Position numbers and translations under genes: made by a program
The notes under the pieces: model-generated
Told to the model about the DNA's origin: nothing
The model's input: only the letters and a program-made list of their open reading frames with translations
Database searches by the model: none
In this document: in pieces, positions 1 through 64,000 of the stretch
How the letters are laid out: every line of letters starts with the position of its first letter
Position numbering within the stretch: position 1 is the first letter of the stretch
NCBI RefSeq assembly: GCF_004217555.1
Contig: NZ_SHKW01000001.1
Location: forward strand, 5,208,001-5,272,000
Direction: 5' to 3'
Source of the DNA: Edaphobacter modestus
GTDB taxonomy: Bacteria > Acidobacteriota > Terriglobia > Terriglobales > Acidobacteriaceae
DNA length: 64,000 nucleotides

Positions 1-1
1 G

Positions 2-202
2 TGGTCGCGAGCCCAGGGTCTTTTTGCAGGCGTGTCTCTGACGGGATCGACGATGCGCACCGATGACGACGCAAACAAAAAACTGTATGGAAAAGAACTG
101 ACTGCGCCGGACATCGTGGCCAAGCATGAGGTCGAGGCTCCTCCTTCGGCCAGCACGCTGCTTTCGGAGTTGACCAAGGTCTCACCGCACCATCAGAACT
201 AA
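2..202 (+). CDS. SYLF-domain lipid-binding protein, copy A (C-terminal part only)
   Basis: The reading frame enters from the left edge of the window and ends in TAA. The last 66 residues match, with scattered substitutions, the C-terminus of the complete SYLF protein that follows at 552-1247, including the stretch beginning WSRAQGLFAGVSLTGSTMR. SYLF proteins (Ysc84 family) are secreted or periplasmic and bind lipids or membranes; this is family knowledge. Copy A differs at the extreme C-terminus (ends in HHQN rather than KRKP), so it has diverged rather than being a recent exact copy. The start lies outside the window. Confidence 0.88.
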   Translation, partial: WSRAQGLFAGVSLTGSTMRTDDDANKKLYGKELTAPDIVAKHEVEAPPSASTLLSELTKVSPHHQN

Positions 203-235
203 GGCTTAGAGGCTGAGATAGTTCCATTCCAATCG

Positions 236-280
236 AGGCTTCAGCCAGTCGGGATCGTTTCCCGCACTGCTGAAGCCTTT
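236..280 (+). terminator. Intrinsic terminator-like hairpin after SYLF copy A
   Basis: A perfect 10-bp stem joins 236-245 and 269-278 and is followed by TT and then a mixed sequence. The corresponding hairpin after copy B (1280-1321) has a G-C outer pair where this one has A-T. The short T tract makes termination plausible but not strong. Confidence 0.5.
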
Positions 281-384
281 CGACTTAACCCGCAAACCTG
301 TCGGGTTCGCTGTGACAGATGCCCCTCAGGAGGTCTACAATTCTGCCCTCGCCGGAATCGGCGAACGCGAAGGAGTAGACGAGT

Positions 385-480
385 ATGGCAACCATGACTG
401 CGCTGGCCAGGAGCCTACGGGTTCCCTGTGTCGATTCGGCCGACGTATGACAATTTTATTGGCGGCGAGTGGGTGGCTCC
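385..480 (+). pseudogene. Truncated 5' end of aldehyde dehydrogenase gene (duplication scar)
   Basis: From the ATG at 385 this stretch copies the first codons of the intact aldehyde dehydrogenase gene at 1439, including the bases encoding [12 protein letters not shown]. There are small differences (a deleted base early in the gene shifts the frame) and similarity ends at 480. It can encode no enzyme. It marks the right border of the duplicated unit. Confidence 0.85.
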
Positions 481-551
481 GGCCGCGAGAAGGTTTCGAA
501 TCTCCCGCATTGCGAACAGCAAAGGTCGTAAGAGAGTTGAGGAGAGAAAAG

Positions 552-1247
552 ATGAAAAAGATTGCATGTCTATCGTTAGGCTTCCTGCTGGTGCTACCCC
601 TGGCGGCCAATGCCCAAGAAAAGGAAGACGATCGCGTTAAGGAATCTGGCCAGGTTTTGAGGGACATCCTCGAATCGCCGGACAAGGGAATCCCGCATGA
701 TCTGGTGGATAAGTCTGAATGCGTGGTTGTATATCCATCCGTGAAGAAGGCAGCCTTTGTGGTGGGTGGAAGCTATGGCCGTGGCATTATTACCTGCCGC
801 ACAGGAGAGAATTTCTCCGGACCCTGGAGCGCACCGGCGATGATGGCATTGGAAGGTGCGAGTTTTGGGTTCCAAATCGGTGGTCAGGCAACCGACTTTA
901 TTCTGCTCGTCATGAATGAAAAGGGCGCGAAGTCTGTGCTCTCCAGCAAGGTGAAGATCGGTGGCGATGCCTCGGCGGCGGCCGGTCCGGTTGGGCGTTC
1001 CGCCACTGCAGAGACCGATATCGTGATGAAGGCCGAGATTCTTTCATGGTCGCGAGCCCAGGGTCTTTTCGCGGGTGTATCTTTGACGGGATCGACGATG
1101 CGCGCCGATAATGACGCAAACAAAAAACTGTATGGAAAAGAACTGACTGCGCAGGACATCGTGTTCAAGCATGAGGTCCAGCCTCCTCCTTCGGCCAGCA
1201 TGCTGCTTTCCGAACTGCATAAGATCTCGCCGAAGCGTAAGCCCTAA
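552..1247 (+). CDS. SYLF/Ysc84-type lipid-binding protein, copy B
   Basis: A 231-residue protein starting at the ATG at 552, preceded by GAGGAGAG. Residues 1-19 form a Sec signal peptide ending ANA-QEK. The rest is a single SYLF domain with the family's glycine-rich strands (GGSYGRG, GASFGFQIGGQATD). An in-frame start at 312 would add 80 residues translated from the truncated aldehyde dehydrogenase scar and is rejected. Family members bind membranes or phosphoinositides; the bacterial role is poorly known. The gene sits between two copies of the same dehydrogenase start, so it was mobilised by a tandem duplication. It lies 190 bp upstream of the intact dehydrogenase with a terminator-like hairpin between them, so it is probably a separate transcript. 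Confidence 0.88.
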   Translation: MKKIACLSLGFLLVLPLAANAQEKEDDRVKESGQVLRDILESPDKGIPHDLVDKSECVVVYPSVKKAAFVVGGSYGRGIITCRTGENFSGPWSAPAMMALEGASFGFQIGGQATDFILLVMNEKGAKSVLSSKVKIGGDASAAAGPVGRSATAETDIVMKAEILSWSRAQGLFAGVSLTGSTMRADNDANKKLYGKELTAQDIVFKHEVQPPPSASMLLSELHKISPKRKP

Positions 1248-1279
1248 GGCTTAACTGCTGAGATAGTTCATTCCTTCGA

Positions 1280-1324
1280 GGGCTTCAGCCAGTCGGGGTC
1301 TTTCCCTAACTGCTGAAGCCCTTT
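1280..1324 (+). terminator. Intrinsic terminator-like hairpin after SYLF copy B
   Basis: A perfect 10-bp GC-rich stem joins 1280-1289 and 1312-1321, with a 22-nt loop and TTT following. It is the paralogue of the hairpin at 236-278, with both sides of the outermost pair changed together. Confidence 0.55.
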
Positions 1325-1438
1325 GACTTGTCCCGCTAACCCATTGGGGTTCGGTCTTCGCCTGTGACAGAGGTCGCTCAGGAGGTCTACAATTCCGCCC
1401 TCGCCGGGAATCGGCGAAACGCGAAGGAGTAGACGAGT

Positions 1439-2968
1439 ATGGCAACGATGACTGCGCTACGGCCAGGAGCCTACGGGTTCCCTGTGTCGATTCGGCCGAG
1501 GTATGACAATTTTATTGGCGGCGAGTGGGTGGCTCCCGCATCCGGACAATACTTCGAGAACGTAACTCCTGTTACCGGACAGGTTCTCTGCGAGATTCCG
1601 CGTTCGAATGCAGCCGACATCGACCGCGCTCTCGACGCCGCACATGCTGCAAAAGCCGCGTGGGGCAAGACCTCGACCACCGAACGCGGACGCATGCTCG
1701 AGAAGATTGCGCTGCGCATGGAAGAGAACCTCGAGATGCTTGCGACGGTCGAGACCTGGGACAACGGCAAGCCCATCCGCGAGACCATGGCCGCCGATCT
1801 TCCGCTGGCGATCGACCATTTCCGTTACTTTGCCGGGTGCATCCGCGCGCAGGAAGGCTCGATCTGCGAGATCGACGAGTCGACCATCGCCTATCACTAC
1901 CACGAGCCGCTCGGCGTCGTCGGCCAGATCATCCCGTGGAACTTCCCCATCCTGATGGCGACGTGGAAGCTCGCGCCTGCGCTGGCCGCTGGCAACACCG
2001 TCGTCCTCAAGCCCGCCGAGCAGACGCCCCTTGGCATTCTTGTTCTGGCGGAGCTGATCCAGGACATCCTTCCTCCCGGCGTCCTGAACATCGTCAACGG
2101 CTTCGGCCTTGAGGCAGGCAAGCCGCTCGCCTCCAGCCCGCGCATCGCCAAGATCGCCTTCACCGGCGAGACCACCACCGGCCGCCTCATCATGCAGTAT
2201 GCTTCGCAGAACATCATCCCGGTCACGCTCGAACTTGGGGGTAAGTCGCCGAACATCTTCTTTGCTGACACCATGCGCGAGGACGACGACTACTTCGACA
2301 AGACCCTCGAAGGCTTCGCCATGTTCGCGCTTAATCAGGGCGAGGTCTGCACTTGCCCCTCTCGCGCGCTCGTCCAGGAGTCCATCTATGATCGCTTCAT
2401 GGAAGCTGCCTTGAAGCGCGTGAAGGCCATCAAGCAGGGCAATCCGCTCGACAAGTCCACGATGATCGGAGCCCAGGCCTCCACCGAGCAGATGGAGAAG
2501 ATCCTCTCCTATCTCGACATCGGCCGCCAGGAGGGTGCAGAAGTTCTCACCGGCGGCAAGCGCGCGAAGCTCGACGGTGACCTCGCCGACGGTTTCTACA
2601 TCGAGCCCACAGTCTTCAAGGGCCATAACAAGATGCGTGTCTTCCAGGAAGAAATCTTCGGACCCGTCGTCTCGGTGACGACATTCAAGGACGACGACGA
2701 AGCCCTCGCCATCGCCAACGACACGCTCTACGGTCTCGGCGCCGGCATTTGGACCCGCGACCTCAACCGCGCCTATCACTTCGGCCGCGCCATCCAGGCC
2801 GGCCGCGTCTGGACCAACTGCTACCACCTCTATCCGGCACATGCTGCCTTCGGTGGCTACAAGCAGTCCGGCATCGGCCGCGAGAACCACAAAGCCATGC
2901 TCGACCACTACCAGCAGACGAAGAACCAGCTCGTCAGCTACAGCCCCAAGGCGATGGGCTTCTTCTAA
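1439..2968 (+). CDS. NAD-dependent aldehyde dehydrogenase, AldB/ExaC type
   Basis: A 509-residue protein, the normal length for the AldB/ExaC acetaldehyde dehydrogenases, which oxidise acetaldehyde and other short aldehydes to acids with NAD(P). Visible motifs are [12 protein letters not shown] near the N-terminus, the cofactor-fold segment [20 protein letters not shown], the catalytic glutamate in LELGGKSPN, and the catalytic cysteine region GEVCTCPSR (Cys304 and Cys306). The C-terminus [14 protein letters not shown] is also standard. The ATG at 1439 has AAGGAG ten bases upstream. A DUF779 gene follows after 2 bp, the usual partner of this subfamily. Its first 95 bp are duplicated at 385-480. 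The exact physiological aldehyde cannot be told from sequence. Confidence 0.95.
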
Positions 2969-2970
2969 AC

Positions 2971-3357
2971 ATGACGAAAACGACAAATACTCCACTTCAG
3001 GTGATCGCGACCCCGGCCGCGATCACCCTCATGGAGACGCTGAAGGCAAAATATGGGGAGCTGATGTTCCATCAATCGGGAGGCTGCTGCGACGGCAGCT
3101 CCCCCATGTGCTATCCCCGCGGCGAGTTCCTCACCGGCGACAGCGACGTTCTGCTGGGCGAACTGGAGGGCACACCCTTCTACATGAGCCGTCCCCAGTT
3201 CGAATACTGGAAGCACACGCAACTCATCCTGGACGTCGTGCCGGGAAGGGGAGGGATGTTTTCGCTGGAGGGACCGGAAGGGGTGCGCTTTCTTATCCGG
3301 TCAAGGGTCTTTCAGGACGAGGAGATCGGCGCTCTGCGCGAGGCAGGAAGAATCTAA
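2971..3357 (+). CDS. DUF779 family protein
   Basis: A 128-residue protein starting two bases after the dehydrogenase stop, so translation is very likely coupled. The DUF779 signature is clear: FHQSGGCCDGSSPMCYP, with a histidine (34) and three cysteines (39, 40, 47) that may bind metal or form disulfides. DUF779 genes are regularly found next to AldB/ExaC aldehyde dehydrogenases, and a supporting role in alcohol/aldehyde oxidation is inferred from that association only. No signal peptide or membrane helix is visible, so it is probably cytoplasmic. Confidence 0.9.
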   Translation: MTKTTNTPLQVIATPAAITLMETLKAKYGELMFHQSGGCCDGSSPMCYPRGEFLTGDSDVLLGELEGTPFYMSRPQFEYWKHTQLILDVVPGRGGMFSLEGPEGVRFLIRSRVFQDEEIGALREAGRI

Positions 3358-3369
3358 AGCTGGTTCGGT

Positions 3370-3612
3370 TCAGGCGCGCTTCTTCTCGAGGCACTTCGTC
3401 ATGATGGCGGAGTGTAGCTTCTCCCGCAGGTCATCGGAGATCTCGTAAATCTCGGTGCCGCGATAGACCTCGATCGTCTGACGCGTCGTGTTCAGGACGA
3501 CCTCGCAGTGGCTGCAGCCTGCCAGATGCGTGCGAACTTCTTCCAGAAGCTCGGGGCTGATCTGGCCGTCGAAGTAATCGGTAAGCTGGCTCAGGAAATC
3601 GGTGCAGTTCAT
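3370..3612 (-). CDS. Zinc-finger anti-sigma factor (soluble)
   Basis: An 80-residue protein with a zf-HC2 zinc-binding motif H-x3-C-x2-C (His29, Cys33, Cys36, in HLAGCSHC). There is no transmembrane helix, so this is a soluble anti-sigma factor of the ZAS type. It would bind and silence the ECF sigma factor encoded just upstream, with which it overlaps by 4 bp (ATGA at 3609-3612), a sign of translational coupling. Release could be through metal loss or thiol oxidation as in other ZAS proteins, but that is inference. It converges on the DUF779 gene with 12 bp between stops. Confidence 0.88.
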   Translation of the reverse strand: MNCTDFLSQLTDYFDGQISPELLEEVRTHLAGCSHCEVVLNTTRQTIEVYRGTEIYEISDDLREKLHSAIMTKCLEKKRA

Positions 3613-4241
3613 GCGGGTTGTCCTTCCTTCCGCTGCCGGAAGTACCTGCTCAGACGTTCGCGCAATTGTAGCCTAGCGCGCAACAGGCGTGATTTGACTG
3701 CGGGTATGCTCAAACCAAGTGCCTCAGCAGTCTCTTCTGTAGAGAGGTTCTCGATATCCCGGAGCGTGAAGACGGTACGGAATCCGGGAGGAAGCCCCTG
3801 GATCGTCCGTCGAAGAATGTCGTTGAGCTCGTTCTGATCGAAGATCTGCTCGGGATTCGGTCTCCATTCGGCGAAATCGCGGGGAATAGAGCCCTCGTCG
3901 GTCTGCACGTCTTCGTCCATGGAGACGGTCTTGCTGGTCTTGCGCTTGCGCAGCCGCATAAGGCTCTCGTTGACCGCGATCCGGACCAGCCAGGTCGAAA
4001 ACTTGGAGTTTCCCTGGAACTGCTCCAGCTTCTCGTAAGCCTTGAGGAATGTATCCTGCGTGATGTCTTCGGCGTCTTCACGGTTCTGCGTAATATGCTG
4101 CGCTACCCGGAAGATCTGGCGTTCGTACTGCCGGACCAGCTGCTCGAAGGCGGCTGTATCTCCCTCCCTGGCGCGCGCAACCAGCGCTACGTCGGGGTGG
4201 ATCTCTTCCGTTCCTGGAGATTGGATGGCGGGCATGAGCAA
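3609..4241 (-). CDS. ECF RNA polymerase sigma factor
   Basis: A 210-residue ECF sigma factor. Sigma-2 covers roughly residues 30-100, with the core helix including EDAEDITQDTFLKAYEKL and the promoter-melting region FSTWLVRIAVN. Sigma-4 covers roughly 145-195 and contains LPPGFRTVFTLRDIENLSTEETA and IPAVKSRLLRARL. A short acidic linker joins them. The downstream overlapping gene encodes its probable anti-sigma factor. The first ATG gives a 15-residue N-terminal tail; a start two codons later is possible. It is transcribed divergently from the lytic transglycosylase across a 216-bp intergenic region. The stimulus sensed is unknown. Confidence 0.93.
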   Translation of the reverse strand: MLMPAIQSPGTEEIHPDVALVARAREGDTAAFEQLVRQYERQIFRVAQHITQNREDAEDITQDTFLKAYEKLEQFQGNSKFSTWLVRIAVNESLMRLRKRKTSKTVSMDEDVQTDEGSIPRDFAEWRPNPEQIFDQNELNDILRRTIQGLPPGFRTVFTLRDIENLSTEETAEALGLSIPAVKSRLLRARLQLRERLSRYFRQRKEGQPA

Positions 4242-4457
4242 AAGGTGCGCGAAATCGGGACTGAGCCTATGCCGCTCAGTTGTCGATTTCTAACGCTTCC
4301 TTCATAGTAAATGCCGTTACCCCTCCGGGCAAAGCGAAGCCGGATGCCATTTGCGGAGGAACCGTATGTACCTGTCCAGATTCCACTGTGCGCAGTCCAA
4401 TCCTTAAGCGAGGCTCGCAGCTTACAGTAAAGGGGTGGGCTTCCGCGAAGAGAGGCA

Positions 4458-6857
4458 ATGTTGAAGGTTTGTACTAGGTTTCAAGCTGCTGTAATCCTTG
4501 GTTCTCTGCTGGCAGGTTCGTCCTGGGCCGGAGCGCACACGATAGCGCCCGAAGCCCAGACCTCCTCCCAGACCCCTCCCCGGAAGACCTCCCCGAAGAG
4601 CTCCTCAACCAAGAAAAGCTCCCCCGCCAAAAAGACCCCGTCCAAATCCGCTGGGCGTAAGGCTACCGGGGCATCGACTGCCTCCAGGAAAGGTTCCAAG
4701 GCCAGCAGCCAGAAGCGCGCCGCGGCAAAGCGTTCCTCCCGAAAGCCCACCGCGCAGACCATCCGCCTGACCAGTGCCTTTCACGCCACGGAGCAGCTTC
4801 GGCCCATGGCGCAGCAGCTTATCGCCAGCCGCTCCTCAGCCGCCTACGCCGGAGTCCAGTCCTATGCGCGTGCGCATCCGGGCGAGGGAGCAGCCGCCGC
4901 CTGGCTCGCGCTGGGCCATGCCTACATGCTCGATCGGCGCTACAACGACGCCTACACCGCCTTCCAGCAGGCCAAAGCCAGCGGTAAGGCCCTCGACGAC
5001 TACGCCGACTATCTGGGCGCCCAGGCGGCCCTGCAGGCCAGCCGCGGCGCCGATGCGTACTCTCTTCTCGATCGTTTCGCCGAGCGCCATCCCGACAGCA
5101 TCTTCGTCGCCAACGCCCCCGTCCTTCTGGCAAACGCATACCTGCAACAGAACAACCCCCAGGGAGCATTGGCCGCGCTTCAGCCGGTTCAGGACACGCC
5201 GGTCGGCGGCCACAGCGACTTCCAATATGTGCTCGCGCGCGCCTATCAGCTTTCGGGAGATACCGGACACGCCGCGCCCATCTACCGCAGCGTCTATGCA
5301 AAGTTCCCGCTCAGCTCCGAGGCCGGGCAGGCCCGCGCGCAGCTCGATGCCATGAGCGTGCCCTTGAATGCCGTCGAGCGCAAAGCGCATGCCGACTTTC
5401 TCTTCAATGTGAAGCGGTACAACGAAGCCGGTCAGGAGTACCACGAGATCGCTCGCAACGACTCCAGCCTCTCCCCCGCCGACCGCGACGCCCTTGCCAT
5501 CTATGCCGCCGTCTGCGATTACAAGCTCAAGCGCATCAGCCGGCGCGATGTCGAGCGCCTTCCCCAGACCAGCGACGATACCGCGGCAGCCAAACTCTTT
5601 CTGCTGGCCGAGCTCTCCCGCAACGAGAACGACCAGCAGACTCACGCTGCAATTCTCGATCAGATGATCAAGCAGTTTCCTGTCAGCCGCTGGCTCGAAG
5701 AAGCGCTGTACTCCGGTGGAAACATGTACCTGATCAAGCGCGACTCCGAGCAGGCGATCCATCACTACACCCTGCTCGTCCAGATGTTTCCGCGCAGCAC
5801 CTACGCTCCATCGGCACACTGGCGCGCTGCCTGGATGAACTATCGGTTGCGCCGCTACGGCGAGGCCGCACGCCTGATGGATGACCAGATCCAGCACTAC
5901 ACCGCCGGCATCGAAGCTCCAACCGCGCTTTACTGGCGTGGCCGTATCTATGAGGACGAGGAACATAACGCAGGGCAGGCAGCAAACTACTATCGCACTC
6001 TGATCTCAAGCTACGTCAACTACTACTACGCCGATCTGGCGCGGAAGCGCCTTGCGGTACTCGGCTCGCAGGCTCCCACGGTTCCCCCATCACCCGTACT
6101 TGCCTCCGTGCAGGAACGCGAGGTTCCGCCCCTGACCGACGAGCTGCCGGAAAACGAGCCGCACATTATCAAGGCTCGCTTGCTTGCCAATGCCGCGCTC
6201 AACGAATACATCGGTCCCGAGATTCAGGCTGCACCGGATTCCTCCGAGTGGGGAGCCCTGGCCGAAGCGCGCATCTACAACTCCTACGGCGAGACCACCC
6301 GTACCCTGCAGTCGCTGAAGCGAAGTAAAATCTCCTTCTTCGCGCTGCCCATGGACCAGGTCCCCACCCTTTACTGGCAGCTGCTCTTCCCGCGGCCCTA
6401 CTGGAGCGAACTCGTCGCCAACTCTCAGAAAAATGACGTCGATCCTTTCCTTGTCGCCTCCCTCATCCGGCAGGAATCCGAGTTCAATGCCGGAGCCGTC
6501 AGCCGAGCCAACGCTTATGGCCTTATGCAGCTTCTGCCCTCGGTAGGAAAATCGATGGCCAGAAAACAACGTATCCGCGGATTCAAGACGCCACAGCTCT
6601 TGAATCCCTCCACCAATCTTCAGCTCGGCACCCTGAATCTCAGCGAGGTTCTGGCACGGTACGGTGGTCAGCCGGAGTATGCCCTCGCCGCCTACAACGC
6701 CGGAGACGTTCCGGTACGGCAGTGGATGGCGGCCGGCGACTACAAGGACATCTCCGAGTTCGTCGAATCCATTCCCTACACGGAGACCCGCGAGTATGTG
6801 CAGGCCATTCTGAGGAACCGTCGTTTCTACCAGTCGCTCTATGGAAGCAAGCAGTAA
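4458..6857 (+). CDS. Soluble lytic murein transglycosylase with TPR-type repeats (Slt-like)
   Basis: A 799-residue secreted protein. Residues 1-27 are a signal peptide (AGSSWAGAHT). Residues ~30-110 form a Lys/Ser/Thr/Pro-rich low-complexity linker. Residues ~115-600 are helical TPR-like repeats (for example WLALGHAYMLDRRYNDAYTAF and YNEAGQEYHEIA). The C-terminal ~150 residues are a goose-lysozyme-type transglycosylase domain with the catalytic glutamate near residue 673 in LIRQESEFN and the motifs NAYGLMQLLP and YALAAYNAG. It would cleave peptidoglycan strands to 1,6-anhydromuropeptides in the periplasm. The ATG at 4458 has GAGAGG nine bases upstream. It is divergent from the ECF sigma gene, and regulation by that sigma is possible but unproven. 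Confidence 0.93.
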   Translation: MLKVCTRFQAAVILGSLLAGSSWAGAHTIAPEAQTSSQTPPRKTSPKSSSTKKSSPAKKTPSKSAGRKATGASTASRKGSKASSQKRAAAKRSSRKPTAQTIRLTSAFHATEQLRPMAQQLIASRSSAAYAGVQSYARAHPGEGAAAAWLALGHAYMLDRRYNDAYTAFQQAKASGKALDDYADYLGAQAALQASRGADAYSLLDRFAERHPDSIFVANAPVLLANAYLQQNNPQGALAALQPVQDTPVGGHSDFQYVLARAYQLSGDTGHAAPIYRSVYAKFPLSSEAGQARAQLDAMSVPLNAVERKAHADFLFNVKRYNEAGQEYHEIARNDSSLSPADRDALAIYAAVCDYKLKRISRRDVERLPQTSDDTAAAKLFLLAELSRNENDQQTHAAILDQMIKQFPVSRWLEEALYSGGNMYLIKRDSEQAIHHYTLLVQMFPRSTYAPSAHWRAAWMNYRLRRYGEAARLMDDQIQHYTAGIEAPTALYWRGRIYEDEEHNAGQAANYYRTLISSYVNYYYADLARKRLAVLGSQAPTVPPSPVLASVQEREVPPLTDELPENEPHIIKARLLANAALNEYIGPEIQAAPDSSEWGALAEARIYNSYGETTRTLQSLKRSKISFFALPMDQVPTLYWQLLFPRPYWSELVANSQKNDVDPFLVASLIRQESEFNAGAVSRANAYGLMQLLPSVGKSMARKQRIRGFKTPQLLNPSTNLQLGTLNLSEVLARYGGQPEYALAAYNAGDVPVRQWMAAGDYKDISEFVESIPYTETREYVQAILRNRRFYQSLYGSKQ

Positions 6858-7137
6858 ACGATTCGCCGTCGTGCCTGCTGGTAGAAACTCTTTCGAGCAG
6901 GAGATATAGATTCGCTTTTTTGAGTAGGAATATAGATTCCACGTCATTCTGAGCGAAGCGAAGAATCGCAGTAGTTCCCCGCGTCGCCCATAAATTGAGC
7001 GATGCCACCCGACCAGGCGTATGTCTAAATCCGGTCCAACAGCCGGCGACGCCTTTACCGGGTTCGCGCATGTTCCTTCGACGATCTATGTTGTGGAAAA
7101 CGCGGAACCAAATCAGAATCTTCTGTCATATGGGCCA
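6858..7137. other. Intergenic region with a dispersed repeat
   Basis: No gene is recognised. The stretch holds two ATATAGATTC direct repeats (around 6903 and 6929) and the intergenic repeat described at 6943-6967. Confidence 0.5.
6943..6967 (+). repeat. Short interspersed intergenic repeat, copy 1
   Basis: The sequence GTCATTCTGAGCGAAGCGAA followed by GAATC resembles, in reverse orientation, the stretch at 55297-55334, where it carries a small internal insertion. Both copies lie between genes. Confidence 0.6.
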
Positions 7138-7165
7138 TTGACACGACGCGGAATTTGGATATGCT
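7138..7165 (+). promoter_or_regulatory. Sigma-70-like promoter
   Basis: A consensus -35 box TTGACA (7138-7143) is followed after 16 bp by TATGCT (7160-7165). Transcription would start near 7172, giving a leader of about 120 nt before the small cysteine protein at 7294. Confidence 0.55.
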
Positions 7166-7293
7166 TTGCACCATAGACAGTGCAATTTCAGTTCAGGAGG
7201 AAGGATCTGGAAGGTGGAGTGCATACCATTCTGGCGCTAACCCGCGCCATCGTGAACTCGAACTCAATGGTAGGGAACAGAGGGGTAATACCT

Positions 7294-7557
7294 ATGATCG
7301 CCGATTTGAACTTCCTCGATGAGTGGATTCCGGAGCAGATGGAGCCGGGAACGATGTTTCTGTTGGATGGCGCTGGAGAACTGGGAAAGGCCGAGAACCC
7401 TTACTGGGCTGTCCTGGCATGTCCCGCCTGCGGAGCCCTCGGACTCATTACCCGTCAACAGTGTGCGGGCCTGGAAGCGATGATCTGTGGATCGGAGGTC
7501 TGCTCGGCGGAATACTTTCTGGCCGACGGTTACATCTGTTATCGCCCTCCGAACTAA
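7294..7557 (+). CDS. Small cysteine-containing hypothetical protein
   Basis: An 87-residue protein that I do not recognise as a named family. The ATG at 7294 is chosen because AGAGGGG lies ~9 bases upstream; a longer in-frame version from 7180 would include residues with no protein-like character. It contains CPAC followed by two further spaced cysteine pairs (QQC...MICGSEVC, then YIC), suggesting a metal-binding ribbon. No signal peptide or membrane segment is visible. The strong promoter-like sequence at 7138-7165 supports expression. It stands alone between the transglycosylase and the convergent permease genes. Confidence 0.65.
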   Translation: MIADLNFLDEWIPEQMEPGTMFLLDGAGELGKAENPYWAVLACPACGALGLITRQQCAGLEAMICGSEVCSAEYFLADGYICYRPPN

Positions 7558-7826
7558 CCGCCTTCGATTGCCATGGATATGTATCCTCGTCCGTCGCCCA
7601 ATGGAATTTGCGGGCTAGGAGAAGGTGCGGGTCTGTCAAGTCATTAATCTTGTAAGCTGCTTTTTATCAGCAGGATAAAAGTGCCGAACAGATCCCGTGG
7701 ATGAGCTATTCTGTTTAAGCGGACGAGATTCGGAAGGCGACTTGGCTACAGAAAAAGCTCTGCGCCGCAGGTACCAGGCTAAGCCTCGTCAATTGAAGAT
7801 TTTGCACAAAAATGTATGGGGGAATC

Positions 7827-9083
7827 CTACTCGTGGCGCAAGGCAACGACGGGGTCCATGCGAGCCGCTCTCATCGCCGGCAGCAGCCCTGAGATCACTC
7901 CGACGGCTCCGAGAATCCCGAACGCCGCCAGCATGATGGTCGGCGACGCCCTGAGGATGATGTCGCCCTCGTGATTGGCGGTCTTATAGATGTCCGAATA
8001 GAGAGGCATCGGCGGAATCAGATAGCCCACCGCGACCGCAAGGATCATCCCTACGATCCCGGCAAGAAAGGTCAGCGTAAGACTCTCGAGAAGGAACTGG
8101 GTGAGGATGTCTCGACGACGCGCCCCGAGCGCCTTGAGCAGACCGATCTCCCGGGTACGCTCGGTGACAGAGACCAGCATGATGTTCATGACCCCGACGC
8201 CTCCCACACCGAGGGTCATGGCGCCGATGATCCCCAGCAGGAGCTGGAGGGCGGTAGAGAACTGCATGATCTCCTGCGAGTCCTCAACCGTGTCCCAGGT
8301 TGGCGTGGCCTTGTCATCCTTGGGATCGAAGTGATGCCGGCTTGCCAACACTGAGCGGACCGCCTGGATGGCTTTGACGTGAAGGTCGGGCGAACTGGGT
8401 TGAAAGACGATGCTCCCAGGATCGCGCTCATCGCGAAGCAGGCGCATCATGCCGAAGGGCACAAAGGCGTTCTCGTTGTCCGGTCCATTGTTCGAGGAGT
8501 CCTGGATCTTGGTAGCAAGCACGCCAATGACCTGAAAGACGTGTCCTTCGATCTGGACCGACTCGCCCACCGGCGGGAAGCCGTTGAACAGTTTCTGCGC
8601 CGCATGCGGACCGAAGATGACGACCTGCCGATGCTCGCTGAAGTCAGCCGCCTCGAAGTATCGTCCTTCTGCGACGTTCAGCTTGCGCATCCCTCCGTAA
8701 GGAAGCTCGACGGCCTTCGTCGAGATGTTGATGACCTTCGGCCCGTATTTGAAGCTGAAACCGTCATCGCTCTCGGAACTCACGGCGGTGAGGAAGGGAA
8801 CCGCATCGCGGACGGCCTCCGTATCGCCGTCGAGGAACTTGATCTTCTTGCCGGACCGCTCGCCTCCGGCCTGCATGCTGGTCTGTCCGCCCCACATCAT
8901 GATGACGTTGTTGCCAAGCCCCAGAAAACCGTTCAATACCTCTCTGCCGAGGCTGCTGCCGTAGCTCAGGAGCAGCACCACGGTTACGAGACCCCAGACG
9001 ATTCCCAGCATGGTGAGGCCGGATCGCAGGCGATTTCGCAGGAGCGACTCGATGCTCTGCCGAACGATCTCCATTAGGTTCAC
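7827..9083 (-). CDS. FtsX/MacB-type ABC transporter permease, second gene of pair
   Basis: A 418-residue permease with the MacB layout: an N-terminal membrane helix (residues ~20-45, LRSGLTMLGIVWGLVTVVLLL), a large periplasmic MacB_PCD domain (~50-280), and an FtsX domain with three helices (~290-410) carrying GVGGVGVMNIMLVSVTERTREIG and LLPAMRAARMDPVVALRHE. The start is GTG at 9083 with GGAG ten bases upstream; an ATG three codons on is an alternative. It follows its paralogue by 4 bp, so the two form an operon and may work as a heterodimer. No ATPase or MacA-like adaptor is encoded nearby, so the partner ATPase must be elsewhere. The substrate is unknown. Confidence 0.9.
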   Translation of the reverse strand: MNLMEIVRQSIESLLRNRLRSGLTMLGIVWGLVTVVLLLSYGSSLGREVLNGFLGLGNNVIMMWGGQTSMQAGGERSGKKIKFLDGDTEAVRDAVPFLTAVSSESDDGFSFKYGPKVINISTKAVELPYGGMRKLNVAEGRYFEAADFSEHRQVVIFGPHAAQKLFNGFPPVGESVQIEGHVFQVIGVLATKIQDSSNNGPDNENAFVPFGMMRLLRDERDPGSIVFQPSSPDLHVKAIQAVRSVLASRHHFDPKDDKATPTWDTVEDSQEIMQFSTALQLLLGIIGAMTLGVGGVGVMNIMLVSVTERTREIGLLKALGARRRDILTQFLLESLTLTFLAGIVGMILAVAVGYLIPPMPLYSDIYKTANHEGDIILRASPTIMLAAFGILGAVGVISGLLPAMRAARMDPVVALRHE

Positions 9084-9087
9084 GGCG

Positions 9088-10344
9088 CTACTCCGATCGC
9101 AGGCATTCGATGGGACTTAAATTGGCGGCACGCATCGCCGGGTAGGTCCCAGCGAAGAGCGTGATCGCGGTGAGGGTGGCCAGAGATGCGAAGACCGCGA
9201 CCGGCGAAATGACCGGGTGCGGCACGAAGTCTGGCAGTGGGATGAGGCGCATCAGCAGGCAAACACCGACTCCGGACAGGAGGCCACCGATGCCACTTAC
9301 GATAGTGATGATGGCCGACTCCACAAGAAACTGCCTTTTGATGTCGGTGGCGGTCGCGCCCAGCGCCTTGCGGACGCCGATCTCCCGGGTTCTTTCGGTG
9401 ACAGCAACCAGCATGATGTTCATGACCCCAATGCCTCCGAGAGCGAGCGTAAGCAGAGCGACGGCGCCGAAGAACAACGTCATGACGCCGAAGATGCGCT
9501 CGGTGAACTTCGATCCTTCGAGCGTGTCCCAGACCCACAGCGCCTCCTTATCGTTGGCGCTGTAGTGGTGTCGTTCTGCGATGATGCGCTTTACCTGGTC
9601 GAGAGCCTTCTCGTGCAGGTCTGGAGAGACAGGCTCGAGAACGATATTGTTCACATAACCTTTTGTGATTCCGGGCCGCTCCGGGGGAGGGAAGTCACGA
9701 GCCATTGCTGAATACGTCGTGAACAGTTGCGTATTATCCGGGCCGCTGCCGTAACTGCCGTTCTGCTTCTTCTTTGCGAGCACGCCAATGACGGTATATT
9801 CATAGCCGTTTACCATCAGGGGCTGACCGATAACGGATTTTCCTGGAAAGAGCTGCCTGTTCGCTTCAGCTCCCAGCAGAACGACACGCGCTCCATCGGC
9901 CTCGTCGCGTTCATTCATCAGCCTACCCTGTTCTACAGTCAGCGAGCGGAATCGCTGATATTCCGGCCAGACCCCGCGAATGGGGCGGCTGGCCGCATTC
10001 CACTGGCTTACCTCGGAGACGCTGCGCCGCAATTCCGGACTGACTGTTTTGACCAGGGATGCCCGTCGCTGAATGGCAATTGCATCATCCACAGTGAGCC
10101 GAATATCGCGTCCCGCGGCATATCCTCCGGCCTGCATTCCAGTTTTGCCGCCGAAGATGATTGCGATATCGGTCCCGATTGTCTTGAGATGCTCCTTCTG
10201 ATCCAGATTGAAGCCGATGCCCAGGCCTACGAGGAGGATGACAGAGGTGATGCCCCATACGATGCCGAACATAGTGAGGAAGCTGCGGAGCTTGGTCTCC
10301 CAAAGCGCGGACAATGTCTGCTTGAGAATCTCACGAATAGGCAT
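9088..10344 (-). CDS. FtsX/MacB-type ABC transporter permease, first gene of pair
   Basis: A 418-residue permease when started at the ATG at 10344, which puts MPIREILKQTLSALWETKLR at the N-terminus as in family members. An in-frame extension to 10434 would add 30 poorly conserved residues; GAGGAGG lies 15 bases before the chosen ATG, so the start is not fully settled. Layout matches the downstream gene: N-terminal helix (FLTMFGIVWGITSVILLVGLG), periplasmic MacB_PCD domain, and an FtsX domain with GGIGVMNIMLVAVTERTREIGVRKALGA. Together the pair may export a peptide, lipid or drug, or transmit force across the membrane. The gene begins 117 bp from tRNA-Leu and faces away from it. Confidence 0.9.
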   Translation of the reverse strand: MPIREILKQTLSALWETKLRSFLTMFGIVWGITSVILLVGLGIGFNLDQKEHLKTIGTDIAIIFGGKTGMQAGGYAAGRDIRLTVDDAIAIQRRASLVKTVSPELRRSVSEVSQWNAASRPIRGVWPEYQRFRSLTVEQGRLMNERDEADGARVVLLGAEANRQLFPGKSVIGQPLMVNGYEYTVIGVLAKKKQNGSYGSGPDNTQLFTTYSAMARDFPPPERPGITKGYVNNIVLEPVSPDLHEKALDQVKRIIAERHHYSANDKEALWVWDTLEGSKFTERIFGVMTLFFGAVALLTLALGGIGVMNIMLVAVTERTREIGVRKALGATATDIKRQFLVESAIITIVSGIGGLLSGVGVCLLMRLIPLPDFVPHPVISPVAVFASLATLTAITLFAGTYPAMRAANLSPIECLRSE

Positions 10345-10461
10345 GAGTTTGGTTCCCAGCCTCCTCGGCCGCACTGCTTCATACGCAAGATGCTTCTGAT
10401 CGGTTCCCATTCCCTGGAACTGATGCGGTAGCATGAGAAAGGTTGGGGGAAATCAGCTCTG

Positions 10462-10550
10462 GCCCGGATGGTGAAATCGGCAGACACAGCGGACTTAAAA
10501 TCCGCAGACCTTAACCGGTCGTGGGGGTTCAAGTCCCCCTCCGGGCACCA
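10462..10550 (+). tRNA. tRNA-Leu (anticodon TAA)
   Basis: The 89-nt sequence folds as a class II tRNA. The acceptor stem GCCCGGA pairs with TCCGGGC, the anticodon stem GCGGA/TCCGC encloses the loop CTTAAAA (anticodon TAA, reads UUA), a long variable arm CTTAACCGGTCGTGGG-like follows, and the T-loop is GTTCAAGTC. The CCA end is encoded. Integrase remnants lie immediately downstream, so its 3' end is a likely attachment site. Confidence 0.96.
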
Positions 10551-10577
10551 TGATTCCAAATAGCTTATGGATGAAAC

Positions 10578-10607
10578 CGACCACCTAACTGCGAGGGGTC
10601 GTTTTTT
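10578..10607 (+). terminator. Intrinsic terminator downstream of tRNA-Leu
   Basis: CGACC (10578-10582) pairs with GGTCG (10597-10601), with further partial pairing inside, and is followed by TTTTTT (10602-10607). Confidence 0.65.
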
Positions 10608-10671
10608 GGGGTGCCGGTTTTGGTGCATGTTTGCGAGCCGAACGCCGTGAGGCATCATGAACCTGGCGTTG

Positions 10672-11526
10672 CTATTCGTTCCACCACAGACTGCAGAGTG
10701 CTGGAGAGAGATGGCTGTAGCGAGCTGTCATGGTGATTGTCTTGTGGCTGGCCGCCTCCTGGATCCCCTTGATGGACGCACCTGACATCGCAAGCCATGA
10801 ACAGAATGTGTGCCGGTTGCAGTGCCAGACGCAGCCTGTAATATAAGCGGCCGCTAAAGATGGCTGAACCAAGACTTGGTGTCGAAGCTTCGTCTTGCAA
10901 GGACGCGCGGAAATACCGGTACGTTCCTTGGCTGCCCAGCCGAGGGAGGGAGGCAATCGCAGCAAGCGCGGTCGCATTGAGCCTCACGACCCTGGCACTA
11001 CCATTCTTGTCTTTGTCAGATCGACGATCTGTCTACCGAGATCAACCTGGGCCCATATGCAGGAAGATCTGCTCGCTTGCTCACACCCCGCGGACTGAAA
11101 CCACGAAAGGCTGGCAGGTGTACTGGAAAGCGATCTGAGATGACAGCGCAAAGCTTTTCGTATTCCTCGCGGCTCAGGAATCGTACTCTCCCTGTACCTT
11201 CCTTTCTTTGACGAATCTGGCGAGCCGGGTTGGTCTGCACCTTCCCATTGCGAACACCCTCCCTATACACGAGGCTGAAGAACGCCTTATAGCGGTTTGC
11301 AGTTGCATTGCTCTTGCTCTTGCGCTTTGCGAGGCCAGGAATCGATGTCCTGGGATGTCACTTCAGACGCAATGCGAAAACCCATTTCCTTTCCTACGAT
11401 GCATGCCTTGCATGCATAGTCGCGAGCGCTTTGATTGAGCGTCTTCGCATATGCCAGTGCATCGTCGATGAGGGCCGAAAGCGTCAACCTGGGGTTCTGA
11501 GCTCCGGCAACTTGATCCCTCGCCAT
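10672..11526 (-). pseudogene. Tyrosine recombinase (phage-type integrase) relic beside tRNA-Leu
   Basis: Reading right to left, three frames give successive parts of one integrase. The N-terminal SAM-like domain lies at about 11290-11526 (ALIDDALAYAKTLNQSARDY), the central part at 11100-11270 (NGKVQTNPARQIRQRKEGTG), and the catalytic C-terminus at 10672-10900. The C-terminus keeps the H-x-x-R box (HCNRHTFCSWL), the second histidine (EAASHKTIT) and the nucleophile tyrosine (MTARYSHLS). At least three frameshifts break the gene, so no active recombinase is made. Its 3' end points at tRNA-Leu, as expected for an element that integrated into the tRNA 3' end. Confidence 0.85.
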
Positions 11527-11544
11527 GGCTCAAAAATGGGCGGC

Positions 11545-11915
11545 AGCACAAGCAGTTTGCCAACCTCGCCGGTACGTAGCCCACACTCCTCCCCAATCGA
11601 AAAGGCGAGCATGATTCAGTGAAGAACAGACGACAAGTGCAGCGATCCCGGGGGTGTCTTTGAACGACCAAAGGGCTGAGACATCTGGTGGATCAATTAC
11701 TACGTACACGGTAAGCAGAAACGTGAAAAGATTACCGGACTGCAGCTTTGCCGCGCGAGATCCCAAAGGGCACTCATTTCTGCAGCGGTATAGGGACGCG
11801 GTTGCGCCGGAGCACTGTATTGGTTGTGGATGCGTGAAACTACCGGACTCGAAGCTTGATTCGCTCTTCCGATTGCAACCAACGAAAGAGCTTGCGAGGT
11901 GTCCATAGCCACCAC
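11545..11915 (-). pseudogene. Second, shorter recombinase-like relic
   Basis: Two reverse-strand frames contain segments typical of tyrosine recombinase core domains: YTAAEMSALWDLARQS near 11800 and GEECGLRTGEVGKL near 11590. They are out of frame with each other. The catalytic HxxR/Y part is not seen here. It may be the remains of another integrase cut by the insertion of the first. The family call rests on short motifs. Confidence 0.5.
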
Positions 11916-12290
11916 CCTTTAATATCCCGGGACCTCTCCCTGGCGGACATATGTGCCCAGCATGCATCACAAGCACAGCAGTAATGGTCGCCGGAGCCGG
12001 ATCCACGGGAGGAATTCTGGCGGTGTGCATCGGTAAGTTCAGGAAATTTTTCAGAGCGAATGGATTCTGCGAGACGAGCTGGGAGACTGGGCGATCTGGT
12101 CAGTAGTTGAACAGTCATCGAAGCAAATCGGGATTGAACACTTTGGCGCCCACGATCTGCGCCGACCTGCTCCAAACTCTGCAGAAAGAATGGCGGCGAT
12201 TTGGCGCAGATAAAGTCTTCCTATCAATAGACTGTCGCATGGAATCTGATTGCCCATAATGACGTCTATCGTTGGTGTGATCTGGCTCAG
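11916..12290. other. Non-coding stretch between integrase relics and padR gene
   Basis: Only short overlapping open frames occur, on both strands, and none resembles a known protein. Probably decayed island DNA. Confidence 0.4.
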
Positions 12291-12319
12291 TTGACAAAGA
12301 TCATTATTAGTATCACAAT
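12291..12319 (+). promoter_or_regulatory. Promoter of the padR gene, probably giving a leaderless mRNA
   Basis: TTGACA (12291-12296) is followed after 17 bp by CACAAT (12314-12319, 4 of 6 matches to TATAAT). Transcription would begin near 12326, only a few bases before the ATG at 12329, which fits the lack of a Shine-Dalgarno sequence. Confidence 0.5.
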
Positions 12320-12324
12320 GTGAT
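12312..12324. promoter_or_regulatory. PadR operator candidate (13-bp palindrome)
   Basis: ATCACAATGTGAT is a perfect inverted repeat around a central A. It overlaps the proposed -10 box and lies 4 bp before the padR ATG, the right place for autorepression. Confidence 0.55.
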
Positions 12325-12328
12325 TCTA

Positions 12329-12658
12329 ATGCTAGGCGAATTCGAGTATCTATTGATTACAGCGGCGGCGGGACTTGGTGAGAACGCTTATGGTGCGTCG
12401 ATTCGGGAAGAGATCGAATCGACGACGGGGCGGAAATGTTCTATCGGCGCGCTTTATACGACCATTGACCGGCTGGAGAAGAAGGGATTGCTTATGACGT
12501 GGATGGGGGAGGCCACGGCGGAGAGGGGAGGCCGCGCCAAGCGCATGGTGCGAGTAACGCCTAAGGGCGTCCAGGAGGGAAAGGATTTCTACGACGTGGT
12601 CATGCGTGTGAGCCGTGGCGCGTCATGGGTCGTGAATCGTAGCGGAGGCATTCTATGA
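12329..12658 (+). CDS. PadR-family transcriptional regulator
   Basis: A 109-residue winged-helix regulator. PadR features are the start MLGEFEYLLI, the segment YGASIREEIE in the recognition part, SIGALYTTIDRLEKKGLL (the helix 3/wing region), and the wing GGRAKRMVRVTPKG. The ATG at 12329 is preferred; an in-frame GTG at 12320 lies inside the operator palindrome. It overlaps the next gene by 4 bp (ATGA), an arrangement common in this bacterial group where a PadR controls a membrane protein or permease. It probably represses its own operon through the palindrome at 12312-12324. The inducing signal is unknown. Confidence 0.9.
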   Translation: MLGEFEYLLITAAAGLGENAYGASIREEIESTTGRKCSIGALYTTIDRLEKKGLLMTWMGEATAERGGRAKRMVRVTPKGVQEGKDFYDVVMRVSRGASWVVNRSGGIL

Positions 12659-13377
12659 CGAGCATCGCCTGGTCGCTTGTGGAGGTTGCCGCTCGACTGC
12701 TGGAACGAAACGAACGCGAGGCGGTGCTGGGTGATCTGGTTGAGACTAGGGAAGGAGAGTGGGAGGGGCTGCTCGGTATCCTTGGCCTGGCCGTTCGACG
12801 GCAACTAATGCTTTGGAAGAACTGGAGGCCATGGCTCGCGTCGTTTGGGCTGGCGTTGCCATGCAGCCTGCTGTTGATGGGATTTTCACTGTCGATCAGC
12901 CAGACGTATCAGGGACTCATCAACTCGACCCTTTTCAAGGGCAGTGGAATTGTGCTGGGGCCCGGATGTGCGTTGCTCCTGTGCAACGTTCTTTTGCTGG
13001 TTGCGTGGTCGTGGACCGGTGGGTTTGTGATGGGATCGATGTCGCGGAGGACAGTACGGGTAAGTATTGCGCTCTCGTTCGCGCCATGCGTGTTTTGCCT
13101 GACGAGGTTCCATGTGGAATCGTTATCGCGATTTTGCCTGCTTCTATTTCTGCTTCCTGCGGCATGGGGAGTCCGCCGCGGTCTGCAGATTGCACGGATC
13201 AGGTTGCGCTCGGCTGTGGTTTTGGCGGCGACAATTACGGTGCTGACGATTCCTGCATGGAGCAGCAACGGTTCGTGGATTCCTAACTGGGCGCTGAGCT
13301 GGCCGGCGTGGTATTTGGTCGCTACGGCGTCAAGAAGCGCGGCTTCCAAGGAGGAGAAGCGATGGCGAATCAGTTGA
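12655..13377 (+). CDS. Polytopic membrane protein co-encoded with PadR
   Basis: A 240-residue protein. The soluble N-terminus (residues ~5-40, LVEVAARLLERNEREAVLGD) resembles the prefix domain found in front of MacB-like permeases in Acidobacteriota. Five or so hydrophobic segments follow (about 60-80, 95-120, 130-150, 160-180, 190-210). No permease or enzymatic domain is recognised, so function is unknown. It is translationally coupled to padR (ATGA overlap) and its end overlaps the start of the iron-sulfur subunit gene by 16 bp, tying all into one transcript. Confidence 0.7.
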   Translation: MTSIAWSLVEVAARLLERNEREAVLGDLVETREGEWEGLLGILGLAVRRQLMLWKNWRPWLASFGLALPCSLLLMGFSLSISQTYQGLINSTLFKGSGIVLGPGCALLLCNVLLLVAWSWTGGFVMGSMSRRTVRVSIALSFAPCVFCLTRFHVESLSRFCLLLFLLPAAWGVRRGLQIARIRLRSAVVLAATITVLTIPAWSSNGSWIPNWALSWPAWYLVATASRSAASKEEKRWRIS

Positions 13378-13883
13378 CTCTATCTGTGAATGGCTCGAAC
13401 CATTCGGTATCGGCTACGCCGGATACACCGTTGCTGTATGTTCTGCGCAACGATCTGAAGCTGTCCGGCCCACGCTATGGCTGTGGGATGGCGCAGTGCG
13501 GCGCGTGCTCTGTGCTGGTGGATGGAGTGGAGGTGCGCTCGTGTATTACGCCAGCCTCGGCAGTCGCTGGGAAGCTGGTGACTACGATCGAGGGGCTACC
13601 CGCAATGTGGGCAGCGGCGAAGGGGCTGCATGCTCCAGGCGATACAGTGCTACATCCGGTGCAGCAGGCGTGGATTGACGAGCAGGTGCCACAGTGCGGC
13701 TACTGCCAGAGTGGGATGATGATCGTCGCTGTGGAACTGCTTGCTAACAATCCAAATCCGACCGTGGCACAGATCAAAGATGCGTATACGAATAAACCGC
13801 CTTCTCCGCATCTCTGTCGCTGCGGCACTTATGCCGCGATTCTCGATGCGGTGCAACGCGCGGCCCAGGCGATGAAGAGCTGA
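13362..13883 (+). CDS. (2Fe-2S) subunit of a molybdenum hydroxylase (aldehyde/isoquinoline oxidoreductase type), pair 1
   Basis: A 173-residue protein started at the ATG at 13362, which has GGAGGAG eight bases upstream. An N-terminal plant-type ferredoxin fold carries GCGMAQCGACSVLVDG, and a C-terminal helical domain carries the second cluster motif (CGYCQSGMM and HLCRCGTY). It would pass electrons from the molybdopterin subunit encoded 13 bp downstream. The substrate is not predictable; family members oxidise aldehydes, isoquinoline, nicotinate and similar compounds. It lies in one transcription unit with the PadR pair. Confidence 0.93.
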   Translation: MANQLTLSVNGSNHSVSATPDTPLLYVLRNDLKLSGPRYGCGMAQCGACSVLVDGVEVRSCITPASAVAGKLVTTIEGLPAMWAAAKGLHAPGDTVLHPVQQAWIDEQVPQCGYCQSGMMIVAVELLANNPNPTVAQIKDAYTNKPPSPHLCRCGTYAAILDAVQRAAQAMKS

Positions 13884-13896
13884 AGAGGTCTACATT

Positions 13897-16212
13897 ATGA
13901 CGGTGAAGATCAAGAGCGATAGCGCTTCCACAGCTATACCGACGCTTTCTCGTCGCGGCTTCATCAAGGGCGGCGGTGTGTTGATGGTGTCATTCTCGTT
14001 TCCTCATCTTGCTGCGACTGCCGCCGAGGTTCCGACGATGACGACCGGGCTTGCATCATGGATCGAAATCAGACATGACAACACAGTTGTAGTTCGTACT
14101 GGGCGGACGGAGATCGGCACAGGCATGAGTGCGTTTTATGCCCAGGTGGTTGCGGAAGAACTGAACGTTCGCCCAGAGACGATCACGCTGATTATGGGCG
14201 ACACCGATAAGACCCCGGATGGCGGTTACTCGGCAGGGTTCCGTACTGGAGCGGCCAATCTTCGCAAGGTTGGCGCCTATACGTATCAAGCGCTGCTTGG
14301 CCTGGCCGCGAAGAAGCTGCGTGTGCCGGTCACAGCTCTCACCGTCGTGGATGGAGTTGTGACTGGCGGTGGAAAGAGCATACGGTACGGGGAACTCGTA
14401 CGGGAACAGCACCTCGATCTGAAGATCCCTGTCTCGGGTGAGGCTGCGAAGGTCGATCCGAAGTCGTGGAACGGGATGGCGGGCCTGGATGGTCTGGTAG
14501 TGCTGGGAGATCCGCCGATGAAGCCAATGAGCCAGTACAGGTTCGTCGGCAAGTCGCATCCGATGCCGGGCACTCCGGACAAGGTCACAGGAAAGACGCA
14601 GTGGACCTGTGACGTCACACTGCCGGAAATGCTTCATGCGCGGATGGTGCGTCCAGCGACTCTGGGATCGACGCTGATCTCCGTTGGGACGCTCGATAAG
14701 ACGATGTTTCCTAGCGCGCAGGTAGTGGTAAAGAAGAATCTGGTGGCGGTGGTCTCTCCTAACGAGTGGGAATCGATCAATGCAGCGCAGGCTGTCGCAG
14801 CAGAGACGAAGTGGACAGAGTGGGTTGGGTTACCAGGTAGCGAGAATCTGACGCAGGGGTTGCGTGGCTACAAGTGGGGAGCACCCTCGGAGGCCCGAGG
14901 GAATGCCGATGCGGTGGCAGCGGCGATGGCGGGCTCCGTAAAGACGATCTCCGCGACATACGAGCAGCCGTATGTGAAGCATGCTCCTATTGGACCGTTT
15001 GTTGCAGTTGCCGATGTGCGCAGCGACGGCGCAACAACGGTGTGGACGCACTCGGCGAACTCGCAGGGATTGCGAGCGCAGATCGCAAATACTTTGAGTG
15101 TACCTATAGAAAAAGTGGTCGTTCGTTGGATGGATCATGCAGGTCAGTTTGGACGCACAACCTTTGGAGGGGATGGCGCAGAGGGCGATGCGGCCATTCT
15201 TTCGCAGATGACTGGCAAGCCGGTGCGCGTGCAGTGGACGCTGCAGGAGGACTTTGCATGGTCGACCTGCTCGCCCTGCTGGGTGGAGGACATCAAGTGC
15301 GGCCTAGATGCGGATGGTCGTGTAACCTCGGTGCAGAGCGCCTTCTACTCGCCGCAGTCAAACGATGCTCGTATTGTCGGAGCTATTCTTGCCGGGATGC
15401 CGTGCAGCGTACCGAAGCCGGGGCAATGGATTGCTACAGAATGGCCGTACGACAAGATTCCTCACCGACGGGAAGAGGTCTACGGCATGCCAAACCTTGG
15501 GGCGGATTCATCTACGATGGGGTTACGCGGTTTGATCATGCGCACGCCGGGACAGCGGCAGCAAAATTTTGCACTCGAATCACTAATGAACCAAGCCGCT
15601 TTCGTTGCGGGTGCCGATCCCATCGAGTTCAGGCTGCGGCATACTACCGACCAACGGCTGATCGATATTATCAACGCCACTGCGAAGGAGGCTGCGTGGG
15701 AGCCTCGTTCCTTTCCGCATCCGGGGGCGCGCCGTACAGGGGCGGAACCGGTCGCCGGACGAGGGGCGAACATCATGGTTCGCGAAAACTCATACTGGAT
15801 GGGCATTGCGGAGGTCTTGGTAACTCCGGATACAGGCGTGGTGCAGGTAACGAAGTTTACGATTGGCGCCGAATGTGGAAAGATTATCAACCCGCGGCAG
15901 CTTACACGCTGCATGAAGAGTGGTGTCGTGATGGGAGTGAGCGAAGCTCTGAAGGAAGAGGTGACCTTCGACACGGGGAAGATCACAAGTACGATGTGGA
16001 CCCGGTACAAAATTCTGACAATGGCCGAGATGCCCGAGGTGAAGACGGTGCAGCTCTCGCGTGACGATAAAGGGTATGGCGGGGGCTCGGAGGCGGCGAA
16101 TGGGATATGTCCGCCTGCGATTGCTGCTGCTTTCTTCGACGCTACGGGGGTTTATCCGCGCAGAATTCCACTGACACCTGCGTACGTGATGAAACTACTC
16201 AAAGGTGTTTGA
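13897..16212 (+). CDS. Molybdopterin-binding subunit of molybdenum hydroxylase, pair 1 (Tat-exported)
   Basis: A 771-residue large subunit. A twin-arginine signal lies at residues ~18-45 (SRRGFIKGGGVLMVSF), so the complex is probably exported folded to the periplasm. The xanthine-dehydrogenase-type molybdopterin domains follow. The segment usually reading GGGFGRR in IorB-type enzymes is here GQFGRTTFGG, and the C-terminal active-site region GGGSEAANG retains the glutamate. It forms a pair with the preceding iron-sulfur subunit. A second, clearly different pair lies at 43886-46637. The divergent Mo-site loop argues for a distinct substrate or reduced activity, which is inference. Confidence 0.9.
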   Translation: MTVKIKSDSASTAIPTLSRRGFIKGGGVLMVSFSFPHLAATAAEVPTMTTGLASWIEIRHDNTVVVRTGRTEIGTGMSAFYAQVVAEELNVRPETITLIMGDTDKTPDGGYSAGFRTGAANLRKVGAYTYQALLGLAAKKLRVPVTALTVVDGVVTGGGKSIRYGELVREQHLDLKIPVSGEAAKVDPKSWNGMAGLDGLVVLGDPPMKPMSQYRFVGKSHPMPGTPDKVTGKTQWTCDVTLPEMLHARMVRPATLGSTLISVGTLDKTMFPSAQVVVKKNLVAVVSPNEWESINAAQAVAAETKWTEWVGLPGSENLTQGLRGYKWGAPSEARGNADAVAAAMAGSVKTISATYEQPYVKHAPIGPFVAVADVRSDGATTVWTHSANSQGLRAQIANTLSVPIEKVVVRWMDHAGQFGRTTFGGDGAEGDAAILSQMTGKPVRVQWTLQEDFAWSTCSPCWVEDIKCGLDADGRVTSVQSAFYSPQSNDARIVGAILAGMPCSVPKPGQWIATEWPYDKIPHRREEVYGMPNLGADSSTMGLRGLIMRTPGQRQQNFALESLMNQAAFVAGADPIEFRLRHTTDQRLIDIINATAKEAAWEPRSFPHPGARRTGAEPVAGRGANIMVRENSYWMGIAEVLVTPDTGVVQVTKFTIGAECGKIINPRQLTRCMKSGVVMGVSEALKEEVTFDTGKITSTMWTRYKILTMAEMPEVKTVQLSRDDKGYGGGSEAANGICPPAIAAAFFDATGVYPRRIPLTPAYVMKLLKGV

Positions 16213-16639
16213 CTCTCAGTTATTTCCGACAAGAAGTCATATGAACGGGTTTTCGAATCCACTCAACGGATCAGTTGCTACAAATAATGACTGTAAAGAA
16301 GGAAAAGGGGGACCATGTCACCTATTGACCCATCCCGCTTGCCCAGTCTCAGTGCCTACCGCGAACTGGACTGAGAGTTCACTGTAGGTGACCAGCTTCA
16401 GTTCCCACATTCCAACCGCGATTTGGGCATCCCTAACCGAAAGTCCTGAACCGGAATGAGATAATCTAAAGAGAAACCTAAATGCGTCGGGACAACGCGG
16501 ATGAGTGTGCGCCTACAGTGGTAAGTGTCCGGCGTGAGATTGACCTGAAATGCCTGCCCCTTTATTGCGGCAGGAGCAACAATGCGCGGCTATGCCGCTG
16601 TAAAAGCAGCATAGCCACGCTCAAGGCCACCAGGGAGAC
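16213..16639 (+). other. Leader region upstream of the methionine synthase genes
   Basis: No protein is recognised in these 427 bp. The last 60 bp hold the strong hairpin at 16584-16620. I looked for SAM, SAH and cobalamin riboswitch cores and found none that match by eye. Confidence 0.5.
16584..16620 (+). promoter_or_regulatory. Stable hairpin just before metH
   Basis: GGCTATGC (16588-16595) pairs perfectly with GCATAGCC (16609-16616). An outer GCG/CGC and an inner GCT/AGC around the loop GTAAA extend it. There is no T tract, and the start codon is 20 bases downstream, so an effect on translation or mRNA stability is more likely than termination. Confidence 0.5.
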
Positions 16640-17770
16640 ATGACAAGAGCCCACCAACATCCTCTTCAAAAGATCCTCGACAGTCGCATCGCCATCATCG
16701 ATGGGGCGATGGGCACGACCATCCGCACCTATGACATGAAAGAAGCTGACATTCGTGGGGAGCGGTTCAGGGATGCGAGGAAGGACCTGTTGAACAATGG
16801 CGATCTCTTCACCCTTACTCAGCCCAAGATGATTGGTGATATTCACCGCCGTTTTCTGGAAGCCGGCGCGGACATCATCGAGACCAACACCTTCGGCGCG
16901 ACCAGCATCTCTCAGAGTGAGTTCTTCGTGGACGATCCGCGAGAGCACGGTGGCCGGAAGGATCCCGCGTTCTATCAAAAGATCATCGACGATCCTTTCC
17001 TCAACGACCTGGCCTGGGAGATCAATGAGCAGTCGGCCCGCCAGTGCCGCGAATGGGCGGATCGTGTTGGCAATGCGACCTCGCGTCAGCGATTCGTAGC
17101 AGGGGCGATCGGACCGCTGACGGTTTCTCTTTCGAACTCTCCCGATGCCGATGACCCGGGCTTCCGGGTAATGACCTTCGATCAGGTAAAAGTTGCCTAT
17201 GCGCAGCAGGTGCGTGCCCTCATCGCCGGTGGTTCGGACCTCCTGCTGGTCGAGACCATCTTTGACTCGCTCAACGCCAAGGCCGCGCTCGTCGCCATCC
17301 GTGAGGTATTCGATGAAGGTGGTAAGGAGCTTCCAGTGATGATCTCTGCGGCAGTCGGGCGTGGCGGAGAGACGATGATCTCCGCGCAGACGATTGAGGC
17401 ATTCTGGAATGCGGTTCAACATGCGAAGCCACTGTCGGTGGGGCTCAACTGCTCTCTTGGACCCGATCTGATGTATCCGTTCCTTGAGGAGCTCTCGGGG
17501 AAGGCGGACGTGGCGATCTCAGCCTATCCGAATGCTGGCTTGCCCAATCCGCTTTCGCCGACCGGTTTCGATCTGGAGCCGCAGGACATGGCGCGATATC
17601 TGGCTGATTTCGCACGGGGAGGGCTAATTAACATCGCCGGCGGCTGCTGCGGCAATACGCCTGAGCACATAGCGGCGATCGCCAAAGCACTCGAAGGCCA
17701 GCCTCCGCGAAGGCTGGAGGTGGCGTTACCTGACGAATCTTATGCGCCCGAGAGCGAGAGCGTAGCATGA
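16640..17770 (+). CDS. Methionine synthase, homocysteine-binding part (split MetH, first gene)
   Basis: A 376-residue protein equal to the N-terminal homocysteine S-methyltransferase module of MetH. It begins [15 protein letters not shown] and carries the zinc ligands Cys271 (GLNCSLG), Cys336 and Cys337 ([10 protein letters not shown]). Zinc activates homocysteine for methyl transfer from cobalamin. It stops at the module boundary and overlaps the next gene by 4 bp (ATGA, 17767-17770), which encodes the remaining MetH modules, so the two polypeptides must assemble. The ATG at 16640 is preceded by GGGAG. A short acidic tail replaces the usual inter-domain linker. Confidence 0.94.
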
Positions 17771-20505
17771 GCGTCCTCGAGAGCGTTCCCGTGGTGGTGA
17801 CCAGAGACATAAAACCCCTCCGTCTGTCGGGGTCACAGCCGTTCACCCAACAACCGGGCGTCTACATCATGATCGGGGAGCGGACCAATGTCGCCGGCTC
17901 GCCAAAGTTCGCGAAGCTGGTCAAGGATGGCAAGTACGAGGAAGCGGTGAACGTGGCTCGGCAGCAGGTCGAGAACGGGGCGAACGTGATCGACATCTGC
18001 ATGGACGAGGGCATGATCGATGGCGTTGCGGCGATGACTCGTTTTCTGCAGTTGCTGGCGAGCGAACCTGAGGTCGCCAAAGTGCCCTTCATGGTGGACT
18101 CCTCGAAATGGGAAGTTATCGAGGCCGGGCTGAAGTGCCTGCAGGGCAAGGGCATCGTGAACTCAATCTCGCTGAAGGAAGGGGAAGAGAAGTTCCGCCG
18201 GAACGCCGCGACCATTCTCAAGTATGGCGCTGCGGTGGTGGTGATGGCTTTCGACGAAAAGGGCCAGGCTGCGACGTCCGAGGATAAAATTCGCATCTGC
18301 GAGCGCGCCTACCAGATCCTGGTCGACGAAGTTGGTTTTCCGCCCGAAGACATTATCTTCGACCCCAACATCCTCACTGTTGCCACCGGCATGGAGGAAC
18401 ACAACAACTACGCGGTAGACTTCATCAACGCCACGCGCTGGATCAAGACCAACCTGCCACACGCGAAGGTCAGCGGTGGTGTCTCGAACATCTCGTTCAG
18501 TTTTCGCGGCAACAACAAGGTTCGCGAGGCTATGCACTCCGCGTTTCTCTATCACGCTATTGCTGCGGGCATGGACATGGGCATTGTGAATGCCGGACAG
18601 CTCGAGATCTACGAGGAGATTGAGCCAGAGTTGAAGATGCTGGTCGAGGACGTGCTGCTCAACCGCCGTCCGGATGCGACAGAGCGCCTGGTGGACTTTG
18701 GGGAGAGGTTGAAGGCCGCAAGCGCTGGAGGTGCCGTCAGTGAGAAGAAGACCGAAGAGTGGCGTAACGGCACAGTCGAGGAACGCCTTTCTCACGCGCT
18801 TGTCAAAGGCATTGACGCGTACATCGACACCGATACCGAGGAGGCTCGTGCCAAGCTGGGCCGTCCTCTATTAGTGATTGAAGGTCCATTGATGGCAGGC
18901 ATGAGCGTGGTAGGCGATCTGTTCGGAGCCGGCAAGATGTTCTTGCCACAGGTTGTTAAGTCTGCCCGCGTCATGAAGAAGGCTGTTGCGTACCTGACGC
19001 CATTCATGGAGGCTGAAAAGGCCGCGATGGCCGCGGCTGGCCAGGTGGTCAGAACGCAGGGAAAGATCGTACTTGCAACGGTCAAGGGCGACGTTCACGA
19101 CATCGGCAAGAATATTGTCGGGGTCGTCCTCGCCTGCAATAACTACGAAGTCATCGATATGGGCGTGATGGTACCAGCGGAAAAGATTCTTGAGCGTGCG
19201 AAGGCGGTGAATGCCGACGTGATTGGCCTTAGCGGTCTGATCACGCCCTCTCTCGATGAAATGGTGCATGTCGCCCGCGAGATGGAGCGTCAGGGGTTCA
19301 AATTACCGCTTCTCATCGGTGGAGCAACCACGAGCAGGGCGCACACGGCAATTAAGATTGCGCCGCACTATAGCGAGCCTGTGGTCCACGTGCTCGATGC
19401 CAGCCGGGCAGTGCCTGTGACGACAAAACTTCTGAGTGAGGATGGCAAGGCGGAATTCGTAGCGCAGCACCGCGCCGACTATGCGGCGCTCCGCAAGGCC
19501 CATTCTTCGCCTCGGCAGAAGGTCGTATCGCTAGAGACTGCTCGCAAAAGGCGCACCCCGATCGAGTGGCGTGCCGAGGACATACCTGTACCTGAATTCA
19601 CCGGCGTGCGCGTACTTGCGGACTTTCCTCTGGAGACATTGCGTGACTTCATTGACTGGACACCGTTCTTCCATACCTGGGGATTGAAAGGTATTTATCC
19701 TCGCATCGTCGATGACGAGAAGCAGGGAGCGCAGGCGCGCCAACTCTTTTCCGAGGCTAATGCTCTTCTGGATCGCATCATCGAGAAGAAGCTGCTCACG
19801 GCGCGGGGCGTCTACGGATTCTTTCCTGCTAACGCTGTCGGCGATGATGTCGTACTGTACGCTGACGACAACGGCGGAAAGGTACCTGAGCGATTTCACT
19901 TCCTTCGCCAGCAGTCAAATAAGGAAGGCAGCGAGCCATGTCGGTCACTCGCCGATTTCATTGCGCCAAAGGAAACAGGGCTGGCGGACTATATAGGGGC
20001 CTTCGCAGTAACCAGTGGGGTCGGCCTAAAGGAGCTGTGCGACCATTTCAGGACCGAGCATGATGATTACAACGCGATCATGGCAGAAGCGATCGCCGAT
20101 CGCCTCGCGGAAGCCTTCGCTGAATGCCTTCACAAGCGGGTGCGGGATGAGTGGGGTTACGGCTGCGAAGAAAACTTTAGCGCTGCCGAGCTCGTCCAGG
20201 AGAAGTATCGGGGGATAAGGCCGGCCCCGGGTTACCCAGCGTGCCCGGATCACACGGAGAAGGGCACGATCTGGCGTTTGCTTGATGTGCAGGCGAACAC
20301 CGGAATGCTGATTACGGAGTCATTTGCGATGTGGCCGGGCTCGAGCGTGAGCGGGCTCTACTTCGCCCATCCGGAATCACGCTATTTTAGTCTGGGCAAG
20401 ATTGACCGCGATCAGATCGCTGACTATCACGAACGTAAGGGGATGAGCGTGGCAGAGGTTGAGCGATGGCTTGGACCTAACCTAAACTACGATCCTGCAG
20501 GTTAG
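17767..20505 (+). CDS. metH: Cobalamin-dependent methionine synthase, folate/B12/AdoMet modules (split MetH, second gene)
   Basis: A 912-residue protein. Modules in order are: pterin-binding methyltetrahydrofolate domain (residues ~35-300, [15 protein letters not shown] and [17 protein letters not shown]); the cap and B12-binding domains (~340-570), with the cobalt-ligating histidine near 443 in [12 protein letters not shown] plus [13 protein letters not shown] and [14 protein letters not shown]; and the reactivation AdoMet-binding domain (~600-912, ending in [20 protein letters not shown]). It transfers methyl from 5-methyltetrahydrofolate to homocysteine together with the preceding gene product. 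The start overlaps the stop of that gene. Its own stop overlaps the stop of the convergent MetE-like gene. Confidence 0.95.
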
Positions 20506-21539
20506 CTATCCTCGAAGCATTTTTCTTCCGATGTTCCAGCCAAGCGTCTGATCAGTTTGCTCACACCATGCGCGACGTTGAAGGACTCCACTACAGAAGG
20601 AGTATCGAGCAGGCCAAGTCCACAGGTTGCTGTGATGATGGCTCGCTCAGCAAGCTTCTGGGGATTGCCCGTAAGAGATGCTGCTTCCAGCCAGCGGATA
20701 AAAATGCTTGCTGAATCGACGGCGTTCAGGTGCGGTCTTGTGGGCACCAATCCATAGGCGACTGTTCCTCCTTGATACACGAAGTCGAGCGCATGCGGAT
20801 CGGCCAAAAACGACTCAAGTCCCTCATGAGCATCGAACGAGAGGATATCCGGCTTTGCGCGGAACATGCGCTCGAACGGGCGCGCCGCGCAGCAATGAAG
20901 TCCGGCGTAGGCTCCGTGAGTTCGCGCGTCATTCAGTGTGATCGCTAATGCGTTGAGCCTCTGTTCCTCTGCGATAGGGTTTGCGGCGGATGCCTCGAGG
21001 CACAAAGCAGGCTCATCGACAAATCGCAGCACAGGCAGGCCGGCAGATTTCAGGCGATCAATCTGCCAGCAGATGATTTGCGAGACATGAAATGCGATTG
21101 CTGCAAAAAGCGCAGGATCAGACAGAAACGGCCGGCCCCGATAATACAGATAGGCCGACAGCGTCACTAGACCCTCAATCTGTCCCTTGACGGCGGTCGC
21201 AGACTTGAACAGGCCGGATGACAACGCTTCTTCGAACGCACCAAAGCCTGATGCGTTCGCTGGCGTCAACTCTCCGCTATTCCGGTGAAGGATCTCGATC
21301 ACTGAATCGAGCCGGCCCTCTTTTACCTGATATCCGTAGCCTTCGTTGCGAGGCTCTATCAGATCTGCGACAGCACCCAGGCCTTGGCCGATAACACTCT
21401 CCTGTTCTGAGAGTCGCGGCATCTGCGGCCAGAAGGGAATCTCGGACGAAAATTCGGCAACTGACTGAATTGCCGCTGCCATAGAGGTGAGTGGCAGACT
21501 TCCGATACCTGTGACCGCAGCAGCCGGATCAAACGGCAT
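20502..21539 (-). CDS. MetE C-terminal-like (cobalamin-independent methionine synthase family) protein
   Basis: A 345-residue protein with the beta-barrel fold of the MetE catalytic domain but far shorter than full MetE. Starting at [16 protein letters not shown] places the family motif GIGSLP at the N-terminus; a 64-residue upstream extension looks non-coding and is rejected. The zinc ligands appear preserved as H-x-C in [10 protein letters not shown] and a late cysteine in TATCGLGLL. Short proteins of this kind may move methyl groups between a corrinoid or other donor and homocysteine, but this is not settled. The gene is convergent with metH, overlapping it by 4 bp at the stops, and no ribosome-binding site stands out. 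Confidence 0.75.
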
Positions 21540-22134
21540 TCGGCGAGTAGGAATTCGATTCGTCTGTGATGGAATCACTGCTCGCACTCTTTCTTTCCAG
21601 AGAGCATTGCCGTCAATGCTTTGAGAGCCAGATTGCACAAATTGAATGCCATACGCCCTTTCAGCAGCGGATGGTGTTGATGTGACACCATACATCTGCC
21701 AAAGCCCATGTCGGGCCAGTGACATTTCCACCGTATCACGATCTCGTCAAATACCGCAGATACCACTTCGCCACACTCGGTTATGAGATTGCCGCCGTCT
21801 CGGCTTTCGCAAGCTCGTCGAATAAGTTTTTCAAAGCCAGCCGGCTGACACAACCAGATAAGCAGAAAACATCTAGCATTCGACGCGGAATGATCATTCT
21901 CCTCAACCTATTGGGATAGCCTTTCGGCTCTCCGCCAACCTGACTGACTCCACGATGGCTTGATGTCGTCGTTCCGTTCCGCGGGCGACAAAGGATCTGG
22001 CTCAAACATCGTCGCGGGGTTACCGCGATCAAGATATGACTCAATCAATGACCCAAATTGGAAATGTCTCTCTTTTTTCCGATAACTGCACGTCCTCAGC
22101 AAGTGAAGCGACCTCCTGTCGTTGAAGGAGGGAG
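21540..22134. other. Intergenic stretch without recognised genes
   Basis: Short open frames occur on both strands but none looks like a conserved protein, and base composition drops towards the right. Probably decayed DNA leading into the GH31 relic. Confidence 0.4.
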
Positions 22135-23495
22135 ATCGTCTACCACCGTCATTGCGAGCAAGTTAACCCGCAGCGCCGTGTTGAGCAATGTCTTGAGGCT
22201 AGAAGTGAAGGGTTGATTATCCGGATCACGGCTCTGAGGGACGACATTCTTCGAGTCCGGATAGCAAGGGGAAGTTCTTCCCGAAGCCCGGACGAACAGT
22301 GTACCGACCACGCAGGAACAGGACAGTGGAAGTATCGGGTTTTCGAACCAAAGCGGTACGAGTTCGAGTGGACTGGGAGACGTCGCAACTTACGATTACG
22401 GACCTGAACGGAGCTGTCGTCCAAAAAGACGATCCAAATCGCCCCATTGAATTTCATGGAAGCGCCTTTCGGATTTACAAAACGATGCCTCCCGAGGAGC
22501 ATTATTTTGGCTTGGGGGATAAGCCCGATCCTTAGGCCGTCGAGGCGGAGCATACTCGATGTGGAACACAGATTGGTTCGGCTTTCCGGAATCGACGGAC
22601 ACGATCTATAAAAGCATCCCTTTCTTCCTCAGTGTCTGTCGGGGCAGAGCGGTAGGAACTTTATTCACAACCACTGGAGGACAGTTTTGATTTCGGCAAG
22701 TAATCCCATACCGCATATTCTTTTGGCGCCGAAGATGGTCCCCTTAATTACTACGTGCTCTATGATCCGGACGCGAAGCAGGTTCTCGAGGACTATGCGT
22801 GGCTGACGGGTCCCACACCGTTGCCACCGCTATAGTCGCTCGGCTTTCAGCAGTCGCGATTCAGTTATGTTCTAGAGACTCGCGTGCTGGAGATTGCAAA
22901 CCGGCTGCGCTCGGGCCACTGTTTTTGAATTTCCACGCGCAACCACTGACCTTCATCCCATTGATCTCGACACTTAGGGCGAGTTTCTCTTCGGGCGGGA
23001 TCTGTTGGTGGTGCCGTCACCTTTCCCGGACAGGCTCGATAGTTACACGGCGTTGTTACCATCGACTGGCTGGTACGACTTCTGACGGGAGAGAAAATCA
23101 TCGGACATGCAGATGAAACCGGGAAAAAGTAGAAGGGACTTCGATCATGATCCAGCCGAAGCTCGAGGTCTTGCCGGTGTTCGTTCGTGAAGGAGCTATT
23201 GTGCCGATGCAGCCTCTGGTACAGAGTACGAACGATGTGCCAAATGGCCCACTGACCTTGCGAGTCTACCCCGGAGGCAACTGCCGCGGAACTCTCTATC
23301 AGGACGATGGAACGACCTTCGCCTATGAGCGCGGAGGGTTTCGCAGAATGGAGTTCAGCTGCGCGCAGGATGGAGATCAACTAATGCTGCATGTCGGCAG
23401 ACGTAGGGACTTACGCGGCAAAAGCGTCTTTGGTCCGTCATCGCAAATAATGAAAGCTTGCGTCCGGCGCGTTGGAATCGGCCCCCCCTCCTCGT
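22135..23495 (+). pseudogene. Glycoside hydrolase family 31 (alpha-glucosidase type) relic with catalytic core deleted
   Basis: Successive forward frames give GH31 pieces: N-terminal beta-sandwich (MPPEEHYFGLGDKP near 22488), the hallmark YSMWNTDWFGFPESTD (near 22550), a stretch ending RLRS (near 22915), and then the C-terminal sandwich (FLFGRDLLVVPSPF near 22990; VLPVFVREGAIVPMQP near 23170; LYQDDGTTFAYERG near 23300). Between ~22915 and ~22980 about 300 residues holding the catalytic aspartates are absent. Several frameshifts and stops occur as well, so the gene is dead. It lies tail to tail with the PQQ dehydrogenase gene. Confidence 0.88.
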
Positions 23496-23565
23496 GAAGC
23501 CATCGACATTAAACACAATTCACCAACGAGAGAGATTGGCTCCCAAATATATTTTGGCGTGGCCG

Positions 23566-25581
23566 CTAGTTCGGCAGGCCGAACGCTATTATGTCCGAGC
23601 CGGTTGCGACAGCAACGTATTGTTTGTTGTCGAATAAATAAGTCATCGGCGAGGCATGCGGCGGCTGGCTGGTCTGGAACCTCCAAAGTGACTTGCCTGT
23701 CCTTGCGTCTGCAGCTGAAAAAGAATCGTCGTCGGCTCCGTATAGAACTACGTTGCCAGCTGTGCTGAGCACACCGCCAAAAGTATCTCCAGAGCCTGTC
23801 TGGGGAAGCTCCCACACCGCCTTGCCCGTATGGATATCGAATGCACGCAAGACACGTCGTCCCGGGTCGGCCGGATCGGAACTGAATGAGCCCCCCATGA
23901 AGCCGCGGCCCTGTTGATACTGCATATCGGTACGTGTGTAGATGCCACACTTATCATTGGTCTGGACGTAGTACAGCGCGGTAAGCGGATTGTAGGAGGC
24001 CGAATACCAGTTTGACGCACCGTTTAGCCATGGGCAGATCAGTGCGCCTTCATGCGTAGGTTCGTGACCCGGAGCGATAATTGGGCGGCCTTCGGGAGTA
24101 AGGCCTGTTGCCCAGGTCAGCTTACTGGTATAGGGGCGTCCCAACAAGAATTTGCCATTGGTGCGGTCCAGCACGTAGAAGAAGCCGTTACGATTGGCCT
24201 GAACCATCAGCTTGCGCGGCTTACCTTCCCACAATGCATCGATCAGCGACGGCGGCGCCATAGCGTCGAAGTCATGCACGTCATGTGGGGTGAACTGGAA
24301 GTACCATTTCAACTTGCCAGTCTCTGGATCGAGCGCCACGATCGAGTCGGTATAGAGGTTATCGCCAGCTCGATCGTCTCCGATCAGGTCTGGACCGGGA
24401 TTGCCGACAGGCCAGTAGAGGGTGTTCAGATCCTTGTCATAGGTTCCCGTCATCCAGGTCGCACCGCTCGGATGATCAATTCCTGTTCCTTGCCATGTTT
24501 CCGAACCCGGTTCACCACGTTTCGGCACGGTCCAGAAACGCCATGCCTCCTTGCCTGACGTTTGATCGTATGCCGCCACAAATCCCCGCGCGCCCTCATC
24601 TCCGCCAGCGATGCCGGATATCACCATTTTGCCAACCACAAGTGGTGCACCGGTGGCGTTGTAATTGTTATGCCAGTCAACCATCTCGGTCTCCCACACG
24701 AGCGCTCCAGTGAATCGGTTCAGCGCGATCAGGTGAGCATTATCAGTGACCATAAATACTTTATCGCCAGCGACCGCCGCGCCCCGGTTCGCGCCTCCTG
24801 CAGCCACACCGGTGATACCCGGCGTGCGTGAGCGCTGATAATGCCATATCTGACGGCCGCTGCCTGCATCGAGCGCGTAGCACTCGTTGGCAGAGGTTAC
24901 ATACATCACTCCATCGACGACAATTGGGGTCGACTGAACTTCCCTGGTGTTTCGCAAGGTAAAGATCCACTTTGCCTGTAATTGAGAAGCATTCGTGTTG
25001 GTTATCTGCTTCAGTTCGCTGTAACGACTGCCGACAGTCTGCCCGTTGTAGCTCGGCCAGTCTGACTGCGAGGTTACAGTCCTGTACTGACCAGAGCTCG
25101 TTTTTCGCAGAAGATAAAGCTTATGGTCATTCCCCAGCAGTTGCATATCGCTTGCTGAGCGGTTCAGCGCGATACCTTGAAGCATCTTTCCATCCTGTAG
25201 CCTCACTGAGGCGCTTGCCATGGCCGCCCCGTGAGATGGCTGTAGGGTTCGCAGGAAGCCGATCAGGCTTGTACGCTCCTGACCTATGATGTCCGGAAAA
25301 GCCGGCATGCCCGATGGCAGGCCATCATGCAGTAACCTTGCAAGTTCGTCGTCTGTACGCAGGGGCACGCGGTCCACAATCGAAGGTGCGAACTCGCCTC
25401 CATTCGCGGTAGTGCCATGGCAAGATGCACATCGTGTCGCGAAGACTTGGCCGCCCGCGGTCTGCGACTCCGATGCCATCTTTGCCGTTGGAGAATTCTG
25501 CCCTTGAACGTCGCCTGCCAAAAGAAGCGTCAGAAAGCCACTCAACAGAGCCGCTTTCAATGTCCCGCACCCTATTTGCAT
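23566..25581 (-). CDS. PQQ-dependent dehydrogenase with N-terminal cytochrome c domain
   Basis: A 671-residue exported protein. Residues 1-28 are a signal peptide. A c-type haem site C51-A-S-C-H55 lies in an N-terminal cytochrome domain (~40-115). An eight-bladed quinoprotein propeller follows (~160-670) with tryptophan-docking repeats such as GRQIWHYQRS, GALVWETEMVDWH and GKLKWYFQFTP. The active-site segment TPHDVHDFDAMAP aligns with the methanol dehydrogenase region holding the catalytic aspartate, and the D-F-D pair resembles lanthanide-type enzymes. The vicinal cysteine pair of methanol dehydrogenase is not seen. It probably oxidises an alcohol or sugar in the periplasm, passing electrons to its own haem. 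Confidence 0.9.
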   Translation of the reverse strand: MQIGCGTLKAALLSGFLTLLLAGDVQGQNSPTAKMASESQTAGGQVFATRCASCHGTTANGGEFAPSIVDRVPLRTDDELARLLHDGLPSGMPAFPDIIGQERTSLIGFLRTLQPSHGAAMASASVRLQDGKMLQGIALNRSASDMQLLGNDHKLYLLRKTSSGQYRTVTSQSDWPSYNGQTVGSRYSELKQITNTNASQLQAKWIFTLRNTREVQSTPIVVDGVMYVTSANECYALDAGSGRQIWHYQRSRTPGITGVAAGGANRGAAVAGDKVFMVTDNAHLIALNRFTGALVWETEMVDWHNNYNATGAPLVVGKMVISGIAGGDEGARGFVAAYDQTSGKEAWRFWTVPKRGEPGSETWQGTGIDHPSGATWMTGTYDKDLNTLYWPVGNPGPDLIGDDRAGDNLYTDSIVALDPETGKLKWYFQFTPHDVHDFDAMAPPSLIDALWEGKPRKLMVQANRNGFFYVLDRTNGKFLLGRPYTSKLTWATGLTPEGRPIIAPGHEPTHEGALICPWLNGASNWYSASYNPLTALYYVQTNDKCGIYTRTDMQYQQGRGFMGGSFSSDPADPGRRVLRAFDIHTGKAVWELPQTGSGDTFGGVLSTAGNVVLYGADDDSFSAADARTGKSLWRFQTSQPPHASPMTYLFDNKQYVAVATGSDIIAFGLPN

Positions 25582-25761
25582 CTACCCCACCCTAGACAAT
25601 GATGATAACGGCCACTCAAAAAATCAGACTTTTGAGAGTTGAACCGAATAAGCACGCAAAATGTCGCGTTTGGAGCATGATACCGGCAAACTTTTAGAAA
25701 GGCACGGTTGATTACGCGTGGCCTTACGTAAGAAGCAACAACGCGAAGTTTGGCATGAGTT

Positions 25762-26658
25762 TCAGCCACGTAGACTTGCAGGTGCATGGCTTACAGCGGA
25801 CAGCCGGTCGTAAGCAGCCTGCGGGAGTTTAAGACCCGCAGCAGCGATATTCTCCTCCAGGTGCTTGACCGAAGATGTTCCGGGAATAGGCAGAATCACT
25901 TTGGAACGTTTGAGTAACCATGCCAATGCAACCTGCAAGGGAGTTGCATCAAGGTCGTTCGCAAGTTTCTTGATGGCGTCATGTGCCTCCTTCGCTTGAC
26001 CGAGGGGAGCCCACGGAAGGAACGCGATATTGTGTTCCTCGCAATAATCCACGATGAAGTCAGATTCCCGGTCCGCAAAGCTGTAGCGGTTCTGCACAGA
26101 GACAATCGGAACGATCTTGCGTGCCCTCTCAATGTGTTCACGAGTCACATTTGAGAGCGCGACATGACGAATTTTACCCTGCTCACGCAGCTTGGCCAAC
26201 GCTTCTACAGACGCCTCGAAAGCGACAGCATTATCGGGAGCATGAAGTTGATAGATGTCGATACGACCCAATTGCAGACGCTTCAGACTCCCCTCCAGCG
26301 CTTCGGCGAGATGTTTCGGGCTTGCATTGTGCGTCCATTGGCCCGGGCCCGGGCGCTCCCATCCGCCCTTGGTTGCGATCACTAATCCAACTGGATATGG
26401 GTAGAGTGCTTCCGCGATCAGCTCTTCAGAGGTGCCAGGGCCGTAGGAGTCGGCCGTGTCAATCAGATTCACACCGAGTTCAATCGCCCGCCGCAGGGTT
26501 GCAAGCGCAGCGGTTTTGTCTACGGGTGGTCCCCAGACGCCTGGCCCGGTAATGCGCATCGCGCCATAGCCCATCCGGTTGACCGTGAGATCCCCACCGA
26601 TGTTGAACGTGCCGGCAGCTGCGGCAGCTGCGGTTGAAAGAATCTGTTCCTTCTTCAT
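25762..26658 (-). CDS. Aldo/keto reductase (cytoplasmic)
   Basis: A 298-residue aldo/keto reductase started at the ATG at 26658, which has AAGGAG nine bases upstream. The catalytic tetrad is visible: Asp67 and Tyr72 (NLIDTADSYGPG), Lys97 (VIATKGG) and His139 (DIYQLHAPD). The NADPH-binding C-terminus includes LLKRSKVILPIPGTSSVKHLEEN. It reduces carbonyl compounds with NADPH. It is the last gene of the cupin-AKR-AKR operon, 58 bp after the second reductase, and is probably controlled by the TetR palindrome at 28426-28446. The substrate is unknown. Confidence 0.93.
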   Translation of the reverse strand: MKKEQILSTAAAAAAGTFNIGGDLTVNRMGYGAMRITGPGVWGPPVDKTAALATLRRAIELGVNLIDTADSYGPGTSEELIAEALYPYPVGLVIATKGGWERPGPGQWTHNASPKHLAEALEGSLKRLQLGRIDIYQLHAPDNAVAFEASVEALAKLREQGKIRHVALSNVTREHIERARKIVPIVSVQNRYSFADRESDFIVDYCEEHNIAFLPWAPLGQAKEAHDAIKKLANDLDATPLQVALAWLLKRSKVILPIPGTSSVKHLEENIAAAGLKLPQAAYDRLSAVSHAPASLRG

Positions 26659-26716
26659 AAGACTGCTCCTTTTCGTGTTGAGAATTTGGAAATGTATGGC
26701 AAGCCTATCGCCGACC

Positions 26717-27868
26717 TCAGGCTGGCACCGGCGCATTTTGCTCGATCAGATTCTGAGCCTTGAGTTCTGCCCAGAACTCGGCAGGAATTTTGGTTTGCAT
26801 GGAGGTGTAATCCGCAAGGATCTGCTGTTCGCTGCTGGCGCCTACAACCAGGGCTGCAGCGCTGTCAGGCGCGGCAGAGAATTGAAGCGCCGCAGTCCGG
26901 AGATCGACTCCATGATTACTTGCAACCTCGCGAAGCCTCTTGCGTTTTTCAAGAAAGGCAGGCGGAATCTTGTATGACTCCTTCCCGTAGTTGTAGCGTG
27001 GACTTCCCGTGATAAACCCTGCGTTGAGTGATGAGCCGATCACGAAAGACACGCTCTTGGTCTTGGCCGCCGGAAACACTTGATCCAGGGCATTCTTGTG
27101 GTCGATCAGAGAATACTGAGAGGCCAGAAGACATACATCCGGATCTGCGACCTCAAGCAGTCGCATAATTGGCTCTGGCGTGTTGACGCCGATACCCCAG
27201 CCTTTGATCAATCCCTCTTCCCGCATGCGGGTGAGTTCAGGAAATGCGCCCTTTCGGGCAATCTCGTACTGCTCCTGCCAGGGTGTCGGAAGATTCTTGT
27301 TGTCCGACGAGATGTCATGCACGAAGGCGATGTCGAGGCTGTCAATACCGAGTCTTTGCAGACTGTCTTCAATGGAACGTCGCACGCCAGACGCCGTGTA
27401 ATCGTAGACCACATCGTTCGGCGAGGGAGAAAACGGGAAATACTCCTTATTCTTCGCGGTCTTCGATGCCTTGAGGAGCTTGCCGACCTTCGAGGAGAGG
27501 ACGTATTCACTTCGATTTTTGTTGTGAAGAAAGTTGCCGTATCTACGCTCAGCTAAACCCAATCCGTACCACGGAGCCATGTCATAGTAACGAACCCCGG
27601 CATTCCAGGCGGCTTCGATGGTGGCATACGCATCTTTATCGGTAACGACCGCGAATTCATTTCCGAGCGGAACCCCTCCTATACCAAATCTGAAAGGCGG
27701 CTTATAGTGCCCTTTGTTGCTGCTGCTGACAGCCTGCTCCATACTGCTGCTCCCAATCATTTCTGATGCACCTGACGCAGAAGCGGCTCTGGGCAGAACT
27801 GCTGTCGCCACCGCCATGGCCGATCCTTTGATAGTAATGCTCAAGAAATCTCTTCTCGTATTCATCAT
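26717..27868 (-). CDS. Aldo/keto reductase with twin-arginine signal
   Basis: A 383-residue aldo/keto reductase of the D-threo-aldose/L-fucose dehydrogenase-like branch. It begins with a twin-arginine leader (NTRRDFLSITIKG) and an alanine-rich h-region ending near residue 33, so it may be exported, which is unusual for an NAD(P)H enzyme. The tetrad residues are Asp96, Tyr101, Lys127 and His184. The start ATG overlaps the stop of the cupin gene (ATGA at 27865-27868). A C-terminal part GASSEQQILADYTSMQT matches the cofactor-binding loop. Co-transcribed with the other reductase. Confidence 0.9.
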   Translation of the reverse strand: MMNTRRDFLSITIKGSAMAVATAVLPRAASASGASEMIGSSSMEQAVSSSNKGHYKPPFRFGIGGVPLGNEFAVVTDKDAYATIEAAWNAGVRYYDMAPWYGLGLAERRYGNFLHNKNRSEYVLSSKVGKLLKASKTAKNKEYFPFSPSPNDVVYDYTASGVRRSIEDSLQRLGIDSLDIAFVHDISSDNKNLPTPWQEQYEIARKGAFPELTRMREEGLIKGWGIGVNTPEPIMRLLEVADPDVCLLASQYSLIDHKNALDQVFPAAKTKSVSFVIGSSLNAGFITGSPRYNYGKESYKIPPAFLEKRKRLREVASNHGVDLRTAALQFSAAPDSAAALVVGASSEQQILADYTSMQTKIPAEFWAELKAQNLIEQNAPVPA

Positions 27869-28371
27869 TTCCTCTCTTTTGAATTAGTTGGCGTCCAGAA
27901 ATCGTCAGGCAAATTAACAACGATCGGCTCTGGCGTACTTCGCACCACCACCCATCGAAATGGGTGCTCCTTCGAAGGGTTGAGTTCCTGATGTGGCAAC
28001 CAACTCGGCACATGCAGAAAATCGCCCGCCTCAACAGTGGCCGAGTGCTCTCCGAAGTCGCCCCACCGCACGCAAGCCTCTCCTTCGAGGACGTAAACGA
28101 CGGTATCCTGTTCGCCGTGGTGGTGAATGCCGGTCTTCGCTAAGGGCTCGACCACAAATATGCCTGCCCATAACGAGGAGGCGATCCCATGCATTGCTGC
28201 AATGGCAGACAACCTCAGCGACCCCGGTGTCTGCTGGGTTTCGCTGCTCAGCTCAGCGGGATGCACAACGCTGAGCGTTAATTGCGCTTTGGGTTCAGGT
28301 AATCCGCGCATAGCTATTTCCCTTTGAATCGCGAACACATCGGTCAGCGATTGGGTGGACGAGCGAATCAT
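27865..28371 (-). CDS. Cupin-domain protein
   Basis: A 168-residue single-domain cupin when started at the ATG at 28371 (MIRSSTQSL). Motif 1 is GIHHHGEQDTVVYVLEGE and motif 2 is AGDFLHVPSWLPHQE; the histidines and glutamate would bind a metal. A longer version starts with TTG at 28422, but that codon lies 4 bp from the operator palindrome and would leave no room for a leader. Cupins of this type may isomerise or decarboxylate small acids, or sense them. First gene of the operon with two aldo/keto reductases, divergent from a TetR regulator. Confidence 0.85.
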   Translation of the reverse strand: MIRSSTQSLTDVFAIQREIAMRGLPEPKAQLTLSVVHPAELSSETQQTPGSLRLSAIAAMHGIASSLWAGIFVVEPLAKTGIHHHGEQDTVVYVLEGEACVRWGDFGEHSATVEAGDFLHVPSWLPHQELNPSKEHPFRWVVVRSTPEPIVVNLPDDFWTPTNSKERK

Positions 28372-28425
28372 TGGATATGTTTTCCATGCACTCTCCGTAT
28401 GCTTCGCTATTGATTCTAGCAAAAA

Positions 28426-28446
28426 TGTACTGTACGGTACAGTACA
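28426..28446. promoter_or_regulatory. TetR operator: perfect 21-bp palindrome
   Basis: TGTACTGTAC and GTACAGTACA are exact inverted repeats around one central G. The site lies between the divergent cupin operon and the tetR gene, as expected for the operator of the adjacent TetR protein. Confidence 0.8.
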
Positions 28447-28588
28447 TCACTAAAGTACTTAACGACAACGCTACAGGCCGGCAATCCAGAGTGGGGTCTG
28501 AAGAAAGAAGTCGCATAAAATTCTGTTGATACGGGAGAATCCAAGCTGTGGATCGCATTGAATATTTCTTTGATGCATTGGGGGATGA

Positions 28589-29209
28589 ATGCCTAAAAAG
28601 AGGTCGCGAGGAGAGGTTCGAAACGGCAAGCTTCAAAGAGTCGCAGCAGACTTGTTTCTGAAACGCGGCTATGAGGGCGTCACTGTCGACAAGATCGTCG
28701 AGCTGGCTGGCGGTTCGAAGAGTACGGTCTACAGCGAATTCGGTGGGAAGTGTGGGTTGTTCATCAGCAGTATCGAGAACCTGTGCCGCGAGTCGAATGA
28801 ACCTCTCACGAAGATCGATTACACAGGATTGAACCTTGAAGGGAGTCTAAAGAAACTCTCTTTTCACATCTTGAAGCTCATCACCGCAAAACGGTCTGTG
28901 GAGCTTCATCGTCTCGCCATCGGCGAGGCCGTGAACTGTCCCGAAGTAGGAGAGGCGTGGTACACGCACGGTCCCGCCAGAACGGCTTCGATCATACGAT
29001 CTGTGTTGGAAAGTCATCGGGACGAACTGCGAAGAACAACGGTTCCGATTGAACGCATGGCCGTGATGCTTCACGACTCATTGACGGGAGACACCCTATA
29101 CCGTCTGCTGGCGGGAGTCGGTAAGCATGAAAATGATGCCGAGCTCGAGCGATTGGCTTGCGCTGCCGTCGACGTCATTTTCGGAAACATTCTTAGCGAA
29201 GTGCCTTAA
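28589..29209 (+). CDS. TetR-family transcriptional repressor
   Basis: A 206-residue protein with a TetR helix-turn-helix at residues ~14-60 (RVAADLFLKRGYEGVTVDKI and GGSKSTVYSEFGGKCGLF) and an all-helical ligand-binding C-terminus. It is transcribed divergently from the cupin/aldo-keto reductase operon, with the perfect palindrome at 28426-28446 between them. It probably represses that operon and perhaps itself until a carbonyl or related ligand binds. The ligand cannot be inferred. Recognition-helix sequence and operator fit the TGTACnnTACA-type sites known for several TetR proteins. Confidence 0.93.
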   Translation: MPKKRSRGEVRNGKLQRVAADLFLKRGYEGVTVDKIVELAGGSKSTVYSEFGGKCGLFISSIENLCRESNEPLTKIDYTGLNLEGSLKKLSFHILKLITAKRSVELHRLAIGEAVNCPEVGEAWYTHGPARTASIIRSVLESHRDELRRTTVPIERMAVMLHDSLTGDTLYRLLAGVGKHENDAELERLACAAVDVIFGNILSEVP

Positions 29210-29734
29210 GGGCATACCTCCGCTGACTCTGTCGAGTATTGTCTATCAACCATTTTCCTGGGTTCGGATTCTCGATCGATGAAAATCGCTATCTCACTCA
29301 GGGACGTGCAGCCCGCTTACGTGAAAGCGGCTTACTCAGCTTCCGACCGCCGCGACGTCGTCGTTGAGATGGGACTGCGTCAACATCTAACGCGAAGTTC
29401 TGAGCGTCAACGTGCGTCCAGCCGGAAGCAAGAAACTCTCAGCCGAAAGCTCTTTTTTCTGAGACAGGCTTGCCCATCACGATCCGCGAGCGGAATCTCA
29501 CTTGTCGAGAACAGTGCTTAGCATTGAAAACCCCTTCGCGCTAAGTGGAGCGCGTCTTCAGCTATCCATCCTGTTGATGACCGAAGGGTTACTTGCAAAG
29601 AATCAGAGAAGAAAATCTTTACGCTCCATCCGTCGAGGCAATGAGAGGAAAATTCGGCGAGCGCTGAGTTACCATGTTGCGGCGCTGGAACACCTAGGGC
29701 GCTCGCCTCAAATGAGGTTTTTGGGAGGATGGTT
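29210..29734. other. Intergenic stretch without recognised genes
   Basis: Open frames of 60-90 codons occur but overlap one another and resemble nothing known. No clear structure is seen. Confidence 0.4.
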
Positions 29735-30124
29735 ATGGTCTTGCATTCGCGAGGATTTCTGAAAATAATGATGGCGTTTATGTCCTGTACAGCACCAGCC
29801 TCAGATCTTGGTAGTAAGGTGACAGTCTCGGGTTGGGTGATTGACTCCGCGTGCGCCTATACGAAGGGCCTCGACAAGCCAATTGGAGCGGCTTGTGCCA
29901 AGGCGTGCGCTAGAAACGGATCACCTCTAGTAATCCTGCGCGATGATGGCACTATCTTTCTGCCGATCGACAGCCGAACGCCCTCTTCCTCACAGAACTC
30001 AAAATTGATGCCGTTCGCAGGAGAGCGCATCACGGTTGTTGGTAGAGACTACGCGCGTAACGGCTCACATGGACTTGTGATTGAAAAGATCGCTTCGGAA
30101 ACCGCTAAAACGAGAGACCGGTAG
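29735..30124 (+). CDS. Small secreted hypothetical protein with conserved cysteines
   Basis: A 129-residue protein. The ATG at 29735 is chosen because GGAGG lies six bases upstream; a start two codons earlier would overlap the ribosome-binding site. An N-terminal hydrophobic stretch with MSCTAPAS may be a signal or lipoprotein-like segment. The body begins SGWVIDSACAYTKGLDKPIG and contains ACAKACARNGSPLVILRDDG, a pattern seen in uncharacterised exported proteins of Acidobacteriota and Planctomycetes. Function unknown. It stands alone among relics. Confidence 0.65.
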   Translation: MVLHSRGFLKIMMAFMSCTAPASDLGSKVTVSGWVIDSACAYTKGLDKPIGAACAKACARNGSPLVILRDDGTIFLPIDSRTPSSSQNSKLMPFAGERITVVGRDYARNGSHGLVIEKIASETAKTRDR

Positions 30125-30613
30125 TCTGAGCTACTGGCAATAATGGCCGGATTTCATCTCAGACAGGCTGTTTCCTCAGAGTGCAACGCAGCGCGTGGAC
30201 AGCGTGCAGCTGAAGATTCTGGTGCGCGACGAAAGTGCCTCCGTCGCGCTCGGCAAGGCTATGCATCGACTCTTCCCAAGAGCTACCGGGAGCGCCACGC
30301 ATATTGTGAAATTCTGGGAACAGAACGAATACCCCAGCTCGCTGCCAATGAATTCTTCTGCTTTAAGGTAGCCCAAAATGCGGCCTCGACGTCCCGCCCA
30401 ACCGCCTCTCCGAAGACCCCTCGCGCTTGTCATCGACCGCTTCGATCTGCGTCCTTACGATACGTATCGCGGCTTTGAGGATTTCTGCGTGCTCAATGAC
30501 CGCCCGGGTCCAAAAGAAGCTGTCGATCCAACATTCAGAATTCGTCTCGCTTTGCCGACTTACCATGTCGCACAGAAAAGCTTTGTGAGCACCACAAGAC
30601 TCGTAAGATTCAC
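30125..30613. other. Stretch with broken, unrecognised coding fragments
   Basis: Forward frames give protein-like text (for example DRFDLRPYDTYRGFEDFCVL near 30440) interrupted by stops. I cannot assign a family. Probably another decayed gene. Confidence 0.35.
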
Positions 30614-30904
30614 TTAATCATGTCCATGTCCAGTAGCAAGCTCAGTTTCGATAAACGGTCCGTAGAAGCTGGAGCCTGCATTATTCACGAGAGCATTAAT
30701 TTTAATTCCACGCCTTAAGACCTCTGCATGGAGGTTCTCCGCAGATGCCGGATTTGAAAGATCATAGGTGATCACGAATGCATGCGCGCCGTGCTTTCCT
30801 TTATTTAGTCGCACATCGCGAGCACACTCTAACGCCATCACTGAAAAATATAAAGCTCCTGCAATAACAAACTTCTTAAAGGTTAATGAAAATCGTGCGA
30901 CTGC
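30614..30904 (-). pseudogene. Short-chain dehydrogenase fragment
   Basis: The frame contains YDLSNPASAENLHAEVLRRG and INALVNNAGSSFYGPFIETEL, the central NAG motif region of classical SDRs. The Rossmann N-terminus with the glycine motif and the catalytic YxxxK part are missing. It is joined in frame to the end of the DnaE2 relic, producing a nonsensical chimera. Confidence 0.75.
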
Positions 30905-31855
30905 AGTTCCAACCCGCTGCTGGATAATTCCAGCAAAGCGAACCGCTTTTACATGGAGCACATTGTCTTGGTTTTGAAGTATTCCTTCGACGAATAGAAA
31001 CTTACTGCGAGTGACCACCAAGCGATCTCGGTCATACAGATCCGGTGTGACGATGACATTGGCGATGCCGGTTTCATCTTCCATTGAGATAAAAATGAAC
31101 CCCCTTGGCCGTACCAGGACGCTGCCGAGCGATGACGCAGCCGGCAGTTCGCAGAACACCCCATCTTTGCACTCCGGCAACTCGTCCGCCGTCAAAGCTC
31201 CAGTCATCGCAACTCAGGGCGCCGGCGATACATAGGGTGTCTGTCGATCGTGAGACCAGTTCCGGCATCGTCAGCGACAAGGCGTTCTTCGAGGTCCATC
31301 TGTCGGAGCGGCAATGTTTTAGAATCATCTTTCAACCAGTCGCTCTGCTGTCTGAGTAGAGGCCCCTCTAGCTTGCCGGCGCGTTCCACTGGCCAGAAAG
31401 CATCCCGGCGATGGGCAATTCCTTCGATCTTATTCAACGCTCCGATTCGGGCAAGGAGCGTGAGTTCTTTCCTGTCCAGCGGCGGGACGCGCACGGCAAG
31501 ATCCTCCGCCGAGCAGAAGGGGGACCATCCAGCGCGCGAGATCCTACGAGTGCTTCTGCCGACCGCTTCCGCAGACGTTTCGCATAACTCAGTCCCAATC
31601 GCAAAGACAAGGTTCCGTTTGATTCGTATTCGATAGTGCAAGGCCAATCCGACGTCTGAACGTCGATCGGTTTCACACGCAGGCCATGCCGTTGAGCTTC
31701 CTTCACCAGCACAGCAGATGAGTAAAAGCCCATTGGCTGATTGTTGAGGATGGCACAGATAAAAGCTGCAAGATACTTCACCTTGAAATACGCCGATGCG
31801 CTTGCCGCGTGCGACTCTGGAAAGCCATAAAGGGCAAAGTAACTGATATTTTGGA
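30905..31855 (-). pseudogene. Error-prone DNA polymerase DnaE2 relic (C-terminal third)
   Basis: Three reverse frames give consecutive DnaE2 parts: KYLAAFICAILNNQPMGFYS (near 31770), PPLDRKELTLLARIGALNKI with LEGPLLRQQSDWL (31330-31500), RQRPGTAKG (near 31110), and the OB-fold FIFISMEDETG with VTPDLYDRDRLVV (30990-31110). At least two frameshifts separate them. The PHP and palm domains are absent. DnaE2 normally acts with ImuA/ImuB in damage-induced mutagenesis; neither partner is seen here. Confidence 0.88.
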
Positions 31856-32036
31856 CAATATTATTCTGGGTAGGGGTGTCGGATGTCCTCGATCCATGTG
31901 TGTAACGGATGTTCCGGTACAGCTCAGTAGCTGGAAGCTGACGTGCTCGCGGAGTGACTCGGGAGTCGCTGTTTCCGTGGCAAGTGGCGGGCTGGTTTCA
32001 TTTGACTCGAGAAAGCGTTGTCTGGCGAGTAAAAGT

Positions 32037-32254
32037 TTATTGAGCGAGTTGGGCTAGATAAGACTCAACCGCAGGCCAACTATCGGCCTTGGCAGACAGA
32101 GCAACATATCCATCCGGACGGACAATCCAAAGACCACCGGCGTGGAATGGCATGCGCGCTATCGGTTCAACGATTTTGGTGTATTTTTCCAGCAAGCGCG
32201 GAGGTACGCTCTCAGGTTGGGCATAAAGGACAAATCGCGGCGTATTCCCGTAGC
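32037..32254 (-). pseudogene. FAD-dependent monooxygenase, C-terminal fragment
   Basis: The frame ending at the TAA at 32037-32039 contains RFVLYAQPES, FHAGGLWIVRPDGYVALSAK and VESYLAQLAQ, typical of the C-terminus of phenol-hydroxylase-like FAD monooxygenases. It begins directly at the edge of the IS481-type fragment. The matching N-terminus lies on the other side of that fragment. Confidence 0.75.
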
Positions 32255-32485
32255 CTAGGTGTTTAGTCCCGGCATTTGATGGATTGGGTCGAGTGTAAAT
32301 CTGTCTGGGTCGTGGGTCCAGAGTTTGCAGATGGCTTCGTAGGGTGTGAGGCCGCGTAGTGTCTTGAGTCGTCTGGCGAAGTTGTAGGCTGCGATGAAGT
32401 CGGACAAGTGCGCTTTGTGTTGTTGGTGGGTGTTGTAGAAGAAGCGTTTGACCGTGGCTTCCTTGATGGTGCGGTTCCCGTCCGG
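32255..32485 (-). mobile_element. IS481-family transposase 3' fragment
   Basis: The reverse frame reads NRTIKEATVKRFFYN, SDFIAAYNFARRLKTLRGLT, PYEAICKLW and ends HQMPGLNT-stop, the C-terminus of IS481-type DDE transposases. The catalytic DDE core and the 5' end are absent. TGTTTAGTC at the left edge fits an IS481-type terminus. The fragment lies inside the FAD monooxygenase relic. Confidence 0.85.
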
Positions 32486-32916
32486 GCGTCCCAAAGTGCA
32501 GGACACGCCCTCCGCCTTTTCTTGGAAGTTTTCAATTCCGTCTGGCGTTCCACCTTCACGCCGAGGAGGGCAAGATGTTCTTCCAAGAGCCGCTCCGTTT
32601 CGCTCTGAGGAATCATCAAGACGAACTTATGGGTGGAGTCCACACCTGTCATATCTAGGTGGGCGATTTCATCGTTGCCGGACAAGATATTGACGCTCTC
32701 GGTTTTCAATCCAGCGCGAATAAACTGGTCCGCAAAGTCGGCTTCCATACGATCGAGAAGTTCGAGAGTACGAGCCCACAACACTAGAGCCTTCGATTTA
32801 TCTGTCCGTGCATCATTTTTGTCGACGATTCGAGTTGACAATCCGTAACGGGCCAGCTCGGACGCCATGGTTAGTCCTACAGGTCCTGCTCCAGCGATCA
32901 AAATATCGGTCTTCAT
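32486..32916 (-). pseudogene. FAD-dependent monooxygenase, N-terminal fragment
   Basis: From the ATG at 32916 the frame gives a clean FAD-binding Rossmann start (ILIAGAGPVGLTMASELARYG), LVLWARTLELLDRM and the substrate-domain start HKFVLMIPQSETERLLEEHL. It runs until ELKTSKKRR and then into IS481-derived sequence. The middle of the monooxygenase is missing, so insertion was accompanied or followed by deletion. Confidence 0.85.
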
Positions 32917-33189
32917 TCCGTACTCTCCAATCTTTGGCGATAGTGCCTCAAGTCGGGGGGTCGATTTCGGAACCTTTGTCTGGACAGGAGCTAGCGTACA
33001 CGACCTCAGGACGATTTGGAACGAACAACTACTGTTTTTGCCGGGAATTGCCGCAATTCCGCCGAAGTCTTAAAAGTGTCCTTATGGCGAATCACTGGGA
33101 CACGAAATGCACCAATGAACGGTGCGGACACCGTAAGGGCAATCATCACGCCATGGCGTCGAGGAAGACGCATAGTGGGCTGGTGTGCC

Positions 33190-34400
33190 GCCCCGGCATG
33201 AAGGACGGCCGATATGAATACGCTTGTCGACCTCGGTACCGGAACCGCGTTCCTTTACCCAGCTGTTACAACCATAGCCCAGACTTCTTTCTGGCACACG
33301 GCATCGCCCCTGATACTTACTTCGAAGCAGGCATTTTTGATCATCGGCCTTGTGCTGACAGGCAACACCCTCGAGAGCCGCGCTAAAGGCCAGACTGCCG
33401 TCGCATTACGGAAGCTCGTGCAAATGCAACCGCAAATTGCACGTGTTCTGCGAGATGGCGCGGAATATGACCTGCCTCTGGAGGCCATTCAGCGCGACGA
33501 CCTCATCCTGGTGCGTCCAGGAGAACGCATTCCGACCGACGGCGAAATTGTCTACGGAAAGAGCAGTGTGGATGAGTCCATGCTCACGGGAGAATCCTTG
33601 CCGGTTGAAAAGACTGCAAGCGACCGGGTCATGGGTGGCACTCTCAATCAGACCGGGACCTTCCATTATCGTGCCACGACCCTCGGTGCGGACAGCACCT
33701 TGGCACAGACCGTCCGGCTGTTGCGCGAAGCTCAGGTATCGCATGCGCCGATTCAGAGACTCGCTGACAGTATCAGTGCGATCTCTGTACGACCGTTTTG
33801 GGCATCGCAATCGTCACGTTCTTTGCATGGCACTTCTTTGCACCTGGCTTGGGAATTATGCAGGGCTTTACCGCAGCGGTCACTGTGCTCGTGATCGCTT
33901 GCCCCTGCGCCATGGGCCTGGCCGTCCCCACTGCGGTGATGGTGGCAAAAGAGCGGGAAGCTACTTTTGGGCTTGTCATCAAAGGTGGAGAGACACTCCA
34001 AAAGCCCGAGAAGGTTGACACGGTGGTGCTCGACAAAACCGGCACGATTACGGCAGGTCGCCCCGAGGTCACTCATCTTCTCCTCCCGCCAGAGAGCAGC
34101 ATTGACGTCATCGGAGACAATCCGCCTACCTCTGAGGATCGTGTGCTTCGAATTGTTGCTGCACTCGAACGCGCCAGCGAACATCCTCTGGCTGCGGCTG
34201 TAGTTCGCTATGCTCAACAGCACGGTCTGAACCTGCCGCAGTTGGAGAGCTTTGAATCGCAGACGGGCCATGGTGTCGTCGGCATTGTCGAAGGCAATTT
34301 GACGGTGATTGGCAACGCAGCGTTGATGAAGAACAACAGCATCTCCGGACAGACTTTGACGGCAGCTGCTCGGACATGCCAAGCTCGCGGATACTACGGT
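33190..34400 (+). pseudogene. Copper/heavy-metal P1B-type ATPase relic
   Basis: Two frames carry P1B-ATPase parts: [18 protein letters not shown], the actuator loop [12 protein letters not shown], the metal-site helix with CPCAMGLAVPTAV, the phosphorylation motif DKTGTITAG, and the SEHPLAAAVV motif of the nucleotide domain. A frameshift near 33785 separates actuator and membrane helix. After VIGNAALM (near 34320) the sequence degenerates, and the hinge motif GDGxND and last helices are missing. Metal-binding N-terminal domains are also absent. Confidence 0.88.
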
Positions 34401-35454
34401 GTACCTGCATCTGTCGCGACGCCATCTGCACGCGGTTGCCAGTCCGCTGGAGGCGATCGATGTATCCAGAACCGAAGAGGTGAAACACTCCAGGAGACGC
34501 GCGAAGCGATGAGCCGGCTCACCCTCGAGGTGACCGACATCATTCGCGCATCGGGCAGCGGATTCTCCGAACGGCACGGATCGCACCTGGCCTTGCAGCA
34601 CCACAAGGTGATGGACGCTATCGTCCGTTGCCGCACTGACACCCCAAGCGTTCGTGGACGAAGGGCTTAAGTTGAATAGAGCGGTAGGACGAGCGAATTC
34701 CTACATAGGAAGCTTGGCTATGATGTTGGCATGTTCTATTCGAAGTTCGGCCAGTTCTATTTCCAGCATCGATGTTTCGACAGGACCGATAGATTGTCTA
34801 CGGCCATCAATCTTGGATCCGCTTAGTCTCGACTGGAGCGAATCAATCTGCGAGTTTATTGACGCCAAACGAACTTCTGTATTGATGAGAAAACGCTGCA
34901 TAACGCAAGTCTACGCGCTAATGTGTTCCGCACCATGCCCAAGTCTTTGGGGCACATCAATCTCTTCCACAAGGGAATGGTTGCCCTGCTGTAAAAGATT
35001 CTCATTATTTTCCAACAGCCAAATCGAAATGCTTGCCTTTTCGTTGAGTTGGTAATGGATGAGTTACAGATTCACTTCTACTGAACGGCACGATACGCTT
35101 TTCAGGCGTATGGTTGATCTAGAAGCAGGGCCATTCTTCTTGCCTTCGGTTGTCCATTGCTTAGCTCCGACGCGCACCTTTCGCGTAGACAATAAGTACA
35201 GGATCCTATACCGGATCTGTCCGTTCATCTCGCCTGAATACGACCTGGTGAGATTTCTGAGATAGGCCGAGTTTTAGACTCATCCTTCGCTCCAGCTAGA
35301 TGATAGCCAAATGTTTTTCTGCTTCACGCTGGAGACACGAGTCTTCTCAGGGGTCCGTAGGCCAAGCGTACTTCGAGTGCTTAGTTTGTCTGACATGCCT
35401 TCGCGCATTCACTCTTGACACTGCTCTATGAAGCAGTGATGAAAGCAGGCACGT
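34401..35454. other. Mostly non-coding stretch before the GT4 gene
   Basis: Apart from the possible small gene at 34701-34901, nothing is recognised. Just before the GT4 gene a TTGACA box (35415-35420) overlaps a 7-bp inverted repeat CACTGCT/AGCAGTG (35419-35438), a possible operator. Confidence 0.4.
34701..34901 (-). CDS. Possible small coiled-coil protein
   Basis: A 66-codon frame with regular heptad-like leucine/isoleucine spacing (TEVRLASINSQIDSLQSRL and MLEIELAELRIEHANIIAKL). No ribosome-binding site precedes the ATG and no family is recognised. It could be a real small protein or chance. Confidence 0.3.
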   Translation of the reverse strand: MQRFLINTEVRLASINSQIDSLQSRLSGSKIDGRRQSIGPVETSMLEIELAELRIEHANIIAKLPM

Positions 35455-37791
35455 ATGTCTTTTTCCAGATCTTCTGAACCAGAGGAAGATTCGGCAGTAT
35501 TGCCACTGCCAACCCGTCTAGCGTTCGTGGGCAACTACCTACCGCGCCAATGTGGAATCGCGACCTTCACTACCGACCTTTGCACTGCAATTGCTGATCG
35601 ATACGGCAGTGCGAGACTCTTTGCGATTCCCGTCAACGACCCGGATTCAACATACGATTACCCCGAACGGGTGCGGCTCGAGCTAACCCAGGAAGATAAA
35701 TCTTCATACGAGCGAGGCGCCGAGTTTCTTAACTTCAATGGAAACGACTTGGTTTGTTTACAACATGAATACGGAATCTTCGGAGGGCCAGCCGGCAGTC
35801 ATGTACTGGCCTTACTTCGGAAGCTGAAGATGCCCCTGGTGACAACCCTTCACACGGTTCTAAGTGATCCGGATGCAAATCAACGCGCTGTCCTTGAAGA
35901 GATAGCGCATCTGTCGGATCGATTGATTGTAATGAGTGAACACGCCTCAACGCTCTTACGGGAAGTGTACGGCGTGCCCTCTGGAAAAATCGACCTGATA
36001 CCGCACGGCGTGCCGGATTTTCCATTCACGGATCCCAATTATTTCAAAGATTTGTTTGGAACTCAGGGAAAACCAGTACTACTTACGTTCGGATTACTTT
36101 CTCCAAACAAGGGGATCGAAAATGTGATCTGCGCCCTTCCAAGAATTCTTGAAGAGCATGAAGACGTGGTTTACATCGTCTCCGGAGCAACGCATCCACA
36201 TATCAGGCGGTTCGAAGGCGAGAAATATAGAGAAGGATTGCAGGCGCTGGCGGAGGAACTGGGCGTCTCTTCGCATGTGATCTTCAACAATCGCTTTGTA
36301 AGTTCAGAAGAACTAATCGAGCATGTGGGCTCGGCAGACATCTATATCACCCCTTATCGTCAAGAAGCACAGGTTGTTTCAGGCACACTTGCTATTGCTC
36401 TCGGAGCTGGGAAAGCGATCATTTCTACGCCGTACTGGTATGCCAAAGAGCTTCTTGCTGACGGCCGCGGCGTGATTGTTCCGTTTAATGATCCGGATTC
36501 AATTGCAGAGGCAACTATCAAACTGCTGGATAACGACGCCGAGCGGCATGCGATGCGGAAGCGGGCCTATCTTCATTCCCGCGGCACGACATGGCAAAAA
36601 ACTGCGCAAGCTTATATGGCGAGCTTTCAACGTGCGCGTATTGAACGCATGCTCCGTCCCCGTCCTGCACTGCAAGATCTTTTCGTCCCTAAAGCTACAG
36701 ACCGTTTGCCGAAACTGAGTACCGCCCATCTTTCGAAGATGACAGACGACACCGGCATCTTGCAGCATGCCATTTTCTCTCTACCTAACTGCAATGAGGG
36801 CTATACAACAGATGACAACGCCCGTGCGCTAATTGTCGCAACAATGCTCAAAGATTCTCTTCCGTCCGGCAGCAGCGATGAGCATGCAACGCTGTCCCAT
36901 CGCTACCTCGCTTTTCTCTGGCTCGCGTTCCATGACAAGACGGGCAGATTTAGGAACTTTCTAAGCTACGGACGGGAGTGGCAGGAAGAAGTCGGCTCAG
37001 AAGACAGTCACGGTCGCGCACTATGGGCTTTGGGAACGGTGCTCGGGAATTCGGAGGACGCGGGCCTCAGAGGTGCAGCGGGCAGACTCTTTGAAGCTTC
37101 CGCTTCAGTCACATTAACGTTTACCAGCCCGCGAGCGTGGGCGTTCTCAATACTAGGTATGCAAGCCTATCTCGATTGGTTTCCGGGAGACAGAGTGATT
37201 CAGGACTCCCGTAATGTCCTCGCAAATCGATTGCTGACTGCCTATGAGCATACTCAGTCAGAGTCATGGCAGTGGTTTGAGAAGAGCCTTTCCTACTCGA
37301 ACGCCAGATTGTCACAAGCGTTGCTCATAGCAGGATGGCGCAGTAAGAACGCGCGGATGATAGAAGCAGGGTTTGAGTCCCTTCGATGGCTTGTCGCTGA
37401 GCAGCATCGCGGCCATGACGTGGTCTTCGTTCCGATAGGTTCCAGGGGCTTTGCTGTTGCAGGCGGTATTAAAGCGCGTTTCGATCAGCAACCAGTAGAG
37501 GCTTGCGCGACGATCGCAGCATGTGTTCTGGCGTACCAAATCACCCATGAGCAGCAATGGCTCGAAGAGGCGTGGTGTGCTTTTCGTTGGTTTCTTGGGG
37601 AGAACGACCTGCAAGTTCCACTCTACGACGCAGTAACCGGCGGTTGTAAAGATGGGCTTCATCCAGATCGCGTGAATGAAAACCAGGGAGCCGAATCGAC
37701 GCTTTCATTCCTGATGGCTCTTCTCGAGATGCAAAATATCGAAATCACAAACGTAGAAAACTTGAACCAAGAAACGAGTGTTTCCATTTGA
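35455..37791 (+). CDS. GT4-type glycosyltransferase fused to a helical C-terminal domain
   Basis: A 778-residue protein. Residues ~15-400 are a GT-B glycosyltransferase: N-terminal GNYLPRQCGIATFTTDL, a nucleotide-sugar site including FGLLSPNKGIENVI, and the EX7E-type loop PYRQEAQVVSGTLAIALGAG. Residues ~410-770 are helical, with DNARALIV and repeated aromatic helices resembling alpha/alpha toroid glycoside-active domains. It has no signal peptide. Fusion of the two domains next to a GH130 phosphorylase suggests synthesis and trimming of a mannose-type oligosaccharide, which is inference. It overlaps the GH130 gene by 4 bp. A TTGACA box and an inverted repeat precede it. Confidence 0.88.
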   Translation: MSFSRSSEPEEDSAVLPLPTRLAFVGNYLPRQCGIATFTTDLCTAIADRYGSARLFAIPVNDPDSTYDYPERVRLELTQEDKSSYERGAEFLNFNGNDLVCLQHEYGIFGGPAGSHVLALLRKLKMPLVTTLHTVLSDPDANQRAVLEEIAHLSDRLIVMSEHASTLLREVYGVPSGKIDLIPHGVPDFPFTDPNYFKDLFGTQGKPVLLTFGLLSPNKGIENVICALPRILEEHEDVVYIVSGATHPHIRRFEGEKYREGLQALAEELGVSSHVIFNNRFVSSEELIEHVGSADIYITPYRQEAQVVSGTLAIALGAGKAIISTPYWYAKELLADGRGVIVPFNDPDSIAEATIKLLDNDAERHAMRKRAYLHSRGTTWQKTAQAYMASFQRARIERMLRPRPALQDLFVPKATDRLPKLSTAHLSKMTDDTGILQHAIFSLPNCNEGYTTDDNARALIVATMLKDSLPSGSSDEHATLSHRYLAFLWLAFHDKTGRFRNFLSYGREWQEEVGSEDSHGRALWALGTVLGNSEDAGLRGAAGRLFEASASVTLTFTSPRAWAFSILGMQAYLDWFPGDRVIQDSRNVLANRLLTAYEHTQSESWQWFEKSLSYSNARLSQALLIAGWRSKNARMIEAGFESLRWLVAEQHRGHDVVFVPIGSRGFAVAGGIKARFDQQPVEACATIAACVLAYQITHEQQWLEEAWCAFRWFLGENDLQVPLYDAVTGGCKDGLHPDRVNENQGAESTLSFLMALLEMQNIEITNVENLNQETSVSI

Positions 37792-38816
37792 CAGCAATTG
37801 CCCGTCCGACGGTGTCGCGTGAAGATCGCTCCGCCAAACAGCCGAGTTCAAACATGAGCGAAGAGATTTCCTTGTTCACTCGTCACGCCGCGAATCCGAT
37901 CCTGAGCCGTAAAGATTGGCCGTATCCGATTAATAGCGTTTTCAATGCGGGCGCCGTGAAACTTCCCGACGGCGATACGTTGCTGCTTTGCCGAGTAGAA
38001 GACCGGCGAGGTCTCTCGCATCTCTGTGCTGCCCGCTCTGCGAATGGAGTCGACGGATGGCGCATAGACGCTCAACCAACATTGATGGCGAGCCCGCGTG
38101 AGTTTCCTGAAGAGATCTGGGGTATCGAAGACCCACGGATCACCTATGTTCCTGAACTGCAGCAGTACGCCATTGCCTACACCTCGTTTGCGCGGGGTGG
38201 CCCCGGCGTTTCACTTGCGATGACGAAGGACTTCAGAACCTTTGAGCGGTATGGCGTCATCATGCCGCCGGAGGACAAGGATGCTGCTCTTCTACCGCGA
38301 AGGATAGGCGGGTTTTGGGCCATGATTCATCGACCAGTGACGACACTCGGTGCGCATATGTGGATTTCCTATTCGCCAGATCTACGGCATTGGGGTAGTC
38401 ACAAGGTGATGCTTGAGGCACGCCGCGGTGGATGGTGGGATGCCAACAAGATAGGTCTCTGCTCTCCGCCGATTGAGACAGAAAAGGGTTGGTTGGTGAT
38501 CTACCATGGCGTCCGGCATACGGCGTCCGGTAGCATCTATCGCCTGGGACTTGCGCTCTTCGATCTGGACAGGCCAGATGTCTGCGTCCAGCGAGGCGAT
38601 TCCTGGATATTCGGTCCTGAAGCTCCATACGAGCGCGGAGGAGATGTCAATGACGTCGTATTTCCCTGCGGACAAACCATTGGAGCTGATGGAGACACGA
38701 TTCACCTCTACTACGGTGCAGGTGACTCCTGTATGGCGATGGCAACCGGCAGCATACGTGCTCTTCTTTCATGGCTCGATTCGAATTCGGGCACAGCCGA
38801 CGAAATGGGATTCTAA
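37788..38816 (+). CDS. GH130 family glycoside phosphorylase (mannoside type)
   Basis: A 342-residue protein of the five-bladed GH130 fold, which phosphorolyses beta-mannosides to mannose-1-phosphate. The family signature is clear: NPILSRKDWPYPINSVFNAGAV, GIEDPRITYV (containing the catalytic aspartate), HRPV, WWDANKIG, LVIYHGV and HLYYGAGD. The start is given as TTG at 37788, which overlaps the GT4 stop (TTGA) and would allow coupling; an ATG at 37854 loses 22 non-conserved residues and is a fair alternative. Cytoplasmic. Confidence 0.9.
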   Translation: MTAIARPTVSREDRSAKQPSSNMSEEISLFTRHAANPILSRKDWPYPINSVFNAGAVKLPDGDTLLLCRVEDRRGLSHLCAARSANGVDGWRIDAQPTLMASPREFPEEIWGIEDPRITYVPELQQYAIAYTSFARGGPGVSLAMTKDFRTFERYGVIMPPEDKDAALLPRRIGGFWAMIHRPVTTLGAHMWISYSPDLRHWGSHKVMLEARRGGWWDANKIGLCSPPIETEKGWLVIYHGVRHTASGSIYRLGLALFDLDRPDVCVQRGDSWIFGPEAPYERGGDVNDVVFPCGQTIGADGDTIHLYYGAGDSCMAMATGSIRALLSWLDSNSGTADEMGF

Positions 38817-39219
38817 TCTCAACCTCCTCGTAGGCTCTCTTCGCTTGCGCTAGGTTGCTGGACCTTGGCCAGACTGTCGCGCAAGGTTGGCCCCCCACTA
38901 AGTGCCCTGATTATTGTTGAGCGGTCGCGTCAAAGACTTCAATAATACGTAGTTTATGAAATCAGTTGGCTTTCACTCCCGCATCGGTAACGAGAATGTA
39001 TGGTCCGCCGCACGACTGCAAGGGAAAAGCTGAGGAGCGAGGAGACAAGTCTGCGCAAATGTATTCGGCGTTTTGATGGAGATCAGTTCTCCTGGCCATG
39101 ATGAATTGCGCGCGCGTCTGTCCTTATAAGTCGGTCGGTCGTTGAAGACCATTCTCGGTATCAGGTTGAAGACACGCCGTTGTGACTGTTCTTTTCGTCC
39201 TTGCTGTTCCTGTGCAGAC
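38817..39219. other. Intergenic stretch without recognised genes
   Basis: No conserved frame is seen. It leads into the DUF3455 relic. Confidence 0.4.
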
Positions 39220-39610
39220 CTCATGGTCATGCTCAAGGCGCAAGGCAAAGGCGTCCAGATCTATGGATGCGTGGAGGGAAACTGGATGCTGATCGGTCCC
39301 GTTCCAGACTATTCAATGAGCAGGGAAATGTGATCGGCAGGCACTATGCAGGGCCCCACATGGCAACTGACAGATGGGAGTCTGGTGATGGGAAAGACAA
39401 TCGCCTAGACTGCTCCACTGAATGCACAGTCTGTGCCATGGTTCCTTCCTGAGGCGTCTTCGGGCACGGGCGAGTTCAAAGCCGGGAAGTTTATCCAGCG
39501 CCGGGACACACATGGTGGCGTGGCTCCATCCACGTCATGCAAGGGCAAAGCAGAACTACGGGTTCCGTATCTGTTCTATGGCGCACTAATAGTCACCTTA
39601 GCTCATAGAG
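39220..39610 (+). pseudogene. DUF3455 protein relic
   Basis: Forward frames carry KAQGKGVQIYGCVEGNW, then NVIGRHYAGP, then EASSGTGEFKAGKFIQRRDT and HGGVAPSTSCKGKAELRVPY. These are consecutive parts of DUF3455, a secreted protein family common in soil bacteria. Each junction needs a frame change, and the N-terminal signal region is not found. The gene is inactive. Confidence 0.85.
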
Positions 39611-39881
39611 TTAAAGTGGCTCACACTGGTGAAGTTAGAGAGCGAAGAATTCTAGAGCCACCGCTGAACTGTGAGGGCTAGTCAAGCAGGAAAACACTAG
39701 ACGGATCTCCGCTTTGACCCGGACATACGCTCGTGCGGACATCAATATGGGAACTGATTGACTTGATTAGCGCTTATCTCCTGCAGAGACTGCGGACGCA
39801 AGAACGTATCGTGTGAGCTTTTCATAGCGGCGGTGGCAGCAGGAGAATCCCTATGGCAAGAAGAGCAGGAGCGACTGCTCG

Positions 39882-40415
39882 TCATGGCAATCGAGGAGAT
39901 GAGCCAGTGGCAGAAGCTAGTTTGTCCGAGGTAACAAGCAGACTGATACGGTTGTTTGGCATCCGAAATTCCACGAGAGCTGCGGGTTCGCCGCCAAATT
40001 TCACCAGACGACCGCCAGCAAGGGTGTACTTCGCCCGGTCATCTGCAGCGATGCCCGCGTTGGGCATTCGAAACGGGAACGAGACCCGCTGCGCAAACCA
40101 CGCGGCAACCACCTCTGGTCAACTAGATTCCACATCCAGCGATCTACTGTTGCCGGATATACGGTGTTTGGCGATTGCTGCCTCGACGAAGCTCATGGCG
40201 CGTGATTCCCGTCGGAGATAGGAAATGGATAAAACAACGCCAATCGCGACCAAGAACATAGCGGCAGCAGCAACCGGCCTCCAATAGGCTCGAACAGCAG
40301 ATCTTTTTTGTACCAGAGGATCCGACATCGACTGATTGGTGGGATTGCTCATGTTGCTCATGATTTTTTCGCGCAGGACTGCTGGCGCCTCTACTTGAGG
40401 ACGCGCGCTTCTCAC
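39882..40415 (-). pseudogene. Anti-sigma-like membrane protein gene interrupted by one in-frame TGA
   Basis: The reverse frame gives SVRSARPQVEAPAVLREKI, a single transmembrane helix (AAAAMFLVAIGVVLSISYL) and an outer segment. It stops at TGA (40119-40121) and then continues in the same frame with EVVAAWFAQRVSFPF, DRAKYTLAGGRLVKFGGEPA and VTSDKLASATG. This resembles membrane anti-sigma factors with a zinc finger before the helix. The zinc-finger part is missing because unrelated sequence begins near 40415. Family call is moderate. Confidence 0.6.
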
Positions 40416-40418
40416 GCT

Positions 40419-40673
40419 CACAAGTTCCCCTCCATAACCGATGCCGACGCAAAAGGCATGATCGATCAAAGCCTCGACTTTGAATCCCAGCGCACAAACA
40501 TTAAGAGGAAGTACGCCAAAGAATTCCAGAAGGCTGGACTTTCATCTTTAACCATCGCTAAGTTTCTACAGCTTGAGCATCGACTAGATCTTTTGGTTGA
40601 CTTGAAGATTGCCTCCGCGCTTCCACCTCTGTTGGTCAAACCGGCCGACCAATCTACGGCTCCAAATCAGTAG
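40419..40673 (+). pseudogene. C-terminal fragment of an unknown exported protein
   Basis: The forward frame reads ITDADAKGMIDQSLDFESQR and KFLQLEHRLDLLVDLKIASA up to the TAG near 40671. It resembles the helical C-terminus of small secreted Spy/CpxP-like proteins of this bacterial group. The N-terminus is absent because sequence left of ~40418 belongs to the oppositely oriented anti-sigma-like relic. This is a rearrangement junction. Confidence 0.5.
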
Positions 40674-41067
40674 ATCCGCCCAAATCCTGTAGGGGCGCCG
40701 CCACGGTCATGAATTAACTCGCGGAGCGCGACCGTAGAAGGAGGCTTGATATGTGCTTTCAAGCAAATGAAGTTTTCCACGTTCCGGCGCCGGAAGATTT
40801 TAGCGGCCTTAGACAAGTCACAGGTGCGCAAGTGGATAGTTGATCGCTTTGCACCCTTGTCGCGCTCAGGCAGTGGTCGGCAACTTCCTGATCAAGCTCA
40901 AGGACTCTCGTCGTGCGAGAACTCAGCTAGCTTCGTTATCGGCAGGTCATTGATGGCTGCAGACACGGAAAATCGGAAACTGATCTGACGGCGAGTTACA
41001 GAAAGTCGATGAGATTCTGGGGAGGGCACGCTGGCAATAGCCAAAATCGAACCACTGCCGAGAAGTG
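40674..41067. other. Intergenic stretch without recognised genes
   Basis: Nothing recognisable. An open frame at 40746-40988 has no family resemblance. Confidence 0.4.
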
Positions 41068-42434
41068 ATTTCGGCCACAAGGTAGTTCCATGGCAGAAGC
41101 AACACGCTGACGGCAAGGATTTGCGCCGCACCGTCCCACGGGAGTCCATGCGGCGTGGGTACCCTCGAACAATCGTCCCGACCCGCTGTAGCTCATTGCT
41201 GAGAGCAATAAAGGCAGGCAAAAAGCTCTCATTCCGTTGCGCATGGGGCGCATGGCAGCCTCGCCGTTCACCTTCTTGCGGGGCTCGGCCTGCGTGATTG
41301 CGGCTGATCTGTCCACATCACCCATCAGCGGAATTTCCGCGATCATCGATGGCGACGCACACCTGAACAACTTTGGCTTTTATGGAACGCCACAGCAGAA
41401 GTTGTCTTCGACATGAACGATTTTGATGAGGTTACTGTCGGTCCCTGCGAGTGGGACCTGAAACGCCTGGTGGCAAGCGTAAACGTGGCCGGGCGGGAGA
41501 ATGGCCTGAACCGCCCAGAAAGGGCCGCCGCCGTGCAGCGTGCCGTCAAGGGTTACCGCGCCGATCTCACACAACTGGAAAGTATGGGATTGCTGGAAAT
41601 CTGGTCCATGCCTATCCTGGGCGTTTGAATCCGCTGATCAAGATCGATCCGAAGTCCCAAGCAGTCTTTAGCAAAGCGCTGACCAAAGCATTGGCTACTG
41701 ACAACAAAGCGCTTGTGCCCAAGGTTGCGGAGCGCAGGAACGGCGGGTCCTGGATGTTCCCGGACGATCCGCCTGTGTTGACGCGGGGAAACGCTTCCAC
41801 GAGGGCAAAGGTGATTGATGCCCTGAACCGTTACTCAGATACACTTCCGGGAGAGCGTCGCTTCATGTTGTGCCGCTATCACGTAGCAGATGTCGCTCAC
41901 CGGGTGGTAGGCGTGGGTTCGGTAGGAAGCCGTGCGTACCTGGCGCTGCTCTTCGGTAACGGAGATAACGATCCCTTATTCCTGCAGGTTAAGGAGGCCG
42001 CAGCGCCGGCACATGCCCCTACTTGCCGCAACTCCCGAAAGAGTTTCTCCACAATGGCAAGCGGGTGGTGTTGGGACAGAAAGGACTGCAAGCCTCGAAC
42101 AATCCAAGCTGGGCTATACCGACTCGACGGGAGACATTACTACGTACGACAAATGAAGAATCTGAAGGCTTCGATACCTGTCGAATGGCTCACGGGAGCC
42201 TCGTTTAATTTCTATGCCTGGGCGTGCGGAGCATTGCTGGCGCGCGCACATGCGCGGGTGGGAGACGCGGCGCGTATCGCCGGCTACTGCGGCAACTCCG
42301 CGGTTCTGGATAGAGCATTGGCGGAGTGGGCCGAGAGCTACGGAGATCAGACGGAACAGGATCACGCGACGCTAGCTGATTCAATCAAGCGAGGGAAAAC
42401 CAAACCACACGTCGAGTCAGGGAACGAAAGTTAA
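41068..42434 (+). pseudogene. DUF2252 protein relic 1 (near full length, frameshifted)
   Basis: Several forward frames cover almost the whole DUF2252 family: RRTVPRES (41090), MGRMAASPFTFLRGSA (41240), DGDAHLNNFGFYGTPQQKL (41350), VVFDMNDFDEVTVGPCEWDLKRLVAS (41405-41480), GERRFMLCRYHVADVAHRVVG (41850), and the C-terminus ACGALLARAHARVGDAARIAGYCGNS (42220-42300). At least three frame changes are needed, around 41400, 41620 and 42020. DUF2252 proteins resemble kinases of the aminoglycoside-phosphotransferase type; their role is unknown. A second, more reduced DUF2252 relic lies at 54766-55172. Confidence 0.88.
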
Positions 42435-42519
42435 CTCTGTCTTGATGGGGAAATGACTCGTGGGCAACGCGGATAGCGGGGAAACTAAAGAGAAATGACA
42501 GGTCGGTGAAACTGTACGG

Positions 42520-43170
42520 CTAGGGAGAAATCATCTGGTGTTTGATGGCGTATCCCAAAAGCTCCGCGTTGGTACTGATGTTCAAAGTCTCCATCATTCG
42601 GTACTTATGGAAAGCAACTGTGCCTGGCTTCACATGGATTTCGCTAGCTACTTGCTTCATCGATAATCCTTGGGCAAGTAGTTGTAGAATTTCGGTTTGC
42701 CTTTTCGTGATTCGCTTTTGTTCTGATAAACGTTGTCCGTTGTTCAGAAGAGAGCTCACCGTTTCCTTTGCAATGAGTGGCGAAAGGTAAGACTCTCCTC
42801 GGTTGACCTTGCGGACCGCAAGCCGGAGCTCTTCTCCGGTTGATTGCTTGAGCACGTAACCTGAGGCGCCGCGACGGAATGCTTCAGCCGCTACGTCAGC
42901 CGCCGACGTCATGGTAAGGAACACCAGTTTGATGCGTGGTATTTTCTGCTTGATTTGTTCGCCTGCATCGAGGCCATTCAGACCTGGCATGTAGATATCG
43001 AGGATAATGATATCTGGCTTGAACTGACCTACTGCATCTGCCAGTTGACGACCGTCTGTGACTACGGCAACCACTGAAAACTCAGGTTCCAGAAGACTCT
43101 TGCATGCGTCAGCAAAAAGTAGGTGATCATCGGCGATGATAATGCGTGCCGCTGGTCGTTGTTCCCTCAC
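42520..43170 (-). CDS. NarL/LuxR-type response regulator
   Basis: A 216-residue regulator started at the GTG at 43170, with AGGAGG seven bases upstream; an in-frame ATG at 43275 would add 35 non-conserved residues. The receiver domain (~8-125) has Asp14/Asp15 and the phosphoacceptor Asp58 in DIIILDIYMPG, with FLTMTS and the lysine in YVLKQS. The LuxR helix-turn-helix (~148-205) includes ITKRQTEILQLLAQGLSMKQVA and GTVAFHKYRMME. No sensor kinase gene is nearby, so it is an orphan. Targets are unknown. Confidence 0.92.
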   Translation of the reverse strand: MREQRPAARIIIADDHLLFADACKSLLEPEFSVVAVVTDGRQLADAVGQFKPDIIILDIYMPGLNGLDAGEQIKQKIPRIKLVFLTMTSAADVAAEAFRRGASGYVLKQSTGEELRLAVRKVNRGESYLSPLIAKETVSSLLNNGQRLSEQKRITKRQTEILQLLAQGLSMKQVASEIHVKPGTVAFHKYRMMETLNISTNAELLGYAIKHQMISP

Positions 43171-43370
43171 GGTAGACCTCCTGAATAGGTACTTCAAAGT
43201 GCCCGTGTGTGACCCAATATTGACGGTGCAGATGTATTGATCCTCATTCACCTTGACCCTTAGTCCCAAGCGCATTGGGGCCTAATCATAGCAAATAGAG
43301 GTGGCGCGGGAAGGCATCTTTTCGGCTGACGAGTATCCCAAGGGTCGTTCATTGATAGTTGATAGCCAAT

Positions 43371-43678
43371 TCGGCCCGTTGCCGGTGGCGCGATCCGCAG
43401 TGCTTATAACCTCGCCTGGGCGCAACGTACTGAAGCCGAACTGAGTTACAGGCAGACAGTCCAGAACGCGTTCGATAGAGGAACAGACGAATACTTATAA
43501 GGAGACGGCCCGGCTTGCCAATGTTCGTTTCACGAACGGATCGACGAGCTTTCTTGAAGTGTTGGTAACGCAACAGCAGTATTTCATCTCGCAGTTGGCT
43601 CTCGCTCAAGCGTGGAATGCCGAGATGCAAAATTATGTTCAGCTCTATCAAGCGCTGGGAGGCGGATGGAATCCGTAG
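43371..43678 (+). pseudogene. NodT/TolC-type efflux outer-membrane protein, C-terminal fragment
   Basis: Forward frames give AIRSAYNLAWAQRTEAELSY and, after a frameshift near 43480, ARLANVRFTNGSTSFLEVLV followed by YVQLYQALGGGWNP-stop. These are the last helices of RND-efflux outer-membrane lipoproteins. The first three quarters of the gene and any RND pump genes are missing. Confidence 0.85.
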
Positions 43679-43885
43679 CCCACTCGAGCGGCCCTTACAT
43701 CTCGAACCGAGCCTTATAAGGCTATTTCAGGACCAGGGAAATCAGAGCAGGCACCGTAGCTGAGTACGGTATTCGGCCGTAATCAGAGCAAAAATACCGT
43801 CACAAGTGATATGTTGTCAGCTATCACTCCTACGGGGGCGCGATTTGAACTATTCCATTTTCATGTTCTTTTGAGGTGAGATTAA

Positions 43886-44374
43886 ATGCCATTCCAACTC
43901 AACATCAATCGGAAACCTCATACGGTCGACGCCTCAGACGACACGCCGTTGCTATGGGTGCTGCGCGACGTACTCGACATGAAAGGTACCAAGTACGGCT
44001 GTGGGGTAGGGATGTGCGGTGCCTGCACGGTGCTCATGGACGGCAAGGCAATCCGGTCCTGCCTGATTCCAGCCTCTCAGGTGAAGGGCAACATTACCAC
44101 CATCGAAGGACTGGCGGAAAACGGCAAGCTGCACGCGCTGCAAGAGGCCTGGGTCGACCTGGACGTTGCCCAGTGCGGCTATTGCCAGGGCGGACAGATT
44201 CTGAGCGCGGCGTCGCTGCTGGCGCAGCATCCCAAGCCGACTGACGCTGAGATCGAAACGGCGATGACGGGCAATATCTGCCGCTGCGCCACCTATAACC
44301 GCATCAAGGCGGCGATTCATAAGGCTGCCGGCTCTCAAGCTGAGACGAAGGGGGAAGTCCATGCCGGTGAGTGA
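43886..44374 (+). CDS. (2Fe-2S) subunit of a molybdenum hydroxylase (isoquinoline 1-oxidoreductase type), pair 2
   Basis: A 162-residue protein with both cluster motifs: GCGVGMCGACTVLMDG in the ferredoxin domain, and CGYCQGGQIL plus GNICRCATY in the helical domain. The ATG at 43886 follows GAGGTGAG. It overlaps the large-subunit gene by 14 bp, implying coupled translation. It would relay electrons from the molybdenum site, in the way of IorA. It is clearly a different lineage from the pair at 13362-16212. Confidence 0.94.
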   Translation: MPFQLNINRKPHTVDASDDTPLLWVLRDVLDMKGTKYGCGVGMCGACTVLMDGKAIRSCLIPASQVKGNITTIEGLAENGKLHALQEAWVDLDVAQCGYCQGGQILSAASLLAQHPKPTDAEIETAMTGNICRCATYNRIKAAIHKAAGSQAETKGEVHAGE

Positions 44375-46637
44375 GACATTCGCAAAGTACGATTCCGAGA
44401 TTCAGGCAATCATCGCAGAGGTGGAGACGATCGCGCCTCCGGTTGCAACCATTGGACGTCGATCCTTTCTGAAGCTGGCGGGCTTTGCCGGTGGCGGGCT
44501 GGTGCTGGCCTTCCATCTCGACACCCGCTCCGCCCGCGCCGAGGACGCAGGAGGGCACGAGACCACCACGCTCAATTCCTTCGTGCGGGTGGCGCCGGAC
44601 AATACGGTCACGGTCGTTTCCAAAGGTCCGGAGATCGGCCAGGGCATCAAGACCGCCTTCGGCCTGATCATCGCCGAGGAGCTCGACGCCGATTGGAAGA
44701 CGGTGAGGGTCGATCAGGCGCTGATCAATCCCAAGGTCTACGGCTATCAGGGAGCCGGCGGCTCGACGTCGATTCCGCGTGGCTGGGACCAGCTGCGCCA
44801 GGCAGGCGCCACCGCGCGCGCCATGCTCATCGCCGCTGCGGCCAAGCGATGGAAGGTGCCGGTGAGTGAATGCACCGCCGCCTCCAGCGTCGTCATCCAC
44901 ACGCCCTCCGGGCGAAAGCTGACCTATGGCGCGTTGGCCAAGGACGCTTCGGCAGAGCCCGTGCCCGATGTCGCCAAAGTGCCGTTGAAGACACGCGCTC
45001 AGTACAAGCTGCTGGGCAAGCGCTTTACTGGGGTCGACAATTCGAAGATAGTTACCGGCCAGCCGCTGTTCGGCATCGACGTACAGATGCCCGGCATGCT
45101 GATCGCTAATTACACGAAGTGCCCCGCCTCCGGCGGCAAGGTCAAGAGCGCCAATCTGGACGAGATCAAGAAGATGCCGGGCATTGTCGATGCCTTTGTA
45201 CTCGATGGCACCGGCAATCCTCTCGAAGTCATGCCGGGAGTTGCCATCATCGCCAAAACTACCTGGGATGCCTTCCGGGCCAAGGCCGCGCTGAAGGTGG
45301 AGTGGGACGAGAGTGGTGCGTCCAAGGATTCGCTTACCCAGGCTGCAGCCAAGGCCAAAGAGCTTGGCCCTCAGATGCCCGCTCCCGAGACCAACGTGGG
45401 CGACATCGATGCCGCGTTTGCCTCCGGTGCCAAGGTTGTCGAGGCCTCCTACGACTACGCCATGGTCTCGCATCAACAGCTGGAACCACAGAACAGCACT
45501 GCCTGGTGGCACGACGGCATCATGGAGATGTGGACGCCCAGTCAGCAGTCGGACCGTGGTCTGGCCATGATCATCAGCATGCTCAAGCTGCCCGAGGACA
45601 AGGTCATCATCCACCAGACCCGCGCCGGTGGCGGCTTCGGCCGCAGGCTGATGAACGACTACCTGTGCGAGGCCGCGGCCATTGCGATGAAGGTCAATGC
45701 GCCGGTCAAGCTGCAATGGAAGCGCGAAGACGACTTTGCGTACGACTTCTTCCGCGCAGGCGGATATCACTTCCTGAAGGGCGCGGTCAAAGACGGTAAG
45801 CTGTCGGCCTTCCAGAACCATCTCGTCACCTTCTCGGCCGACGGCAAACGTCCTGTGTCGGGCGGTGGTCGCAGCAACAATAGCTTCCCCACCGACATGG
45901 CGCCGAACGTGCGTTATGGCGTCAGCATGATGCCGCTCCAGGTTCCATGTGGCCCGTGGCGCGCCCCTACGGACAACGTCCAGATGTTCGTGGTGGGAAG
46001 TTTCCTGCATGAACTGTCTGTGGCGGCGGAATGCGATCATGTAGAGTTTCTGATGAATTGGTTTACCCGGCCGCTGGCCAAGCCTTCGACCCAGGGGCCT
46101 CCGCCCGATCTCAGCCGTACCTTCAATCCCACCCGTGCCGCCGGGGTTCTCAAACTGGCGGCGGAGAAGTCCGGATGGGGCAAGAAGCTTCCTGCCGGAA
46201 GAGGGCTAGGTATCGCCTTCGGCTTCTCCTATGGTGGTCATATCGCGGAGGCCGTCGAGCTGAGCGTCGACGCGAACAAGCACATCACTGTCCACAAGAT
46301 CACCGTGGTCGGTGACATCGGCCCCATCATTAACATGAGCAGCGCCGAGAACCAGGCCCAGGGCGGCGCCATCGATGGGTTGTCCACCGCCATGGGGTTG
46401 GAGATCGCGGTCGAGAAGGGCCGTGTCCAGCAGACCAACTTCGGTGACTATCCGATTCTGAGGATGAGCAGCGCCCCGAAGGTGGAAGTTCATTTCATCC
46501 AGTCGGACTTCCGCCCCGCAGGTCTGGGTGAACCTTGTGTGCCGCCTCTGGCCGCAGCGCTGGGCAACGCAATCTTCGCAGCTACCGGAGAGCGGGTGCG
46601 GACGATGCCAATCAAGCGAGCGGGGTATACGATCTAG
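44361..46637 (+). CDS. Molybdopterin-binding subunit of molybdenum hydroxylase (IorB type), pair 2
   Basis: A 758-residue IorB-like large subunit. A twin-arginine leader (GRRSFLKLAGFAGGG) lies about 30 residues in, so the complex is probably periplasmic. The conserved molybdenum-site loop RAGGGFGRRLMNDY is intact, as are CGPWRAPTDNVQMF and the C-terminal GLGEPCVPPLAAALGNA with the catalytic glutamate. Family members hydroxylate N-heterocycles or aldehydes using water. Pair 1 in this window has a changed loop, so pair 2 is the more canonical enzyme. An uncharacterised 770-bp gap follows. Confidence 0.93.
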   Translation: MPVSETFAKYDSEIQAIIAEVETIAPPVATIGRRSFLKLAGFAGGGLVLAFHLDTRSARAEDAGGHETTTLNSFVRVAPDNTVTVVSKGPEIGQGIKTAFGLIIAEELDADWKTVRVDQALINPKVYGYQGAGGSTSIPRGWDQLRQAGATARAMLIAAAAKRWKVPVSECTAASSVVIHTPSGRKLTYGALAKDASAEPVPDVAKVPLKTRAQYKLLGKRFTGVDNSKIVTGQPLFGIDVQMPGMLIANYTKCPASGGKVKSANLDEIKKMPGIVDAFVLDGTGNPLEVMPGVAIIAKTTWDAFRAKAALKVEWDESGASKDSLTQAAAKAKELGPQMPAPETNVGDIDAAFASGAKVVEASYDYAMVSHQQLEPQNSTAWWHDGIMEMWTPSQQSDRGLAMIISMLKLPEDKVIIHQTRAGGGFGRRLMNDYLCEAAAIAMKVNAPVKLQWKREDDFAYDFFRAGGYHFLKGAVKDGKLSAFQNHLVTFSADGKRPVSGGGRSNNSFPTDMAPNVRYGVSMMPLQVPCGPWRAPTDNVQMFVVGSFLHELSVAAECDHVEFLMNWFTRPLAKPSTQGPPPDLSRTFNPTRAAGVLKLAAEKSGWGKKLPAGRGLGIAFGFSYGGHIAEAVELSVDANKHITVHKITVVGDIGPIINMSSAENQAQGGAIDGLSTAMGLEIAVEKGRVQQTNFGDYPILRMSSAPKVEVHFIQSDFRPAGLGEPCVPPLAAALGNAIFAATGERVRTMPIKRAGYTI

Positions 46638-47403
46638 GGTTCCTGCCTCACTTTGCCGTGGAACAATCTGGCAATGATTCATCCACATGAGTCGCTGCTC
46701 GATGATTCACGGATCGATGGTATGCGCGATGTCGAACTTCCCAGGTATGTCGGGATGGCGCACGGGGCGCCGCGCCTGACGAGGTGTGGCCCCCCCCGGT
46801 TACCTCTTTTGCGTAAAATGTTCCATTCCAAAAGACTTGCCAGGTGATGTGGTTTGTAAAATATTGAAAACAGAAGGTTTGCGGGCAAGATATTCAAAAC
46901 ATTGGGCTTGTATTGCCGAGATTCGTATCAAAGACACGTATCAAGACACATGGCAAGACGCGTGTTCTGTCTTCTGATCACCTCCCGCCCACTCCTCTCC
47001 TTAATGCTCTCTCCTCTTTATTAAGAATAGCGATTCGACTGTAACTAATCGGCAACTGATAATTCTATTGATTGCAACAAGTTACCCCTCGATCTGGCTT
47101 GACAGTTTATGACTGTAGCAACTGCAATGCACGATTGACTTGACTTCCGGCACGACCGGGCGCAACCTTTGGAAACGATTTTCGTTCCATACTCCTGTTT
47201 TCTGTAGTTTGTGGCACTTCCCCCAAAAGTCTTCCTGAAAGCGAAACAGTTCGCGAAGTGAAGAAGCTGAAACTCCCGGCATCCACGCAGCCGACGAGCG
47301 GGCCACGAAGAACACAGAGGAGCAGTTCCCATAGAGCTGCCTTTCTTCGGTTTCAAAAACAGAGTTTTGCAGTTTATGCCAGCACGAGAAGGGGGAACCT
47401 CTA
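46638..47403. other. Long intergenic region before the arylsulfatase gene
   Basis: Lower in GC than its neighbours and without a recognised gene. A candidate promoter, TTGACA at 47099-47104 with TGCAAT at 47123-47128, could give the sulfatase a leader of about 270 nt. Short direct repeats of GTATCAA-AGACAC type lie near 46925-46950. Confidence 0.4.
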
Positions 47404-49017
47404 ATGCTTTGCATGATGCGAAGAACGAATCTGCGTGGACAATTCCGCCTGTGGCGTATTTCGATTTTGATATGCCTTGCGTTTTTGAGTGGCCTGGCCG
47501 TGAAAGGTGCATGGGCGCAGGCGAAGAAGCCGAACATCCTGGTGATCTTCGGCGACGACATTGGCCAGACGAACATCAGCCGGTACACGCATGGCTTAGT
47601 AGGCTATTCGACGCCGAACATCGACCGCGTCGGCGAAGAAGGCATGACTTTCACCGACTACTACGCGGAGAACAGCTGCACGGCGGGGCGTTCGTCGTTT
47701 ATCACGGGTCAGTCGCCGATGCGAGTCGGCCTCACCAAGGTGGGTGTGCCCGGCGCTCCGGTTGGTCTTCAGAAGCGCGACATTACGATCGCCGAGGCTC
47801 TTAAGCCGCTGGGATATGCCACCGGGCAGTTCGGAAAAAATCATCTCGGCGATCGCGATGAGTATCTGCCCACGAATCACGGCTTCGACGAGTTCTTCGG
47901 CAACCTCTACCACCTGAATGCGGAGCAGGAGCCGGAGATGCCTTACTGGCCGAAAGACGATCCCGCTTTTCTAAAGGTGTACAACCCTCGTGGCGTAATC
48001 CACTCGTTTGCCGATGGGAAGATCGAAGATACGGGTCCTCTGAATATCAAGCGCATGGAGACGATCGACGACGAGACCTCCAACGCGGCGATGGGATTTA
48101 TCGACAAGCAGGTGAAGGCAAACAAGCCTTTCTTTGTGTGGATGAACTTCACGCGAATGCATGTCTTTACGCACATCCGGCCTGAGTTCCACGAAAAGAG
48201 CGGCATGCCCGGTAACGATTATGCCGATGGCATGTGGGAGCACGACCAGGATGTCGGAAAGCTGCTGAAGCAACTGGATGATCTTGGAATCGCGAAGGAC
48301 ACGATCGTGCTCTATACGACGGATAACGGTCCCAACATGTTCAGTTGGCCAGATGCAGCGATGACTCCTTTCCGGAGCGAGAAGGACTCGAACTGGGAGG
48401 GCGCATTCCGTGTCCCGGCGATGGTTCGCTGGCCCGGACATATCAAGGCAGGTGCCTGGTCGAATGAGATCGTCTCCGGTCAGGACTGGTTCCCGACGCT
48501 GCTGGCGGCAGCGGGAAATCCGAACATCACGGAGCAACTGTTGAATGGCACGGGGCCGGGCGGTATGGCGCACAAGGTCCATCTGGATGGGTACAACATC
48601 CTTCCTTATCTTGAGGGCAAGGTGGCACATACACCGCGAAAGGACTTTTACTACTTCGACGACGATGGCCAGCTGGTAGCCATGCGGCACGAAAACTGGA
48701 AGTTCGTCTTCTGCGAACAGCGTGCACCGGGGAATATGCTGATATGGGCAAACCCGTTCACCTGTCTGCGGCTTCCGAAGATTTATAACCTTCGCATGGA
48801 TCCCTTCGAGAGGGCAGACATTACGTCCGATCAGTACTACGACTGGGTGGGACACAACGTTTATCTGGCCATCCAGGGTCAGATTCGCGCCATCGAGTTC
48901 ATGGAGACCTTCAAAGCCTACCCGCCCAGTCAGGCTCCTGCGAGCTTCAGTATCGATCCTGACGGTATTTTGAAGATGCTGGAGCGTCAAAAGGCAGCAA
49001 CAGGAGGAGGAAAGTGA
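47404..49017 (+). CDS. Type I arylsulfatase (formylglycine-dependent), exported
   Basis: A 537-residue sulfatase. Residues 1-40 hold a signal peptide ending GAWAQ. Metal ligands appear in NILVIFGDDIGQTN. The modification motif is Cys92-T-A-G-R in NSCTAGRSSFITGQ, an alanine variant of the C-x-P-x-R consensus where cysteine becomes formylglycine. Later conserved pieces are FGKNHLGDRDEYLPTNHGFDEFF and LYTTDNGPNMFSWPD. It hydrolyses a sulfate ester in the periplasm. GGGGGA lies ahead of the ATG. The only formylglycine-generating enzyme seen in the window is at 60140. A terminator-like hairpin follows at 49100. Confidence 0.94.
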   Translation: MLCMMRRTNLRGQFRLWRISILICLAFLSGLAVKGAWAQAKKPNILVIFGDDIGQTNISRYTHGLVGYSTPNIDRVGEEGMTFTDYYAENSCTAGRSSFITGQSPMRVGLTKVGVPGAPVGLQKRDITIAEALKPLGYATGQFGKNHLGDRDEYLPTNHGFDEFFGNLYHLNAEQEPEMPYWPKDDPAFLKVYNPRGVIHSFADGKIEDTGPLNIKRMETIDDETSNAAMGFIDKQVKANKPFFVWMNFTRMHVFTHIRPEFHEKSGMPGNDYADGMWEHDQDVGKLLKQLDDLGIAKDTIVLYTTDNGPNMFSWPDAAMTPFRSEKDSNWEGAFRVPAMVRWPGHIKAGAWSNEIVSGQDWFPTLLAAAGNPNITEQLLNGTGPGGMAHKVHLDGYNILPYLEGKVAHTPRKDFYYFDDDGQLVAMRHENWKFVFCEQRAPGNMLIWANPFTCLRLPKIYNLRMDPFERADITSDQYYDWVGHNVYLAIQGQIRAIEFMETFKAYPPSQAPASFSIDPDGILKMLERQKAATGGGK

Positions 49018-49099
49018 GTCCAGAAGAGGGAGTGTTCTGAAGAAAGACTCTCAAATCCACAGACTCTCTTTGCAATTGAAGATCGATCGCTTTGAACAG

Positions 49100-49128
49100 C
49101 CGGGTTCATTCCACGATGAACCCGGTTT
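49100..49128 (+). terminator. Intrinsic terminator after arylsulfatase
   Basis: CCGGGTTCAT (49100-49109) pairs perfectly with ATGAACCCGG (49116-49125) over a 6-nt loop, followed by TTTGCTTT. The left arm extended by TCC can also pair with the start region of the next gene (49156-49168). Confidence 0.75.
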
Positions 49129-49158
49129 GCTTTGATGGGTGGAAGATCAAGAGGCGGA

Positions 49159-51738
49159 ATGAACCCGGTAAAGGTATTTTCGGTCCCTAAGATGAAGAAG
49201 ACAGCGATAAAGAACGCGAGAGAAGTTGCACCTGTTGCGCGAGACCATAGCGGTGCGGCTCTGCTGTATTGTGCGCTGCTGTTTCTTTCTGGAGTTGCGG
49301 CGCTGGTGTACCAGGTGCTTTGGGTGAGGCAGCTTTCGCTGGTGGTGGGCGTCGAGCTGTACTCGATCACGGTGGCGGTGAGCGCGTTCTTTGCGGGGTT
49401 GGCGGGGGGAGGCGCTATGTTTGGGCGAGTGGCCGACCGCGTGGTGTCTGCGTTGCGGCTGTATGTCGTGCTTGAGGTTGCTGTCGCGCTGTGTGCTGTG
49501 GCCACGACGCTGGTGCTGCCTCATGCTGCGATGCCGTTTGTGTGGATGCAGGAGCATGTTGGAGTTCTCTCGTGGGTGTTGCCGTTTGTGCTGGTGGGGG
49601 TGCCGGCGTTCGTGATGGGAGGGACGCTTCCGGTGGCGGTGCGTGCGCTGCGAGCGAGTGGGCAAGAGGCGGCGAGAGAGGGCGGGCTGCTTTACGCGGC
49701 GAATACGGCGGGAGGAATTGTGGGCGCGCTGGTGGCGAGCTTTGCGTTGCTGCCGTGGTTTGGGGTGCGCGGCGCGGCGTTGGCGGCGGGCTGTCTGAAC
49801 ATGGCTGCGGCGGGGATTGCGTTGGCGCTGGCTCGGCGTGAGGATGCCGAGAGGGCTCGCGAGGCTTCGCGGGAGGTTGGTGAGGAACGGGGCGCGGTCG
49901 GTGTGCCGGTGGCTCCGGGGATGGCGCTGGCGTTGTATGCGGTGGCGGGGGGAATCGCGCTGGGCTACGAGGTGGTGTGGTCGCAGGCGCTGGGTCAGTT
50001 TGTGAGCACGCGGGCGTTTGCATTTTCGATTGTGCTGGCCGTGTACCTTGCGGGGGTTGCGGCGGGGAGCGGGGTGGGGTCGCGGTTGGCGGGGAGATTG
50101 CGGGACTCGTGGGGAGTGTTTGGCCTGCTGATCGCGGGAGCGGGGCTGGTGGCGATGCTGGAGTTTGCGGCGCTGGGGCCGTGGCTGGTCGAGCTGCAGA
50201 CGGTGGTGGGTGGTGCGGTGCTGGCGGCGACGGGGAGTCAGGCGATGCGGATGTATGCGAGCTTCGCGGTGGCGGGGATGGGAATGGTGTTTGTGCCGAC
50301 GCTTCTGCTGGGCGCGGCGTTTCCGGTGGCGCTGCGCCTGATGGTGGGCGCGAAGCATGTGGGCCGCGATGTGGGTGCGGTGGTGGCGGCGAATACCACG
50401 GGAGGAATCGCGGGAACGCTGGTGACGGGGTTTGTGCTGGTTCCGCAGATTGGGCTGGTGCGCACGTTGAGCCTGCTGGCGATTGCGGCGGTGGCGGTGG
50501 GGCTGATCGCTGCGCTCTTGGGTGCGGGCGTGAGGCGGGGGATGACGTGGGCGATCGGCGGGATGGGCGTGGCGGTGGTGGTGGCTGCATCTCTTACGCC
50601 GCCGGACCGTCTGGCGAATCTGCTGTTGGAGACGCGGGGAGGGGGCGTGCTGGTGTTCTACGAGGAGGGCCGGGGAGCAACGGTGGCGGTTGCGCAGCAG
50701 CGGGCGAAGGACAACGTGTTTCGGCGGCTGTTCATCCAGGGGGTTTCGAACTCGGGCGATGCGATGCCTTCGATGCGGTATATGCGGCTGCAGGCGATGC
50801 TGCCGCTGCTGATTCATGATGGCGAGCCGAAGTCGGCGCTGGTGGTGGGATTTGGGACGGGGATTACGGCGGGGGAGATACTGCGATATCCGGGGCTTGA
50901 GACGCGGGTTTGCGCGGAACTGCTGCCGGCGGTGGTGCGGTCGGGAGAGATGTTTCCGGAGAACTACAAGGCGTGGAGCGATCCGAGGATGCAGATACGA
51001 ATACGCGATGGGCGGCAGGAGCTGATGCGGAGCAAGGAGCGGTACGACGTGATTGCGCTCGAGCCGCCGCCACCGTCGGCGCAGGGAGTGGCGAATCTGT
51101 ATTCGACGGAGTTTTATGAGCTGGCGAAGAGCAGGCTCGCACCGAAGGGACTGTTTGCGCAGTGGCTGCCGATTGCTACGCAGAATGTGGAGGAGACGCG
51201 ATCGCTGGTGCGCAGCTTTCTGGATGCGTTTCCGCATGCCACGCTGTGGACGACTGAACTGCACGAGATGCTGTTGGTGGGGTCGGAGTCGCCGATCAGG
51301 CTGGATGCGCAGGTGATGGCGCAGAGGTTTGCCTCTGAGACGGTAACAGCAAGTTTGAAGGCGGTGGGAGTGGAGTCGCCTGCGGCGGCATTGGCGACGT
51401 GGGTGACGGGGCGCGAGGGGCTGGAGACGTTTGCCGCCGGGGCGAAGCCAGTGACGGACGACAGGCCGGGGATCGAGTATGGCGCGTGGGTGAAGCCAAG
51501 CGAGATTACGCGGGTGCTGCCGGAGCTGTTGTCGCTGAAGACGGAGGTTCCGGTGGAGGCCGCGGATGTTACGCTTCGCGCAGAGGTGGAGAGGCGACGC
51601 GCGACCCTGATGGACTTCTACACGGCAGGGCTGGCGGCCTATGGCGGAGATCAGCAGGCGTGGGGCCAGGCGGTGGCCAGGGTAAAGAAGGCTGAGCCAG
51701 GGAACGCCTACTACGGGTGGGTTATCGGCAGGGATTGA
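49159..51738 (+). CDS. Spermidine-synthase-like protein fused to a multi-helix membrane domain
   Basis: An 859-residue protein from the ATG at 49159; another ATG at 49192 is possible. The first ~520 residues hold about 14 hydrophobic helices (for example GVAALVYQVLWVRQLSLVVG), as in fused spermidine-synthase-like membrane proteins. The C-terminal domain is a methyltransferase-type Rossmann fold with ALVVGFGTGITAGEIL. Where true spermidine synthases have a D-x-x-D-P motif, this reads ALEPPPPSAQG, so polyamine synthesis is doubtful. Codon use is extremely G-rich, which creates a 705-codon stop-free shadow on the other strand. It converges with the MscS gene. Confidence 0.88.
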   Translation: MNPVKVFSVPKMKKTAIKNAREVAPVARDHSGAALLYCALLFLSGVAALVYQVLWVRQLSLVVGVELYSITVAVSAFFAGLAGGGAMFGRVADRVVSALRLYVVLEVAVALCAVATTLVLPHAAMPFVWMQEHVGVLSWVLPFVLVGVPAFVMGGTLPVAVRALRASGQEAAREGGLLYAANTAGGIVGALVASFALLPWFGVRGAALAAGCLNMAAAGIALALARREDAERAREASREVGEERGAVGVPVAPGMALALYAVAGGIALGYEVVWSQALGQFVSTRAFAFSIVLAVYLAGVAAGSGVGSRLAGRLRDSWGVFGLLIAGAGLVAMLEFAALGPWLVELQTVVGGAVLAATGSQAMRMYASFAVAGMGMVFVPTLLLGAAFPVALRLMVGAKHVGRDVGAVVAANTTGGIAGTLVTGFVLVPQIGLVRTLSLLAIAAVAVGLIAALLGAGVRRGMTWAIGGMGVAVVVAASLTPPDRLANLLLETRGGGVLVFYEEGRGATVAVAQQRAKDNVFRRLFIQGVSNSGDAMPSMRYMRLQAMLPLLIHDGEPKSALVVGFGTGITAGEILRYPGLETRVCAELLPAVVRSGEMFPENYKAWSDPRMQIRIRDGRQELMRSKERYDVIALEPPPPSAQGVANLYSTEFYELAKSRLAPKGLFAQWLPIATQNVEETRSLVRSFLDAFPHATLWTTELHEMLLVGSESPIRLDAQVMAQRFASETVTASLKAVGVESPAAALATWVTGREGLETFAAGAKPVTDDRPGIEYGAWVKPSEITRVLPELLSLKTEVPVEAADVTLRAEVERRRATLMDFYTAGLAAYGGDQQAWGQAVARVKKAEPGNAYYGWVIGRD

Positions 51739-51756
51739 GGGAGGATCTTTGCTTTT

Positions 51757-53469
51757 TTATGAGTCGGGGTGCCGTACTGGATGCGACTTCTCCGCGTCGA
51801 GACGAACGACACCGATCGGCGTGGTCATGCTGGTGCCGGCCTCTTCGACGATGCGCATCATCTCGAGGATGACTTTTTCCTGCTCGGCGAGGAAGGAGTT
51901 GTAGTCGCCGCCGGGTTTGTTGTAGTAGGCGTAGACCTCGATCTCGGGGCCTGCGGGGGTGAGGCGGACGACGCGGATGCGCGCGGTCCTTTCGTCGATG
52001 TCCGGTCGATGAGTGAGGATGGCGAAGATATCGTCGAGGACTTTCTGCACGGTGGTGTGCGAGGTGTCAAAGCGCAGGGTGAAGGTCTGGTGGATCCAGA
52101 ACTGGTCGCGCATGGAGAAGTTTTCGAGCTCCATCTCGGCGACTTTTGAGTTGGGGATGGAGATGACGGAGCGGTCGAGGGTGCGGAGGCGGAGGGAGGA
52201 GATGCCGATCTCTTCGACGGTTCCGGTTTTCCCGGCTACGGTGCAGTAGTCGTTGACGCGGACGGCGCCGCGCATGACGATGGAGATTCCTCCGAAGAGG
52301 TCCGCGAGAGTCTTCTGCGAGGCGAGCGCGAGGGCGATACCGCCGATGCCGAGACCGGTGACGAGGGCGGAGACATTGACTCCGGCGAGGGTGAGCAAGA
52401 CGATGACGAGGACGAGGACGATGAGGATCTTGAGCATCTTCGCCAGCATGCCGACGAGGGTGATGCGCTCGATCTGCCCGAGGAGCAGAAGGCGCAGGGT
52501 GAGGAAGGCGATGGAGATGTCGGTGAGGCGGACGAGCATCCACGCGGTGCTGACGATGGCGGTGAGGATGGAGCCCAGGATCCAGTAGCGACGGGCCAGG
52601 GCGGTAATGGCGTAGTCAGCGGCGATGCGTTCCAGCAGCGCCAGCATCAGGCCGAAGGTGGGACCGTTGAGCTTGGCGATGGCCCTCTCGACGGTCCGCG
52701 TCATGTTGCGGCGAAACGAGATGCTCAGGATCCAGCGCACGAGGCGGGATAGAAGTCTGGCGAGGACGAACGCGATCACCAGGGCGAGAAGAATCACCGA
52801 CCATCGCCAGAGGGGGATGGAGAGGATGCGGACGCGCGAGGTCCAAGAGGGAAAGTAGCGGGAGAAGTCGGTGTGGCGGGTGCTGGCGTAGGCGGAGGGA
52901 ACGCGGTCGAGGGTCTCGCGGGAGAAGAGCCAGATGGAGGACTCGTTGGGGCGGGCGATGCGGTCGAGGAGGATGTCGAACGTTGCTGCGGGAGTGGTGA
53001 CGACGCCGACTTTTTCGCGGGAGTCAGGGAGTCCGTCCTCGAGGTTGCCCTCAGGGAGGCGGGAGAATTTCTCGAACTCGGTGGAGGGGCCGAGATCGAA
53101 AAGCGCCTTGAGCTGTGAGGCGAGCTGCTCGGCTTGCTGCTCAGGGAGCTTGGTGTCGAGAAACTTTGCTGCGCGGGCGTAGTCCTGGCTTTCGGCGGCG
53201 CGAAGAAAGCCGAGGACGGTGCCGCGGGGCGTCGATCGGCCGAAGGGGTCGGGCGGCGGCGGCTGAACGGGCGCGGGAGCAGCGGCTGGGGTGGTGGCGG
53301 CGGGTGGCGGGGCGGCGGCTTTCTTCGAAGCGCGTTTCGTTCGAGGCGAGGTTTGCGCGTTGGCGCCGGCGAGCGCTGCCAGGAGCAGCGGCAGCAGCAG
53401 GAGCAGCAGCGGGAGCAGACGGAGACGCCGCGGTTCCGAAGCGTCCTTGATCTGGATGTGGTCGAACAT
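51757..53469 (-). CDS. MscS-family mechanosensitive channel with long N-terminal extension
   Basis: A 570-residue protein. It has an N-terminal signal-like helix (LLPLLLLLLPLLLAALAGANA), a Pro/Ala-rich linker (~50-80), a soluble periplasmic region (~80-200), four or five membrane helices (~220-370), and then the MscS core. The pore helix carries the Gly/Ala pattern VTGLGIGGIALALASQKTLADLFGG, and the beta domain reads VAGKTGTVEEIGISSLRLRT. The C-terminal alpha/beta domain runs to about 550. It releases solutes on hypo-osmotic shock. Much longer than minimal MscS (about 286 residues), like the YnaI/YbdG-type relatives. Confidence 0.93.
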   Translation of the reverse strand: MFDHIQIKDASEPRRLRLLPLLLLLLPLLLAALAGANAQTSPRTKRASKKAAAPPPAATTPAAAPAPVQPPPPDPFGRSTPRGTVLGFLRAAESQDYARAAKFLDTKLPEQQAEQLASQLKALFDLGPSTEFEKFSRLPEGNLEDGLPDSREKVGVVTTPAATFDILLDRIARPNESSIWLFSRETLDRVPSAYASTRHTDFSRYFPSWTSRVRILSIPLWRWSVILLALVIAFVLARLLSRLVRWILSISFRRNMTRTVERAIAKLNGPTFGLMLALLERIAADYAITALARRYWILGSILTAIVSTAWMLVRLTDISIAFLTLRLLLLGQIERITLVGMLAKMLKILIVLVLVIVLLTLAGVNVSALVTGLGIGGIALALASQKTLADLFGGISIVMRGAVRVNDYCTVAGKTGTVEEIGISSLRLRTLDRSVISIPNSKVAEMELENFSMRDQFWIHQTFTLRFDTSHTTVQKVLDDIFAILTHRPDIDERTARIRVVRLTPAGPEIEVYAYYNKPGGDYNSFLAEQEKVILEMMRIVEEAGTSMTTPIGVVRLDAEKSHPVRHPDS

Positions 53470-53520
53470 GCGTGTCTCTCCTCCACCGTCACGACCGGCG
53501 GCTGCGGCTATCCGTATGGT

Positions 53521-54741
53521 TTACACCACGACTTTCATGAGCAGCTTGAGGACATCCTTGAGGGGCATCACGGTCAACAGGAGCGTGGCCATGGGCAGAA
53601 GCGTGAGGATGACGAGCTGGAGGAGCGTTCGCGGATCGATGGGGATGGGTTTCATGTGCTCGATGATCTCGTAGCTGTGGCTGAGATCGGCGAGCGATTG
53701 AATGTCGGGGGTGCCGAGGAGTTTTTGCTGTTCGGGATTGTCACCCTGGACCCATTTGTGGTGGAAGGAGCCGGTGTAGGCGGTGGCCAGCGCGCCGTAC
53801 TCCCGCAGGCCTATGCGTTTGGTGACGAGTAGCTTCCTGGTGAAGACGACGAGCGGGGCCGAAGTGAGCAGCACAACGAAGATGACATAGGCGGCGATGG
53901 CCGGGGCGAAGTTCTGCAGTGGAATCTTTCCGTAGATGATCTCGTCGGCGAAGACGCCGGTGATGCTGCAGGAGTAGGCGAAGAAGAGGATGCCGAAGAA
54001 ACGCTGCGCCTCTCCGATGAAGCCGAGGCCGCCTTCCTGATCGGGGTGCGTGGGAAACAATTGTAGATTAAGGTTGCTGACTTCGTTGAGAAAGCGGAAC
54101 CACAGAAAGATTCTCCAGACCCAGCGCAAGAGGAGGAACTGCAGCAGGGGCACGCAGAAGAGGATGAACCACCAGCCTGCCCAGGTGAGGACGAAGCCGC
54201 CGGTTGCGGACGGCGTGGCGTACCAGGTGGAGATGGGAACGGCGAGTTGCCGGAAGCCGGTGAGGGAGACGATGTAAGCGAGAACCACGATGATGATCTC
54301 GGCGAAGACGGAATCGCGGAGGCGCAGGCTTCTTTCGACGGCGGCGTCGAATTTGTTGTAATCGCTCTCGGTGACGATGTTGGCCAGCAGCAAGTGTTCT
54401 GCGGTGTCAGCGATGCGCGGGCCGAGCACCACCTCGGCGAGAAGAAACAACGGAACAGCGATGAGAAAGCGGCTGTAGGTGCTGAAGTCGGACAGGAAGG
54501 GCATTGTCACCGACTTGCCGAAGGCATCGCCGTGGAGAGCGGAGAGGATGAGAAGGACAAACCAGGTGAGGCCGGCGGCCAGGAGGGCACGACGTATGGT
54601 GAAAGGAGTGTTGGCCTTGATGAGACCGGCGCGCCGTTCGAGGCGATAGAAGGGGCCGCCCTCCATGAGAAGGAGGGGGCGGGTCTTTGGATAAGTAAGC
54701 GGATCGATGTGCCGATGCGTGCTCGGTTCCACTGGTTCCAC
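53521..54741 (-). CDS. Polytopic membrane protein of unknown function
   Basis: A 406-residue protein with about eight hydrophobic helices (near residues 50-70, 90-110, 150-170, 190-225, 250-275, 285-310 and 380-400). A soluble N-terminus contains PLLLMEGGPFYRLERRAGLI. Conserved-looking polar stretches include FLNEVSNLNLQLFPTHPDQE and LATAYTGSFHHKWVQGDNP. I recognise no named family. It lies 50 bp upstream of, and in the same direction as, the MscS gene, so the two are probably co-transcribed and may share a membrane-stress role. Confidence 0.8.
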   Translation of the reverse strand: MEPVEPSTHRHIDPLTYPKTRPLLLMEGGPFYRLERRAGLIKANTPFTIRRALLAAGLTWFVLLILSALHGDAFGKSVTMPFLSDFSTYSRFLIAVPLFLLAEVVLGPRIADTAEHLLLANIVTESDYNKFDAAVERSLRLRDSVFAEIIIVVLAYIVSLTGFRQLAVPISTWYATPSATGGFVLTWAGWWFILFCVPLLQFLLLRWVWRIFLWFRFLNEVSNLNLQLFPTHPDQEGGLGFIGEAQRFFGILFFAYSCSITGVFADEIIYGKIPLQNFAPAIAAYVIFVVLLTSAPLVVFTRKLLVTKRIGLREYGALATAYTGSFHHKWVQGDNPEQQKLLGTPDIQSLADLSHSYEIIEHMKPIPIDPRTLLQLVILTLLPMATLLLTVMPLKDVLKLLMKVVV

Positions 54742-54765
54742 CTTTCAGGTTTCTGCGGTGCGAAG

Positions 54766-55172
54766 CTATTTGCCCATCATGTTCTGGACGGCGCGATCGT
54801 TGCTGACCGCCTGGACGAGCGCGGCATGATCGAGCACGGTCTGATCGCCGTAAGCCTCGGCCCATTTTGCCAGTGCATCATCGAGGACGGACGAGTTGCC
54901 GCAGTAGCCGGCGATGAGGGCGATGTCGGTGGTGCGGGCGTGAGCTCGTGCAAGGATGGCGCCGCATGCCCAGACGGGGAAGTCGGAGCGGCGCGACCAC
55001 TCGCCGTGGGCCTCTCGAGGGAGTTTTGTGCGTAGGGCTTTTTCTGCGGCGCGGCGTTCTGCGAGAGGAAGCTCGCCGTGAAAGGGGATGATGCTCTCAA
55101 CAGTGCGCGGCGCTTTGCCGGGACCTTTTTGCTTTGGGCGGGAGCGGGAGTCTTCTTCGTTGACTTTGCCAT
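54766..55172 (-). pseudogene. DUF2252 protein relic 2 (N-terminus joined to C-terminus)
   Basis: From the ATG at 55172 the frame starts with a Lys/Pro-rich tail (MAKSTKKTPAPAQSK). A frameshift near 55100 leads into VESIIPFHGELPLAERRAAE and LPREAHGEW, the DUF2252 N-terminus. This runs directly into VWACGAILARAHARTTDIAL and IAGYCGNSSVLDDALAKWAE, the extreme DUF2252 C-terminus, ending in TAG at 54766. Around 300 middle residues are missing. The C-terminus closely resembles that of relic 1. It sits 24 bp upstream of the membrane-protein gene. Confidence 0.82.
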
Positions 55173-55296
55173 GATCTCCTCACGGAAGCGGTCAGAATCA
55201 GGTGCGCACCATCTTAGCCTAGTGGGTGAAAGCCGTTCTGGAGTTTGTTCAAGGATCGAAAGACAAGCAACGGCCAAAGCAAAGGCCAACTACTGG

Positions 55297-55334
55297 GATT
55301 CTTCCCCTTCGCTTCGCTCGAGGGTCAGAATGAC
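55297..55334 (-). repeat. Short interspersed intergenic repeat, copy 2
   Basis: On the reverse strand this reads GTCATTCTGA, a short insertion, then GAGCGAAGCGAAG and GAATC, matching the repeat at 6943-6967. It lies in the 235-bp gap between the DUF2252 relic and the DUF481 gene. Confidence 0.6.
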
Positions 55335-55407
55335 GGTCGTTTTAGGGGATTCGTTTGATCAGAATGGCGGTGGTTCTCGATCACTCGATAGCATCTCAAA
55401 GACGGCT

Positions 55408-56508
55408 CTAGTGAAAGGACCAGCCTACGGTGGTGGAGCCGCCGAGGTTGTTGGTGGGCGCGCCGACGACGGGCTGATTGTCGTAGTTATCGTAGAAGCT
55501 CATGCGGATATAGAAGTCGCCGAGGAACTTGTAATAGATGTCCTGATTGAACGTCATGCGCACGCGGCCCGGCGAGGTGAGGCTGGGATAGAGCCAGAAC
55601 GCGGTATTGAAGGTGGTGGAGTCGAAGCGGAAGGTGGAGTACTGGACGGCGAAGGAGGAGTCGAGCGCCTGGCTGCGGGCCGTGCTGGTCGTGCCCGGAG
55701 CGTCACGCTCGACGGTGAGGGCAAGGCCGCCGACGGTGTTGAGGTTGGTGCGGTTGGTGAAGATGACACGCTTGGCCAGGCCTCCGCCGATGGTGGACCG
55801 GAGGTCGATCTGCTGGGCGGTACTGGAGAGGAAGTTGGCGATGCCGCCGTAGTACCAGTTGGACCGATGGAGCTGCTTGTAGAGCGCGGTTTTGATGTTG
55901 GTTTCGTTGGTGTCGCTGGTCTGCTGCTGGCTGGTGAACTGCGAGTTGGAGTCGAGGGAGAAGTAGTGTTCGCGGGACTGGTAGGAGAGTCCTCCCTGGA
56001 GCGACATGTTTTTCTGGTTGTTGGATTTTGCGAAGCTCAAGCCTAAATCGATGTTTCCTCGCATTCTCTTCCAGAAGCTTTCGCCGAGCTCTTCGACCTG
56101 GATGACGGAGAGGTTGGGGAGCCTTGTGGTTGTGTCTCCGATGACGGTGAGGTCCTTGGTGTCTTTGTCGCGTTCGATTCTTCCGGTGAAGACATCACCT
56201 TTGGGATCGGTGACAACGAAGGTCTGTTTACTTTCGACGTGATCGACCTTCTCCCAGTCGAGGACGATGTTGGAGCTGGTGTAGTCGGGTTTGACGGTGA
56301 ACTGACCTTTTTCGAGCGACTTGATCTCGCAGGTGATCTTATCGCCGTTCTTCATGTAGACGATGTCGGTCTTAGAACGACTGTCGGCGAGGGCAGCCTG
56401 AGCCAAGAGCAGCGCAAGCATAGCGAGGAGCGAGGAGGCTCGCGTTTCACGTTGCCGGGAAGGCAGGTTCCTAATAAGAGGAAAGAAGCGATTGACGCTT
56501 TGCATCAT
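55408..56508 (-). CDS. DUF481 outer-membrane beta-barrel protein
   Basis: A 366-residue exported protein from the ATG at 56508 (a second ATG follows directly; an upstream in-frame start would add 14 unconvincing residues). A signal peptide ends near ALAD. A short SH3-like N-terminal domain (IVYMKNGDKITCEIKSLEKG) precedes a DUF481 beta-barrel (~130-366) of alternating strands such as NIDLGLSFAKSNNQ, ending in the aromatic GWSFH typical of outer-membrane proteins. Function unknown; family members are implicated in salt or alkali stress. It is divergent from the MetA/SphA-type gene. Confidence 0.9.
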   Translation of the reverse strand: MMQSVNRFFPLIRNLPSRQRETRASSLLAMLALLLAQAALADSRSKTDIVYMKNGDKITCEIKSLEKGQFTVKPDYTSSNIVLDWEKVDHVESKQTFVVTDPKGDVFTGRIERDKDTKDLTVIGDTTTRLPNLSVIQVEELGESFWKRMRGNIDLGLSFAKSNNQKNMSLQGGLSYQSREHYFSLDSNSQFTSQQQTSDTNETNIKTALYKQLHRSNWYYGGIANFLSSTAQQIDLRSTIGGGLAKRVIFTNRTNLNTVGGLALTVERDAPGTTSTARSQALDSSFAVQYSTFRFDSTTFNTAFWLYPSLTSPGRVRMTFNQDIYYKFLGDFYIRMSFYDNYDNQPVVGAPTNNLGGSTTVGWSFH

Positions 56509-56725
56509 TGCGGCCCCCCTACCGGCTCGATCTTGATCCAAAAGCAGCATTCAGGCTTTGTGCTATATTTGCTCACCAGGTTTGAGGCGTCAAAGGCTCC
56601 GAGCAAGTTTGGGTTTTTTGCTTCTCGATGTCTTTTCCAATAAGAAGACCAGGACACCAACATTATTCTCTTTAGTTCTGGCTAAGACGGAAAGACGAAA
56701 GAACGGGTTGCGAGGTGACTTCTTG

Positions 56726-57670
56726 ATGCGCGAGAGAACGTCGTCGCATGCTCTGCGCCACTTTGTCTCAGCCTTGTTGGTGGTCTTGTTTTTCGGTGAT
56801 CAAGTTCCGGCTCAACAGTCCGGTCACTACATACAGGGATTCACCGGCCTCGACAACGGAACAGGTGCACCCCCTGGGGTGTATGTTGCCTACCTCCCAT
56901 ACATCTACGACATCGACTCGCTGCGGGGACCGCAAGGGACAACGCTGCTAAAGCCCGACCTGACGCTCGTAGCCGACAACGTGGTCTACCAGGCGACGAC
57001 GACGAAGAAGATCCTCGGCGCCGATTACGGCGTGGCGGTGAGCATTCCTATCGTGAATACACGCCTGACAGCGAACTTTCTGAACACGAATGTACAAAAT
57101 GCCGGTGTCTCGGATATCTATTTCGCGCCGATTGTGCTTGGTTGGGCGAAGGGTAAGGCGACCTATCTTCTGAACTACGGTTTTTACGCGCCGTCAGGTC
57201 AATTCGATCCCAACACGTCCATCAATTCCGGTCTTGGCTTCTGGGAGCACCAGATCCAGGCGGGAATGGGCTATTCGTTCGACAAGAAGAAGCTTTGGAA
57301 CGCCTCGGCTCTCTCGACGTGGGAGATCAATCAGAGCAAGTCGGGGCTGGACCTGACGCCGGGGCCGATGGTGAACGTGGAGTACAGCGCGGGACACAGG
57401 TTCGATCAGTACAAGATCAACCTGGGTGCGGCGGGATACTTCTATCACAAGCTTTCGCCGGACTCGGGAAGCGACAGCACGCTGCTGGGCACTACGGCGC
57501 TCGACCGATCGTTTGGCATCGGGCCTGAGTTCAAGTACACGAATCCGGTAAAGCACTTCTCCTTTGATTTTCGGTACGAGCACCAGTTTGGCGTGCAGGC
57601 GAAGACGCAAGGCGATGTTTATGTGATAGGTATCACGTGGCTGAATATCTTTCCTCCGTCGCACCCCTAG
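56726..57670 (+). CDS. SphA/MetA-type outer-membrane transporter-like protein
   Basis: A 314-residue protein started at the ATG at 56726, with GAGGTGA ahead; a frame open from 56558 is rejected because its first 56 residues look non-coding. A signal peptide ends near VPAQQ. The rest is a predicted beta-barrel of the phenol-degradation MetA/SphA family (HYIQGFTGLDNGTGAPPG, YFAPIVLGWAKGKATYLLNYG, DFRYEHQFG). Relatives are proposed to take up hydrophobic compounds. First gene of a forward run with the triple-repeat protein, the formylglycine-generating enzyme and a HAD hydrolase. Confidence 0.88.
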   Translation: MRERTSSHALRHFVSALLVVLFFGDQVPAQQSGHYIQGFTGLDNGTGAPPGVYVAYLPYIYDIDSLRGPQGTTLLKPDLTLVADNVVYQATTTKKILGADYGVAVSIPIVNTRLTANFLNTNVQNAGVSDIYFAPIVLGWAKGKATYLLNYGFYAPSGQFDPNTSINSGLGFWEHQIQAGMGYSFDKKKLWNASALSTWEINQSKSGLDLTPGPMVNVEYSAGHRFDQYKINLGAAGYFYHKLSPDSGSDSTLLGTTALDRSFGIGPEFKYTNPVKHFSFDFRYEHQFGVQAKTQGDVYVIGITWLNIFPPSHP

Positions 57671-57737
57671 GGCCGCCAGGATGGGAGTATGATTCCGCGC
57701 CTCCACGCGGACGTATTGCTGATGGAAGGAGGTTATG

Positions 57738-60107
57738 ATGCTGGTTCGATTGCTGCGTAGATTGACCGCTGAGATGTGCATCAGTTGTCTGGTCGTCTCG
57801 CCGACCCAATTGGCTGCACAAGCCTCTCCAGGAAGCACGGCCTCCGCGCCGTCACCGGCTGCAGTCGGAGATCCAGGATGGCCGCGACAGATCGTAAAGA
57901 ACGGCGTAAAGCTGGTGTATTACCAGCCCCAGGTGGACAGTTGGGAGAAGTATCAGCTGTTGAAGGCTCGTATGGCGTTTTCGTTGACGCCACAGAGCGG
58001 GAAGGCTGCGCTGGGTGTTGTTTCGGTGGAAGCAGGCACGACGGTTGATAACAACACGCGTACGGTCTATCTGCATGACCTGAACTATACGAGCGTGCGT
58101 TTTTCAGGGATCGATGCGACGTCAGAAGCGCAGTTGCAGCAGACGTTTCGCGCGATCGTGCCACCCGAGGGAGAGCCCGTTGCGCTGGACAGGTTACTGG
58201 CGGATCTCGATACCACGAAGATGCCTCTAAAGACAGCTCCGCTGAAGAATGATCCTCCGCAGATCTTCTATAGCGCGTCGCCGGCCATTCTGCTGATGGT
58301 GCAGGGCCAGCCAGTGCTGAGCCCCATTGAGAAGACGGATCTGCAGTTCGTCGTGAACACCAACTGGGATTTGTTCTTCGAAAAGTCGAAGGGCGACTAC
58401 TACCTGCTGGACAACAACCTGTGGCTGACATCGAAGAACCTGGGTGGACCCTGGGTGGCAACGAAGACGCTGCCAAAGGACATGGCGAAGCTGCCCCCCG
58501 GGCAAAACTTCGATGATGTGAAGCGATATGTCCCTCCGCCTGCGACGACAGGAAGGGCACCGCGTGTCGTGTATAGCCAGACACCGGCAGAGCTTCTGCT
58601 GCTGCGGGGAGCCCCGGTATACACGCGGATTTCGGGAACGCGGTTGCTGTATGTAACGAACACAGACAATGATGTGTTTCTGGACGATGCGGCGAAGCAG
58701 TACTACGTCCTGCTGTCGGGACGGTGGTTTCGTTCGGCTTCGTTGGATGGGCCGTGGAGCTATGCAAGCGATAAGCTACCGCCGGACTTCATGAAAATCC
58801 CCGAGGATTCGCCGAAGGGGAGGGTACTGGCTTCGGTGCCGGGCACAATTCAGGCTTCCGATGCCGTGATGCTCGCGCAGATTCCAACGAGGGTAACGGT
58901 GAACCGCGCAGAGGCTGAAGCGAAAGCGAAGGTGACGTACGATGGACCGCCTCAGTTCAAGCCGATCGAAACAACGAAGCTGCAGTATGCGACGAATACG
59001 CAGGATAAGGTGATCAAGGATGGCGACATTTACTACCTGTGCTTCCAGGGGGTGTGGTTTATGTCGACGACGCCGAGCGGACCGTGGAAGACGGCAAGCT
59101 CGGTTCCGCCGGAGATCTATGAGATTCCTCCGAGCTCACCGGTATACAACGTGACCTACGTGACGCAGACGAACCCGACGGCGACGACGGTGCAGAGCAG
59201 CACAACGGCGGGTTACTTCGGCATGTTTATCCTGGGTGCGGCGGTGGGCGCGGCAATCGTATACGGCTCGGGATACTACTATCCGCCGTATATCTACTGG
59301 GGTCCCGGAGCCTACCCGATCTATCGTCCCTGGCCGGTGACCTACGGAGCCGGTTACGTGTACAACCCCTGGAATGGAGGATGGGCCGCGGGCCACGCGG
59401 CCTATGGTCCATACGGGGCTGTTGGGTCGTCGGCGTGGTACAACCCTTCGACCGGGAGATATGGCCGCTCTGCGAGCGTACAGGGGGTGTATGGGGGAAG
59501 GACCGTTGCACAGGCATACAACCCGTGGACGGGAGGCTACGGCGCGACCTCGCAGGGACATAACGCATATTCGCAGTGGGGAAGCTCTGTCGCGAGCCGC
59601 AATGGCAACTGGGTGCAGACGGGTCATGTGACGACGGCGAGCGGGACCGTAGCCGGCTATAGAACATCCGCCGGCGAGCAGGGCACAGCCTATCGTGGAG
59701 CGAATGGCGCGGTGGTGCACGGCTCGGACAACTCCGTCTATGCGGGCAACGATGGCAATGTCTACCGCAAAGACTCCAGTGGTGGCTGGAGCAAGTACGA
59801 CAACGGTGGCTGGAACACGGTCGACACAACCGCGGCGAAGCAGCAGGCACAGCAGAACCTTCAGACAAGCCACCCGAATGCGCAGCAGAATGCGCAGACT
59901 TTCCAGGCGAACCATCCCAGCGCGCAAGAGAACGCTCAGGCAGCGCGGCAGAATGCGGGGAATAGGGGGGCGAGCGGAGGGACATCGCAGATCAACAGCA
60001 GCACACTGCAGGGGCTTGATCGATCGGCCGGTGCTCGATACCGCGGACAGGCACAGACAGGACGGTTCCAAAACTTTCACAGGGGAGGAGGAAGATTCCG
60101 GCGGTAA
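57738..60107 (+). CDS. Large secreted protein with three internal repeats and a Gly/Tyr-rich tail
   Basis: A 789-residue protein. AGGAGG is spaced correctly for the ATG at 57738 rather than that at 57735. A signal peptide ends near LAAQA. Three repeat units start near residues 203, 303 and 415, each with a VTNT-like start, YYLL or YYVL, a tryptophan turn, GPW and a LPP/IP end (for example LLYVTNTDNDVFLDD and SGRWFRSASLDGPW). A hydrophobic helix follows near 500 (FGMFILGAAVGAAIVYG). Next comes a Gly/Tyr/Trp-rich region (AYNPWTGGYGATSQG) and a Gln/Asn/Ala-rich tail. Relatives are sometimes labelled carbohydrate-binding, on weak grounds. It is followed 32 bp later by the formylglycine-generating enzyme. 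Confidence 0.85.
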   Translation: MLVRLLRRLTAEMCISCLVVSPTQLAAQASPGSTASAPSPAAVGDPGWPRQIVKNGVKLVYYQPQVDSWEKYQLLKARMAFSLTPQSGKAALGVVSVEAGTTVDNNTRTVYLHDLNYTSVRFSGIDATSEAQLQQTFRAIVPPEGEPVALDRLLADLDTTKMPLKTAPLKNDPPQIFYSASPAILLMVQGQPVLSPIEKTDLQFVVNTNWDLFFEKSKGDYYLLDNNLWLTSKNLGGPWVATKTLPKDMAKLPPGQNFDDVKRYVPPPATTGRAPRVVYSQTPAELLLLRGAPVYTRISGTRLLYVTNTDNDVFLDDAAKQYYVLLSGRWFRSASLDGPWSYASDKLPPDFMKIPEDSPKGRVLASVPGTIQASDAVMLAQIPTRVTVNRAEAEAKAKVTYDGPPQFKPIETTKLQYATNTQDKVIKDGDIYYLCFQGVWFMSTTPSGPWKTASSVPPEIYEIPPSSPVYNVTYVTQTNPTATTVQSSTTAGYFGMFILGAAVGAAIVYGSGYYYPPYIYWGPGAYPIYRPWPVTYGAGYVYNPWNGGWAAGHAAYGPYGAVGSSAWYNPSTGRYGRSASVQGVYGGRTVAQAYNPWTGGYGATSQGHNAYSQWGSSVASRNGNWVQTGHVTTASGTVAGYRTSAGEQGTAYRGANGAVVHGSDNSVYAGNDGNVYRKDSSGGWSKYDNGGWNTVDTTAAKQQAQQNLQTSHPNAQQNAQTFQANHPSAQENAQAARQNAGNRGASGGTSQINSSTLQGLDRSAGARYRGQAQTGRFQNFHRGGGRFRR

Positions 60108-60139
60108 GACTTCCTTGTCGTCGAATATTCGTGGAGCGT

Positions 60140-61411
60140 ATGAAGAGATCGAACACCAAGATCGCCGAGACAGAGGTAAAGCAGACCAAGACCACGCTCT
60201 TGATATGTCTCGTGGTGGCCGCAGCGATTCTTGCAGCGGTACTGGTTGTAAAGCGACCGGGAAATATGAAGTTCGGTCCGGCTGCAACAGATGCAACTCC
60301 CGCGGCGGCAACAAGCACTCCGGCTTCGCCTGCGCATGACTTAATGCATCACGAGGGGGACGCTAACAATAAGGTCGCGTTCGGTCCGACAGTGCCGAAC
60401 GCTGCGCCGCCTCCAAAGAAGGCGCCGGCAGGAATGGTGTGGATCTCGGGCGGTGAATTTTCCATGGGCGCGCAGGATCCGCCGGGCATGGATGACGTGG
60501 GTATGAAGGCGACCTACGATTCGCGTCCGGTGCATCGCGTGTATGTGGATGGATTCTTCATGGACAGGACGGACGTGACCAACGCGGAGTTCGAGAGATT
60601 TGTGAAGGCGACCGGTTATGTAACGGTGGCGGAGCGTAAGCCACGGGCCGAGGACTTTCCAGGGGCTCCGCCAGAGAACCTGGTTGCGGGGTCGGTGGTG
60701 TTTTCGCCTCCCGATCATCCTGTATCGCTGGACAACTATTTCCAGTGGTGGAGCTATGTGGCGGGGGCCAACTGGCGTCACCCGCAGGGTCCGAAGAGCA
60801 GCATTGCGGGCAAGGGCGATTATCCGGTGGTGCATGTCGCCTATGAAGATGCACAGGCCTATGCGAAGTGGGCGGGCAAGCGTCTGCCGACGGAGGCGGA
60901 GTGGGAGTTTGCAGCTCGCGGCGGCCTTGCCGGGAAACCTTATGTGTGGGGCGACGACTTTCGGCCGCACGGCAAGTGGATGGCGAATACGCACGAAGGG
61001 CAGTTCCCGATGAAGGACACGGGCGCGGACGGCTATGTTGGGGCCGCTCCGGTGGCGCAGTTTCCTGCGAACGGATATGGCTTGTACGACATGGCTGGGA
61101 ATGTGTGGCAATGGACGAGCGACTGGTATCGCCCGGACTACTACAAGCAACTCAATGCAGCAGGTGTGGCTCGCAATCCGCAGGGGCCGGAGTCGGCATA
61201 CGATCCATCGGAGCCAGGTACTCAGAAGAAGGTTCATCGCGGGGGATCGTATTTGTGCACGGACCAATACTGCTCGCGCTACATGGTGGGCACGCGAGGC
61301 AAGGGAGAGACCGATACCGGCACGAATCATCTCGGGTTTCGCTGCGTGATGATCGTGCCTGAAAAGACAGCAACAGTAGCAGGACACGCAAGTTCGGCCT
61401 CCGGGCAGTAA
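60140..61411 (+). CDS. Membrane-anchored formylglycine-generating enzyme (SUMF1/FGE family)
   Basis: A 423-residue protein from the ATG at 60140 (a GTG three codons earlier is an alternative). A single N-terminal helix (TTLLICLVVAAAILAAVLVV) would anchor it with the enzyme domain outside the cytoplasm. The domain runs from MVWISGGEFSMGAQDPPG to LGFRCVM and contains RLPTEAEWEFAARGG and GNVWQWTSDW. Both catalytic cysteines of aerobic FGE are present as Cys373 and Cys378 in SYLCTDQYCSRY. FGE converts the sulfatase cysteine to formylglycine, so the CTAGR arylsulfatase at 47404 is the obvious client. An anchored, exported FGE would have to act on unfolded sulfatase during or after secretion. Confidence 0.92.
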   Translation: MKRSNTKIAETEVKQTKTTLLICLVVAAAILAAVLVVKRPGNMKFGPAATDATPAAATSTPASPAHDLMHHEGDANNKVAFGPTVPNAAPPPKKAPAGMVWISGGEFSMGAQDPPGMDDVGMKATYDSRPVHRVYVDGFFMDRTDVTNAEFERFVKATGYVTVAERKPRAEDFPGAPPENLVAGSVVFSPPDHPVSLDNYFQWWSYVAGANWRHPQGPKSSIAGKGDYPVVHVAYEDAQAYAKWAGKRLPTEAEWEFAARGGLAGKPYVWGDDFRPHGKWMANTHEGQFPMKDTGADGYVGAAPVAQFPANGYGLYDMAGNVWQWTSDWYRPDYYKQLNAAGVARNPQGPESAYDPSEPGTQKKVHRGGSYLCTDQYCSRYMVGTRGKGETDTGTNHLGFRCVMIVPEKTATVAGHASSASGQ

Positions 61412-61433
61412 AGCTCGGGGACGGAGCTGGAAG

Positions 61434-62468
61434 ATGAGGATGTGGTCGAAGAGCCTGATAATTGCGATAGTGGGCTGCTATCTTGCAATGACCGGATGCA
61501 AGAGCATGCCGGATGCGAAGGCAGTTAAGGAAACAATCGTGGATCCGCTGCCGTCGTGGAACGACGGGCCGACGAAGAAGGCGATCACCGACTTTGTGGC
61601 GCGGGTGACGAACAAAGGCAGCGCGGACTTTGTACCGGAGGGCGAACGCATCGCGACCTTCGACAATGATGGAACGCTGTGGGTGGAGCAGCCGATCTAT
61701 ACGGAGGCAATCTTTACCAACGACCGCATCCAGCAGCTTGCACCGCAGCATCCGGAGTGGAAGACAAAGCAACCTTTCGCAGCCGTGCTGAACCATGACA
61801 GGAAGGCGCTGGCGGCGAGCGAAGAGAAGGGCGCGGTGGCGCAACTCCTGGCCGTGACGCATACAGGGATGACGACGGATGAGTTCGATAAGACCGTGTC
61901 GGACTGGATCGCGCAGGCGCGGCATCCACGCTTCAAGCGGCCGTTTACTCAATGTATCTACCAGCCGATGGTAGAAGTGCTGAACTATCTGCGCGCGAAC
62001 GGATTCAAGACGTATATCGTCTCGGGCGGCGAGCAGGAGTTCATGAGGCCATGGACGGAAAAGGCATATGGTATTCCCCGCGAACAGGTGATAGGAACTC
62101 AAATGAAGACATCGTTCGCATTGAAGGACGGCCTCGCGTCTATCATGCGTCTGCCGCAGCTTGATTCGATGGACGATGGCCCGGGCAAGCCTGTCAACAT
62201 CTAGCGGTTCATTGGAAAACGCCCTATCGCAGCCTTCGGCAACTCGGATGGCGATCAGCAGATGCTGGAGTACACCGCAAGAGGCTCGGGGGCACGGCTG
62301 GCGGTTCTGGTGCATCACACGGACGCAGACCGCGAGTACAGCTATGACCGGGACTCAAATGTAGGCAGGCTGGACAAGGCTCTCGATGAGGCTCGTGAGA
62401 ACAAGCGGCTTGTCATCGATATGAAATCTGACTGGAAAGCGATCTTTCCATCCAGTGGCAATCCATAG
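61434..62468 (+). pseudogene. HAD-family phosphatase gene with in-frame amber codon
   Basis: The first part (61434-62204) encodes 256 residues: a lipoprotein-like signal (CYLAMTGCKS) and HAD motif I in ATFDNDGTLW. It stops at TAG (62202-62204) after GKPVNI. The same frame continues without any shift as RFIGKRPIAAFGNSDGDQQM, which is HAD motif IV, through to SDWKAIFPSSGNP and TAG at 62466-62468. A single change, probably CAG to TAG, explains it. The truncated product lacks the Mg-binding aspartates of motif IV and should be inactive unless the stop is read through. It lies 22 bp after the FGE gene. Confidence 0.85.
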
Positions 62469-62769
62469 CTTCTCAATGAGGAATCAGATAGGAGAAACGA
62501 TGAACTAGCTCGCATCACTCTGTGTTTCTTGCCAACGATTTGAAGTTGACGTGAAGATCCGAGGTCTCAGACGGGAAAGCGTGTCGAAGAGATGAGCCCA
62601 AAGTTAGGGTTAGCACAGACAGCCATTGCAGTGCCGGTGGGAAGGGTGATCGCGGTAGATGTTTCCCGAAGCTATCTCTTTCCTGGAAGGCAATCCATGC
62701 GTCGTTTGGCTTCTATCGTTCTCGTACTTTGCCACGGCTACAGTCACGCGCAGAAGGTTGAAGGACTGT

Positions 62770-63149
62770 GGCCGCCTTGTGGGCTGCTTCGGCATAAGCG
62801 ACAGCGATCTTTGCGAACGATACGTTTGTTTCATCGGATTCGCCACTCGAATCCCACAGCTTCGCCGACGGAATCCTTGGCAATGGTTTTGTCGTTCGTG
62901 CTATCGATAACTCCAACATCGTGCCATGGTCCTACGTAACGCAGGTTCGGTCGATTGCAAACGCACACAACATACCCATTCAATATGGCGCTACCGGCGG
63001 CGGCAACGATGATGCGGGGTTTCAGCGCTATGGCACAACCGACGTGCCACTCAGCGGGCCTCTACGAAACTCACATTCCCCGTCGAAGTAATGGATCTCC
63101 GGGACCTGGATGCACTTTCCGCCATCATCAAACCGGTCATCATCCCATA
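62770..63149 (+). pseudogene. M42-type metallopeptidase, C-terminal relic
   Basis: After a stop near 62795 the frame reads DTFVSSDSPLESHSFADGIL, GNGFVVRAIDNSNIVPWSYV, NIPIQYGATGGGNDDAGFQR and HSPVEVMDLRDLDALSAIIK, then a stop at 63147. These are the C-terminal catalytic segments of M42 aminopeptidases, including the late zinc-ligand histidine region. The N-terminal two thirds is missing or unrecognisable. Confidence 0.82.
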
Positions 63150-63636
63150 GAGCGCAAATTACGTAGAACATCCCGACTGACAACGGTGGCGTCGGCCCTC
63201 GCGCTCTGCTTTGCAGCTAATACGCCTAGAAGCCTGTCGCGGCTTTGCAACTTTCAACTGATCGCTGAGGAGCGCAAGGTCTGAGTACGTTTATTGAGGT
63301 GGGATGGCTTCCACCTTGGCAGTTCACTGGCAAGCTGTCGCCCTACCCTGTACTGAACCGCCATTACTGCTTTCGATATGAATTCGGAATACTGTACGGC
63401 CTGCGTCGAGCGTTAGGCTATTTGGCCTACTAAACACTTCGTCATCTGACCGATGTCGGCCAGCGAAAGATGACATTCAATGGACCGCATCAATTAATTC
63501 AATAATTCCGTCGCTCCACGATGATTGCGCCTTGGATCTGCCGGCGTCTACGGATCTGGGAATGAAGCGACAAGCTTGTCCCTTTGCGACGAGCGATTGC
63601 ACGATCTACCAAAGATGTCCAACGGATAAGACTTTG
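63150..63636. other. Intergenic stretch before the cytochrome gene
   Basis: No gene or clear signal recognised. Confidence 0.4.
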
Positions 63637-64000
63637 ATGAGACGATCGCTGTATTACGGTTTCGTTGCTGTCGCTCTTCTGGCTGGTGGCGCTTATGGGG
63701 CCTATGCTCAGGGTGGCGACGCGGGGGCGGGCAGCCGAATCTTTTCTTCCAACTGCGCGGGCTGCCACGGGTCGGATGGCCGCGGTGGAGAGCGGGCTCC
63801 AAATATCGCGACGGCGCGGAACATCGCCTCGCTGAGGGATACGGAGCTAGGCAATTTTGTCCGCAATGGTATTCCTGGGGCAGGGATGCCTGCATTCTCT
63901 TTCCTGGGCGAGCGCGGCGTCCCGGACGTGATTGCCTATCTGCGTGTGCTGCAGGGAAAGACCGACGCGGTGGAAGTGACCGGCGATGCGACGGCGGGAC
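63637..64000 (+). CDS. Cytochrome c, N-terminal part (runs off the window)
   Basis: An open frame from the ATG at 63637 to the window edge gives 121 residues. A signal peptide (residues 1-25, VALLAGGAYGAYAQ) is followed by a class I cytochrome c domain with haem site Cys40-A-G-C-H44 and a candidate axial methionine in GAGMPAF. The rest, GERGVPDVIAYLRVLQG, is the last helix of the cytochrome fold. The frame stays open after it, so this may be a larger protein such as a PQQ dehydrogenase with an N-terminal cytochrome, like the one at 23566-25581. No stop lies in the window. Confidence 0.88.
   Translation, partial: MRRSLYYGFVAVALLAGGAYGAYAQGGDAGAGSRIFSSNCAGCHGSDGRGGERAPNIATARNIASLRDTELGNFVRNGIPGAGMPAFSFLGERGVPDVIAYLRVLQGKTDAVEVTGDATAG

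Follow-up and report, generated by a model that had tools for sequence, protein, structure and literature searches.

Four consecutive forward genes of Edaphobacter modestus, all seemingly coding for proteins of the cell envelope, raise the question of whether they form a functional unit of their own or belong to something larger. They lie near the end of a stretch of 64,000 nucleotides (RefSeq assembly GCF_004217555.1, contig NZ_SHKW01000001.1, positions 5,208,001 to 5,272,000), which is referred to here as the window, and they code for a beta-barrel-type protein (A), a triple-repeat protein (B), an FGE (C) and a HAD-superfamily protein (D). An earlier note, made from the DNA sequence alone, had placed the locus between 56726 and 62468, described its genes as closely spaced and like those of no named system, and proposed them as a new four-gene unit. 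The spacing was borne out, with gaps of 64, 23 and 22 bases, and no named system with such a set was found in the literature searched. The limits of the locus did not hold, since members of the set were found just upstream, from 47404, and the end at 62468 reads through an in-frame stop codon of D. As for the proposed unit, the genes do belong to a non-random set, one of its families having no Pfam or NCBIfam model, but they form only one edge of it: the whole set is larger and recurs in three phyla, and a sulfatase gene outside the original interval is likely to be its centre (Table 1). The reading that we favour, with somewhat better than even confidence, is that of a rearranged and partly eroded sulfatase island, in which C would be a membrane-anchored FGE that matures the exported sulfatase whilst the barrel, B and the HAD protein would handle the sulfated substrate.

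Table 1. Genes of the set and their neighbours in the window (positions are counted from the first base of the window).
Feature	Position	Strand	Evidence
Sulfatase, 537 aa, signal-like N terminus, site AENSCTAGRSSFITG (CxAxR, Cys92)	47404-49017	+	Pfam Sulfatase, E 2.2e-47; motif
SpdS, polytopic membrane protein with spermidine-synthase domain	49132-51738	+	Pfam Spermine_synth, E 3.3e-11
MscS-type channel	51757-53469	-	Pfam MS_channel_2nd, E 2.7e-15; homologues in rhizobial sets L072, L107 and L110
U406, 406-aa membrane protein	53521-54741	-	no Pfam match; hydrophobic segments
DUF481 protein, divergent neighbour	55408-56550	-	Pfam DUF481, E 7.2e-12
A, beta-barrel-type protein	56726-57670	+	Pfam Phenol_MetA_deg, E 1.1e-33
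B, triple-repeat protein with predicted YceB-like N-terminal domain and Gly/Tyr-rich tail	57735-60107	+	repeats; alignment of 17 members from two phyla
C, FGE with N-terminal hydrophobic segment (putative anchor) and active-site Cys pair	60131 (or ATG 60140)-61411	+	FGE-sulfatase, E 2.7e-78
D, first part, HAD-superfamily, lipoprotein-like by eye	61434-62204	+	Pfam HAD, E 2.7e-11; ends at TAG 62202-62204
D remnant, same frame past the stop, holds GNSDGD	62205-62468	+	coding-like; identity to intact HADs

The interval from 47404 to 62468 holds all seven families of the island, namely a CTAGR sulfatase, FGE, HAD (with D broken), B, A, MscS and U406, and the sulfatase is separated from C by about 11 kb and some five genes, three of them on the opposite strand. 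A passes the PF13557 cut-off with 117.8 bits against 22, and a member of its family on rhizobial plasmids is annotated as ‘transporter’. U406 matches a protein of the Agrobacterium locus L072 at E 6e-23 and adjoins MscS both there and in the window; SpdS, which is 64% identical to its counterpart in L211, adjoins the sulfatase as it does in G179, a genome of the same family as that of the window. Whether the DUF481 protein is a member of the set is uncertain; of 46 B loci, the window counted, 6 have such a protein no more than 10 kb from B. The claim that all four proteins are exported or anchored is supported for C by a hydrophobic segment close to the N terminus (residues 23-41); for A, B and D, export is a by-eye reading of the N termini, a 19-residue hydropathy scan having flagged no N-terminal segment in any of them.

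The window sulfatase combines a sulfatase domain with a C/S-x-P/A-x-R site, as type I sulfatases do, but the site is CTAGR and not the CxPxR of the classical FGE-sulfatase pair; its N terminus is signal-like by eye and it has one hydrophobic segment. It is 70% identical to the sulfatase of Rhizobium L107 and 76% identical to that of G179. In the sulfatase tree the window, G179, a Chitinophaga genome (G203, locus L163) and the rhizobial Bat-linked island sulfatases form one clade with support of 100/100, which sits inside a clade of 46 rows with the same support in which every readable site is CTAGR or CTAAR; a smaller CTAGR group falls outside those 46 rows, beside CTPGR rows. The Chitinophaga member of the inner clade (L163 and L221 are one gene) has no gene of the other families nearer than 10 kb, and the MoxR-Bat-linked sulfatase of the same genome (L171, L222) is found elsewhere among the 46 rows.

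The set was recovered in several arrangements. An Agrobacterium plasmid (L072) carries U406, MscS, B, A, HAD and FGE together with BatD, two VWA proteins, DUF4381, DUF58 and MoxR, whilst the order in Rhizobium leguminosarum L107 is B, A, an alpha/beta hydrolase, an arylsulfatase (CTAGR), MoxR, DUF58, DUF4381, VWA, VWA, BatD, FGE, HAD, MscS and a short U406-like piece; L108, L109 and L110 are rearrangements of the L107 set, with no B in the fetched stretches of the last two. The Azospirillum locus L237 reads FGE, HAD, MoxR, DUF58, DUF4381, VWA, VWA, BatD and arylsulfatase, and G179 has FGE, SpdS and the CTAGR sulfatase followed by MoxR-DUF58-DUF4381-VWA-VWA-BatD. The four families of the original locus do therefore co-occur in other genomes: in L072 and L108 none of the others is more than 10 kb from B, and in L107 the limit is about 15 kb. 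MoxR-Bat genes adjoin CTAGR sulfatases in L107-L110, L211 and L222, and likewise in L096, the stretch of which holds no MoxR; MoxR lies within 10 kb in 6 of the 31 rows with a readable CTAGR site. No MoxR-DUF58-DUF4381-VWA-VWA-BatD series is present in the 64-kb window, and the single MoxR match in its genome, 39% identical, is located elsewhere. In the nearest relative, G061 (L036, L052), B is accompanied by a truncated FGE, another gene and then the barrel, and neither HAD nor a CTAGR-type sulfatase was found in that genome, which indicates that the set erodes and moves.

The FGE, sulfatase, HAD and MoxR-VWA families are each already known singly. The linked set, the B and U406 families and the sulfatase-tied MoxR-Bat operon are undescribed in the literature searched, which covered few subscription papers, and the set is not described in the available parts of PMC8909960, PMC8068374, PMC7159879, PMC8195603, PMC5579227, PMC6704131, PMC545781 and PMC3920027. 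The genes beside the sulfatases of the relatives resemble the MoxR-VWA chaperones (Bat, NorQD, RavA-ViaA), but this part of the set is missing from the window, and no published link between such chaperones, MoxR-Bat included, and sulfatases was found in the literature searched, in so far as its text was available.

Co-occurrence was scored in 199 Acidobacteriota and 198 Bacteroidota genomes (sulfatase at E <=1e-80, HAD at E <=1e-50, B at E <=1e-5 in Acidobacteriota and <=1e-20 in Bacteroidota) using Fisher tests, which ignore shared ancestry; proteobacteria were represented by plasmids. Among the Acidobacteriota the sulfatase was found in 12 genomes and the HAD in 8, with both in 6 (P 3e-7; 4e-6 without G000, the genome of the window), and B in 20, 6 of which also have the sulfatase (P 3e-4; 0.0015 without G000); this count leaves out G179, where B matches by its tail only, and rises to 7 of 199 (P 3e-5) with G179 included. 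HAD and B occur together in 4 of the 199 (P 0.005; 0.024 without the window's genome). In the Bacteroidota, sulfatase (8 genomes) and HAD (9) coincide in 8 of 198 (P 2e-13), HAD and B in 4 (P 1e-4) and sulfatase and B in 3 (P 0.002), and these values become 4e-12, 0.0014 and 0.021, respectively, when G203, which had been chosen for having B, is set aside. The HAD model is passed by 67 frames at 250 bits; in 7 of the 9 HAD-bearing Bacteroidota genomes a HAD gene and a CTAGR sulfatase are no more than 10 kb apart.

Neighbourhoods of B make a weaker case than co-occurrence does. The 46 B loci include five plasmid loci, of which L107, L108 and L112 had been chosen for a HAD on the same record, and we therefore quote the 41 non-plasmid loci (window included), some of which come from one genome or from close relatives and several from short contigs; L036 (same genome as L052), L074 (a partial match) and L075 (same record as L112) were left out. 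Within 10 kb of these 41 lie a sulfatase in 6, DUF481 in 6, MscS in 5, a barrel in 3 and U406 in 2, and a Cys-pair FGE and a HAD in one each, both being the window itself, whose sulfatase, at a midpoint distance of 10.7 kb from B, falls outside the count. B thus usually stands without A, C and D, which argues against a four-gene unit. Twenty 20-kb control stretches taken from genomes with B and searched with 18 models contained none of the searched families, and the comparison for the sulfatase (6 of 41 against 0 of 20) gives P 0.08.

C exceeds the curated PF03781 cut-off (263.6 bits against 23.3) and aligns with the solved FGE 2q17 at E 8.8e-76, both active-site cysteines included (GGSYLCTDQYC in C, GGSYLCHDSYC in 2q17; pattern GGSxxCxxxxC). 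Given the hydrophobic segment near its N terminus, the enzyme domain is probably outside the inner membrane and, together with the signal-like N terminus of the sulfatase, this is most simply read as a modification of the sulfatase by C in the course of export or afterwards. FGE acts in the eukaryotic ER in much this way. By eye, the rhizobial FGEs have no signal or anchor and the Chitinophaga FGE is lipoprotein-like, so that the compartment may vary between phyla. The locus shares with the FGE (SUMF1)-sulfatase pairs of Streptomyces (2q17) and human (1y1e) the FGE domain, the Cys pair and an apparently exported sulfatase to act on, but differs from them in the predicted membrane anchor of the FGE, in the CTAGR rather than CxPxR site and in the additional barrel, B, HAD, MscS and U406.

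CTAGR is the site that the radical-SAM enzyme AtsB of Methanosarcina mazei takes, CTPSR being the one used for classical FGE, according to the available part of PMC8068374. In this the locus is akin to anSME/AtsB maturation, but the radical-SAM maturase TIGR03942 was found over its cut-off in none of 20 sulfatase-bearing genomes and in none of three island-bearing plasmid records (plasmid sequences only, without their chromosomes), against 2 of 14 control genomes, and Cys-pair FGEs are present in 11 of the 20 (8 of 8 Bacteroidota, 3 of 12 Acidobacteriota). A candidate anSME in the window's genome was rejected, its best match reaching 114.5 bits, far under the cut-off of 349.45; we take this gene to be one for quinohemoprotein amine dehydrogenase maturation. 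No Cys-pair FGE was found in the other nine Acidobacteriota genomes with a CTAGR-type sulfatase, nor does C as query list any, and C is thus not generally required. These nine genomes, 81-99% complete and with no recognised maturase, present too many gaps for incompleteness alone to account for. The FGE search returned 43 rows, of which 30 had loci, all of them checked, and one of the other 13 was seen later (L229); of the 12 rows left out, the 3 in G090, 2 in G104 and 1 in G156 were all below 180 bits, and every Cys-pair FGE scored at least 256 bits.

Close relatives of C (at least 439 bits) occur in seven Acidobacteriota genomes, three of which have a CTAGR sulfatase (P 0.005; 0.037 without G000); in all of the other four (L267-L270) the FGE lies beside a CxPxR sulfatase, the pattern having missed the Cys pair in L270. 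FGEs of the rhizobial type also adjoin other sulfatases, in L239 (CTPSR), L240 (CSPTR) and L238 (CSASR). FGE subtype was rejected as a marker of CTAGR sites, since both the rhizobial type and the relatives of C adjoin CxPxR sulfatases too. In the L268 stretch there are also members of the U406 and barrel families of this set, so that U406, barrel and FGE may serve sulfatases generally, with CTAGR as one client.

The central protein, B, has 790 residues, one more than first counted, and both its three repeats (residues 178-256, 278-358 and 402-467) and its Gly/Tyr-rich tail are as had been described. Searched with the middle repeat, the other two score 48.1 and 33.8 bits, and no shuffled B sequence out of 2000 exceeded 7.3 bits (whole sequence). 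B of the window has no Pfam or NCBIfam match, the only Pfam match among 17 members of the family is a weak one to DUF3000 in a single member, and a search by sequence for solved relatives gave three matches with a best E of 0.1. Conservation in the family is high, the window protein sharing 41-76% identity with 16 members from the Acidobacteriota and Bacteroidota; relatives turned up in 21 of the 199 Acidobacteriota genomes (G179 by tail only) and 8 of 198 Bacteroidota genomes, at 16 loci in the genome-contig scan and on 39 plasmid records, mostly rhizobial. Several of the plasmid relatives are annotated as ‘SH3 domain-containing protein’, and the rhizobial form has an extra SH3_3 domain that is absent from B of the window. 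Structure prediction, which the earlier note had suggested for the repeats, gave a confident model for the repeat region alone (pLDDT 90.3) and a poor one for the full length (pLDDT 60.8). The repeat-region model had no Foldseek match at E <=0.001 and a best VIA-align Z of 4.2, with none at 5 or above among 980 chains, which is not proof of a new fold. Residues 46-151 of the predicted structure resemble the YceB lipoprotein 3l6i (Z 9.2, rmsd 3.1, 104 aligned residues; the Foldseek E, 0.066, is weak), a match that leaves the rest of B uncovered. The tail of the full-length model (residues ~535-670) matched many barrels and single-layer sheets at Z 6-10, a lead that was dropped on account of a pLDDT mostly of about 50 or less.

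D had been taken for an intact gene and is not: an in-frame TAG, also seen as the single one inside the D match in the genome search, ends it after 256 codons. The frame beyond it runs to 62465 and is still coding-like. Motif I (DxDGT) is present as DNDGT, and the later acidic motif GNSDGD lies after the stop, outside the translated frame. The remnant is 52-68% identical to the intact HADs of L072, L107, L108, L110, L237 and L242, on plasmids of Rhizobium, Agrobacterium, Sinorhizobium, Azospirillum and Methylobacterium, which points to a recent break or to an error in the assembly. The rhizobial homologue of D aligns over residues 34-334 with the solved HAD hydrolase 4ovy (E 1.9e-110; the hit title gives no function), from which D of the window differs in being cut ahead of GNSDGD.

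On the preferred reading of a sulfatase island, with compartments assigned from hydrophobicity and by eye, the sulfatase would be exported unfolded and C, as a copper-type FGE anchored in the inner membrane, its enzyme domain facing outwards, would oxidise the cysteine of CTAGR to formylglycine on the periplasmic side. A could form a pore in the outer membrane through which the sulfated substrate or its product passes; B could serve for binding or as a scaffold, at the surface or in the periplasm, and D could be a lipoprotein phosphatase for the same compound, inactive in the window. MscS and U406 would be accessory membrane proteins, and in other genomes the MoxR-Bat operon may act as an extra chaperone of the sulfatase.

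Chance could also have made neighbours, in this lineage, of envelope proteins with unrelated uses, as the many B loci without the other families, the differing order in G061 with its lack of HAD and CTAGR-type sulfatase, and the 11-14 kb between the sulfatase and C and D of the window might suggest; the clustering of six or seven of these families on plasmids from a different phylum, the co-occurrence P values and the empty control stretches all speak against this, and we judge it improbable. Sulfatases are common in polysaccharide-utilisation loci, and the sulfatase could be one that desulfates a glycan bound by B, with the FGE as its usual helper. The three repeats and aromatic tail of B would suit such a role and some neighbours of B are other sulfatases (L046, L049), but no glycoside hydrolase is named among the 14 scanned frames of the window or in the annotation of the rhizobial stretches displayed, and a glycan locus is in our view unlikely.

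The genes might instead form a maturation line in which FGE and MoxR-Bat, perhaps with B and the HAD protein, convert or insert a CxAxR site that classical FGE handles poorly. The recognition of CTAGR by AtsB and the use of CTPSR for classical FGE (PMC8068374, available part), the lack of TIGR03942 over its cut-off in the 20 genomes and three plasmid records, the MoxR-Bat genes beside CTAGR sulfatases and the metal insertion driven by MoxR/VWA pairs elsewhere (available parts of PMC9976466 and PMC13036017) are all compatible with it. Against it stand the FGE types found beside CxPxR sulfatases, the one distant MoxR match of the window's genome and the small share of CTAGR rows with a MoxR nearby, and we consider it improbable. 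A bolder and, to our minds, doubtful extension is that there exists an undescribed aerobic CxAxR pathway (FGE, anchored or lipoprotein-like in some phyla, with MoxR-Bat, the B family and a HAD phosphatase), plus a third route that makes or replaces formylglycine in the Acidobacteriota without a recognised FGE or radical-SAM maturase. If the proposed island is borne out, several envelope families without a name (B, U406, the sulfatase-linked HAD) would gain a function and a system in which to test it, as would a MoxR-Bat operon with a sulfatase as its client. The set also raises the testable question of how CxAxR sulfatases are activated in bacteria without the known radical-SAM enzyme, an issue for the rule that FGE wants proline in its motif and for protein labelling by FGE.

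Two puzzles may be recorded in their own right, the MoxR-Bat operon tied to sulfatases and the CTAGR-type sulfatases of nine Acidobacteriota without a recognised maturase. The HAD protein was also considered as a strict partner of CTAGR sulfatases and rejected as such, a HAD gene lying beside a CTPGR sulfatase in L097 and L111, near a CTPAR site in L126 and near a CSPSR site, as read by pattern, in L138. The window's genome has a second HAD gene, intact, at C1:1475036, where it adjoins another CTAGR sulfatase.

No recognised Cys-pair formylglycine-generating enzyme (FGE) or radical-SAM sulfatase maturase was found in nine sulfatase-bearing Acidobacteriota genomes (G001, G033, G090, G104, G110, G119, G145, G153 and G156), the sulfatases of which are of the CTAGR active-site type, the site in G110 being CTAAR. 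A family of ~262 amino acids without a Pfam match, here termed hyp262, recurs near CTAGR-type sulfatases and HADs (L072 in Agrobacterium, L107 in Rhizobium leguminosarum, and loci L064, L093, L137 and L142-L144).

Further features of the window and its own genome (G000)
Feature	Location	Remark
Second CTAGR sulfatase, intact HAD directly after	G000:C1:1473229-1475995 (L123)	same genome as window
Two-gene pair, [2Fe-2S] and molybdopterin-binding	window 43886-46637	dehydrogenase-type; upstream of window's sulfatase
Cytochrome c-like protein	window 63637-63999	runs off window end; Cytochrome_CBB3, E 9.9e-12
Radical-SAM gene	G000:C1:5340032 (L178)	~70 kb past window's end

A set similar to the [2Fe-2S]/molybdopterin-binding pair lies near the FGE-HAD-MoxR island of the Azospirillum plasmid (L237). 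Downstream of the broken HAD, the stretch between two stops at 62798-63090 looks like a gene relic and resembles the C-terminal part of a peptidase. The radical-SAM gene beyond the window resembles a quinohemoprotein amine dehydrogenase maturation gene.

In the nearest relative of the window's genome (G061, L036/L052) the gene order runs from the triple-repeat protein B through a truncated FGE of 174 amino acids and a further small gene to the barrel. The C-terminal half of B, its Gly/Tyr-rich tail, has shorter relatives within the window's own genome, at C7:164115-164825 (L029) and C1:684475-684735 (L034).
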